From IMG/VR virus record IMGVR_UViG_3300032085_000753, positions 1 to 38,025 of that record: 38,025 nucleotides of DNA, one strand, 5' to 3'. The notes beneath the pieces are model-generated. The model ran no database searches, was not told where the DNA came from, and was given only the letters and a program-made list of their open reading frames with translations. This document shows positions 1-38,025 of this stretch, piece by piece (position 1 is the stretch's first letter; the number at the start of each line of letters is the position of its first letter). The position numbers and the translations under genes were made by a program. The stretch is from a virus.

Positions 1-248
1 TCGTCTTTCAACCCTTGTTTAATATCTCTGGTATAGTCTATTGCCTCTTCTAGTTTCGTTACTACAAGAGCGTTGTCTGCTTTGATTGCTTGTATATCGA
101 TGTTCTCAACAATCTCTTTCATGTCCATATAGTCTTTGTAGAACTCAAAGCCAGCCCATAGACCACCTGCAAGAGTAGATAGAACTGTAAAGAGGACCAT
201 CATCTTGCCCCCTTTCAACTTCATACCAGCAATTTCTACTTCTGCCAT
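1..248 (-). CDS. Membrane-anchored coiled-coil protein, partial (runs off the left edge)
   Basis: The visible N-terminal 82 codons begin MAEVEIAGMKLKGGKMMV and carry one hydrophobic segment at about residues 17-35, followed by an amphipathic, charged stretch typical of a coiled coil. The start has a good Shine-Dalgarno sequence (AGGAGA, 5 bases before the ATG). It is the last visible gene of the leftward operon and starts 9 bases after the stop of the gene before it. One membrane segment plus a coiled coil would suit a holin-like or membrane-tethering role, but that is only inference. I recall similar short membrane proteins in marine T4-like phages. The C-terminus lies outside the window. 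Confidence 0.75.
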   Translation of the reverse strand, partial: MAEVEIAGMKLKGGKMMVLFTVLSTLAGGLWAGFEFYKDYMDMKEIVENIDIQAIKADNALVVTKLEEAIDYTRDIKQGLKD

Positions 249-257
249 TATTCTCTC

Positions 258-641
258 CTAATCCTCAAACTGCAATGCTTTCAGTTGGTTGAGTTCCCTC
301 TCAAGTTTGAGTATTTCTAATCGTTTCTTTGATAGTTCTAGTTGATAAAGAGTATTACAGTTGACTCTTGACTTTGGTCTTGCGCCAAGTGGTATCACAA
401 TTCTTGCATACACACCAACGTCTGGCGAACTGTCATCAAATTGTGGATCACCTCTTTGAATGCCTGTAACACCAAACTCAAGGTTTGTTGCAGAGCCAAT
501 AGAGTTTTGACAATCTAAATCACCAGCACGAAATCTATCACTTCCAAAGTTGCTTGGCGCACTTGGTATACTCAAGTTTAAAGATTGACTATATGCATTA
601 AAGCTGAATAGCAATGCGAACAATGCTATAAAGTATTTCAT
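258..641 (-). CDS. Small exported protein with C-terminal coiled coil, conserved phage family
   Basis: A 127-residue protein with a clear signal peptide (residues 1-18, ending AYS|Q). The mature part has two cysteines (44 and 95), which could form a disulfide in the periplasm. Residues 98-124 form a leucine- and charge-rich coiled coil (ELSKKRLEILKLERELNQL). The segment around residues 38-60 (RAGDLDCQNSIG, then NLEFGV) is one I recall from marine T4-like phages, always without a known function. Its ATG overlaps the stop of the upstream gene (ATGA), so translation is probably coupled. It belongs to a late, exported-protein operon; interaction with the coiled coil of the next gene is possible but unproven. 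Confidence 0.8.
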   Translation of the reverse strand: MKYFIALFALLFSFNAYSQSLNLSIPSAPSNFGSDRFRAGDLDCQNSIGSATNLEFGVTGIQRGDPQFDDSSPDVGVYARIVIPLGARPKSRVNCNTLYQLELSKKRLEILKLERELNQLKALQFED

Positions 642-1009
642 CGTTTCACTTTAGAGCATATTCGTGACGATACGAATGTTCCTGCTCCCTTATACAACTT
701 AGATTTTGTACAAACATATACGACTTTATCAACAACTTCTTTTTGAAAATATACCTTAATCGTTTTTCTTTTCGTATAAGGAAGTTTGAATAGTCGTTGA
801 AATGATGCAAATGGAAGTTTATTCCACTCGCTATCGAACACAGATATCTGATAGTAATCAACATCACTTCTTCTGTTGTACATCTTAATCTCTGTAGCAT
901 ATACATCAGTCACTTCAGATTGTTCAATCTTCAAGTATGCCGGTGTCATTTCATGGGCAGCAGCGCTAAAAGAAAACAATAACGCTGCTGCTAAAATTAC
1001 AATTCTCAT
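638..1009 (-). CDS. Exported, possible fimbrial-chaperone-like protein
   Basis: A 123-residue protein with a signal peptide (residues 1-18, SAAA|HE). The mature part is rich in beta-strand-forming stretches (for example YYQISVFDSEWNKLPF) and ends with two cysteines (100 and 118) suited to a disulfide. The predicted small beta-sandwich and its place directly beside a pilin-like gene suggest a periplasmic pilus-chaperone-like role, but no diagnostic chaperone signature can be proven by eye. The stop overlaps the start of the next gene by 4 bases. It is probably transcribed late from the TATAAATA box at 2909-2916. Alternative: a structural subunit of the same surface assembly. Confidence 0.7.
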   Translation of the reverse strand: MRIVILAAALLFSFSAAAHEMTPAYLKIEQSEVTDVYATEIKMYNRRSDVDYYQISVFDSEWNKLPFASFQRLFKLPYTKRKTIKVYFQKEVVDKVVYVCTKSKLYKGAGTFVSSRICSKVKR

Positions 1010-1020
1010 AATGTCCTACC

Positions 1021-1533
1021 TTATTTTGCAATGCACTCCGCATTTACAAGTGTTGTATATGTACCAGCAGGGAAAGCCTTACTGTTACCGTAGTCTACCT
1101 GTGAAGAGATTTTGAACTTAGTTGTACCAGCAACCGTCAAATCATATTCGTGAGTGTTGTTGAATGTTATTTTGTTAGTGTCATAGTCCGCCATTCCAGT
1201 ATCAGATACACTATGAACTTCAACATTCCCTGTGAATGCTAGAGTATCTGTTAGGCTTGGTGAACTTGAAAATTCACTTGGAAATGTTATTTTTCCTTTG
1301 AACGCATCAGCAAGTGCTACGTCATAACGAATGATTGGTTGAACGCCACCATCTGCCGCAGTAGTAGAAAGTCTGCTTGCGAGTGGTGTGCCATATACAC
1401 CTTGTGTTTCAGTAAAGATTACACACTTAGACTCTACTGTTCCTGTGATTGGTGCATTTTCGTTTGCGAGTGTTTGACTTGCAAATACTGCTCCAACGAT
1501 TGCTAAAAAATAACCTATTGTTCTCTTAGCCAT
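1021..1533 (-). CDS. Exported pilin-like protein
   Basis: A 170-residue protein with a signal peptide (about residues 1-23, QTLA|NE). The mature chain opens with GTVESKC, where C37 could pair with C167 close to the C-terminus (NAECIAK). It is rich in Ser, Thr, Gly and beta-forming residues with a late FPAGTYTTLVNAEC strand. That is the layout of small bacterial pilus subunits with one disulfide and a G-x-Y near the end. I recall very similar proteins in cyanophages and other marine T4-like phages, annotated as hypothetical. It is 11 bases upstream of the chaperone-like gene in the same late operon. No donor strand or sortase signal is evident, so assembly into a fibre is inference. Confidence 0.75.
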   Translation of the reverse strand: MAKRTIGYFLAIVGAVFASQTLANENAPITGTVESKCVIFTETQGVYGTPLASRLSTTAADGGVQPIIRYDVALADAFKGKITFPSEFSSSPSLTDTLAFTGNVEVHSVSDTGMADYDTNKITFNNTHEYDLTVAGTTKFKISSQVDYGNSKAFPAGTYTTLVNAECIAK

Positions 1534-1544
1534 ATTTTTATCTC

Positions 1545-2393
1545 CTATTTGTCGTACTGTGACCTAATGATTGTTTCAAACTTTTGGTCTTTAGCGAGGC
1601 TTCTCATTGCCCTTCTGTTATCAGGTAATGTACCATCTTTTAACTCAATAGTTTCTTCATAGGTGCCACCTTGTATATCAGCAGCGTAATACGAATCAAA
1701 TTTAGGAACAAGAGACATTTGATCAAACAGTGCAGAAAGTTGCGCCGCATTGACTAGTAATGGATTGTTCTCTTGTGCTAATTGTCTTCTCTTTTCCTTG
1801 TCTTCTAAACTATTCTCTTCATCATCTTTACGTTCATCATCTTCATCATCTACGTCTACTTTGTCTGCAAGAGCATCCTGCACTTCATCTGAATCAAACG
1901 GATTTACAATCACAGGCAATTCTGGTGGCTCATCTTGTGGGCATAACGGGTTCGTCAGTGGATCAAGACAGTCGTCAAAAATATAACTGTAGCGAACGTT
2001 AGCATCTGATACTGTTCCTTCTCCAGTTGTAGTCAGACTTCCATCACCCCATATCTCCCTTGGTAAATTTGCAACGGGTATATTCTTATCAATCGTGTTA
2101 CCGTCTAATCCAGACCAAACATCTGTGCTTTCAAAGATGTTTTCACCGCCACCAACTCTTTCGTTTTGAATCGTTACTGTAAAGTCGTCTTCCCTAACCT
2201 TTGTTACTGTATAGTTATAATGTACTTGATTTACGATAAGACCCGTTTCAGGTGGTAATATCGTTTGCATGTCCCATACTGTTTGACCGTCTGCTGCATT
2301 TCCAGACGTAGCAGTTTTTGTCTCAGAGTAGGCTGAGAATGGCAAGCAAGCCGAGAACAATGCCGCCACCAATAAGGGTAATCGTGCTATCAT
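1545..2393 (-). CDS. Exported acidic protein of unknown function
   Basis: A 282-residue protein with a signal peptide (about residues 1-23, ending AYS|E). The mature N-terminal half (25-160) looks like beta-rich extracellular sequence, with a possible disulfide between C142 and C151. Residues about 166-202 are an unbroken acidic, low-complexity linker rich in Asp, Glu and Lys. The C-terminal 80 residues are probably helical. No known domain is recognised. The first 71 bases overlap the 3' end of the upstream gene, so the signal peptide here is encoded by the same DNA as the membrane segment of that protein in another frame. It probably belongs functionally with the pilin-like and chaperone-like neighbours. 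Confidence 0.75.
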   Translation of the reverse strand: MIARLPLLVAALFSACLPFSAYSETKTATSGNAADGQTVWDMQTILPPETGLIVNQVHYNYTVTKVREDDFTVTIQNERVGGGENIFESTDVWSGLDGNTIDKNIPVANLPREIWGDGSLTTTGEGTVSDANVRYSYIFDDCLDPLTNPLCPQDEPPELPVIVNPFDSDEVQDALADKVDVDDEDDERKDDEENSLEDKEKRRQLAQENNPLLVNAAQLSALFDQMSLVPKFDSYYAADIQGGTYEETIELKDGTLPDNRRAMRSLAKDQKFETIIRSQYDK

Positions 2394-2868
2394 CTTCCAT
2401 TACACTCCTAACTGTATTCTCTTCTTTTGGCTGCAACGCCTCATCGTCTTGCCATGCTGCTTTAGCTTCAACACCAATCTTACCATCATATGGACAAGGT
2501 GTTCCGGCGTGCATCATAGCATCAAACACTCGTTTATCTTGACACATCACAGATACAGCAGCAACTTTCATTCCCATATCATATAGCGTTTTAGCATTCT
2601 TCAGTTTCTCGCAGTTCATATCTCGTACAGTCTTACCAGCAGACAGACCTAGAATCTGTGTCTGAACAGCGCCAGAAACACCAATCGTACACAAATCAGA
2701 ATTTGAGGTATTGATATTGGGAGAAATAGCAGACGGCGGAGGAGATTTAACCGTAGTCTCAGAATCAATCTTACTCGTGTTATCCGTCGTTATCTTATCT
2801 TCTGTTTGTGCATGTGCGACCGAGGACGCAAAAATCAAAGCAAACAAAGCAATGATAAATCTATTCAT
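2323..2868 (-). CDS. Exported protein with C-terminal membrane segment, first gene of the late operon
   Basis: A 181-residue protein. Residues 1-20 are a signal peptide (VAHA|QT). A Ser/Thr/Pro-rich linker (22-57) leads to a compact domain with four cysteines (60, 86, 109, 125), and residues 164-181 are a hydrophobic segment ending at the C-terminus (IGGGIVLGLLAILSLL). This gives a periplasmic domain anchored at its C-terminus. The cysteine domain, with motifs GVSGAVQTQILGLSAG and GTPCPYDGKIG, is one I recall as conserved in marine T4-like phages without a known role. It is the promoter-proximal gene of the leftward operon; a TATAAATA box lies 41 bases upstream. Confidence 0.8.
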   Translation of the reverse strand: MNRFIIALFALIFASSVAHAQTEDKITTDNTSKIDSETTVKSPPPSAISPNINTSNSDLCTIGVSGAVQTQILGLSAGKTVRDMNCEKLKNAKTLYDMGMKVAAVSVMCQDKRVFDAMMHAGTPCPYDGKIGVEAKAAWQDDEALQPKEENTVRSVMEDDSTITLIGGGIVLGLLAILSLL

Positions 2869-2908
2869 CTCATCAATCCTAATATAATTTAATCGTATTT
2901 CATGTTCT

Positions 2909-2916
2909 TATTTATA
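2909..2916 (-). promoter_or_regulatory. T4-type late promoter (TATAAATA) for the leftward exported-protein operon
   Basis: On the minus strand the sequence reads GTCTTTTTGTATAAATA, containing the exact T4 late promoter octamer 41 bases before the ATG at 2868. The same GTCTTTTT-type T-rich stretch precedes the late promoter at 13949. It implies that the exported module is expressed late, by a polymerase carrying a gp55-like late sigma factor. Confidence 0.75.
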
Positions 2917-2925
2917 CAAAAAGAC

Positions 2926-2954
2926 TTTACAAACGACCTCGAATAGTATATACT
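2926..2954 (+). promoter_or_regulatory. Sigma70-type early promoter
   Basis: TTTACA and TATACT are separated by exactly 17 bases, and the gene at 2982 starts 27 bases further on. The element lies back to back with the late promoter of the opposite strand, 9 bases away, so the two polymerase binding sites overlap. Confidence 0.65.
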
Positions 2955-2981
2955 CTATAAGAATGATAATAGGAGACTAAG

Positions 2982-3206
2982 ATGAAATGGATACTAATCA
3001 GCGCATTATTAAGTGGAGGTACTATCACATACCCAGATGAAATAACTTGTAGAAAAGCTGTCGTCGAAATAATCAAATCAACCCCAAATGGAGCCTTGTG
3101 TATTCCTGCTGGTATTGATGAAAGCGAAGAGGCTATGATGAAATTTTCAAAACTACTTGACGCATTGACAAAAGGCTTGGGAGATAATACTTGGAAAAAA
3201 CAGTAA
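2982..3206 (+). CDS. Small hypothetical protein, first gene of the rightward operon
   Basis: A 74-residue protein beginning MKWILISALLSGGT, with a short hydrophobic N-terminus that could be a weak signal peptide, followed by a soluble part with two cysteines (23 and 40). The Shine-Dalgarno sequence is AGGAGA, 8 bases upstream. The TITYPDEITCRKA stretch recalls short host and phage proteins made of a secretion signal and a cysteine pair, but I recognise no family. The promoter at 2926-2954 directly precedes it, and the next gene starts inside its 3' end. Confidence 0.6.
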   Translation: MKWILISALLSGGTITYPDEITCRKAVVEIIKSTPNGALCIPAGIDESEEAMMKFSKLLDALTKGLGDNTWKKQ

Positions 3207-3358
3207 AAGAACTTGCTACCGAAGCGATTGACGAGGCTCGTATTCTAGAGAGTGGTCGGGAAGAGTTTAGTGAGACTCGTATGCTAGAAACTGCTGAACT
3301 TCTCTCTGGTGTGCCATACTTCATGGTCAAGGATGTATATGAAAGGATTAACCGATGA
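3191..3358 (+). CDS. 55-residue hypothetical protein with TTG start
   Basis: This frame starts at a TTG (3191) with GGAGA 6 bases upstream, and encodes 55 residues beginning (M)EKTVKELATEAIDEAR. It is highly charged and helical with no cysteines or membrane segment. It overlaps the previous gene by 16 bases and ends in an ATGA overlap with the next, which fits coupled translation in a tight operon. No ATG or GTG lies near the 5' end, so the TTG start is inferred from the overlap and ribosome site. Function unknown. Confidence 0.55.
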   Translation: MEKTVKELATEAIDEARILESGREEFSETRMLETAELLSGVPYFMVKDVYERINR

Positions 3359-3591
3359 AGAAAACATATCGGGTCGAACAAGCGAAGTATAATCTCAAAT
3401 GGCATAAAGATGCTGAGATGTTGAAGAAATATAATCTAAACTGGGTACAAACGCTCAGGACAATGGTATGGGCTAAACCAGAAGTCTTTCACACGTTCAT
3501 CTATAAGAACGATAATCTAGTTGCACTACACACTCGTAAGAGTTTTCACGAAGCAGAGGCTCTGGGTAAGAAAGTATGTTCGTATAAATAG
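3355..3591 (+). CDS. Small hypothetical protein
   Basis: A 78-residue basic protein (MKKTYRVEQAKYNLKWHKDAEM...) with several Trp and Lys residues and a C-terminal segment containing KNDNLVALHTRKSFHEAEALGKK. Its ATG overlaps the stop of the upstream 55-residue gene. It is probably a small soluble phage accessory protein; no family is recognised. The TATAAATA box that serves the next gene lies within its last codons. Confidence 0.6.
   Translation: MKKTYRVEQAKYNLKWHKDAEMLKKYNLNWVQTLRTMVWAKPEVFHTFIYKNDNLVALHTRKSFHEAEALGKKVCSYK
3583..3590 (+). promoter_or_regulatory. T4-type late promoter (TATAAATA)
   Basis: An exact TATAAATA octamer 29 bases before the ATG of the gene at 3620, overlapping the last codons of the preceding early-type gene. 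It marks the switch from an early-type to a late operon. Confidence 0.7.
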
Positions 3592-3619
3592 ACGAAAGAG
3601 AGATTGTAAGGACTCACCT

Positions 3620-4546
3620 ATGCTTGGATTAAAACAATATATTGCAGAACAACAAAATTTAGAAGATTTGCAAGCATCTATTGAAGAAATGGGTTACAAA
3701 AATATTAAAAAAATCTCTAGCAGGCGTTTGAAAATACTTGTACCTGCGAAAGATAGAATGTCTGCCGCAGAAAAAGTTGCTAATAAGTTAGGTGGTAAGA
3801 TGGCAACAATTGGTTTAGATGCTGGTAAACCAATTGTCGATTTTGTTAATAATCTAAAATTGTATTTTAAACCTATTCCTGGTAGTGGAATTGGCGGAAC
3901 AGCAAAAGAAGATGCTCAACTCACCTCTCTACAAAATCAAATACAAACAGAATTAACAAATGAAGATTTAATGGAGATACCAATTAAAATTGGCAGCTTA
4001 TATTACAATGTAGCAGGTGCGGCAACAACACCCGGCACTCCTAAGTCTGATTTTCATCTTCTTAATCTGAAAGGCGAAGAGATTGTTTGGATTTCACATA
4101 AAGACGGCTCAACATCAAAACATTTTCAGCAATGGGGCGGAATGAGCAAAAGGTCTGAACCAAATATAGCAAATCATCCAGAATCGAAAAAATTTGTTGA
4201 AGATGTAAAGGCAAAATTTGGTGGCGTTATGCCACGAAAAACCACGGTGAGTAGAAAAATTGTAGACAGCAAATTAGCCAATATGTCAGTATATGGTAAT
4301 AAATTTGGATCTTCTATGGGTAGACAAAATGTTACATTGTTGCTACAAGGTCCAATCAAATTGACTAAAAAGAAAGACTATTATGAATTAACTTCTAATC
4401 ACACAGCAGTCAACGGCGAAATAATGACAGGCGGGTATGCACCAGTCTTTATGGCAATATATAAAGGTGACAGAAGTAATTATGGAATTAAAGGGGCACG
4501 TTTAGTTATTCAACCAGCAAACTCTAGGAAATCGAGTAAAATATAA
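3620..4546 (+). CDS. Late phage protein with a possible head-targeting N-terminus and a possible PD-(D/E)XK-like core
   Basis: A 308-residue protein. The start at 3620 is preferred over an upstream in-frame ATG because it has an AAGGA ribosome site and follows the late promoter at 3583. The first residues, MLGLKQYIAEQ, closely resemble the capsid-targeting peptide of T4 internal proteins (MKTYQEFIAEA). The core contains TPGTPKSDFHLLNL followed by VWISHKDGS: D144 and K161 are spaced like the metal-binding Asp and Lys of PD-(D/E)XK nucleases, with Ser where Glu is usual. That makes a nuclease plausible but unproven. I recall similar proteins in marine T4-like phages as hypothetical. The stop codon overlaps the next start by one base. 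Confidence 0.7.
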   Translation: MLGLKQYIAEQQNLEDLQASIEEMGYKNIKKISSRRLKILVPAKDRMSAAEKVANKLGGKMATIGLDAGKPIVDFVNNLKLYFKPIPGSGIGGTAKEDAQLTSLQNQIQTELTNEDLMEIPIKIGSLYYNVAGAATTPGTPKSDFHLLNLKGEEIVWISHKDGSTSKHFQQWGGMSKRSEPNIANHPESKKFVEDVKAKFGGVMPRKTTVSRKIVDSKLANMSVYGNKFGSSMGRQNVTLLLQGPIKLTKKKDYYELTSNHTAVNGEIMTGGYAPVFMAIYKGDRSNYGIKGARLVIQPANSRKSSKI

Positions 4547-5775
4547 TGAAAAACTTTAACTCCTACCTCATAGAACAAAAGAATACTCATATGGAGCATA
4601 TTGAGGACAACGTTCTCAATGGCGGCGTGAATGGCGCTCGTGAAGCGATTAACTTTCTACGCTCGCTTCGTGATATGCTCTCAGGTGATGCCAAGACTAC
4701 AGTAGACGCTACAGTGAAATGGGACGGCGCTCCAGCCGTATTTGCAGGGATTGATCCAAATGATAACAAATTTTTCGTTGCCAAGAAGGGCATCTTTAAC
4801 AAGAACCCAAAGGTATATAAGACAGAAGCTGATATTGATGCAGACACGTCTGGCGATTTGGCAGATAAACTTAAGGCTTCGTTACAAGAGTTTTCAAAAT
4901 TGGGTATCACAGGTGTCGTTCAAGGTGACCTTCTCTTTACCAAAGGTGACACGAAAGACATTACCTATAATGGTGTCAAGCACATTACTTTTCATCCTAA
5001 TACCATTGTTTACGCTGTACCAAAAGACACTCCATTGGGTCGTCAGATTGCACGAGCCAGGATCGGTGTCGTATGGCATACTACTTACACGGGTGACTCA
5101 TTTGAAACAATGCGAGCAAGTTTTGCGAAGCCAATTGCACAAACTCTGACAGACACATCTAGAGTGTTCTCTACCGACGCCGTATATCGTGATGTTTCTG
5201 GTAAAGCTATGATGACAGAAAAAGAGACTGCTGCGATTACAGCAATCCTATCAGACGCAGGTAAGATTTTCAATAAGATTGACCGTGCTACACTCAATGG
5301 TATTTCAGACAACGACGAACTTCTTATGAGAACAAAAACATTCCTCAACACAAAAGTTCGTGCTGGTGAGAGAATGGGAAACACGACAAAACTAACGAAA
5401 GACCTTATGAAGTATCTCATGGATTACTTTGGAAAAGAAGAAGGCAAGCGTAAGACAGAGAAGGGTAAGTCTGGTGTCCGTGGTCGTCAAGCATCTGTTA
5501 TGGAATACTTTGCAAAGACTGATAGTAAAAAAGTTAAACTGATTTTTGACCTGATGGATAAGATTGTGCAAGCAAAGGAAATCATCATCAAGAAGATGGA
5601 CCAAGCAGCTACAATCAACACTCTACTCTCTACAAAAGATGGATACAAAGTTACGGGTCAAGAAGGTTTCGTTGCTGTAGATAGAATGAAAGGCAATGCT
5701 GTAAAGCTAGTTGATAGACTTCAGTTTAGCCACGCTAACTTCTCTGCTGACGTGCAGAAGGGTTGGCAGAAATGA
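4546..5775 (+). CDS. Ligase-like covalent nucleotidyltransferase family protein (DUF6267-type)
   Basis: A 409-residue protein, probably of the phage family I remember as DUF6267. Read against the ATP-dependent ligase and capping-enzyme superfamily it shows: motif I K58-W-D-G; FFVAKKGIF at 76-84; a motif III-like GDL at 127-129; a motif IV-like EGFVAV at 373-378; and a motif V-like VKLVD at 386-390. If real, K58 would be the lysine that receives the nucleotide. Between the motifs it is longer than typical RNA ligases. The N-terminus, MKNFNSYLIEQ, resembles the T4 capsid-targeting peptide, as does that of the upstream gene. The two genes overlap by one base and share the late promoter at 3583. 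Confidence 0.7.
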   Translation: MKNFNSYLIEQKNTHMEHIEDNVLNGGVNGAREAINFLRSLRDMLSGDAKTTVDATVKWDGAPAVFAGIDPNDNKFFVAKKGIFNKNPKVYKTEADIDADTSGDLADKLKASLQEFSKLGITGVVQGDLLFTKGDTKDITYNGVKHITFHPNTIVYAVPKDTPLGRQIARARIGVVWHTTYTGDSFETMRASFAKPIAQTLTDTSRVFSTDAVYRDVSGKAMMTEKETAAITAILSDAGKIFNKIDRATLNGISDNDELLMRTKTFLNTKVRAGERMGNTTKLTKDLMKYLMDYFGKEEGKRKTEKGKSGVRGRQASVMEYFAKTDSKKVKLIFDLMDKIVQAKEIIIKKMDQAATINTLLSTKDGYKVTGQEGFVAVDRMKGNAVKLVDRLQFSHANFSADVQKGWQK

Positions 5776-5790
5776 CAGCATGTCACATTG

Positions 5791-5798
5791 CATAAATA
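5791..5798 (+). promoter_or_regulatory. Possible weak late promoter (CATAAATA)
   Basis: One mismatch from TATAAATA, located 120 bases upstream of the 54-codon gene at 5918 and followed by an 8-bp inverted repeat. Any transcript from here would have to pass the terminator at 5857-5890. Confidence 0.3.
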
Positions 5799-5803
5799 GT
5801 TCT

Positions 5804-5832
5804 ATCAGATAAGCAAAAATGTACTATCTGAT
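5804..5832 (+). other. Stem-loop of unknown role
   Basis: ATCAGATA (5804-5811) is perfectly complementary to TATCTGAT (5825-5832), giving an 8-bp stem with a 13-base loop. No U-run follows, so it is not a classical terminator; it may protect the 3' end of the upstream mRNA. Confidence 0.5.
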
Positions 5833-5836
5833 TATG

Positions 5837-5910
5837 ACTCCTACACACTAAATAAAAGCAGGAAACGCCGAAAGGGTTTCTTGCTTTTTTAATATTGAAA
5901 ACGTAGGAGT
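5837..5910 (+). promoter_or_regulatory. Inverted repeat that can mask the ribosome binding site of the next gene
   Basis: ACTCCTAC at 5837-5844 is an exact complement of GTAGGAGT at 5903-5910, which holds the Shine-Dalgarno sequence of the gene at 5918. The two arms flank the terminator hairpin. In read-through RNA the distal arm would pair with the ribosome site and close it. Confidence 0.5.
5857..5890 (+). terminator. Rho-independent terminator
   Basis: A 10-bp stem (AGCAGGAAAC with GTTTCTTGCT, one G-U pair) closes a short loop and is followed by TTTTT. It lies between the ligase-like gene and the 54-codon gene, and would end the transcript from the 3583 late promoter. Confidence 0.8.
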
Positions 5911-5917
5911 TTTAACC

Positions 5918-6082
5918 ATGTCAGTAAAAACATATTTCAAAAAGAAAATGGATAACTGGGTAGTAGATCGTCAGATTAATGTTTGTAATCAAATGTTAGG
6001 TATGTATGCACTGGGTCCAACTCATCGTAAAGAGGTAGAACAGATTTATACTAGACTATTAGCAGAACGCAGAAGTCGATAA
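5918..6082 (+). CDS. 54-residue basic hypothetical protein
   Basis: A short gene encoding MSVKTYFKKKMDNWVVDR and 36 more residues, ending AERRSR. It is basic and helical, with one cysteine and no membrane segment. The ribosome site TAGGAG lies 9 bases before the ATG and is the strand of an inverted repeat that could be paired and closed in longer transcripts. No promoter of its own is evident between the terminator and the ATG. It may be a small DNA- or protein-binding factor, but nothing in the sequence identifies it. Confidence 0.65.
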   Translation: MSVKTYFKKKMDNWVVDRQINVCNQMLGMYALGPTHRKEVEQIYTRLLAERRSR

Positions 6083-6101
6083 AATATCTCTCATAAAGAA
6101 T

Positions 6102-6109
6102 TATAAATA
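6102..6109 (+). promoter_or_regulatory. T4-type late promoter (TATAAATA) of the glycan cassette
   Basis: An exact octamer 49 bases before the ATG at 6158. It is the only promoter-like sequence seen ahead of the twelve tightly packed cassette genes, which suggests that they form one late operon. Confidence 0.7.
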
Positions 6110-6141
6110 GGGTTGATGCTTGACGTGTCAGCCCTATTTTT
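6109..6141 (+). terminator. Possible terminator or leader hairpin just after the late promoter
   Basis: AGGGTTGA (6109-6116) pairs with TCAGCCCT (6128-6135) with one G-U pair and an 11-base loop, followed by ATTTTTG. It could stop read-through RNA before the cassette; late transcripts starting near 6114 would lack part of the 5' arm and escape it. Confidence 0.45.
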
Positions 6142-6157
6142 GTATGTGAGGATTGTT

Positions 6158-6880
6158 ATGAAACCAAAGAAAGCGTATATATTAAAAATCGATACAGATA
6201 TATCAAATGAGTATGCAAAGACTGCTGCTGATTCCTGTGATAAAATAGGAATGCCTTGGGAGTATTTTGAGGGTCTTCAACCAACCGAAGACAATGATAG
6301 CCCTTGGGAATACGTTCAAAAGCAAGGCGTTAAGTTTGACAATAAGAAGCCAAGCACAAAGGGTAAACCTGCTATGGCGACAGCAGGTCACTTTCTTCTG
6401 TGGCACAAGATACGTCAAGAGAATGATTGTGCGATTATTTTAGAGCATGATGCGGTTCTACTTCACAAAGTAGATATCGATATACCAGACAATGCACTTG
6501 TTTGTCTAGGATATAAAGTTAAAGACCCCGAAAACTATAATCACGAAAAGGTCGGACCTCCTTCAAGATTAGAAGAGAGGCGAAGACACGGTGGCGCTCA
6601 CGCATACGCTCTTACTGCGACCACAGCAAACACATTGCTAGAGAACGTAAACAGTGGTAAGAGAATCAATCATATTGACAATCAGTTCTTTCTAACAGAC
6701 AATAGCCGTGGTAATGTTAAGCTGTTTATCACAGACCCAATAGCAAGTCTTGGTTGGTTGAGACAATCAACTATCTGGGGCAAGTCAGCAGTTGATAATT
6801 ATCAACCTATATTGGAGTCTTTCAAAGAGAACTACATATCAAAAGAAAATCTAGGAGAGAAAAAGGGTGGTGGTATTTAA
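6158..6880 (+). CDS. GT25-like glycosyltransferase
   Basis: A 240-residue protein like the glycosyltransferase family 25 enzymes that add sugars to lipopolysaccharide. The marks are a short N-terminal strand (KAYILKID), AGHFLLWHKI at 76-85 (matching the SH..LW helix of the family) and ILEHDAV at 94-100, in the place of the family's acidic ED-D motif. RRRHGGAHAYALT further on is the usual GGAxAYxL acceptor segment. The start at 6158 is chosen because GAGG lies 7 bases before it and an upstream in-frame ATG would fall inside the leader hairpin. It is the first gene of the glycan cassette, 0 bases from the next gene. Confidence 0.75.
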   Translation: MKPKKAYILKIDTDISNEYAKTAADSCDKIGMPWEYFEGLQPTEDNDSPWEYVQKQGVKFDNKKPSTKGKPAMATAGHFLLWHKIRQENDCAIILEHDAVLLHKVDIDIPDNALVCLGYKVKDPENYNHEKVGPPSRLEERRRHGGAHAYALTATTANTLLENVNSGKRINHIDNQFFLTDNSRGNVKLFITDPIASLGWLRQSTIWGKSAVDNYQPILESFKENYISKENLGEKKGGGI

Positions 6881-7684
6881 ATGAAACGATTGTTATTTCA
6901 AATCTATATTCCTATTCGTGGGCAAAGTAATCTGTATGATCTATGTACAGAGTCAGCAGCGAAGTATTGCGAGAAGTATGGTATCGACCATGTGATTATG
7001 AGAGAACCTAAACTTCGTATCAATCCAGAGATGGCTCGTACTGAGCGTAACAAGATTGGATTGATGAAAGAAGCAGGCTATCTACCAATCTTCGAGAAGG
7101 AGTGGGCATTCACATATCTAGATGATTATGACCAGATTGCTGTTATCGACTCAGACATTTACATTCGTGAATCAGCGCCAAACATCTTTGATGACTTGCC
7201 ACCAGAGTATGATTGGGGTGGTGTGCTAGAAAGAGACCTACCACTCTCTCACAATCATCGAAGAAAGATTCGAGGATACTCTGGCGATATGTTCAAGAAA
7301 GCGCCATGCAATGATGTTGACTGGCAGTGGAACGAAGACGGTGCTGGGTTTATGAATATGGGTATGATGCTATTCAACAACTCGATTCGTAAGTATGTTC
7401 CTGAGTATAAAGAGCCTGAGAAGTTCATTCATCGACCACTGTTCAAAGACCTTGTAGATGGCATTGGTTTGTTTCGCTACTCGACAGACCAAGTGCTATT
7501 GAACTATTGGCTTCGTAAAGACGGTGCTAATGTCAAGCATATGGACTGGCGATGGAACGCTTTGTATCGTGGTGCTGAAGACAGCAAGATTCCAGAAGCA
7601 CACTTCGTTCACTTCTTTCTCAAGGATCACTTAGGTGGTAAAGGCGAAGACATGAACGCTATCAAAGGAATCCTTGGGATATGA
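6881..7684 (+). CDS. GT-A fold glycosyltransferase (GT8-like)
   Basis: A 267-residue protein. QIAVIDSDIYI places the DxD motif at D90-S-D92, which binds the metal and nucleotide sugar in GT-A enzymes. Other family-like segments are GAGFMNMGMMLFNN (a conserved acceptor-side block), STDQVLLNYWL, and a C-terminal AHFVHFFLKDHLGGK that matches the HxxGxxK-type end of GT8 enzymes. It is probably cytoplasmic. The donor sugar cannot be told. It follows the first glycosyltransferase without a gap and overlaps the sulfotransferase by 4 bases (ATGA), so it is part of the same operon. Confidence 0.8.
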   Translation: MKRLLFQIYIPIRGQSNLYDLCTESAAKYCEKYGIDHVIMREPKLRINPEMARTERNKIGLMKEAGYLPIFEKEWAFTYLDDYDQIAVIDSDIYIRESAPNIFDDLPPEYDWGGVLERDLPLSHNHRRKIRGYSGDMFKKAPCNDVDWQWNEDGAGFMNMGMMLFNNSIRKYVPEYKEPEKFIHRPLFKDLVDGIGLFRYSTDQVLLNYWLRKDGANVKHMDWRWNALYRGAEDSKIPEAHFVHFFLKDHLGGKGEDMNAIKGILGI

Positions 7685-8385
7685 AGAAACTGTTTATTCA
7701 CATACCAAAAAATGGTGGTATGACAATCAGGTGGCCAGCACTCAGTGGTCCTCTCAAACCATACGTTCAGATAGTTGACAGAACAAATCTAAAGTCAAGT
7801 CAATATATCGACAACGTAAAACGAAAGATGATTGAGACTGGTCATACAAGAGACCCAGGGCTTGAGCATGGTAGATGGAGAGATGTTCATCCTGATGTAA
7901 CAAGTAAGATGACTGCATTTGCTATTGCTAGAAACCCGTGGGATAGAGTTGTGTCGAAGTATTGGTTCGCTTATAAGGGTAGATTTGTTGAAAAAAACTT
8001 ATCAGAAGATTATGTAGATGTTTCATCGTTTGAAGCGTTTCTAGAAGAGAGACATAAATGGATTGATGTTGAGTATATGTGGCACAGAGCAATCAGACAC
8101 TGGACGCCAGTCTACGACCATGTGTGTGATGAGAATGATGTTGTTAGATGTGATATCATAAGACTAGAGCATCTCAACGACGAAATCTGTAAGTATTTGG
8201 GCATAGAAGAAATGACTCGTGCCCGTAACGTCACTGATGTGAACAAGAAGACTTATCAAGAAATGTATACACCACAGACGATTCAAATTGTGGCAGACTT
8301 GTATCAAAAAGATATTGATTATTGGGGATACGATTTTGATAGCAGTGCAACTAAAAACTATTGGGCTTTGAGCAATGAAACTTAA
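7681..8385 (+). CDS. Sulfotransferase (carbohydrate type)
   Basis: A 234-residue PAPS-dependent sulfotransferase-like protein. The N-terminus LFIHIPKNGGMTI (4-16) is the 5'-phosphosulfate-binding loop, with Asn in place of the usual Thr. RNPWDRVVSKYW (84-95) is the 3'-phosphate-binding motif with its Arg and Ser. Together these are diagnostic of the Sulfotransfer_2 family that sulfates sugars. The product would transfer sulfate to a glycan made by the neighbouring glycosyltransferases. The sulfate donor PAPS must come from the host, since no PAPS synthesis genes are in the window. It overlaps both neighbours (4 and 11 bases). Confidence 0.85.
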   Translation: MKKLFIHIPKNGGMTIRWPALSGPLKPYVQIVDRTNLKSSQYIDNVKRKMIETGHTRDPGLEHGRWRDVHPDVTSKMTAFAIARNPWDRVVSKYWFAYKGRFVEKNLSEDYVDVSSFEAFLEERHKWIDVEYMWHRAIRHWTPVYDHVCDENDVVRCDIIRLEHLNDEICKYLGIEEMTRARNVTDVNKKTYQEMYTPQTIQIVADLYQKDIDYWGYDFDSSATKNYWALSNET

Positions 8386-9004
8386 TGAAATCTTTAGAAA
8401 ACACTCTTGTGACAAAGACAGGCATCATTACTATGAAGTATATGCTAAAGACTTTGAGCCACGAAGAAATGACCCAATCAATATCTTAGAAGTTGGTATT
8501 CATAAAGGAAGCAGTCACTCTTCGTGGGTAGATTACTTTCCAAATGCTCAAGTCTATGGTATTGATATCTTCACTTGGCCTGATGGCTCAACACGAATCA
8601 CACCAGAGCAAATCTCCATACTGAAGCACGAAAGAGTTCATTGGCTGAAAGCGGACTCTACACTCCCCATCTATAGTGATATCAAATCTGCATGGGGTAA
8701 TGTCAAATTTGATTTCATCATCGATGATGGTCTTCACACACCAGAAGCAAACACAAAGACGTTTGAAAATCTTATCGGCTTTCTAAAAGATGATGGCATC
8801 TTCTATGTAGAAGACGTTTGGCCACTTGATATCATGACAGAAAATGAGTGGTCACATCAGTGGATTAAAGATAGACCAGAGCGTTATAACTTAGAACTTT
8901 GGGACGGTTTTGCAAAAGCAATAAATCAATATAAGGTGACAAAGATTGATTTGAGGGGACCGTCTCGTATGCCAGATAGTTATATCGTAAAGATAGAAAA
9001 ATGA
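8375..9004 (+). CDS. SAM-dependent methyltransferase (macrocin O-methyltransferase/CmcI type)
   Basis: A 209-residue class I methyltransferase. Motif I is LEVGIHKGSS (38-47), followed by AQVYGIDIF (motif II region, acidic residue D64), then FDFIIDDGLHTP (113-122) and GIFYVEDVW. The DDGLH(T/S) block is typical of the CmcI and macrocin-type sugar O-methyltransferases. It would methylate a hydroxyl of the sugar built by this cassette. It overlaps the sulfotransferase by 11 bases and the phosphodiesterase-like gene by 4 bases. Confidence 0.85.
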   Translation: MKLNEIFRKHSCDKDRHHYYEVYAKDFEPRRNDPINILEVGIHKGSSHSSWVDYFPNAQVYGIDIFTWPDGSTRITPEQISILKHERVHWLKADSTLPIYSDIKSAWGNVKFDFIIDDGLHTPEANTKTFENLIGFLKDDGIFYVEDVWPLDIMTENEWSHQWIKDRPERYNLELWDGFAKAINQYKVTKIDLRGPSRMPDSYIVKIEK

Positions 9005-9468
9005 TATACATTGCACATCGTGGAAACATAGCCGGACCCAACCCAGAGTTTGAAAATAGCGTTGAGTATATTCAAAGTGCTTTAGCACAAGGATACGATT
9101 GTGAGATTGATGTGTGGTATGATCATGATCGTAAATGGGGATGGTTTCTTGGTCATGACTATCCACAATATCCCATTTATTCTCAGTTTCTAGCAACACC
9201 AAGGCTATGGATACATTGTAAAAACGACAAAGCATTGTATCAAATGTCAAAGCATGTTCACTCACAATTTCAATATTTTTGGCACCAAGAAGATGACTAC
9301 ACACTAACTTCTAGAAATAATATCTGGTGTCTACCCAATAAAGAAATATCATATAGAAATAGAAGCAGAGCAATTGTTGTAATGCCAGAAGTTCATAACC
9401 AAGACGTTAAAGGATATGGTGGCATCTGTTCAGACTATGTAGAGGCATATAAAAATGGATCAAATTAA
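9001..9468 (+). CDS. Glycerophosphodiester phosphodiesterase-like protein
   Basis: A 155-residue protein with the start of the GDPD/PI-PLC-like fold: AHRGN at 5-9, FENSVEYI, GYDCEIDVWYD and a later LGHDYP. The HR, E-D and HD residues of the GDPD active site are therefore present. It is shorter than free-standing GDPD enzymes (about 240-300 residues) and lacks the usual C-terminal barrel half, so its substrate may differ. Similar short HRG proteins occur in capsule and lipopolysaccharide clusters as I recall. It overlaps its neighbours (4 and 14 bases), consistent with one operon. Confidence 0.7.
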   Translation: MIYIAHRGNIAGPNPEFENSVEYIQSALAQGYDCEIDVWYDHDRKWGWFLGHDYPQYPIYSQFLATPRLWIHCKNDKALYQMSKHVHSQFQYFWHQEDDYTLTSRNNIWCLPNKEISYRNRSRAIVVMPEVHNQDVKGYGGICSDYVEAYKNGSN

Positions 9469-10000
9469 ACTACTAATACTTGATGTGGATGGTGTGCTAA
9501 CAAAAGGCGTGAAGGTATATGATAAAGACCACACACCAGTATATAAAGAGTTCATGTGTAAGGACTTCACTGCAATCAAGAGGTTCATAGCAGCAGGGAT
9601 AGATGTTGTGATGATATCAGGTGATGAGTGGAATCGTACAATGGCAGAGAAGCGAAACATTCCATTCTTCTGCACGAGAGACAACAACTTCAGCCTAGAT
9701 AAGTCAAAGCATCTGGACACTTTTTCTGAAATGTATAATCTTGATAGAGGTCAAATGGCATTTGTCGGTGATGACTATTTTGACCTGTCGATGTTTGAAG
9801 TTTTAGATTGGTCGTTCTGTCCATCTGATGCTCCAAACACGATAAAAGAAGCAGCACACAGAGTACTACAGTCGAAGGGTGGCGAAGGTGTCATCGTTGA
9901 ATTATACGATATTGCATCAGAAGAATGGATCATTGAAGCGTCTATGGAAGAGGTGTTAGAGTTAGATACGAAGGAACTAGCGAGTGCAGAAATGAAATGA
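9455..10000 (+). CDS. HAD-family phosphatase (KdsC-like)
   Basis: A 181-residue haloacid dehalogenase-type phosphatase. The nucleophile motif is LILDVDGVLT (7-16) with D10 and D12, motif II is SGD (55-57), and motif IV is GDDYFDL (105-111). K82-SKHL probably contributes the motif III lysine. The small size with no cap domain matches KdsC and related sugar-phosphate phosphatases (tetrameric, 170-190 residues). It would remove a phosphate from a sugar intermediate before activation by the nucleotidyltransferase two genes downstream. The kinase gene overlaps it by 4 bases. Confidence 0.8.
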   Translation: MDQIKLLILDVDGVLTKGVKVYDKDHTPVYKEFMCKDFTAIKRFIAAGIDVVMISGDEWNRTMAEKRNIPFFCTRDNNFSLDKSKHLDTFSEMYNLDRGQMAFVGDDYFDLSMFEVLDWSFCPSDAPNTIKEAAHRVLQSKGGEGVIVELYDIASEEWIIEASMEEVLELDTKELASAEMK

Positions 10001-10665
10001 ATCTATACGATTTAGCGCTTTACGGGCATCTTACAGTAGACCATATCATTAAAGATTTCAAAGAGAGCATATCTTTGGGTGCAATCGCTAACTTCTGGAT
10101 TGCGATTAAGAAGATTAATAATGTTCTTAAAGTAAAGTTGAATCCATGCGCTATAGGTGATGCAATCATTCTAGTAGATGAATGTATGAGTCAACGTGTT
10201 GGTAGAGGAAATCTAAACACAAGATGCGTAACTCCGGAAATAGTGAATTCACGCTGGCATCACATTATGTATCTCAATCAACTGAAAGATACGTCATTCA
10301 TATCTGATATAAAGTCTGGTATCATATCAGCAGATACGACAGCGGGCAGTATGGTTATTCATGAGCAACTCAAGCATATAGATTATCTTTTCATATCAGA
10401 CGAAGACATTGATTGTGATGTTGAAGAACTTGCATCGTTAGTAAAAGGTTGGGTTATTCTACATTACCCAGGCGGTAGCTATTCGTCAGATGGTAATAGA
10501 AACATCACAAAGACGAATGATGTAATCAAGAACATAAATATTTTGGGTGCTGGCGATACGTTTGCTGCTTGCTTTATTTCATCTATGTTGATGGAAGATA
10601 ATATAGACAATGCATTAGATTATGCACACGAGAACACGATTAAGGTATTGACAGATGAAATATAA
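9997..10665 (+). CDS. Compact PfkB-family sugar kinase
   Basis: A 222-residue protein. NILGAGDTFAACF near the C-terminus is the PfkB signature with the catalytic Asp (GAGD), and YGHLTVDHII with LGAIANFWIAI at the N-terminus fits the substrate-binding half (G-N-x-A type). It is shorter than usual PfkB enzymes (about 300 residues); the loss seems to be spread over the middle rather than at the ends. HldE-N-type sugar kinases of heptose synthesis belong to this family. It lies between the HAD phosphatase and the nucleotidyltransferase, overlapping each. Confidence 0.75.
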   Translation: MNLYDLALYGHLTVDHIIKDFKESISLGAIANFWIAIKKINNVLKVKLNPCAIGDAIILVDECMSQRVGRGNLNTRCVTPEIVNSRWHHIMYLNQLKDTSFISDIKSGIISADTTAGSMVIHEQLKHIDYLFISDEDIDCDVEELASLVKGWVILHYPGGSYSSDGNRNITKTNDVIKNINILGAGDTFAACFISSMLMEDNIDNALDYAHENTIKVLTDEI

Positions 10666-11359
10666 CTTACTTTTACCAATCGCTGGCAATGGACAAAGGT
10701 TTGTTGATAAAGGGTACGAGTTACCAAAACCTCTTATCAAAACAAATGGTAAGACAATTATTGAAAGGTCGCTTGAGTCGGTCAAGTTAGACCAATGCAA
10801 TATGATATTCGTTGTACGGCGAGATCACATTGATGATTTCAATATACAAGAAAAGCTATTAGAGAAATATCCAGACGCTAAGTTTGTTGTCGCAGAGACA
10901 TTAACTGATGGTGCTTTGAGTACTTGTATGTTAGCAAAAGATTATATCAATACTGATGAACCACTTATCATCTTTACGCCAGATTGTTATTTTGAACCAC
11001 AAATAGTACCTGAAGATATTGATGAGAAATATCAAGGAATGGTATGTGTGTTCAACTCTACAAGCCCAGCACATAGCTATGTAAAGTTAGATAAAGCTGG
11101 GTTTGTAACTGAGACTGCTGAAAAAGAAGTTATCAGTGATATGGCTATTGGTGGTTTATACTATTTCAGTGTGGGTAGAATGTTCGTTCATTGTGCTGAG
11201 TATATGATAAGTAATAATATGAGAACCAAAGGAGAGTTTTACATCGCACCAACATTCAACCTGTTAATAATGGAGGGACTGAAAGTTGGTGTAGATGTTA
11301 ATACAAAGCATGAAATTCTGGGCACACCAGAAGATTTGGAGCAAGTGAATGAGAGATAA
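10655..11359 (+). CDS. Sugar-phosphate nucleotidyltransferase
   Basis: A 234-residue NTP_transferase-family protein. LLLPIAGNGQRFVDKG (5-20) followed by ELPKPLI (22-28) is the glycine-rich NTP-binding loop with its K-P-L/M lysine. FTPDCYF carries the acidic residue of the metal site, and IGGLYYFSVG is the usual family segment. It would join a sugar phosphate to a nucleotide, as HddC does for heptose 1-phosphate. The sugar and nucleotide cannot be deduced. The start overlaps the kinase stop, and the transketolase gene starts inside its end. Confidence 0.8.
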   Translation: MKYNLLLPIAGNGQRFVDKGYELPKPLIKTNGKTIIERSLESVKLDQCNMIFVVRRDHIDDFNIQEKLLEKYPDAKFVVAETLTDGALSTCMLAKDYINTDEPLIIFTPDCYFEPQIVPEDIDEKYQGMVCVFNSTSPAHSYVKLDKAGFVTETAEKEVISDMAIGGLYYFSVGRMFVHCAEYMISNNMRTKGEFYIAPTFNLLIMEGLKVGVDVNTKHEILGTPEDLEQVNER

Positions 11360-11990
11360 GCAGCTACGAAAAAGACTGTTGAAACTACTATATGACCATC
11401 AAGAAGAGCATGTAGGTAGTTGCTTTTCGTGTATTGATATCATCGATGATATACACAGTCGTATGAAAAAAGATGATATATTTGTTCTATCAAACGGTCA
11501 TGCTGCGTATGCATTGTATTGTATTCTAGAAAAATATCATGGTATTGATGCTGATGCTCTTGTGAAAAAGCATCTGGGTCATCCAAATCTAGATGTTGAA
11601 AACAAAATCTACTGCTCAACGGGTAGTCTCGGACAAGGGATAACGATTGCAGTTGGTGCAGCAATCGCAAGCCCACACAAAAACGTCTATGTCACTATAA
11701 CAGATGGTGAGTGTGCAGAAGGTTCTGTTTGGGAAGCATTGAGACTTATACACGAACGAAATCTACAAAATATAGAGGTTCATGTCAATGCTAATGGCTA
11801 TGCCTGCTATGACCCGGTTGATGTAAATTATCTAGAGAGAAGATGTAGAGCGTTCTTGCCCAATATATGTTTTCACAGAACGAAGGTAAATGAACTGTCG
11901 TTTCTAGCTGGTATCGATGCTCATTATATGAAGATGAGTGAAGAACAATATCTTAAAGGATTGAAAGAGATAGACAATGAGCGTTCGTAA
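11349..11990 (+). CDS. Transketolase-like N-terminal (PP domain) subunit
   Basis: A 213-residue thiamine-diphosphate-binding subunit. HEEHVGSC-like start, LSNGHAAYALY, GHPN and STGSLGQG are the conserved blocks of the transketolase PP domain. TDGECAEGSVWEA followed by VNANGY is the metal/diphosphate motif (canonical GDGE...N), with Thr in place of the first Gly. It is split from the Pyr domain, which the next gene encodes; the two genes overlap by 14 bases. It would move two-carbon units between sugar phosphates, and may make the precursor for the activated sugar. Confidence 0.8.
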   Translation: MRDKQLRKRLLKLLYDHQEEHVGSCFSCIDIIDDIHSRMKKDDIFVLSNGHAAYALYCILEKYHGIDADALVKKHLGHPNLDVENKIYCSTGSLGQGITIAVGAAIASPHKNVYVTITDGECAEGSVWEALRLIHERNLQNIEVHVNANGYACYDPVDVNYLERRCRAFLPNICFHRTKVNELSFLAGIDAHYMKMSEEQYLKGLKEIDNERS

Positions 11991-12459
11991 AAAATTCACA
12001 GAACTGCTATATCACGAAATGGCTATCAACGAGAACATCGTGATTGTTGCTGGTGACCTTGGATGGAAACAATTCGACCAGCACAGACTGACATACCCAG
12101 ACAGATTTATTAATGTGGGTGCTGCTGAACAACTGATGGTTGGCGCAGCAGTTGGTATGGCACTTGAGAAGAAAATTCCTATTGTATATTCTATGACGCC
12201 CTTTACAATCTACAGACCATTCGAGTTTATACGAAATCAATTAGATGTTGATAAGATTCCTGTCAAGTTATTTGGTGCAGGTAGAGACTACGATTATGAC
12301 TGGTTAGGACCGTCACATTGGGCACACGATGACAAAGAGCATATGAGCGGATTCAAAAACATAAAGAAATTATGGCCCATAGATGCTGATGATATGGAAT
12401 CAAAGTTTAAAGAGATATTGTATGATGATGCTCCATATTATGTGAACTTATCACGATGA
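11977..12459 (+). CDS. Transketolase-like Pyr-domain subunit
   Basis: A 160-residue protein. FINVGAAEQLMVGAAVGMAL carries the catalytic Glu (AAEQ) that activates thiamine diphosphate, and DLGWKQF plus PIVYSMTPF match the Pyr-domain core. It has no C-terminal transketolase domain, so together with the upstream subunit it forms a minimal PP+Pyr enzyme, like split transketolases in surface-sugar clusters. The overlap with the upstream gene suggests coupled synthesis of both chains in equal amount. The next gene overlaps by 4 bases. Confidence 0.8.
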   Translation: MSVRKKFTELLYHEMAINENIVIVAGDLGWKQFDQHRLTYPDRFINVGAAEQLMVGAAVGMALEKKIPIVYSMTPFTIYRPFEFIRNQLDVDKIPVKLFGAGRDYDYDWLGPSHWAHDDKEHMSGFKNIKKLWPIDADDMESKFKEILYDDAPYYVNLSR

Positions 12460-13199
12460 AGATAGCAATTGGAATATCTGGACTGTATAGAAATAATGTT
12501 GGTGGCAATGGTGTAAGACGCCGACCAGTTAGCGTGTCTTCTAATTTATTGGAAATGAAAAATAAATTCAAAGCAGATATGTATTATCACACATGGGATA
12601 CTGAACTTAACAAAATTCCATTAGAGTATCGCAGTGGTAACTTTTTCACTACACCAGAACCAATTATGGAATATCATCCTATATTTGACCCAAAGCCAAC
12701 TAGAAGTCCAAAGCATCATTGGTATAGAAGAACTAAAACCGATGGTGATAAAACGCTTCACGGCAACAAGCAAATAATTGGTTACAGCAATCTCTTCGAT
12801 AAGATACCAAATGATTATGACCTCTACATCAGAACAAGATGGGACTGCTCAATCAATCCAAATTTTGACTTTGAGTCATGGTATGATGTTGCACTCAATG
12901 AAGGTCCAGTTGGTTTCATGATTAGAACCAGTGGTCTAAACAAATATGATTTTCGCAATACAAAAGGTCATATGGTACCCAAAACAGAAGATATAAATCA
13001 ACATACAGACTGGTTTGAACAACTCGCAGATAATTTAATCATACATACTAGAGAGCAATTAGATACGAGTCTGGTATATGATTTGCACGAGCAACGTCAA
13101 CTGTTAGGTGCTGAATGGGGATGGTGGCAAGTAATGAGTAAACCATATGGCGGAACTATACACACAAGCGTTTATGGAGGAGTGAATTTAGAAAGATGA
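12456..13199 (+). CDS. Probable glycosyltransferase-like protein of the glycan cassette
   Basis: A 247-residue protein of no firmly recognised family. It begins KIAIGISGLYRNN, has a HTWDTELN segment and the acidic block DYDLYIRTRWDCSIN, which resembles the R-x-D substrate block of WavE-like and related lipopolysaccharide glycosyltransferases. GAEWGWWQVMSKP near the end is typical of such proteins in phage and capsule clusters. No signal peptide or membrane segment. Its place in the operon, with overlaps of 4 bases on both sides, supports a glycan role. Confidence 0.6.
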   Translation: MKIAIGISGLYRNNVGGNGVRRRPVSVSSNLLEMKNKFKADMYYHTWDTELNKIPLEYRSGNFFTTPEPIMEYHPIFDPKPTRSPKHHWYRRTKTDGDKTLHGNKQIIGYSNLFDKIPNDYDLYIRTRWDCSINPNFDFESWYDVALNEGPVGFMIRTSGLNKYDFRNTKGHMVPKTEDINQHTDWFEQLADNLIIHTREQLDTSLVYDLHEQRQLLGAEWGWWQVMSKPYGGTIHTSVYGGVNLER

Positions 13200-13894
13200 A
13201 ATGCTTTGCAATCGTAATGAAAGACCATGCCCTATCTGAGGGTGGATACAAAACTCTCGTTGAGTCATCAGAAAATGTTGGAAATGACTTTACAATCGAA
13301 AGGTTTGATGCTATCGTAGCAGATAATGTCGATGAGCATATGGAGAAAGAAGGCTTGAAGTGGACTTGGCCAGACAGTGGTCGTGTATACAATGAGAAAC
13401 TCAAGATGAAGTTTCATTATTATGGAGGACCACCAAAGCGTCGTTATGCCTGTGCTATGAGCCACTACTATCTGTGGAAGAAGTGTGTAGAAGAGAGCGA
13501 ACCAATTCTAATTCTAGAACACGATGCTAAGTTTCTTCGTAAGTTTGACGCTCAATATGTGATTGACTCAGATTATGAAGTGATTGGTATCAATGAGCCG
13601 AGAGGAAATACAAGGCTTGATGGTCGCTTTCATTCTGTAGTGCAAACAGCGCCTGGACCACTCGTTGATTGCCCAGTGATTGATAGTATGGAAGTTCCAC
13701 AAGGTATTGCTGGTGCTTCAGCATATGTCATTAAACCAGAAGGAGCAGATCAAATCATTGGTGCTGCTTATGATCATGGAATGTGGCCCAATGATGCATT
13801 GATATGTCAACAACTCTTTCCATTTCTTGGTGTTACTAAGACATACTACACAGATACGCAAAGATTGAAATCAACAACATTTACTAATGCATGA
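13196..13894 (+). CDS. GT25-like glycosyltransferase, last gene of the cassette
   Basis: A 232-residue protein like the first cassette gene. KCFAIVMKD is the N-terminal strand, RRYACAMSHYYLWKKC (82-97) matches the family's A-C-x-x-SH..LW helix and LILEHDAKF (105-113) the acidic ED-D motif. GIAGASAYVIKP is the G-A-x-AY segment. Together with the gene at 6158 this puts two GT25-like enzymes at the ends of the cassette. It overlaps the previous gene by 4 bases; a late promoter for the next block follows 55 bases later. Confidence 0.75.
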   Translation: MKCFAIVMKDHALSEGGYKTLVESSENVGNDFTIERFDAIVADNVDEHMEKEGLKWTWPDSGRVYNEKLKMKFHYYGGPPKRRYACAMSHYYLWKKCVEESEPILILEHDAKFLRKFDAQYVIDSDYEVIGINEPRGNTRLDGRFHSVVQTAPGPLVDCPVIDSMEVPQGIAGASAYVIKPEGADQIIGAAYDHGMWPNDALICQQLFPFLGVTKTYYTDTQRLKSTTFTNA

Positions 13895-13948
13895 ATGAGC
13901 GATAACGCTATTATACTACGTTTGCAAAAATAGTCAAGTCTTTTTTTG

Positions 13949-13956
13949 TATAAATA
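13949..13956 (+). promoter_or_regulatory. T4-type late promoter (TATAAATA)
   Basis: Exact octamer, 51 bases before the 1212-codon gene. It is preceded by AAGTCTTTTTTTG, like the promoter at 2909 (minus strand). A 10-base direct repeat AGTCAAGTCT (13932-13941 and 13975-13984) sits on both sides of it. Confidence 0.75.
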
Positions 13957-14006
13957 ATCAACATATCATAGACCAGTCAAGTCTAAGGAAAACCTGGAGA
14001 GAAAAT

Positions 14007-17000
14007 ATGGAAGATGAGAAGAAGTCCAAAAAGGACAAGAAGAAGAATGATGCTGTCGTAAAGAATACGATTGAAATCAATCCCAAGCTAGAAGAAGATG
14101 TATCGCCAACAGCGGTATTCTCGTTTGGAAGGATGAATCCTCCCACGATTGGTCACGAAAAACTCGTTGCCAAAATCAATGCAGTCGCAAAACAGAACAA
14201 TGCGATGCCACATCTCTATCTCTCACAATCATACGATTCAAATAAGAATCCATTGCCATATGCTACTAAGATTGCTCTCGCAAAGAAAGCATTTGGTAAT
14301 ATGGTTATGAAGTCTCGCTCAAAGACGCTTATGCAGGTTGCTAAAGAGCTAGAAGACATGGGTCATACAAAACTGATTATGGTTGCAGGTTCAGACAGAG
14401 TTGAAGAGTTTAAAACCCTACTCAACAAATACAACGGTAAAGACTACACGTTCGACTCTATTGAAGTCGTCTCTGCTGGCGAGCGTGATCCAGATGCTGA
14501 AGGTGTTGCTGGTATGTCTGCATCTAAGATGCGAGCCGCTGCTGCTGCTGGTGATGAGAAAGCATTCAAGTCTGGTCTTCCTAAGAAGCTACAGAGTTCT
14601 GCAAGTAAGGTGTACCAAGCGGTCAGAGATGGTATGAAGATTGCTGAAGAGATGGAACAAGAGCTTGGCGAAGACTTGATGTTCGAAGCTGTTCTCAGTG
14701 TCGCTGCTCGTAGAAAGAGAGCGATGGCCTTTAAGAAAGCTAAATCTAAGATTATGCGTGGTCGTAAGATTGCTGCAAAGAAGATGGCGTCACCTGAGAA
14801 GTTGAAACTTCGTTCTCGTAAAAAAGCAATTGAGGTTATCAGAAAGAAAGTTGCTGGCGCTAAAGGCACAGATTATAAAAATCTTTCTCCATCAGAAAAA
14901 ATGTCTATTGACAAGAAGGTTGAAAAGAAGAAGGGTCTGATTGCGAAGATTGCTAAAAAGCAATTTCAAAAAGTGAAGCAAGCTGAAAAAGAAAGACTTG
15001 CAAAGGTCAGAAGTGGACCAGCTAAAGAAAGTGTGAACGAAGCAGTTGCACCTGAAGTCAAAAAGGGTGACACTATCACAGTTAGTAAAAGCGAACGCCA
15101 ATACAAGATGGGCGGCATTGTAGACCCAAAGACAAAAGTGCCATCTGAAAGCGATAAGATGGTCGTTCAGAAAATCACAAAGTCATCAAAGGGTCGTAAA
15201 GCACATCTCACATATCAAGACTCTAAGAAGAGAGGTGGCTATGCTATCTATCTTGATGATATGCCAGACTTCATGTCTGTAACAGTAGAAAGCGTCAACG
15301 AAGAGTTTGAAAATCTTTTTGAAAGAGAAGACAAAGATATTGGTGATAGAGAGGGTTCTCAACCAGCTAAGTATCACAGCGGTCTTGCTAAGTCTACAAA
15401 GCAGAAGCGTGATGCTCAGTTTAGAAAAGCTGCTGAGAAAGATAGTGATGACCCATCTGCTTATCCAGATAAACACGCTGGCGACTCTGATGCTAAGACG
15501 AAGACTTCAAAGCATACAAAGCGCTATCATCAAATGTTTGGTAAAGAGAACACAGTCAAGCATGACCAGCGTTTCAAGCGTTATAGGGTCAACATGGTAA
15601 AACCAGTTGAACTTGATGAGAAGGGTTTCATCGAAGAAGTTGACTATATGCTCAATGATGTTTTGAACGAGATGTTCGAAGAAGTGATTGTAGAAAAATC
15701 TCTTGAGGGATTAAAAAAAAAGTCTGAGAAGTCTGGTATTCCCTATGGTATTCTCAAGAAGGTCTATGATAGAGGTATGGCTGCTTGGAGAACTGGTCAT
15801 CGCCCTGGCGCTGGTCAAGAGCAATGGGCATATGCTCGTGTAAACTCTTTCATAACAAAAGGAAAGGGTACATGGGGTAAAGCTGATGCTGACCTAGCCG
15901 CTAAAGTTCGTGGTGAAGAAGTTGACCTTGGTGAAGGTGCTGTAGATACTGCAAGAGCAGCAATCAAAAGAGAAAAAGAAGCTGATAAAAAGAAACACGA
16001 TGCTATAATGGATCGTGCTAGATTAGCAGATACAAAAGCAACAAACAGAAAAGAAGAAGTTGATATTGATGAAGGTGTGAATGACCCAGGCATCTTCAAA
16101 GCTGTATTTCTTGCTGGTGGTCCGGGGTCAGGCAAATCATTTGTTGTTGGTAAAACAGCATTGACTGCTTTAGGATTGAAGCTAATTAATTCTGATGATG
16201 CGTTTGAAGCACAACTGAAGAAGGTTGGGTTGAAACCAACACCTGAAGATATCTTCTCACCTAAAGGTCAAGAGGTTCGTGCCCGTGCGGTAGCACTTAC
16301 AGGTATGAAACAAAAACTCGCCTTAAATGGTCGTTTAGGGCTTGTCATTGATGGCACGGGTAAAGATTATACTAAGATTAAAAGACAGGCTGACGAACTT
16401 ACAGAACTTGGTTATGATATTGCAATGATATTTGTCAACACAGACCTTAAAACTGCACAGGCTCGTAACAAAAAACGTGAACGCACATTACCCGAAGATC
16501 AAGTTGAGAAGATGTGGGATGCTGTTCAGCGCAACATTGGTAGATTCCAAAAAAAGTTTAAGCAAGACTTCATCGTAATTGATAATTCAGAAGGCGTGAG
16601 AGATTTTGATGCTGCTACAATGTCTGCATATAAAAGAATGTCAGCGTGGGTGAAGAAAACTCCCAAGAGGTCAGCAGCGAAACAATGGATTCGTGCTGCA
16701 CAAGCAGAAAAACAGCGTGGTATGAAAGAAGCAAATAGTTGGAGAACAGATGGTCATTATCTAGAGAATGGTGAAGAATGGGATGGCGACCAACATGCTT
16801 ATGAAGGAGAAGTTTATACTGGTGCAGAACATGGTCCAGATAGCAAACGCCTCTATCATTATAAAGAACTATCCCCAAGCATTCGTGCAAAGATTGATGC
16901 TGCATTAAAAGAAGATAATCGTGAGAACATACAAGTAGGTGATTTTGAAACAAAGCATTTTGATATGTGTCCAAGTGCTGTTGCTCTATATAAGAAGCTA

Positions 17001-17645
17001 GAGCCTACTGACGAAGTTGTTAAATCTGCCAAACTACACGATACTCTTTTTGGCATTGAAAAGGAAGTCATTGAAACAGAAACAGCTACACAAGATGATT
17101 TGGATACCGCAAAAAAGATTGCTGCTCAGATCATGTCAATGGCTAAGACAATGGATAAAGAAGAAGAGCATAACTATATACAGAGTCATATAGATAAGAT
17201 TGCCGAATATGTGAAAGACGTTAAAGAAGAGAAAGAAGAAGTTGATCATGATAAGTGTGGAACACCAGATTGTTGCGGGCAATGTGATACCGCAACAGAT
17301 GATGTGAATGAAGCGTTTAATGCTATGATTAGCGATACGATGTTTCAAGAACAACAAGTAAAGGCTGGATTTAAATCTTCAGATGATGTAGACGAATCTA
17401 GAATAGGCTTTATGTTAAATAAAGACAAATACAAACAAGCTGCCAAACTCGTAAAAAAAGAAAAAGAGAAAGATAAAACTGGAAGACATTCTAATTCTTA
17501 TTGGGCAGCAGAAGTCATTCGCATGAATAATCTCAAACTAGACCCTAGACTACTCGCTAAATTGGTCGATGAAGAATATGGTGCAGGCGAAGAAGGTACA
17601 GATGAGTTGAACGCTAAGTATAAAAAGGACACACCCGGTCAATGA
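14007..17645 (+). CDS. 1212-residue multidomain late protein: nucleotidyltransferase, DUF5824-like domain, P-loop kinase
   Basis: Domains in order: (a) cytidylyltransferase-like domain, about 33-210, with FGRMNPPTIGH (41-50) and GMSASKMRAA (169-178); (b) Lys-rich basic region, 230-340; (c) linker-rich region to 565; (d) a DUF5824-like domain, about 565-640 (SGIPYGILKKVYDRGMAAWR); (e) zeta-toxin-like P-loop kinase, 697-865, Walker A GGPGSGKS (704-711); (f) charged helical tail with a cysteine cluster (1084-1093). The domains are parted by similar acidic linkers, for example EEVDLGEGAVD and EEVDIDEGVND. These contain (L/I)xE sites of the sort cut by T4 prohead protease: LGE 220-222, LFE 437-439, LGE 641-643, IDE 687-689. 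The GGAGAG ribosome site and late promoter suit a virion component. Confidence 0.75.
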   Translation: MEDEKKSKKDKKKNDAVVKNTIEINPKLEEDVSPTAVFSFGRMNPPTIGHEKLVAKINAVAKQNNAMPHLYLSQSYDSNKNPLPYATKIALAKKAFGNMVMKSRSKTLMQVAKELEDMGHTKLIMVAGSDRVEEFKTLLNKYNGKDYTFDSIEVVSAGERDPDAEGVAGMSASKMRAAAAAGDEKAFKSGLPKKLQSSASKVYQAVRDGMKIAEEMEQELGEDLMFEAVLSVAARRKRAMAFKKAKSKIMRGRKIAAKKMASPEKLKLRSRKKAIEVIRKKVAGAKGTDYKNLSPSEKMSIDKKVEKKKGLIAKIAKKQFQKVKQAEKERLAKVRSGPAKESVNEAVAPEVKKGDTITVSKSERQYKMGGIVDPKTKVPSESDKMVVQKITKSSKGRKAHLTYQDSKKRGGYAIYLDDMPDFMSVTVESVNEEFENLFEREDKDIGDREGSQPAKYHSGLAKSTKQKRDAQFRKAAEKDSDDPSAYPDKHAGDSDAKTKTSKHTKRYHQMFGKENTVKHDQRFKRYRVNMVKPVELDEKGFIEEVDYMLNDVLNEMFEEVIVEKSLEGLKKKSEKSGIPYGILKKVYDRGMAAWRTGHRPGAGQEQWAYARVNSFITKGKGTWGKADADLAAKVRGEEVDLGEGAVDTARAAIKREKEADKKKHDAIMDRARLADTKATNRKEEVDIDEGVNDPGIFKAVFLAGGPGSGKSFVVGKTALTALGLKLINSDDAFEAQLKKVGLKPTPEDIFSPKGQEVRARAVALTGMKQKLALNGRLGLVIDGTGKDYTKIKRQADELTELGYDIAMIFVNTDLKTAQARNKKRERTLPEDQVEKMWDAVQRNIGRFQKKFKQDFIVIDNSEGVRDFDAATMSAYKRMSAWVKKTPKRSAAKQWIRAAQAEKQRGMKEANSWRTDGHYLENGEEWDGDQHAYEGEVYTGAEHGPDSKRLYHYKELSPSIRAKIDAALKEDNRENIQVGDFETKHFDMCPSAVALYKKLEPTDEVVKSAKLHDTLFGIEKEVIETETATQDDLDTAKKIAAQIMSMAKTMDKEEEHNYIQSHIDKIAEYVKDVKEEKEEVDHDKCGTPDCCGQCDTATDDVNEAFNAMISDTMFQEQQVKAGFKSSDDVDESRIGFMLNKDKYKQAAKLVKKEKEKDKTGRHSNSYWAAEVIRMNNLKLDPRLLAKLVDEEYGAGEEGTDELNAKYKKDTPGQ

Positions 17646-18178
17646 TAAAGTTTGGGCAACATGCGGATGTAGAGAAAGCCATGTGGTTTATGGAAGCAAA
17701 CGATATTTCACTTATAGATAATGTGTATCGTCCACTTTCAGAAAGCTACTTTCAATTCTTTCGTGAAGCAAGACAATACTATAAAGATGGTGCATTAAAT
17801 GTATCTTCACTTGATGCTCAAATTCTAGAAACTGACCTCGGTGAGATGGCAGACTATCAAGGAGAAGAAGTTCCTCTTGATTGCCCCCTTGTCGAAGAAG
17901 CTGAACCAGAACTCAACAAGCCAAAACGTGGTGGTCCAAAGAAGTTCTATGTGTATGTGAAAGACCCGTCTACAGGTAATGTAAAGAAAGTTACTTGGGG
18001 TGACACAACGGGTCTTAAAGCTAAGATCAATGATGTTGCTGCTAGAAAGTCATTCGCTGCAAGACATAAATGTGATACGAGAAACGATAAAACAAAGCCA
18101 TCTTATTGGGCGTGTCGTCTACCACGATATGCTAAGATGCTTGGTATGCAAGTAGATAATCCTAGTTCTTGGTGGTAA
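17642..18178 (+). CDS. Conserved phage protein with DUF5872-like C-terminal domain
   Basis: A 178-residue protein. The first half contains LDAQILETDLGEMADYQGE, a stretch I recall as conserved in marine T4-like phages; its DLGE (65-68) again matches an LxE prohead-protease site. The C-terminal part, about 103-167, with KKVTWGD, SFAARHKCD and SYWACRLPRYAK, fits DUF5872, a phage domain of unknown role with two conserved cysteines (144 and 158). It overlaps the 1212-codon gene by 4 bases and probably has a linked role in the virion. Confidence 0.75.
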   Translation: MIKFGQHADVEKAMWFMEANDISLIDNVYRPLSESYFQFFREARQYYKDGALNVSSLDAQILETDLGEMADYQGEEVPLDCPLVEEAEPELNKPKRGGPKKFYVYVKDPSTGNVKKVTWGDTTGLKAKINDVAARKSFAARHKCDTRNDKTKPSYWACRLPRYAKMLGMQVDNPSSWW

Positions 18179-18181
18179 AAT

Positions 18182-18451
18182 ATGAAGCCGTATGTAGATT
18201 ATGAAAAAGAAGGTGGTGTTTGGATTCGTGAGTTCGACGATGATACGACTGAACTCGAATGGCACCGTGATGAGACAGATAGACTTGTAGAAGTTATTGA
18301 AGGTGATGGTTGGATGTTTCAATACGACAACGACTTACCATTTAGTATAAATAGTTCAAATACAATATTCATACCTAAAGAAACGTTTCATCGTCTTCAT
18401 AAAGGTAAGAACAAGTTAAAAATTAAGATAAAGGAATATTCAGATGGCTAA
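18182..18451 (+). CDS. Small cupin-like protein
   Basis: An 89-residue protein with a single-domain cupin pattern: ELEWHRDETDRLVEVIEGDGWMFQ, where H and E could contribute to a metal site, and later IFIPKETFHRL, with a second histidine. It might be a metal-binding enzyme or a structural beta-barrel. It is 3 bases downstream of the DUF5872 gene and shares its operon. The next gene overlaps it by 8 bases. The sequence around 18346 within this gene also holds a TATAAATA octamer. Confidence 0.65.
   Translation: MKPYVDYEKEGGVWIREFDDDTTELEWHRDETDRLVEVIEGDGWMFQYDNDLPFSINSSNTIFIPKETFHRLHKGKNKLKIKIKEYSDG
18346..18353 (+). promoter_or_regulatory. Possible internal late promoter (TATAAATA)
   Basis: An exact octamer inside the cupin-like gene, 91 bases before the ATG at 18444. 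It could raise late expression of the two virion-type genes that follow; it may also be chance within coding sequence. Confidence 0.4.
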
Positions 18452-18986
18452 AGATATTGATTCGGGGAATGTTGAAAAGGCTTTGAAACATGATTGTGCA
18501 AGTCACGTTGTTCATGAGGAGTGGGGTGCTGGAAGATGTATTCCTGAAATGCACACCATCGTAGAACAGGAAGACGGCACAGGTTTTGTAACTCATTATG
18601 ATATCATGTTCGAACATGGTATTGAAAACAATGTAGCAGTTGAATCTGTTAAAGTGACAAAATCAGAAGCACATCTTCATTCGAGTAAGAAAAAGAAGAT
18701 GGATGAAAAATTTGCAAAAGTCACTAAGAAGACTGATGACGGTGATGGTATGGACCCTGTTGGAAAAGACGATGCCGACATCGACAACGATGGTGACGTA
18801 GACGATTCTGATAAGTATCTTAAAATGCGCCGTAAGGCAATCGGTAAGGCTATCGCTAAAAAAGAAGCTAAGTCATATGGCGTCGTCAGTCGATCAATGA
18901 CGCCAATGAGAGATAGGTTTGGCAAATCTGATAGCGAAAAAGAAGCTGAAGCGAAGAAGAAAAAAGAAGCTGAAGCTAAAAAGTAA
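18444..18986 (+). CDS. Conserved phage protein with EF-hand/dockerin-like Ca-binding loop
   Basis: A 180-residue protein. The N-terminal half (to about 75) holds EEWGAGRCIPEMHTIVEQEDG, possibly a small beta-domain. The middle carries DADIDNDGDVDDSDKYL, a DxDxDGDxxxSD-type calcium loop like those of dockerins. The C-terminus is a long Lys/Glu/Ala-rich tail. Proteins of this layout are known to me from marine T4-like phages near head genes, without a function. It precedes the decoration-type protein and may interact with it. Confidence 0.65.
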   Translation: MAKDIDSGNVEKALKHDCASHVVHEEWGAGRCIPEMHTIVEQEDGTGFVTHYDIMFEHGIENNVAVESVKVTKSEAHLHSSKKKKMDEKFAKVTKKTDDGDGMDPVGKDDADIDNDGDVDDSDKYLKMRRKAIGKAIAKKEAKSYGVVSRSMTPMRDRFGKSDSEKEAEAKKKKEAEAKK

Positions 18987-19013
18987 TTACAAAACTCAAG
19001 AAGGAGATACGCC

Positions 19014-19589
19014 ATGGCACTCTGGGGTACATCAGATGCTGACGAAGCAAAACCAAAGTATTTAACAGACGCACAGAAGAAGCAGGTCTATGCTACATCC
19101 GCTGGTTGGGTTGCAGAGCCTGGTCTTTCTGGTAACGGCAATGCAAGCGCCCAACCAGAAGTTCTAGTTGCCATCGGCGGTCAAGCTGTTGGTATTGGTG
19201 CTGCTGATATCACTGAAATCGAATTCATCACAACTGCAATCGCAGCAGATACCGCTGCTCCTCTATCAGTTCGTGTTCGCTTCAACGAAGAAGTTGATGT
19301 TAATACCACTGGTGGTACACCACAGCTAACTGTAACGAATGATAGCGCTGGTACAAGCACCAGTGTTAATATCGTTCTGCCATATGCTTCTGGTACAGGT
19401 ACAAACGAACTTGTATTTACGCATACATGGTCATCAGGCGAACTACTTGCAACAGACGTTGTATCTATCGGCACCAATGCTCTTGCTCTAAATAGTGGTA
19501 CTATCAAGGATGCTGGTACTTCTACTAACTCCACTATCACTAACTCAAGTGCTATTGGAACAGCAGCAGGTACAATTACTGTATCATAA
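19014..19589 (+). CDS. Virion structural protein with Ig-like (SwmB-type) domain
   Basis: A 191-residue protein. The N-terminus MALWGTSDADEAKPKYLTD is a hallmark I recall from structural proteins of marine T4-like phages. Residues about 75-185 form an Ig-like beta-sandwich repeat: APLSVRVRFNEEVDV, GTPQLTV, YASGTGTNELVFT, then SIGTNALALNSGTIKDAG, the pattern of SwmB-type domains of surface proteins. Together they suggest an outer capsid decoration or fibre component. It has a strong Shine-Dalgarno sequence (AAGGAGAT), which suggests high expression. Confidence 0.75.
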   Translation: MALWGTSDADEAKPKYLTDAQKKQVYATSAGWVAEPGLSGNGNASAQPEVLVAIGGQAVGIGAADITEIEFITTAIAADTAAPLSVRVRFNEEVDVNTTGGTPQLTVTNDSAGTSTSVNIVLPYASGTGTNELVFTHTWSSGELLATDVVSIGTNALALNSGTIKDAGTSTNSTITNSSAIGTAAGTITVS

Positions 19590-19614
19590 TTATTTGTAAC
19601 ACTGTGGATTTATC

Positions 19615-19989
19615 ATGGAACTAACTGAAGAAACGTTTTTACTATACGCAGCGAAGTACTATGAGAATCCGCAGTGTTCAAGTTATGAAGAGTTCGAGGA
19701 CGATCTGAAACGTATACAGTATCTCAAGCGACTCTTCAATCGTTATGAAAGTTCAGGTGAATTAAAGGAACGGCTAATACTCAACCATATTATAGTCCTC
19801 TACAACTGTTTTGGTTTAGCAGCGACAAATATCTTATTTTTAAAACTAGAAGAACATACAAAAGTTCTAAAGCCGTTTCTCCTGAAACTTAACTTTATGC
19901 CTGACTTTGTAGCATACAACAAAAAACGTGTGCTAAGTACTGACATAGCGATGGATGCAAATGTAATAGAGAAGATTAGGAACATCTAA
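19615..19989 (+). CDS. Conserved T4-like phage protein of unknown function
   Basis: A 124-residue, mostly helical protein. NPQCSSYEEFEDDLKRIQYL and ELKERLILNHIIVLYNCFG are stretches conserved, as I recall, across T4-like phages, with no established role. It has no membrane segment and no signal peptide. It overlaps the next gene by one base. There is no clear Shine-Dalgarno sequence before the ATG and no promoter was recognised. Confidence 0.7.
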   Translation: MELTEETFLLYAAKYYENPQCSSYEEFEDDLKRIQYLKRLFNRYESSGELKERLILNHIIVLYNCFGLAATNILFLKLEEHTKVLKPFLLKLNFMPDFVAYNKKRVLSTDIAMDANVIEKIRNI

Positions 19990-20474
19990 TGATTGTCGAT
20001 TTATTTCTCGTATACAACATGGTTAAAAGACTTGCCACTCCTTTCAATGAGTGGGAAGCGTACAAACGTGGAATAATCGATGAGCGTGGCAATCTCCTAA
20101 AGAGCAGAAAAGACTTACGCACAATTAAAGAACGAGATGCGTTTGGTCTATACGATTTAATGATTCTAAAACTAAAAAGACTAGTTGAGAAGGTGCCTGG
20201 CGGTAAAACGAGATTGGGTTCATATGCTGCTGCTTTATATCTTGTCAAAGAGGGTAAACTCTATACTGAAGACACTTCTGATAAGATTCTTGAAGAAGGA
20301 TTCATGAAGCATTATACGACGCTCTCAGAGGATGATATCAATCTTCGTTTTGAAGAGATTGCTAATGCTGCTGGCAGTGGCAATGTTGCTGGTCTGCCGC
20401 CTGATGATCCAGTGGTATCTAAGAAGTCACAGAAGAAGCTATTGAAGCGGAAAGAACTTCAAGGAGTTAAATAA
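19989..20474 (+). CDS. Conserved T4-like phage protein of unknown function
   Basis: A 161-residue basic protein. VKRLATPFNEWEAYKRGII and VEKVPGGKTRLGSYAAAL are segments I recall in homologues next to the previous gene in marine T4-like phages. The C-terminus is Lys-rich. Function unknown. The next gene (spanin-like) begins at the last base of its stop codon. Confidence 0.7.
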   Translation: MIVDLFLVYNMVKRLATPFNEWEAYKRGIIDERGNLLKSRKDLRTIKERDAFGLYDLMILKLKRLVEKVPGGKTRLGSYAAALYLVKEGKLYTEDTSDKILEEGFMKHYTTLSEDDINLRFEEIANAAGSGNVAGLPPDDPVVSKKSQKKLLKRKELQGVK

Positions 20475-20962
20475 TGCCTATTTTCATTTTAATTTTTGTT
20501 CTTATGGGTGTTCTGGGTGGTGTTGGCTATGGTGGGTTCATGTATTATGAGGACACACAAGAGCGTCTGGCCATCTATGCTGAGAATCAAGCGAAGCTAG
20601 AGCAGGCTGTTGAAACATCTCAAGCGACGATCAAACAGATGAATGCTGACATTCAACAGCAACAAGCACTGAACAAAGAACTTCAAAGTAATCTCACAAA
20701 AGCAACTGAGCAGCAAGACAAGCTGCGAAAGGTTCTATCGAAGCGTGACCTATCGAAAGATGCGCTAAAAGACCCGAAGAATCTTGAAGAGAGGATGACA
20801 AATGCAACTACAAAAGTTTGGGCTCGTATTGAGTCTCTTAGCGGTAACGATGCTCGCCAGCGGATGCTCGACCGGGAGAAAGCCGCTGCCAGCAAAGATA
20901 GTAACGCAGACGGAGTACCAGTCAAAGCAGATTCAGGAAGCGGCCCCGCCAAAACCAATTGA
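20474..20962 (+). CDS. Probable inner-membrane spanin (Rz-like)
   Basis: A 162-residue protein with an N-terminal membrane segment (about 3-25) followed by a long periplasmic coiled coil (30-100, Gln-, Glu- and Lys-rich). This is the layout of an i-spanin, which spans the periplasm to fuse membranes in the last step of lysis. The lipoprotein gene that starts inside its 3' end (20802) matches the usual embedded o-spanin partner. The call rests on layout, not sequence identity. Confidence 0.65.
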   Translation: MPIFILIFVLMGVLGGVGYGGFMYYEDTQERLAIYAENQAKLEQAVETSQATIKQMNADIQQQQALNKELQSNLTKATEQQDKLRKVLSKRDLSKDALKDPKNLEERMTNATTKVWARIESLSGNDARQRMLDREKAAASKDSNADGVPVKADSGSGPAKTN

Positions 20963-21215
20963 ACTGTATGACGTTGATATTCGAGTTGTAAGTGAAAAGA
21001 ACATTGATGAATTTTTGGAAGAGTTCAGAAATGAAAACGGTCAACTCGCTATTGTTGCATTTTCTATTCGTGGATATCAAAACTTAGCACTAAACGTATC
21101 CGAGTTGGAACGATACATTCGCCAACAAAAGGAAGTTATCCTCTATTACGAGAAAGCGATTAAACCAGCAGATGACGAATCAGAATCAGAATCAACTAAG
21201 CAAACTTCAAAGTGA
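20802..21215 (+). CDS. Probable outer-membrane lipoprotein spanin (Rz1-like)
   Basis: A 137-residue lipoprotein precursor: a signal peptide ends in the lipobox LASGC with the acylated C22. The first 161 bases overlap the i-spanin-like gene in another frame, the classical Rz/Rz1 arrangement. It is longer than a typical o-spanin and has an additional C-terminal domain (VDIRVVSEKNIDEFLEEF..., about residues 58-120), so an alternative outer-membrane function is possible. It overlaps the holin-like gene by 44 bases. Confidence 0.65.
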   Translation: MQLQKFGLVLSLLAVTMLASGCSTGRKPLPAKIVTQTEYQSKQIQEAAPPKPIELYDVDIRVVSEKNIDEFLEEFRNENGQLAIVAFSIRGYQNLALNVSELERYIRQQKEVILYYEKAIKPADDESESESTKQTSK

Positions 21216-21588
21216 GGTGAGTAGTATCAAAACTACAGTTGAAACCAATAGACTTCTAGTTGATAGACTAGATAGAGCGATTGAAAAAATGGCTGAAGTT
21301 TCGAGTCATATTTCAAAGCTGTTGGCTGTGCATGAAACTCGTATTGAAAATCAAGATGAAAGCATCAGCATCACCCACAAACGAATTTCAGAATTGCGTG
21401 ATGATCTCAATCACACGATGGAGCGCAACTACGACTCTATCGTAGCAGAGTTTAAAGTTGTCAAAACAATGTTCGAAAAGCACGAGAAACGTATCATCAT
21501 GCTTGAAAAGTGGAAGTATGGCGTAATCGCCTCTGCCGCTGCTATTGGATTTTTAATGTCCAAGGTTGACATTTCTGCCATGTTTTAG
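21172..21588 (+). CDS. XhlA-like coiled-coil membrane protein, possible holin
   Basis: A 138-residue protein with a long coiled coil (residues about 8-110) and a single C-terminal hydrophobic segment (KYGVIASAAAIGFLMSKVDI). This layout is shared with XhlA-type haemolysin/holin-associated proteins. It is the third overlapping gene of the lysis cassette after two spanin-like genes. A holin role fits the context but is not shown by the sequence; other phage proteins have the same topology. Confidence 0.55.
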   Translation: MTNQNQNQLSKLQSEVSSIKTTVETNRLLVDRLDRAIEKMAEVSSHISKLLAVHETRIENQDESISITHKRISELRDDLNHTMERNYDSIVAEFKVVKTMFEKHEKRIIMLEKWKYGVIASAAAIGFLMSKVDISAMF

Positions 21589-21589
21589 G

Positions 21590-21617
21590 TTGACATTCCC
21601 TACATATGCTGTATAAT
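21590..21617 (+). promoter_or_regulatory. Sigma70-type early promoter for the primase-nrd operon
   Basis: TTGACA, 16 bases, TATAAT: both hexamers match the consensus exactly. The primase start follows 33 bases later. The sequence GGTTGACATT is also present 24 bases upstream (21564-21573), so the -35 region occurs twice. Confidence 0.8.
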
Positions 21618-21650
21618 AGCTTTATTGCTGTTGATGTAAGGAAGAGTTAA

Positions 21651-22655
21651 TTGAATCCTATTGATATGAAGTTCGCTAATCTCTTGTCAAATAGACTAGA
21701 GAGATTCAGTGTAAAGTCTATGCACCCATACAGGGTCAACTGTCGTTGTCCTATCTGCGGTGATTCCCAAAAATCGAAGACGAAGGCTCGTGGGTGGATA
21801 CTCGAAAAGAGTCATGAATTGACTGTGTTCTATTGTCATAATTGCAATGCGAGTCATAATCTTCGATACTTTCTCAAAGTAGTTGATCCTATGCTATACA
21901 ACGATTATGTTGCAGAGCATGGTCTTGAGAAGCTATCGACTAAGAAGAAAGAGCCTAAAGCGCTAAACTTTAAAACACCTAAGTTTCGTAAGAAAGGTTC
22001 GCCTCTTCTAAAACTCAAAAAGATTTCTCAACTGATGCCTAATCACAAGGCAAGAGTGTATGTTGAGTCTCGCAAAATCCCCACAAACAAGCATTATAAA
22101 TTATACTACGCTTCAAAGTTTGTTGAGTACGTCAACTCTCTAGTACCAGGCAAACTAGAGATGAGAGAACACTCTCGACTTGTACTACCATTTATAGATG
22201 CTAGAGGAGAGGTGTTTGGATTTCAAGGTCGAGCGTTCGATAAAGACCAGCTTAGATATATAACTATTATGCTGGATGAATCTAAAGAAAAGGTATACGG
22301 GCTACAAGATTTAGACTATAATAGCAAGTATACAGTCGTTGAAGGACCAATTGATAGTCTGTTTCTAGATAACTCTATTGCGATGGCTGGTGCATCTTTT
22401 AACACGCTACTGAAGCCTGAAAATGCTACTATCGTGTTTGATAATGAGCCAAGAAACAAGCAGATTGTTGAGAAGATGGAGAGGTGTGTACAACAGAAAT
22501 ATAGAGTATGTATGTGGCCTGACACTCCAGGCAAAGATATAAATGAAATGATAATCAACGGGATGAAATCTGCCGACATTCAACTTATTATAGATAGTAA
22601 TTCATATAGAGGATTAGAAGCTGAGATGAGACTCGTCACATGGAAAAAGATATAA
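21651..22655 (+). CDS. DNA primase (T4 gp61-like)
   Basis: A 334-residue primase. The N-terminal zinc-binding domain has C33-x2-C36 and C62-x2-C65. The TOPRIM-like part has VVEGPIDS (229-236, catalytic Glu) and IVFDNEPRNK (261-270, acidic residues). It synthesises RNA primers on the lagging strand, working with the phage helicase. The start is TTG at 21651 with AAGGAAG upstream; an ATG 15 bases further on would shorten it by five residues. The nrdA gene starts 11 bases downstream, in the same operon. Confidence 0.85.
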   Translation: MNPIDMKFANLLSNRLERFSVKSMHPYRVNCRCPICGDSQKSKTKARGWILEKSHELTVFYCHNCNASHNLRYFLKVVDPMLYNDYVAEHGLEKLSTKKKEPKALNFKTPKFRKKGSPLLKLKKISQLMPNHKARVYVESRKIPTNKHYKLYYASKFVEYVNSLVPGKLEMREHSRLVLPFIDARGEVFGFQGRAFDKDQLRYITIMLDESKEKVYGLQDLDYNSKYTVVEGPIDSLFLDNSIAMAGASFNTLLKPENATIVFDNEPRNKQIVEKMERCVQQKYRVCMWPDTPGKDINEMIINGMKSADIQLIIDSNSYRGLEAEMRLVTWKKI

Positions 22656-22666
22656 GGGAATAAGAA

Positions 22667-24457
22667 ATGGAACATATGGGTATCACTGTTAGCCCGAATA
22701 AAGACCAGTTGTTCGATGATTTGGGAATTCGTCGTCTCAAAGAATCGTATATGAAAGAGGATGAACTAAGTCCACAAGAACGATTTGCTTTTGTTTCTAA
22801 AACATTTGGTTCTAATATTGAACACGCTCAAAGGCTATATGAATACTCATCAAATCATTGGCTAAGTTATTCTACACCTATTCTATCATACGGTAAATCG
22901 TCGAAAGGATTGCCTATATCATGCTACTTGAATTGGATTCCAGATACTGCGGAGGGGTTAGTTGATACGCTTTCTGAAACTAACTGGCTTAGTATGCTTG
23001 GCGGTGGTGTGGGTGTTGGGTTTGGCATTCGTTCTGCTGGTGATAAGTCTACGGGTGTCCTCCCACATCTAAAGATGTATGACGCTTCTTCTCTTGCATA
23101 TCGTCAAGGTAAGACTCGTCGTGGTTCTTATGCTGCTTATCTTGATATCGACCATCCAGATATTCTTCTATTCCTTGAGATGAGAAAGCCAACTGGAGAC
23201 CAAAACTTCCGTTGTCTCAATCTTCATCATGGTATTAACATCTCAGACAAGTTTATGAATCTTGTAGAGAAGTCTATGCTTGATCCTAATGCAGATGATA
23301 GCTGGGAACTCAAAGAACCAAATAGTGATGAGGTTAAAGAAATTGTGCCTGCTCGTGAGTTGTGGCAACGTATTCTTGAAATGCGTATGCAGACCGGTGA
23401 GCCATACATTCACTATATTGACACTACAAATAGAGCGCTTCCATCTTGGCTCAAAGACAAGGGTTTGAAGGTTAGACAATCCAATCTCTGCTCTGAGATT
23501 ACACTACCTACAGACAACGACCGCACTGCTGTTTGTTGCTTGTCTTCGTTGAACCTAGAACACTTTGATGAGTGGTCACAGAACGATATGTTTCTTCAAG
23601 ACGTTCTAGAGATGCTTGATAATGTACTGCAAAAGTTTATTGATGATGCACCCGACTTTGTTTCAAGAGCTAAATATTCTGCTATGCGAGAACGTTCAGT
23701 TGGTGTAGGCGCTCTTGGATTTCACGCTTTTCTACAGAAGAATAGTCTACCATTTGAATCTGCTATGGCAAAGTCTTACAATATGCGTATCTTCAAGCAC
23801 ATTAGAGAAGGGTTAGACGTAGCGAATATAAAACTTGGTACTAGTAGAGGAGAAGCACCTGATGCTAAGGGCACTGGTCGTCGTTGCAGTCATGTTATGG
23901 CTGTTGCTCCTAATGCATCTTCTTCCATCATTATGGGCAATACATCTCCTTCTGTCGAGCCTTGGAGAGCTAATGCATACAGGCAAGACACACTAAGTGG
24001 TGCATTTCTAAATAAAAATAAGTTTCTTGACGCTTTAATCAAGAAAAAGATTGATGAAGACCCTTCGATCAACTATGATAGAGTTTGGTCATCGATAATT
24101 GCACACGAAGGTTCTGTGCAGCATGTGAAGTTTCTTTCTGATTACGAAAAAGATATATATAAGACAGCAATGGAAATTGACCAGCGATGGGTTATCGAAC
24201 ACGCTGCTGATAGACAGATGTTTATTGACCAAGCACAGTCTTTGAATGTATTCTTTCGACCAGATGCAAATGTGAAATACTTACACGCTGTTCATTTCTT
24301 AGCGTGGAAAAAGGGTCTGAAGACGATGTACTATTGTCGGTCTGAGAAGATTGGTAAAGCAGACAAAGTGTCTCGTCGTATTGAAAGACAAGTTATTCAA
24401 GAACTAGATATGTCTGCTATCGCTATGGGTGAAGATTGTATTGCCTGCGAAGGTTGA
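22667..24457 (+). CDS. nrdA: Class Ia ribonucleotide reductase, alpha subunit
   Basis: A 596-residue large subunit that reduces ribonucleotides to deoxyribonucleotides. The active site has N273-L-C275-S-E277, with redox cysteines C86 (ISCYLNW) and C290/C291. YYCRSEKIG carries the Tyr pair for radical transfer, and the C-terminal C591-I-A-C594 tail takes electrons from glutaredoxin. It is shorter than E. coli NrdA (761) because it lacks an N-terminal ATP-cone, so dATP feedback at that site is lost, as in other phage enzymes. It shares an operon with the primase, glutaredoxin and nrdB. Confidence 0.95.
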   Translation: MEHMGITVSPNKDQLFDDLGIRRLKESYMKEDELSPQERFAFVSKTFGSNIEHAQRLYEYSSNHWLSYSTPILSYGKSSKGLPISCYLNWIPDTAEGLVDTLSETNWLSMLGGGVGVGFGIRSAGDKSTGVLPHLKMYDASSLAYRQGKTRRGSYAAYLDIDHPDILLFLEMRKPTGDQNFRCLNLHHGINISDKFMNLVEKSMLDPNADDSWELKEPNSDEVKEIVPARELWQRILEMRMQTGEPYIHYIDTTNRALPSWLKDKGLKVRQSNLCSEITLPTDNDRTAVCCLSSLNLEHFDEWSQNDMFLQDVLEMLDNVLQKFIDDAPDFVSRAKYSAMRERSVGVGALGFHAFLQKNSLPFESAMAKSYNMRIFKHIREGLDVANIKLGTSRGEAPDAKGTGRRCSHVMAVAPNASSSIIMGNTSPSVEPWRANAYRQDTLSGAFLNKNKFLDALIKKKIDEDPSINYDRVWSSIIAHEGSVQHVKFLSDYEKDIYKTAMEIDQRWVIEHAADRQMFIDQAQSLNVFFRPDANVKYLHAVHFLAWKKGLKTMYYCRSEKIGKADKVSRRIERQVIQELDMSAIAMGEDCIACEG

Positions 24458-24476
24458 TGATTAAAGGAGAGTTATA

Positions 24477-24989
24477 ATGTTTATGACTGATGATACGAAA
24501 ACTTCTTGGAATATGCAAAAGAATGGCTATGAACTAACCGAGAAGTTATCGTTTGAAGATAAGGCGATTAAAAAGTTTGTGCCGACGCTGAAAGAGATTG
24601 GTGTGCATCCTTATAGGTGGGTTCGTCTCACTGTACCTGAAGGGTTCATCTATAAGCCAGACAGAATGCCTATGGCGCCTGGACTAAAGATGTTGCTTGA
24701 TATTGATTTTGCTAGAAAGGCATACACTACATATGACTACCTAGCATGGAAACTTCGTTGCTATAATAAGGGTTGCATCACATCAAATATTGTACCACCA
24801 AATAAAGTGTCTACTGAAGCTGAACAGGCTATCAATGAGTTGTTTTTGATTATGGTTGATTCTGAAACAGCGAAGTATCCTATCTCAACAGTTAAAAGGA
24901 AATTGGTTGGAATTATGATTAAAAATCTCAATGGGAGAGCATTGAAGCCTCGCTCTGGAGACGATGAAAGAGTTGTTGATGAAAATTAA
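24477..24989 (+). CDS. Hypothetical protein between nrdA and glutaredoxin
   Basis: A 170-residue soluble protein with no recognised family. Segments such as GVHPYRWVRLTVPEGFIYKPDRMPMAPG suggest a compact mixed alpha/beta fold. The ATG at 24477 has AAGGAGAG upstream. It overlaps the glutaredoxin gene by 26 bases (or 11 if the later start is used). Its place between nrdA and the redox partner suggests a connection with nucleotide metabolism, but nothing in the sequence proves it. Confidence 0.6.
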   Translation: MFMTDDTKTSWNMQKNGYELTEKLSFEDKAIKKFVPTLKEIGVHPYRWVRLTVPEGFIYKPDRMPMAPGLKMLLDIDFARKAYTTYDYLAWKLRCYNKGCITSNIVPPNKVSTEAEQAINELFLIMVDSETAKYPISTVKRKLVGIMIKNLNGRALKPRSGDDERVVDEN

Positions 24990-25218
24990 AATAGTTACAT
25001 CAGGTTGGTGTACTTATTGTGAAGCCGCAAAGAAACTTCTGAGGGATAATGGGTTAGACTATACCGAGGTTGACTTGGCTGATAGTTTTGACCTCATGGC
25101 TGAACACAATCTTCGTACAGTCCCTCAGATTTTTGTTAATGAAAAACTACTAGCAGGAGGTTATACTGGTCTCAAAGAGAGCATAAACCTCTTAAAGAAA
25201 GGAGATGGCGATGAATAA
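24964..25218 (+). CDS. Glutaredoxin
   Basis: An 84-residue protein with the active site WCTYC (C-T-Y-C rather than the common CPYC), preceded by the first strand KIKIVTSG. TVPQIFVN is the cis-proline loop and GGYTGL the glutathione-binding end. It would re-reduce the ribonucleotide reductase encoded next to it. Either ATG 24964 (GGAG just upstream) or ATG 24979 (79 residues, closer to other glutaredoxins) may be the true start. Confidence 0.85.
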   Translation: MKELLMKIKIVTSGWCTYCEAAKKLLRDNGLDYTEVDLADSFDLMAEHNLRTVPQIFVNEKLLAGGYTGLKESINLLKKGDGDE

Positions 25219-25360
25219 AATCGTTATTGCTGGACTGGTATTCGTAGCAGTCGTTGTTGGTGTTGTGTATATATTTGGAGCTGATATTAAAGGTTCGTTT
25301 GTAGAGAAGTCAGTACCAGCAGCTACAGTACCCGAAACCTCAACTCCAATCAAAAAATAA
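25211..25360 (+). CDS. 49-residue single-membrane-segment protein
   Basis: A short gene encoding MNKIVIAGLVFVAVVVGVVY and 29 further residues. Residues 4-22 form one membrane segment; the Thr/Pro/Lys-rich tail would lie on the other side. The start overlaps the glutaredoxin stop by 8 bases and has AGGAG 6 bases upstream. Function unknown; small membrane proteins of this kind are common beside nrd genes in phages. Confidence 0.65.
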   Translation: MNKIVIAGLVFVAVVVGVVYIFGADIKGSFVEKSVPAATVPETSTPIKK

Positions 25361-25371
25361 GGAGAACTACA

Positions 25372-25533
25372 ATGCAATGGTTTAAAGATAGATTGTCAGA
25401 GCGTACTACACTAGACGGCACTGTAATGGTTGTCGGTGGTCTTGTACTGCTTCTATTGCCAGTAACAGTTGTTAAGATTGTCGCTGGTTGCGCTCTTGCT
25501 TATGGCGCATATACACTAATCATGAAGGGCTAA
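25372..25533 (+). CDS. 53-residue two-helix membrane protein
   Basis: Starts MQWFKDRLSERTTLDGTVMV and contains two hydrophobic segments (about 17-31 and 33-50), ending MKG. It has AAGGAG 7 bases before the ATG. I recall a conserved family with the same RLSERTxxDG start in marine T4-like phages, often close to nrd genes; no function is established. The size would also suit a holin or small pore. Seven bases separate it from nrdB. Confidence 0.7.
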   Translation: MQWFKDRLSERTTLDGTVMVVGGLVLLLLPVTVVKIVAGCALAYGAYTLIMKG

Positions 25534-25540
25534 AAAACAT

Positions 25541-26506
25541 ATGCTAACCGATGAGAGGCTTTATTTTAAGCCATTTAACTATCCTAAAATGTATGATCTA
25601 TGGTTAAAGCACGAGCAATCTCATTGGTTGCATGGTGAAGTACCGATGATGGAAGATATTAAAGACTGGCGTAATCGTTTATCAAGCGCCGAAAAATATT
25701 TTCTTATACAAATCTTTCGGTTCTTTACGCAATCTGATATCGACGTGGCAGGTGGTTACGTTAAAAACTACCTGCCACACTTTCCTCAACCAGAAGTCCG
25801 TATGATGCTTATGGGATTTGCTGCTCGTGAAGCAATCCATATCGCTGCGTATTCACATCTAATCGAAACTCTTGGTATGCCAGAAAGCACATACAATGAG
25901 TTTCTAGAGTATGATGCAATGCGTGAGAAGCATGAGTACTTTATGGCAAAGGTAGACAATGAAGCAGTGCTACCAGTCAAGATGGCTGCAATCTCTGCAT
26001 TCACTGAAGGTCTCGCACTGTTCAGTTCATTCATTATGCTACTGAACTTTCCTCGTCATGGTAAGATGAAGGGTATGGGTCAGATTGTTACATGGTCTAT
26101 CGTTGATGAAACGATGCACGCCGAAGGCATCATTGCTCTGTTTCGTTCATATCTTGAAGAGAATCCAGAAGTTTGGAATGATGACACGAAGGGTCAAATC
26201 TACTCTATCGCTGAGAAGATGGTGGAACTTGAAGATGATTTCGTTGACCTAGCGTTTCAGATGGGCGAGATGGAAAATCTCACAGCAGCAGAAGTCAAGC
26301 AGTACATTCGTTACATCGCTGACCGTCGTTTGATTTCTATGGGTATGAAAGGTATTTTCAAAATCAAGAAGAATCCTCTTCCGTGGGTAGAGGAAATGAT
26401 TAACGCTCCTACTCATACAAACTTCTTCGAGAATCGTTCTACCGACTATGCTACCGCAGCACTCAGTGGCTCTTGGGAAGATGTTTGGGGACAGAGTAAT
26501 GGATGA
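25541..26506 (+). CDS. nrdB: Class Ia ribonucleotide reductase, beta subunit
   Basis: A 321-residue di-iron subunit that supplies the radical. Metal ligands and radical residue are visible: an Asp near 66-68, E97 and H100, the tyrosyl-radical Y104 (E-x2-H-x3-Y as in E. coli E115/H118/Y122), E156, and E190 with H193 (DETMH). All key residues are present, so the protein should be active with the NrdA above. Length is typical of small phage NrdB. The next gene overlaps it by 8 bases. Confidence 0.95.
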   Translation: MLTDERLYFKPFNYPKMYDLWLKHEQSHWLHGEVPMMEDIKDWRNRLSSAEKYFLIQIFRFFTQSDIDVAGGYVKNYLPHFPQPEVRMMLMGFAAREAIHIAAYSHLIETLGMPESTYNEFLEYDAMREKHEYFMAKVDNEAVLPVKMAAISAFTEGLALFSSFIMLLNFPRHGKMKGMGQIVTWSIVDETMHAEGIIALFRSYLEENPEVWNDDTKGQIYSIAEKMVELEDDFVDLAFQMGEMENLTAAEVKQYIRYIADRRLISMGMKGIFKIKKNPLPWVEEMINAPTHTNFFENRSTDYATAALSGSWEDVWGQSNG

Positions 26507-26639
26507 TGAATATAATGTAGAGCATACTTGCGATTCGTGTGGAGCGGTATTCACTATCAAACACGAACTATATGATGACGTTCTCTATTGCCCATTCTGC
26601 GGAGATGATGCATTGATTGATGAGGAGACGATAGAATAA
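26499..26639 (+). CDS. 46-residue zinc-ribbon protein
   Basis: Begins MDDEYNVEHTCDSCGAVFTI. Two CxxC pairs (C11-x2-C14 and YCPFC, C31-x2-C34) make a one-domain zinc ribbon with an acidic C-terminus. It overlaps the end of nrdB, and its stop codon (TAA) overlaps the presumed ATA start of the GIY-YIG gene. It could regulate transcription or bind a partner, but no family is recognised. Confidence 0.75.
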   Translation: MDDEYNVEHTCDSCGAVFTIKHELYDDVLYCPFCGDDALIDEETIE

Positions 26640-27052
26640 CATGGTTTTACAATGGTGAAGAATTCTTAGATATACCTGAAGATTATATTGGATTCGTTTA
26701 TATTATTACACAATTAGATACTGATAAAAAGTATGTTGGTAAGAAGCTATTTTGGTCTAAGAAGACCTTACCACCACTCAAAGGTAAGACTCGCAAAAGA
26801 CGCAAGATAGTTGAATCCGATTGGCAAGACTATTTTGGTAGTTCTGAGTTGGTAAAGCGTCTTCTACTAGAGAATGGTAGAGACGCTTTTCGCCGTGATA
26901 TTCTTTACCTCTGTAAGACTAAGGGAGAGATGGGTTATCTAGAAGCAAAAGAGCAGTTTGATAGAAACGTTCTGCTAGATAACTCATATCTAAATGGCAT
27001 CATAAACTGCAAAATTCACCGTTCTCATGTAAAAAATTTAAAAAAGGGTTGA
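26636..27052 (+). CDS. GIY-YIG endonuclease with an apparent ATA start codon
   Basis: The frame encodes 138 residues from (I/M)TWFYNGEEFLDIPEDY. GFVYIIT (19-25) and KKYVGKK (31-37) are the GIY and YIG motifs. The remainder has SDWQDYFGSS and a C-terminal IHRSHVK, as in phage GIY-YIG proteins whose N-terminus I remember as MTWFY. Here the codon at that place is ATA (26636-26638), with GGAG 8 bases upstream; no ATG, GTG or TTG occurs in frame before 26849, which would cut off the catalytic part. Translation may start at ATA by coupling to the zinc-ribbon gene, or the gene may be losing function. It would nick DNA, like homing or Seg-type nucleases. Confidence 0.7.
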   Translation: MTWFYNGEEFLDIPEDYIGFVYIITQLDTDKKYVGKKLFWSKKTLPPLKGKTRKRRKIVESDWQDYFGSSELVKRLLLENGRDAFRRDILYLCKTKGEMGYLEAKEQFDRNVLLDNSYLNGIINCKIHRSHVKNLKKG

Positions 27053-27077
27053 CATTCGTTTCTAAAATGATTATATT
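27049..27077 (+). promoter_or_regulatory. Sigma70-type early promoter
   Basis: TTGACA, 17 bases, TATATT. Upstream lies an A/T tract (AAAAAATTTAAAAAAGGG). The -35 box overlaps the stop codon of the GIY-YIG gene. It serves the gene at 27107. Confidence 0.8.
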
Positions 27078-27106
27078 AAATATATCAGAAACGAAAAGGA
27101 ATGACG

Positions 27107-27802
27107 ATGAGCAAATCTCAAATGACTTATGATCAACTGATGTGCGAATGTGAAAATGCCATCGACGATTTCGATAAGTCGAAATTCAGCCTGTATCGTA
27201 GGCTGATTGTTCTGAAGCCAGCAAAGAAGTATGCAGCTAAGATTGCTGAATATTATTCTCGCTTGCAGGAAGAACTACGAGAGTTGGTTGAGGATAAAAC
27301 TCCTGATCTCGTTGAAGCATACGATTATCTCAAACTCCCACAACGAAAGAAGTTTCTCGCATTTGTGACCACTCTTGTCGAAGACGCTAATTCTTATGCT
27401 GCAAGCAAGAAGAAGGTGCGTGTGAAGCGCAAGGTGTCATCCGAGAAGATTGTTTCGAAACTTAAATACAAGCAATCTGATGGAGACTTCAAGCTGAATA
27501 GCATTGATCCTATCGTCATTCCTCAGAGCGAGATACTATTTGTTTTCAATACAAAGTATCGTGACTTGTTTATCTACCAAGCAAAGGAGGGCGAGAAGCT
27601 ATCTGTAAAGGGTACGACCTTACAGAACTTTGATGAGGAGAAGTCCTTCAAGAAGAAAATTCGCAAACCAGAAGATGCTCTTAGTAGTGTGCTAATGTCT
27701 ACTAAACTTCGTTCTATCAAAGCGTTTAGTGAAATCAAAACAAAGCCAGGTGTTGCAACAGGTCGTATCAATGGTGACTGTGTTTTACTACGAGCGATAT
27801 AG
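27107..27802 (+). CDS. Hypothetical early protein
   Basis: A 231-residue basic protein. The start at 27107 is chosen over the ATG at 27101 because AAGGA is then 7 bases away rather than adjacent. The N-terminal 100 residues are helical; a Lys/Arg-rich hinge (KKKVRVKRKVSSEK) follows, and the C-terminal half is beta-rich (ILFVFNTKYRDLFIYQ). That layout could bind nucleic acid or a host factor. I recognise no family. The last codons and stop (GAGCGATATAG) recur twice further downstream as part of a repeat. Confidence 0.65.
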   Translation: MSKSQMTYDQLMCECENAIDDFDKSKFSLYRRLIVLKPAKKYAAKIAEYYSRLQEELRELVEDKTPDLVEAYDYLKLPQRKKFLAFVTTLVEDANSYAASKKKVRVKRKVSSEKIVSKLKYKQSDGDFKLNSIDPIVIPQSEILFVFNTKYRDLFIYQAKEGEKLSVKGTTLQNFDEEKSFKKKIRKPEDALSSVLMSTKLRSIKAFSEIKTKPGVATGRINGDCVLLRAI

Positions 27803-27811
27803 GAGAGAATG

Positions 27812-28018
27812 ATGAATCACACTGACGAAGTTAAAGAGTATAAAGGTGTAGCATATTTTAAAGACCGTAGAGATGCTGTGGCACATATGGAAAAATATGC
27901 ACCGAAAGGAATGATTCGTAGCTATGGTAGGGGTTACGCTGTTCAAACTGTAATATCTGGCCCATACCTTAACAAATCTGGATCGACTTGGTTGACAAAG
28001 ATGCCAGATATTACTTGA
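27812..28018 (+). CDS. Small hypothetical protein
   Basis: A 68-residue protein, MNHTDEVKEYKGVAYFKDRRDA..., with a compact mixed fold suggested by VAYFKD, GYAVQTVISG and a Tyr/Gly-rich middle. The second of two adjacent ATGs (27812) is chosen for better spacing from AGGAGAG. It is 9 bases from the upstream gene and shares its promoter. It recalls single-domain phage accessory proteins but is not identified. Confidence 0.55.
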   Translation: MNHTDEVKEYKGVAYFKDRRDAVAHMEKYAPKGMIRSYGRGYAVQTVISGPYLNKSGSTWLTKMPDIT

Positions 28019-28041
28019 ATAAGTAAAACTTAATGTGAAGG

Positions 28042-28140
28042 AGAGAATAAGGGATATTACTTTTAACTATGAGCGATATAGAAGAGAATAAGGGATATTA
28101 CTTTTAACTATGAGCGATATAGGAGACAATAATGGATATT
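28042..28140 (+). repeat. Tandem 41-bp repeat that copies a translation-start region
   Basis: Two 41-base units (28042-28082 and 28083-28123, nearly identical) and a partial third that runs into the start of the gene at 28132. Each unit holds a gene-end and ribosome-site segment (GAGCGATATAGRAGA) and the first codons of that gene. In both upstream copies the start reads AGG GAT ATT ACT TTT instead of ATG GAT ATT ACT TTT. The same 19-base segment also lies at 27792-27810. The 28019-28131 gap holds nothing else. Confidence 0.85.
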
Positions 28141-28569
28141 ACTTTTACACCAGATGACCCAGAAATTGGCGAGGTGGAGTTTACGTTGGATAATGAAACC
28201 ATTGCATCCAACGTCATTCTCTTTCCAAAACGAACGTCACCAGACTTCGAGCCTCCTCAGAATAGAGAACAGCTACACAAGCGAATCAAAGAGGAGCAGA
28301 TTGAAGTAGCGATTGACATTGCCACTGAAGTTCTTGTGCAGACGCTAGGTTCGCTAAGAGATATGGGATTCAATATAAACAAGGATGAAAAGCTAGGCTA
28401 TGACGCTGCTCTGATGGTAGAATGCACGAAAGCCTTAATCATGAGAATGCAAGGAAACCAACACCCCCTACACAATAACATTGAAGAAGTTATTCCAATG
28501 GAAGATTTTGGGACAGATCCAATCACATATTATAATGAGTTTCTATCCATTCTCGACGGTGAGGAATAA
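28132..28569 (+). CDS. Hypothetical early protein
   Basis: A 145-residue acidic protein starting MDITFTPDDPEIGEVEFT. The first half is beta-rich; residues 50-115 form helices (IKEEQIEVAIDIATEVLVQTLGSL). No cysteine-rich or membrane segment except one Cys. It has no recognised family. Its ribosome site and first codons are the source of the tandem repeat ahead of it. It sits between two early promoters. Confidence 0.65.
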   Translation: MDITFTPDDPEIGEVEFTLDNETIASNVILFPKRTSPDFEPPQNREQLHKRIKEEQIEVAIDIATEVLVQTLGSLRDMGFNINKDEKLGYDAALMVECTKALIMRMQGNQHPLHNNIEEVIPMEDFGTDPITYYNEFLSILDGEE

Positions 28570-28597
28570 TTTTTTTAAAAAAACTTCAAAAAAGTGG

Positions 28598-28626
28598 TTG
28601 ACTTTTGTTTTGAAAACTGTTACAAT
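28598..28626 (+). promoter_or_regulatory. Sigma70-type early promoter
   Basis: TTGACT, 17 bases, TACAAT, with T- and A-tracts (TTTTTTTAAAAAAA, then AAAAAAG) directly upstream that may act as an UP element. The DUF932 gene starts 34 bases further. Confidence 0.8.
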
Positions 28627-28660
28627 ATGTATATTGAATGATTGAAAAGGAAGAAAGAAA

Positions 28661-29611
28661 ATGGCTCACGAACTTGAAATCGTAAACGGTGAAGCGCAGA
28701 TGGCATATGTTGGGGATGTTCCTTGGCATGGTCTGGGTGTTGCAGTGCCTGAAGACACTTCTGCTATGGACATGATGTCCCTTGCTGGTCTCGACTGGCG
28801 TGTTGAAGAACTCGAATCTTTCGTCGAGTTCAATGGTGAGAAGATTCCGACTGGTTCAAAAGCGCTCGTGCGTGACATTGACAGTAAGGTGCTAACTCAG
28901 GTTGGTGCTAACTGGAACCCAGTGCAGAACTCTGAAGCGTTTGAGTTCTTCAATGAGTTTGTTGAAGCAGGTGATATGAAGATGCACACTGCTGGCTCTC
29001 TTAAAGATGGTCAGATTGTTTGGGCGCTCGCCAAGGTCGAGGATGACTTTGAACTCTTTAATGGAGATAAAGTCGAATCGTTCCTGCTCTTCTCTAACCC
29101 TCATCAGTATGGCAAGTCGATTGATATTCGCTTCACTCCTATCCGTGTGGTGTGTAACAATACGCTGACATACTCTCTCGGTAAGACTGCTGAGAATGCT
29201 GTAAAGTTGAACCACCGTAAAGCGTTTGATGCTGAAAGCGTCAAGGCTACTCTTGGTATCGCTCACAGCAAGATGGATCAGTATCGTGAGATGGCTCAGT
29301 ATCTTGGTTCGAAGCGTTACAATGCTCCTTCTCTTGATGAGTATCTCACTGAACTGTTCGGTACTAAGACTGGTACGGAGGGCGACCTCACTCGCACGGG
29401 TGAGACTGTTCGTAGCCTGATGGAGACTCAGCCCGGTGCTGAGTATGCTGAAGGCTCTTGGTGGACTGCTTACAATGCAGTGACCTACTTCACTGATCAC
29501 GTTGCTGGTCGCTCAAACGATACTCGTATGCAGTCTGCTTGGTTTGGTGCGAACCAAAAGAAGAAGATGAATGCTCTAGAGAAGGCGTTAGAATACGCTG
29601 ACGCTGAGTAG
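28661..29611 (+). CDS. DUF932 (phage/plasmid-like) protein
   Basis: A 316-residue protein of the DUF932/TIGR03299 family. The landmarks are VPWHGLG, LDWRVEELES, NWNPVQN, FTPIRVVCNNTL and the C-terminal WWTAYNAVTYFTDHV. It is widespread in phages and plasmids; its biochemical role is unknown. Its length is typical of the family and its own strong promoter suggests high early expression. PurS starts 4 bases downstream of its stop. Confidence 0.85.
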   Translation: MAHELEIVNGEAQMAYVGDVPWHGLGVAVPEDTSAMDMMSLAGLDWRVEELESFVEFNGEKIPTGSKALVRDIDSKVLTQVGANWNPVQNSEAFEFFNEFVEAGDMKMHTAGSLKDGQIVWALAKVEDDFELFNGDKVESFLLFSNPHQYGKSIDIRFTPIRVVCNNTLTYSLGKTAENAVKLNHRKAFDAESVKATLGIAHSKMDQYREMAQYLGSKRYNAPSLDEYLTELFGTKTGTEGDLTRTGETVRSLMETQPGAEYAEGSWWTAYNAVTYFTDHVAGRSNDTRMQSAWFGANQKKKMNALEKALEYADAE

Positions 29612-29615
29612 AGTA

Positions 29616-29861
29616 ATGAAAGCAAATGTCTTTATTCGTTTGAAGCCATTTGTCACTCGTGACCCGCATGGCAAAGGAGTTGAAATGACTCTTAGTCAAG
29701 CGGGTATCACTGGTGTAAATGAAATCCGTCAAGGCAAGTTTATCGAAGTTGATGTTGATATTGATGACCCAGCAATCGCTAAACAGCGGGTCAGAGAAAT
29801 GTGTGATGGATTGCTTGCTCACTCTGTAATCGAAGACTACGAAATAGAAATGGAAATCTAA
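29616..29861 (+). CDS. purS: Phosphoribosylformylglycinamidine synthase small subunit
   Basis: An 81-residue PurS. It begins KANVFIRLKPFVTRDPHGKGVE, has a conserved GVNEIRQGKFIEVDVD strand and ends NPVIEDYE-like as HSVIEDYEIE. PurS bridges PurL and PurQ in the fourth step of purine synthesis. No purL or purQ is in the window, so it must act with host enzymes; phage purS genes are known in marine T4-like phages. Length matches the family. The stop overlaps the next start by one base. Confidence 0.85.
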   Translation: MKANVFIRLKPFVTRDPHGKGVEMTLSQAGITGVNEIRQGKFIEVDVDIDDPAIAKQRVREMCDGLLAHSVIEDYEIEMEI

Positions 29862-30250
29862 TGCGTAAAATACTTTTCACTGTTACGTTCGCTCTTGCAG
29901 TTTCTGCTTGTGTGACAAACCAAGATAGCGGTACAGTTATCGGTGGTGTTGCTGGAGGGCTTCTCGGTAACACTATCGGCAAGGGTTCTGGTAGAGGTAT
30001 TGCCACTGTGGGTGGTGCTGTTCTCGGTGCCGTTGTAGGCTCTAAAGTAGGTGAGAATATGGACCAGCCTAAGACCGTTGTCCATATGCCGCCTGCTCAT
30101 CACCTTCCGCACCCTCAAGAACACGAATGCAATGACTACATAACCAATCCTGGCGCATATGATGCTTGTCAGCGTGGTATCAAGCATCGTGAACATCTAG
30201 AGCAAAAGCGCCTTGAGCGAGAAGCGTTTCGACGGGGTGCAAAAAAATAA
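29861..30250 (+). CDS. Glycine-zipper outer-membrane-type lipoprotein
   Basis: A 129-residue lipoprotein precursor. The signal peptide ends in AVSAC with acylated C17. Residues about 25-65 are a glycine zipper (GGVAGGLLGNTIGKGSG, then GGAVLGAVVGSKVG), as in 17-kDa surface antigens and SlyB-type proteins of proteobacteria. The rest is charged, with a Cys pair (CNDY... DACQ). It resembles a host envelope protein taken up by the phage. Possible roles are envelope stress control or exclusion of other phages; unproven. Confidence 0.75.
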   Translation: MRKILFTVTFALAVSACVTNQDSGTVIGGVAGGLLGNTIGKGSGRGIATVGGAVLGAVVGSKVGENMDQPKTVVHMPPAHHLPHPQEHECNDYITNPGAYDACQRGIKHREHLEQKRLEREAFRRGAKK

Positions 30251-30269
30251 TCTTTTTTTGAAAAAACCG

Positions 30270-30298
30270 TTGACATTTGCTGTCAGAGTGCTTATATT
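30270..30298 (+). promoter_or_regulatory. Sigma70-type early promoter
   Basis: TTGACA, 17 bases, TATATT, preceded by a T-tract and an A-tract (CTTTTTTTGAAAAAACCG). It serves the genes from 30332 onward. Confidence 0.8.
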
Positions 30299-30331
30299 AT
30301 AGATATGAACAGAGCAAAGAAGGATTCGAAG

Positions 30332-30484
30332 ATGAAGTTTGACTACACCTCTCACGACCAAATCGACCTTGGTATGCAGCAGTATATCAAAAGCGTGGCG
30401 TGTGTAGATAACATCATCGAGGTGACCCTCGAACAGATAAACGATTATCTCAACGAAATGGATTGGTGGTATGGTGATGAATAA
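30332..30484 (+). CDS. 50-residue acidic hypothetical protein
   Basis: Begins MKFDYTSHDQIDLGMQQYIK and ends MDWWYGDE. It is acidic, with one cysteine. The ATG at 30332 has AAGGA 7 bases upstream; an in-frame ATG at 30305 would sit almost at the expected transcription start and is less likely. The next gene overlaps its end by 14 bases. Function unknown. It is the first gene after the promoter at 30270. Confidence 0.65.
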   Translation: MKFDYTSHDQIDLGMQQYIKSVACVDNIIEVTLEQINDYLNEMDWWYGDE

Positions 30485-31043
30485 AGCATACAAGGTATCC
30501 GTGATTGCTCTGGTGGCTGCGGTGACCTACGCTCTCGTTGCTGATAGAAGCACTGCTAGTAATCCAGATAAGCAATTTCGTATAGTATATGAAACGACTG
30601 ACGCATCTGTGATTGACCAAGCACATTGTCTTGCGACTAATATCTACTTTGAAGCAAGGCACCAAGAAGACGATGAGAAAGAAGCCATCGCTAACGTGGT
30701 TATCAATCGTGCCAGAGATAAATCGTTTCCAGATACAATCTGTGGAGTTGTTTATCAAGCAGTGAGAGATTCGAATGGCAACCCACTTCGCAACAAATGC
30801 CAGTTCTCTTGGTACTGCGATGGTAAGTCAGATAGAATTAAAGATGCTGCTGCTTATGAGGAAGACTTTCTTATCGCACTAGTCGCAATGATGAATCGTG
30901 AAGAAGAAGGACCAGATAATGATAACGCATACGATAACACTAATAATTCTCTTTGGTATCATGCTCATTACGTTGAGCCATATTGGGCAGCAGCATACAC
31001 ATTCCAGCAGCGCATTGGTGCCCACCTCTTCTATAGTCGCTAA
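30471..31043 (+). CDS. SleB-type cell-wall hydrolase, candidate endolysin
   Basis: A 190-residue protein of the Hydrolase_2 (SleB) family: HCLATNIYFEARHQ (the catalytic Glu region), IANVVINRARDKSFPDTI, CQFSWYCDGKSD and the C-terminal HAHYVEPYWA. It cuts peptidoglycan glycan strands. The N-terminus has a hydrophobic segment (about 8-25, VIALVAAVTYALVA), so it could be exported by the host or act as a signal-anchor-release endolysin. The segment contains mostly Ala and Val with few strongly hydrophobic residues, which fits release. It overlaps the next gene by one base. Confidence 0.85.
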   Translation: MVMNKAYKVSVIALVAAVTYALVADRSTASNPDKQFRIVYETTDASVIDQAHCLATNIYFEARHQEDDEKEAIANVVINRARDKSFPDTICGVVYQAVRDSNGNPLRNKCQFSWYCDGKSDRIKDAAAYEEDFLIALVAMMNREEEGPDNDNAYDNTNNSLWYHAHYVEPYWAAAYTFQQRIGAHLFYSR

Positions 31044-31258
31044 TGTCTGAAGAAACTAACATAATCATTCTTGATAAACTTATCGCATCTCGTCTAAAAA
31101 AAGAGAAGGAGTTGAAATACTATCAAGAAGAGTTAATGGAACTACAGGAGAAGATGAAGATGCTTCAAATGGATATCGATGTAACGAATATCATCATTCG
31201 AATGATCAATGATGAAAACGTCGTCGATTTGAAAACATATTTGATTGAGAAGGGATAA
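31043..31258 (+). CDS. Small coiled-coil protein
   Basis: A 71-residue protein, almost wholly helical, with heptad-like leucine spacing from residue 10 to 55 (DKLIASRLKKEKELKYYQEE...). No other motif. It begins at the last base of the hydrolase stop codon, and dCMP deaminase follows 5 bases later. It may form dimers with itself or a partner. Function unknown. Confidence 0.65.
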   Translation: MSEETNIIILDKLIASRLKKEKELKYYQEELMELQEKMKMLQMDIDVTNIIIRMINDENVVDLKTYLIEKG

Positions 31259-31263
31259 TAAAA

Positions 31264-31725
31264 ATGGTTTATTCTGCGGCTGAAGAGGTCGCACACAAAG
31301 AAGAAAAATATCACCGCCTGTATATGGACATTGCATATCGTGTTGCAGAAATGTCTCACGCAAAGCGTCGTAAGGTGGGTTGTGTAATCGTCAAAGATGA
31401 ACGTATCATCTCTATGGGATGGAACGGTATGCCAACTGGAATGCCTAATCTCTGTGAAGACTATGATACTCTTCGTGCTGTATCCACTACGAAAAAAGAG
31501 GTGCTACACGCAGAAGCGAATGCTTTGATGAAACTAGCAAAGTATGGTTCATCGTCAAATGGAGCAACTCTATATACTACGACTTCGCCTTGCTTTGAAT
31601 GTGCGAAGCTGATTTATCAAAGTGGTATTAAAAAATTAGTGTATTCTGAATTCTATACAGATCAGCAACCACTCACTTTTCTATATACTACACCCGGTTT
31701 TAATATTATACATTTGGAGAAATAA
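31264..31725 (+). CDS. dCMP deaminase (deoxycytidylate deaminase)
   Basis: A 153-residue zinc deaminase that turns dCMP into dUMP, feeding dTMP synthesis. H82-A-E84 and P109-C110-x2-C113 are the zinc ligands and catalytic Glu. RKVGCVIVKDERIISMGWNG is the substrate-side segment of the family, and the WNG(M/Y)P run is typical of phage enzymes. It matches the ribonucleotide reductase for thymidine nucleotide supply. No thymidylate synthase is in the window. Confidence 0.9.
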   Translation: MVYSAAEEVAHKEEKYHRLYMDIAYRVAEMSHAKRRKVGCVIVKDERIISMGWNGMPTGMPNLCEDYDTLRAVSTTKKEVLHAEANALMKLAKYGSSSNGATLYTTTSPCFECAKLIYQSGIKKLVYSEFYTDQQPLTFLYTTPGFNIIHLEK

Positions 31726-31986
31726 ATGGGAAAAGGCAAGAAGAGTTCTGGTACGCATTATGTGTCGAAGGGTTCAGTGGGTGTGAATAAGAGCATTACA
31801 AAGGCTGTCAGGCGTGAACGTAGTGAACTTGATAAGATGATGCAGGCGCTCAAGTCTTGGAAACGAGGCTCTCCCACACCACGCTCTATTCAAAGGTCAT
31901 TTGGTGTCACAGCTACAACTGCTCATAGAGATTGGGTTAAGCGTGGCTGGGCAATGAAAGACAAGGCGCCGATTGATGCAGGGTAA
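31726..31986 (+). CDS. Small basic protein with HTH-like segment
   Basis: An 86-residue basic protein (MGKGKKSSGTHYVSKGSVG...). Residues about 48-75 (TPRSIQRSFGVTATTAHRDW) look like a helix-turn-helix in which the second helix would read DNA. It directly follows the dCMP deaminase stop codon. It could be a small phage transcription regulator; the motif is judged by eye only. Confidence 0.55.
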   Translation: MGKGKKSSGTHYVSKGSVGVNKSITKAVRRERSELDKMMQALKSWKRGSPTPRSIQRSFGVTATTAHRDWVKRGWAMKDKAPIDAG

Positions 31987-32218
31987 GTATATATTACAAT
32001 GTGATGTTGATGATACGATCCGTGATCAGTTTATGCAAATTGTGAAAGCATACAAGCGTCAATATGTAATCGTGTATAATAGAATTCCAGACGGAAGTCA
32101 CATCATAACTTTTAATGATGTTGTCTTTGAAGAATTTATAGAATTTTTAGATCATGTAGAAGGAACAAGTGGAGGATATGATGGAGTATTTGGATATTCT
32201 AGAGAAGCTACACTCTAG
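31976..32218 (+). CDS. Small hypothetical protein
   Basis: An 80-residue acidic protein starting MQGKYILQCDVDDTIRDQF. The start at 31976 (ATG) is preferred to an adjacent TTG. It overlaps the HTH-like gene by 11 bases and the next gene by 38 bases. Alternating strands (YILQCDVD, YVIVYNRI, HIITFNDVVF) suggest a small alpha/beta fold. Not identified. Confidence 0.55.
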   Translation: MQGKYILQCDVDDTIRDQFMQIVKAYKRQYVIVYNRIPDGSHIITFNDVVFEEFIEFLDHVEGTSGGYDGVFGYSREATL

Positions 32219-32468
32219 TCGTTGTTGGGTTACCTTTAAGAAGGTCAATGGCGATATGCGAACGATGTGGTGTACTCTTCAAAAAGAGTATTTACCAGAG
32301 CAACAGGACATTGAAGAAGTTCTAGTTAAGCCAGAAGATGAACCCAAAGCAATTGCTGTATGGGATTTAGAGAAACAGGCTTGGCGTTCTTTTCGTATTG
32401 AGTCTATGGTTAGATTTGAGATTAACAGTTATTTACATCAGAGTGATTTCCATTGGTCGAAATCGTAG
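32181..32468 (+). CDS. SH3-like beta-barrel protein (DUF2693-type)
   Basis: A 95-residue protein. CWVTFKKVNGDMRTMWCTL and AVWDLEKQAWRSFRIESMVRFE are the paired strands of the small phage SH3-like fold I know as DUF2693. Its role in phages is unknown; it may bind a host protein. The ATG at 32181 is chosen because GGAGG is 5 bases away. It overlaps the upstream gene by 38 bases and the glycosyltransferase by 16 bases. Confidence 0.65.
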   Translation: MEYLDILEKLHSSRCWVTFKKVNGDMRTMWCTLQKEYLPEQQDIEEVLVKPEDEPKAIAVWDLEKQAWRSFRIESMVRFEINSYLHQSDFHWSKS

Positions 32469-33391
32469 CAGGCAAACTCATTCGTAATGAGTTGACACAG
32501 AATGCGATGGGTGGAACTGAGATGATGGCAATTGGAATGCAAAAGCGTATTCCACAAGAGTTGCTAAAGAACTTTCAGATTATCCACTCTCGCACTCGTG
32601 AATTACGAGATGATTTAAAAAAGATTCTTGTATGTCATGATTTAGCAGGAGACCCTGAAGTCTCCCACTTGAAATATGATGGCTATAAGAAGTATGATAA
32701 GTTGGTGTTTGTCTCTCAGTGGCAGTTTCAACAATATCATGATTATCTTGGTGTGCCATACAGTCACTCTCATATTCTCAAGAATGCTATTGAACCTATT
32801 GTTGAGCATAAGAAGCCGAATGATGGTAAGATTCGTATCATCTATCATACGACGCCTCATCGTGGGCTGGGTCTACTGTATCCTATCTTTGATGCTCTAT
32901 CTAAGCAGCATGATAATATCGAACTTGATGTGTATAGTTCCTTCAAGATATATGGCTGGGAGCAAAGAGATGAGCCATACAAGGCTCTATTCGATCAACT
33001 CAAGCAACATCCGAAGATTCGCTATCATGGGTCAGTATCTAACAAAGAGGTTAGAAAGGCGCTACAAAGCGCTCACATCTTCGCCTATCCGTCTATCTGG
33101 CAAGAGACTTCGTGTATTGCGTTGATTGAAGCTATGTCTGCTGGGTGTCTCTGTGTCCATCCAAACTATGCTGCTCTATCAGAGACTGCTGCTAATGAGA
33201 CAATCATGTATCAGTGGGATGAGGATGTTCAAGTTCATGCTAACAGAGCATATGAGCATCTCAAAGGTATCGTTGAGTATATTGATAAGCATGGTATGCC
33301 TGATATGGCTAAACAGAAGAATAACACAAACCAAGCATTCAACTGGGGTCTCCGTGTGAATCAATGGACGCAATTTTTATCATCTTTTTAG
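32453..33391 (+). CDS. GT4-like glycosyltransferase
   Basis: A 312-residue GT-B-type enzyme. NAMGGTEMMAIGM is a family motif near the N-terminus, VFVSQWQFQQY and RIIYHTTPHRGLG lie at the hinge, and AYPSIWQETSCIALIEAMSAG (the E-x7-E donor motif) lies in the C-terminal half. It begins with TTG (32453), giving (M)VEIVAGKLIRNEL, which fits homologues I recall. It is early, outside the late glycan cassette, and is preceded by no GT partner. It may modify a host surface sugar or phage DNA; the substrate is not evident. Confidence 0.75.
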   Translation: MVEIVAGKLIRNELTQNAMGGTEMMAIGMQKRIPQELLKNFQIIHSRTRELRDDLKKILVCHDLAGDPEVSHLKYDGYKKYDKLVFVSQWQFQQYHDYLGVPYSHSHILKNAIEPIVEHKKPNDGKIRIIYHTTPHRGLGLLYPIFDALSKQHDNIELDVYSSFKIYGWEQRDEPYKALFDQLKQHPKIRYHGSVSNKEVRKALQSAHIFAYPSIWQETSCIALIEAMSAGCLCVHPNYAALSETAANETIMYQWDEDVQVHANRAYEHLKGIVEYIDKHGMPDMAKQKNNTNQAFNWGLRVNQWTQFLSSF

Positions 33392-33399
33392 AAAAAGAG

Positions 33400-33428
33400 T
33401 TGACATTTGTTTCGATATGATATATATT
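33400..33428 (+). promoter_or_regulatory. Sigma70-type early promoter
   Basis: TTGACA, 17 bases, TATATT, with T/A tracts upstream (TTTTTAGAAAAAGAG). It serves the RNase H gene and its downstream operon. Confidence 0.8.
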
Positions 33429-33456
33429 AAGTATAGTAACAATAAAGGATAAACAA

Positions 33457-34323
33457 GTGATTCTCGTTGATATGAATCAGGTTATGATATCTAACGTCAT
33501 GGTTCAAATTGGCAACCATCATAATGTCGAGTTTGAAGAAAGTCTCATTCGGCATATGGTTCTCAATTCAATTCGCTCGTATCGCCGGAAGTTCGTCAAA
33601 GATTATGGAGAACTCGTTCTCTGTTTCGATGATAAGAACTACTGGCGGCGAGACATATTCCCATACTATAAAGCAAATCGCAAGAAGTCTCGTGAGACCT
33701 CTGAACTTAACTGGAATGAACTTTTTCGTATCCTAAATCTTGTGCGGGATGAACTCAAAGAAGTTTTCCCATACAAAACAGTTCAGGTTGACCGTGCTGA
33801 AGCAGACGATGCAATTGGTACAATCTGTCATAAGTTTGGTGTTGAACTGAATGCTGGCTCAACAGAAAAGATTTTGATTCTTTCTGCTGATAAAGACTTT
33901 ATTCAACTACATAAGTATGCTAATGTAACACAATATGATCCTATTCGTAAGCGATGGATTCGCCATGCTAATCCCAATCAGTACATTATGGAACACATTA
34001 TGAAGGGTGATGCGGGTGATGGTGTGCCTAACATGCTATCAGCAGACGATTGCTTTGTTATGGGGTCTCGGCAGAAGCCAATGACTCGAAAGCGTATTGA
34101 GCAGTTCATGGACGAAATTGAAAACGACTGCTTTTCGAATGAGTATGCTCTTCGGGGGTATCAGCGCAACAAAGCAATGATTGACTTGTCTATGGTGCCT
34201 GAGTATATTCAAGAAGAAGTGATGACTAAATACAATGAGGAGAGTGGTGATCGCTCTAAACTCTTTAACTACTTCATTGAAAAACGATTGAAGAATTTGA
34301 TTGAAAACATAGGTGAATTTTAA
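33457..34323 (+). CDS. rnh: RNase H / 5'-3' flap exonuclease (T4 Rnh-like)
   Basis: A 288-residue FEN-like nuclease that removes RNA primers from lagging-strand fragments. Acidic metal ligands are D5 (ILVDMNQ), CFDDKNYWRR (D58/D59), EADDAIG (115-121), and SADKDF (D145, D147). The helix-3-turn-helix segment KGDAGDGVPN (183-192) follows. The start is GTG with AAAGGA 7 bases upstream. The next gene follows without a gap (stop ends 34323). Confidence 0.9.
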   Translation: MILVDMNQVMISNVMVQIGNHHNVEFEESLIRHMVLNSIRSYRRKFVKDYGELVLCFDDKNYWRRDIFPYYKANRKKSRETSELNWNELFRILNLVRDELKEVFPYKTVQVDRAEADDAIGTICHKFGVELNAGSTEKILILSADKDFIQLHKYANVTQYDPIRKRWIRHANPNQYIMEHIMKGDAGDGVPNMLSADDCFVMGSRQKPMTRKRIEQFMDEIENDCFSNEYALRGYQRNKAMIDLSMVPEYIQEEVMTKYNEESGDRSKLFNYFIEKRLKNLIENIGEF

Positions 34324-34743
34324 ATGCAACTATCTATTTCTGAAATCTTAGACAAAGTATCTAAGATGAAAACAAAATCTGAGAAAGTGAAATGGCTCAA
34401 GCAGAATGAAGCAAAGCCATTGAAGACAGTCCTCAAAGCAATGTACTGTCCTTCTCTCAAATGCCTCTTACCTGAAGGCGCTCCTCCATACACACCATCA
34501 GAAGCAGTAGATGACCATGGTATGCTGTATAGAAATTCGAAGCGTATACCATATTTCTATGAAGGCATTGGCACAAATGTTAAGCCAATGAAGAGAGAAC
34601 AATTGTTCATACAACTGCTTGAGACTGTCAATAAGGATGATGCACTCCTTCTCATCGATATGAAAGATGGAAAGCGTGTCAAGGGACTAACTGCAAAGAC
34701 TATCAACGAAGCATTTTCAAATTTAATCATAGAGGGCAAGTAG
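34324..34743 (+). CDS. Conserved T4-like phage protein (DUF6433-type)
   Basis: A 139-residue protein. It begins with the SEILDKVSKMKTKSEKVKWL pattern and has LKCLLPEGAPPYTPSEA and REQLFIQLLETVNKDDALLL, which match a T4-like family I remember as DUF6433. The role is unknown. It directly follows the RNase H stop codon, so it is likely linked to replication or transcribed with it. Confidence 0.7.
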   Translation: MQLSISEILDKVSKMKTKSEKVKWLKQNEAKPLKTVLKAMYCPSLKCLLPEGAPPYTPSEAVDDHGMLYRNSKRIPYFYEGIGTNVKPMKREQLFIQLLETVNKDDALLLIDMKDGKRVKGLTAKTINEAFSNLIIEGK

Positions 34744-34750
34744 ACTAAAA

Positions 34751-34921
34751 ATGGGCAAAACTTATCGTCGAGAGAAAAACGTTTGGGACGACGACCCAAC
34801 TCGATTTGAGCGCAGAGTAAAGAAAAGCAGAGGCGCTCAAAAAGCAAAAGAACACGCCTATCAAGAACGGCGTCGTCAGAAAAACAAAATTCGAGAGAAT
34901 GAGGTTTATGAAGAACTCTAA
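34751..34921 (+). CDS. 56-residue highly basic protein
   Basis: Begins MGKTYRREKNVWDDDPTRFE and ends EVYEEL. The middle (RRVKKSRGAQKAKEHAYQER) is very rich in Arg and Lys, which suggests nucleic-acid binding. It is 7 bases after the upstream stop codon. The next gene overlaps its end by 23 bases in another frame. Not identified. Confidence 0.65.
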   Translation: MGKTYRREKNVWDDDPTRFERRVKKSRGAQKAKEHAYQERRRQKNKIRENEVYEEL

Positions 34922-35507
34922 ATTGATACTAACTGATTGCGATGGTGTATTACTTGACTGGTCGTATCGATTCTTCCAGTTCATGGAAGAAAAGGGGTAT
35001 ACACTATCTGATGGCTATCAACACGTCTATGGCATCGATAAGGTATTCGATGAAGTCGTTGATAAGGCTGATGGTCGTAGACTTGTAACAGAGTTTAATG
35101 AGAGTGCTTGGATTGGGTTTCTACCCGCACTTAGAGATGCAGTGAAGTATGTAAAAAAGCTGAATGAAGAGCATGGATATATCTTCGGCGTAATTACATC
35201 ACTCTCTACTAACTCATATGCTACAGCCCTTCGTGAAGAAAACTTGGTGAGAGTATTCGGAGAAAATGTCTTTGACTTCATCACTTGTATTGAAACGGGT
35301 GCTGATAAAGACGTTGAGTTGATGAAGTTTCAGGATTCAGAATGCTGGTGGATTGAAGATAAAGTAGAGAATGCAGAATGTGGATTGAAGTTTAACCTCA
35401 ATCCAATTCTTATGCGACACACTCACAATCAAAGCTATATTACTTCAAATATGCGTACTGCAAGAAATTGGAAACAAATATATAACATCGTCACTGGAGA
35501 ACAATAA
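34899..35507 (+). CDS. HAD-family hydrolase
   Basis: A 202-residue HAD protein. LILTDCDGVLLDW near the start is motif I (DxD), GVITSLS is motif II and WWIEDKVENAECG near 150 fills the motif IV place. It could dephosphorylate a nucleotide or sugar phosphate; I recall similar proteins in marine T4-like phages. Alternative start ATG 34908 gives 199 residues. It overlaps the next gene by one base. Confidence 0.7.
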   Translation: MRFMKNSKLILTDCDGVLLDWSYRFFQFMEEKGYTLSDGYQHVYGIDKVFDEVVDKADGRRLVTEFNESAWIGFLPALRDAVKYVKKLNEEHGYIFGVITSLSTNSYATALREENLVRVFGENVFDFITCIETGADKDVELMKFQDSECWWIEDKVENAECGLKFNLNPILMRHTHNQSYITSNMRTARNWKQIYNIVTGEQ

Positions 35508-35737
35508 TGCCTACATATTCATTTGAGCATATTAAAACTGGTGACACTATGACAACCTTTTGTACATGGAAGGAAGCACAAGAAGTTATTAAGGATGGTA
35601 GCTATAAAATGTTAGTCTCTGCACCTGCTATTGTATCAGGTACTGGTAGTGTTGCTGGTAAGATTGATAACGGGTTCAATGACGTTTTGACAAGAGTGAA
35701 AAAAGCCAATCGGGGATCAAACATTCAAACAAAATAG
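35507..35737 (+). CDS. FmdB-like small phage protein without zinc cysteines
   Basis: A 76-residue protein beginning MPTYSFEHIKTGDTMTTF. The layout, with the PTYxFxxxxTG start, APAIVSGTGSVAG and the DGFNDVLTRVKKANRGSNI end, fits FmdB-like phage proteins I recall. The zinc-binding cysteines of bacterial FmdB are missing (one Cys only). Role unknown. The PhoH gene starts 8 bases downstream. Confidence 0.6.
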   Translation: MPTYSFEHIKTGDTMTTFCTWKEAQEVIKDGSYKMLVSAPAIVSGTGSVAGKIDNGFNDVLTRVKKANRGSNIQTK

Positions 35738-35745
35738 GACAATCC

Positions 35746-36501
35746 ATGCTCACAAGTCCAGAACGCTTAACAAAAAGACAAAAAAGAAAATTGCGCCAAG
35801 ATAAAGTCTTGGACAAATCTGGAAACCTGAACGTAGGAGAGAAGTTTAAACTCAACTCAATCAAACCAATAACAATAGCACAAGAAGACGCTTTTCATTC
35901 TTGGCACAACGATTATCATCTAATGCTTCATGGTATTGCTGGTACAGGAAAGACATTCATTGGTTTGTATCTAGCACTGAAGTCTGTGCTTGAAGACAAA
36001 TCTTTTAATAAAGTATTCATCATCAGATCAGTAGTACCAACAAGAGATATGGGTTTCTTACCCGGCAATCAGAAAGAGAAGATGAAGGTGTATGAAGCAC
36101 CTTATCAGGACATTGCTAGAAAGCTATTCAACCGTGGTGACGCTTACGAGATACTAAAGACAAAGAACATCGTAGAGTTTATGTCAACCTCGTTTGTTCG
36201 TGGTATTACATTAGATGATTGTGTTATTATTGTAGACGAAGTTCAAAATATGAATGCGATGGAGTTGCATTCTGTGATGACAAGAGTTGGTGAAAACTGT
36301 AAGATTATATTTTGTGGAGACGTTCGTCAAGATGACTTGACAAGCGAACGAAAAAAAGAATTGAGCGGACTAAGAGAGTTTTTACGCATTATAGATAGTA
36401 TGGAAGAATTTGATTTTATCGAATTTACTGCTGAAGATATTGTTCGCTCAGACCTTGTAAAGTCCTATATTATAGCGAGGTCCAAACTGGGACTAGATTG
36501 A
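35746..36501 (+). CDS. phoH: PhoH-like ATPase
   Basis: A 251-residue P-loop ATPase. Walker A is GIAGTGKT (63-70), Walker B is VIIVDEVQN (160-168), and FCGDVRQDD is the sensor region. RSVVPTRDMGFLPGNQKEK is the typical PhoH substrate segment. PhoH proteins are frequent in marine phages; they may unwind RNA or nucleic acid, but the biological role is not settled. The stop overlaps the next start (TGATG). Confidence 0.9.
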   Translation: MLTSPERLTKRQKRKLRQDKVLDKSGNLNVGEKFKLNSIKPITIAQEDAFHSWHNDYHLMLHGIAGTGKTFIGLYLALKSVLEDKSFNKVFIIRSVVPTRDMGFLPGNQKEKMKVYEAPYQDIARKLFNRGDAYEILKTKNIVEFMSTSFVRGITLDDCVIIVDEVQNMNAMELHSVMTRVGENCKIIFCGDVRQDDLTSERKKELSGLREFLRIIDSMEEFDFIEFTAEDIVRSDLVKSYIIARSKLGLD

Positions 36502-37172
36502 TGAAACACTTTAATCATGTGGAGGCTCCAACTCTAACGGAGCTAATTGCTGAAACGACGGGTAGCGGTAGGGTGTACAATACGCCTGAAGGAAATCGCT
36601 ACCCGTCAGTTACGACTATACTATCAGAACTAAGCAAAGCAGGTATTGCTGCTTGGCGAAAACGTGTTGGCGCAGAAGAAGCTAATCGTATTTCTACACA
36701 GGCTAGCACAAGAGGTACAAAGATCCACCAAATCTGTGAAGACTATCTCAACAATAAGCCTGATTATCTTGATGGTCAGATGCCAGCAAACGTCTTTACG
36801 TTCAAACAAATCCAACCTATCCTAGATCAGTATGTGGATAACATCCAATATCTAGAAGCGCCTTTGTATTCTGACTTTCTGAAAACAGCGGGTAGGGTAG
36901 ATTGTATCGCAGAGTTCGACGGGAAACTCTCCATTATTGATTTCAAAACATCTCGTAAACCCAAAAAGAAAGAATGGATTTCTAACTACTTTATGCAAGC
37001 ATCTTGCTATGCTGTGATGTATGAGGAACGAACTGAAATCCCAGTCAGTCGCACCGTAGTGATTGTTGCGGTCGATGGCTCTGAACCACAAGTGTTTGTT
37101 GAAAACAGAGACAACTTCATTGAAGAGTTTGTGGATGCCAGAGTCTCATACAAGGAGAAGTATAATGTTTAA
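36501..37172 (+). CDS. RecB-like PD-(D/E)XK exonuclease
   Basis: A 223-residue nuclease. GRVDCIAEF (131-139, D134) and IIDFKTS (145-151, D147 and K149) are the metal-binding motifs; QASCY (166-170) is the QxxxY motif of RecB-like exonucleases. It probably degrades or processes DNA ends during replication and recombination. ATG 36501 is the start; an adjacent TTG is less likely. It overlaps PhoH by one base and the exported gene below by 8 bases. Confidence 0.85.
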   Translation: MKHFNHVEAPTLTELIAETTGSGRVYNTPEGNRYPSVTTILSELSKAGIAAWRKRVGAEEANRISTQASTRGTKIHQICEDYLNNKPDYLDGQMPANVFTFKQIQPILDQYVDNIQYLEAPLYSDFLKTAGRVDCIAEFDGKLSIIDFKTSRKPKKKEWISNYFMQASCYAVMYEERTEIPVSRTVVIVAVDGSEPQVFVENRDNFIEEFVDARVSYKEKYNV

Positions 37173-37518
37173 ATTACTATCTGCAATTACTATCGCTGCT
37201 GTTATTATGATTTCAACTCCCGCAAAATCGGCTATATTTACTATGCCAGTCAGTCTGATTTGTGATGATGCAAAAGAGATTACAGAGTATGTTAATAAGG
37301 AAGGTTATGTCTTGGTTGCAAGTGGGCTGACAAAAACCGCTAAAGGCGATATATTCGTAGGTGTATACGCTCATAAGGAAGATTTGATTGTTCTTGGTGT
37401 TGATCCTGAAGGATATGCTTGCTTCATCGTTGAAATTAATGAAGCACTAGAGTGGGAGTTTGATATGAAAAAGAATCTCCCTGAACCAACAGATAAGAGC
37501 CCAAAAATTCCCTCATAA
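37165..37518 (+). CDS. Exported hypothetical protein
   Basis: A 117-residue protein with a signal peptide (MFKLLSAITIAAVIMISTPAKS|A). The mature part is beta-rich (YVLVASGLTKTAKGDIFVGVYAHKE) with two cysteines (near 32 and 80), and ends in a Pro/Lys-rich tail. The start at 37165 has AAGGAG 7 bases upstream; longer in-frame readings run back into the nuclease gene and lack a ribosome site. Role unknown; it is likely periplasmic. Confidence 0.7.
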   Translation: MFKLLSAITIAAVIMISTPAKSAIFTMPVSLICDDAKEITEYVNKEGYVLVASGLTKTAKGDIFVGVYAHKEDLIVLGVDPEGYACFIVEINEALEWEFDMKKNLPEPTDKSPKIPS

Positions 37519-37523
37519 AAAGG

Positions 37524-37552
37524 TTGACTTTATATCCCTTCTCGTATAGTAT
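37524..37552 (+). promoter_or_regulatory. Sigma70-type early promoter
   Basis: TTGACT followed after 17 bases by TAGTAT; a better match (TATAGT) lies at 15 bases. It serves the tRNA-containing reading frame at 37581. Confidence 0.6.
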
Positions 37553-37580
37553 ATAAAAATACTAATGAGGAGAGACAGAG

Positions 37581-38012
37581 ATGACGATGCATATGCTACC
37601 TGTTTACTTTAGTACAACGAGTACGAAGAAGCGTAAACAGAAGAAGTCAAAGAAGCAGCAACAAACAGATGCTGCTCATGCAAAGTTTCTCAAGAAGATG
37701 GGATATAAAGGGCCTGTAGTTCAGCGGTCAGAACCCGCCGCTCATAACGGCGTTGTCGCAGGTTCGAATCCTGCCGGGCCCACCAAACGGAGCGTAGCGC
37801 AGCCTGGTAGCGCATCTGCTTTGGGAGCAGAGGGCCGCAAGTTCGAATCTTGCCGCTCCGACCAATTTTATAATAGTAGCAGTGCTAAGAAAGACGAGAA
37901 GGTCTATAGTGGCGAGCGTAAGCTACTTGGCATTGCAACGATGCACAAGAGTAATATGGTTCCAGTGTTTTCTACTGAAGATGCTGAAGCACTAGCAAAG
38001 ATGAGGAGGTAA
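37581..38012 (+). CDS. Phage protein whose reading frame runs through two tRNA genes
   Basis: A 143-codon frame, ATG at 37581 with GAGGAG 10 bases upstream. Residues 1-43 ([10 protein letters not shown], then a Lys/Gln-rich segment) and about 96-143 (with [20 protein letters not shown]) look like true protein; I recall the latter as conserved in marine T4-like phages. Residues 44-95 are translated from the two tRNA genes and read as nonsense (for example [14 protein letters not shown]), yet the frame has no stop in them. Either the insert is tolerated, or RNase cleavage at the tRNAs splits the message so that no full protein is made. Homologues without the insert would be expected. Confidence 0.6.
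37710..37785 (+). tRNA. tRNA-Ile (CAU anticodon, lysidine-type, reads AUA)
   Basis: Full cloverleaf: acceptor GGGCCTG with CGGGCCC; D-arm GTTC with GAAC; anticodon stem CGCCG with CGGCG around loop CTCATAA (anticodon CAT at 37743-37745); T-arm GCAGG with CCTGC and loop TTCGAAT; CCA encoded. The CTCATAA loop, the variable loop and T-arm match bacterial tRNA-Ile2 rather than Met; initiator features (three G-C pairs in the anticodon stem, unpaired first base) are absent. Isoleucine identity needs host TilS to make lysidine. An elongator Met tRNA is the alternative. Confidence 0.85.
37788..37864 (+). tRNA. tRNA-Pro (UGG)
   Basis: Full cloverleaf: acceptor CGGAGCG with CGCTCCG; D-arm GCGC with GCGC around AGCCTGGTA; anticodon stem TCTGC with GCAGA, loop TTTGGGA (anticodon TGG, 37822-37824); T-loop TTCGAAT; CCA encoded. 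It follows the first tRNA by two bases, so both are probably cut from one transcript. It resembles alphaproteobacterial tRNA-Pro. Confidence 0.95.
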
Positions 38013-38014
38013 AA

Positions 38015-38025
38015 ATGACTGATAA
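38015..38025 (+). CDS. Start of a further gene, cut by the right edge
   Basis: ATG ACT GAT preceded by AGGAGG 5 bases upstream (the ribosome site lies in the last codons of the tRNA-containing frame). Only three codons are visible. Confidence 0.5.

Follow-up and report, generated by a model that had tools for sequence, protein, structure and literature searches.

A probable slot for exchangeable tRNA genes within the reading frame of a small phage protein

Can a stretch of DNA encode tRNAs and, in the same letters, the middle part of a protein? This question is raised by the end of IMG/VR virus record IMGVR_UViG_3300032085_000753, which was analysed over its complete length of 38,025 nucleotides and is referred to here as the window. 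The original prediction was that the ATG at 37581 opens a frame which passes through two tRNA genes without a stop codon until 38012, and that this is either a recent tRNA cassette insertion which kept the frame, or a message that is mRNA and tRNA precursor at once. The frame itself was confirmed (37581..38012, + strand, 143 aa, stop codon at 38010-38012), as were the start of the first tRNA at codon 44 (37710 being the first base of that codon) and the end of the second tRNA in codon 95 (37864).

An open reading frame that runs through two tRNA genes

The protein matched the phrog_27048 profile (residues 1-143 vs profile positions 1-127 of 127, E 1.2e-13), as did the tRNA-free relative L150 (E 2.9e-27; loci are given here by L numbers); Pfam gave no match at E≤1 for the window protein and L056, and two matches for L150, both under their cut-offs. 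The conserved N part (codons 1-43, 37581..37709) holds a basic tail and a predicted helix, and is followed on the same strand by a tRNA with anticodon CAT (37710..37785), a 2-nt spacer AA (37786..37787), tRNA-Pro(TGG) (37788..37864) and the C part (37865..38009), which consists of a short linker and a conserved module ending in ...MRR, with a predicted hairpin-helix. Both tRNAs were recognised by ARAGORN and by Rfam (67.3 bits for CAT and 67.8 bits for Pro, with a gathering score of 29), contain an encoded CCA and begin at codon position 1. The CAT tRNA was labelled Met by ARAGORN from its anticodon; by a rule which we assume to hold here, its acceptor-stem pairs C4-G69 and C5-G68 point to Ile2 of the lysidine type, which makes the tRNA-Ile identity of the original prediction likely. 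A Shine-Dalgarno-like GAGGAGA (37567..37573, + strand) is located ahead of the start codon, and a promoter-like TTGACT-N17-TAGTAT (37524..37552, + strand, 9/12 matches) lies just 5' of the ORF; the latter is weak alone, with three such sites found across the window vs 2.0 expected from shuffles. The next ORF on the + strand, starting with MTD, is clipped by the window end (38015..38025); a complete ORF with this start is present in L001 and L003. The record also encodes PhoH, a PD-(D/E)XK exonuclease, both ribonucleotide reductase subunits and DNA primase, and its translations give the impression of consecutive ORFs at 6113-13894 that resemble glycosyltransferases, methyltransferases, HAD proteins and nucleotidyltransferases.

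As the gene sits at the end of its record, an assembly artefact or chimera was considered, but recurrence contradicts this: a second contig, L001, shows the same arrangement with 99% identity across residues 1-143 and extends further downstream, and nested tRNAs were found in 119 distinct genes among the matches listed, leaving an artefact with virtually no credibility. A spliced catalytic intron was likewise rejected, with no Rfam intron family found at E≤0.1 in 30000-38025 and the insert being free of stop codons.

Selection on the reading frame and on the tRNAs

Relatives were collected as 405 loci, comprising 400 from five IMG/VR scans, the window's own record and four named phage records. 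The whole protein was used as query in one scan, which therefore favours tRNA-bearing genes, and the C part only and the N part only were used in two scans each. The best 80 matches were taken per IMG/VR scan, and hence gene counts do not equal natural frequencies; genes were deduplicated by DNA, and 43 loci with only the C part (lacking an N-part match >25 bits) were left uncounted. Among the matches listed, in 119 of the 188 distinct genes a single frame stayed open between N part and C module across nested tRNAs (one tRNA in 75 genes, two in 43 and three in one), and 63/188 were tRNA-free and in frame. N part and C module thus shared one open frame in 182/188 genes listed, with two others clipped by contig ends and four being tRNA-bearing genes with the N and C parts in different frames, in which the N part (L029 and L034) or the C part (L207) is replaced, or the N part is shifted by one base (L297). 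The 164 nested tRNAs of the matches listed represent seven anticodons, with a single phase used per tRNA type: Pro(TGG) 62, Arg(TCT) 59, Ala(TGC) 17, Thr(TGT) 6, CAT of 76 nt 8, CAT of 78 nt 6, Trp(CCA) 3 and Ile(TAT) 3. An initial impression that phase 2 is never used fell with genes carrying another C module, where tRNA-Trp(CCA) occupies that phase.

We also rejected the idea that 25 loci with only the N part are broken genes, as two are clipped where their contigs end, and deduplication reduces the remaining 23 to 15 distinct frames that are intact and carry a different C module, of the AYNKG type. In L174, L221, L229, L383 and L388 the MHKSN module is swapped for AYNKG...GKRR or ...IGR, with the N part unchanged. 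In isolated phages, the C-module queries matched six records of four phages; no tRNA was predicted by ARAGORN around the gene in the stretches taken from these four phages, and the tRNA-bearing query reached 80% coverage in none of the isolated-phage records. For the 11 loci from genome contigs, the 1.7 kb upstream of each match was free of tRNAs. ARAGORN reported tmRNA* genes, a mark which we take to denote permuted tmRNA, near tRNA-free family members in L410 (1678-2126) and L416 (1941-2285).

The phase in which the nested tRNAs are read was stop-free in all 93 distinct nested tRNA sequences among the matches listed, compared to 32/186 for the other phases, which argues that in-frame nesting is not due to chance. 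Some but not all copies of the Arg, Ala, Pro and 78-nt CAT tRNAs also had an unused phase open, and the used phase was never closed. The three phases were open in 34, 44 and 21% of 118 distinct non-nested tRNAs from the same loci, and of 119 non-nested tRNAs (with 7 near contig ends left out) 11 were located inside an ATG-to-stop frame of ≥60 aa and three inside one of ≥100 aa; these three all belong to L072, where their 113-aa frame was taken as chance. Non-nested tRNAs were often open in the phase used by the nested type (Pro 5/6, Ala 5/5, Thr 9/10, Arg 2/4, Trp 1/2, Ile 0/2), which suggests that selection acts mainly on the phase of entry and not on the tRNA sequence. The same counts would fit a through-frame that is just a by-product of tRNA sequence rules, with unrelated genes on either side, but this is contradicted by the tRNA-free relatives, which unite both flanks in one frame. 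Furthermore, a return to the C frame has one chance in three, giving a rough product over 10 tRNA classes of 10^-8.6 when one independent insertion per class is assumed, and we regard a by-product as extremely improbable.

The queries with a single flank gave a consistent picture. With the N part only (160 loci, 71 duplicates dropped, 89 distinct genes, tRNAs sought within 420 nt), all tRNAs were in frame in 80/80 tRNA-bearing distinct genes listed; the C core was reached by 78 of these, one was clipped by a contig end and one was L207. With the C part only (160 loci, 13 duplicates dropped, tRNAs sought within 420 nt upstream), 65/70 tRNA-bearing distinct genes listed continued in frame to a recognised N part; of the other five, three were clipped at the contig start, one lacked a recognised N part, and one, which is probably L152 with tRNA-Thr at the frame start, had a tRNA reaching beyond the frame. 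The view of the flanks as real phage protein was borne out, as both are conserved parts of one family and form one frame in tRNA-free relatives; the relatives showed neither unrelated flanks nor a separate downstream start common to them.

Could the transcript always be cut by RNase P and 3' processing, with the N peptide ending on a nonstop message, the C module made from an internal start and the through-frame left unused? With Shine-Dalgarno motifs disregarded, an in-frame ATG occurs between the last tRNA and the core in 86/119 genes listed (in L012 at 16 nt past the CCA end), so that separate initiation is possible in those genes, and an in-frame ATG also lies ahead of the core in 39/63 tRNA-free genes listed. 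However, split products need neither stop-free tRNAs nor a common frame, yet both are kept in the 93/93 sequences and 80/80 genes listed. In the window gene, none of the codons ATG, GTG and TTG occurs in frame after tRNA-Pro until the ATG that opens MHKSN. Starts ahead of the C core that follow the tRNAs and are preceded by a Shine-Dalgarno motif were found in only 5/119 tRNA-bearing genes listed, the window gene not being one of them, and such starts are no rarer in tRNA-free genes (7/63 listed). Together with a dead tRNA in L053 that keeps the frame (described below), this makes obligatory cleavage unlikely.

For the 110 MHKSN-class genes with tRNAs, dN/dS was low in both flanks, at 0.174 in the N part and 0.209 in the C part (calculated from pairs with 0.15<pS<0.6, i.e. 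1168/5995 for the N part and 1683 for the C part), and the peptide inside the tRNAs was little constrained, with a pN/pS of 0.64 for Pro and 1.3 for Arg. Covariation was tested for the nested Pro and Arg tRNAs: cloverleaf pairing was 98.7% for Pro (32 sequences) and 99.8% for Arg (31 sequences), with 115 double-change cells vs 34.6 in shuffles and 36 vs 7.7, respectively, and none of 500 shuffles was as high on pairing percentage and double changes. The number of further stem pair types was not above that in shuffles, being reached by 250/500 for Pro and 63/500 for Arg, and the fold of the 435-nt message had a z of -1.81 (5/100 shuffles as good) without clean cloverleaves being drawn. While the kept frame indicates that the read-through protein matters, the cloverleaf covariation indicates that the tRNA matters as well. 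In AlphaFold2 models of the window protein, the tRNA-coded residues were almost without secondary structure (block means 42 to 64) and were flanked by the helix at residues 24-39 and the hairpin-helix at residues 117-142, with a pTM of only 0.23, and of 0.27 for a tRNA-free relative; a fold search with this low-confidence tRNA-free model gave an uncharacterised phage protein as the single match at E≤0.001.

Replacement, turnover and decay of nested tRNAs

In tRNA-free relatives the site of the tRNAs is occupied by an ordinary linker, and the median distance from N start to core was 99 residues without tRNA, 100 with one and 122 with two tRNAs. Codons 44-95 are thus not the exact insertion that had been envisaged; rather, the tRNA replaces an ordinary linker of similar length in relatives, and closely similar genes differ by a tRNA in place of linker (for example L012 vs L009, and L003 vs L001, with L001 being a near copy of the window gene). 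A quick tree (483 columns) was built from the 163 genes whose N score was ≥45 bits; on it, tRNA content changed at least 42 times, a number which may be inflated by recombination, and tRNA presence changed at least seven times. A recent single insertion is rejected in view of the spread over 119 distinct genes listed, and with these at least 42 changes the first of the two original options is not favoured, whereas the second, a message serving as both mRNA and tRNA precursor, is favoured by the sequences.

Some nested tRNAs have decayed. A tRNA-Pro in the linker of L053 is dead: it retains 77.5% identity across 80 columns, has a 3-nt insert in the anticodon arm, lacks the TGG anticodon and was missed by both ARAGORN and Rfam, with phase 0 kept and the old frame still being read. 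Truncated remnants in the old phase were found in L191, L227 and L279 (Pro) and in L039 (Arg). These five genes show that a tRNA can turn into linker, as is expected if the transcripts make protein only and the tRNAs are inserts which become linkers and are no longer produced. Against this stand the compensatory covariation of the nested Pro and Arg tRNAs, the encoded CCA in the nested tRNAs inspected, and the acceptance by ARAGORN of the tRNAs in 119 genes listed, which leave transcripts for protein only with very little chance of being the explanation.

In L288 (~822-918), L292 (~2303-2399) and L298, the in-frame linker before tRNA-Pro resembles an odd class II tRNA which, judged by eye, has a clear acceptor and T arm, a loop of 11 in the anticodon arm, and a stem with compensatory changes between L288 and L292. 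This element was not reported by ARAGORN in the three loci or by Rfam in L288 and L292, and short tRNA-like matches in other phases in these three genes were taken to be its T arm. Matches of 15 nt to tRNA-Trp in L229 and L230 (E 0.006) were too weak to count.

Based on the comparison of sequences, we consider it probable that the linker of this small phage protein is a slot for swappable tRNAs, and that the message is translated through as well as serving as tRNA precursor. The phrog_27048 protein would have a basic, helix-bearing N part joined by a disordered linker to its conserved C-terminal module, and in one large phage group the DNA of the linker would act as slot for one to three often-exchanged tRNA genes, each kept only if the frame stays open and returns to the C module. 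With the frame open and under selection, ribosomes would read straight through to give a protein with a tRNA-encoded linker, and the same transcript would be a precursor from which RNase P and 3' processing free the tRNAs. Cutting by RNase P at the tRNA 5' end would leave an N fragment that lacks a stop codon and a C fragment that lacks a regular start; tRNA release would destroy that copy of the mRNA, so that each transcript would yield either protein or tRNA, not both, and a balance would presumably be set between translation and tRNA release. A dead tRNA sequence could persist as ordinary linker in the same frame, with L053 as the one clear case.

Putative expression signals and comparison with known systems

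A promoter-like site was found upstream of 50/96 tRNA-bearing genes listed (distinct upstream regions) vs 3.1 expected from shuffles, and of 16/62 tRNA-free genes listed vs 1.9 expected, and an SD motif before the script-assigned start was present in only 34/112 tRNA-bearing genes listed. In the L009-type upstream region the sequence TTGACA-N17-TATAGT ends 6 nt before the ATG; the message may thus be leaderless, and the 5' leader of the pre-tRNA would then consist mostly of N-terminal coding sequence. A bS21-like motif was present within 450 nt downstream in 44/116 testable tRNA-bearing genes vs 1/59 tRNA-free genes listed, with one such member matching PF01165 (E 7.3e-15). In L009, L030 and L174 the tRNA-bearing gene is followed by a gene for the phage bS21 ribosomal protein. 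The adjacency to bS21 agrees with a function in host translation, although it may simply be the mark of a single lineage.

It is conceivable, although we consider it doubtful, that the slot also acts as a switch, with the exclusive output of tRNA or protein used to shift host translation, and with codon supply retuned by tRNA swaps. If so, the balance would be timed from the gene's own promoter, near a phage bS21 gene in many members, and tRNA sequence would become genuine protein sequence, with swaps obeying survival of the frame. The family provides a large natural set (119 distinct genes listed, seven anticodons) in which one DNA stretch serves tRNA and protein, and opens to test the competition between ribosome and RNase P, the swapping of phage tRNAs and the passage from noncoding RNA gene to protein-coding sequence, for which the dead tRNA in L053 resembles an intermediate stage. 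Gene callers which discard ORFs over tRNAs would probably miss or cut such genes.

Phage tRNA arrays between genes contain tRNA types which may supplement phage translation, and show fast turnover; unlike these, the array described here lies inside a protein gene with the frame kept. Rickettsia palindromic elements are in-frame inserts in ORFs, and are alike in that structured sequence is tolerated in frame within coding genes, but they are mobile repeats in many genes, whereas here tRNAs are found at one site in one family. These elements are named in PMC2694212. In the literature searched, with subscription papers and preprints outside its scope, we found no phage tRNA nested in a protein ORF, and the accessible parts of PMC10865867, PMC10879173, PMC2694212 and PMC3220722 do not describe a tRNA inside a protein ORF.

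Elsewhere such nesting is already on record. In mitochondria of the animal Armadillidium, a full tRNA-Lys is located inside the cox1 coding region in direct orientation (Doublet 2015, as cited in PMC8124441), a similar arrangement in a compact organelle genome, from which the phage family differs by tRNA exchange. In Alphaproteobacteria, tRNA-Sec (selC) is nested in the selB ORF (Mukai 2021, PMC8124441). The phage genes share with selB-selC an entire same-strand tRNA in frame inside an ORF, an open frame conserved in relatives, and tRNA remnants retained as coding sequence (here in L053, L039, L191, L227 and L279); the proposal that a transcript yields either protein or tRNA has been made for selB-selC as well, and is a hypothesis there too. 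In selB-selC, however, a single tRNA type extends the C-terminus of SelB, the protein that binds this tRNA; this does not apply to the family described here, which occurs in phages, has seven anticodons, one to three tandem tRNAs and many swaps, uses an internal linker between conserved parts, and encodes a protein without a known link to tRNA. A tRNA nested in an ORF is therefore not new in itself; the occurrence in phages, the range of tRNA types, the tandem arrays, the internal position and the many exchanges set the present family apart from selB-selC.
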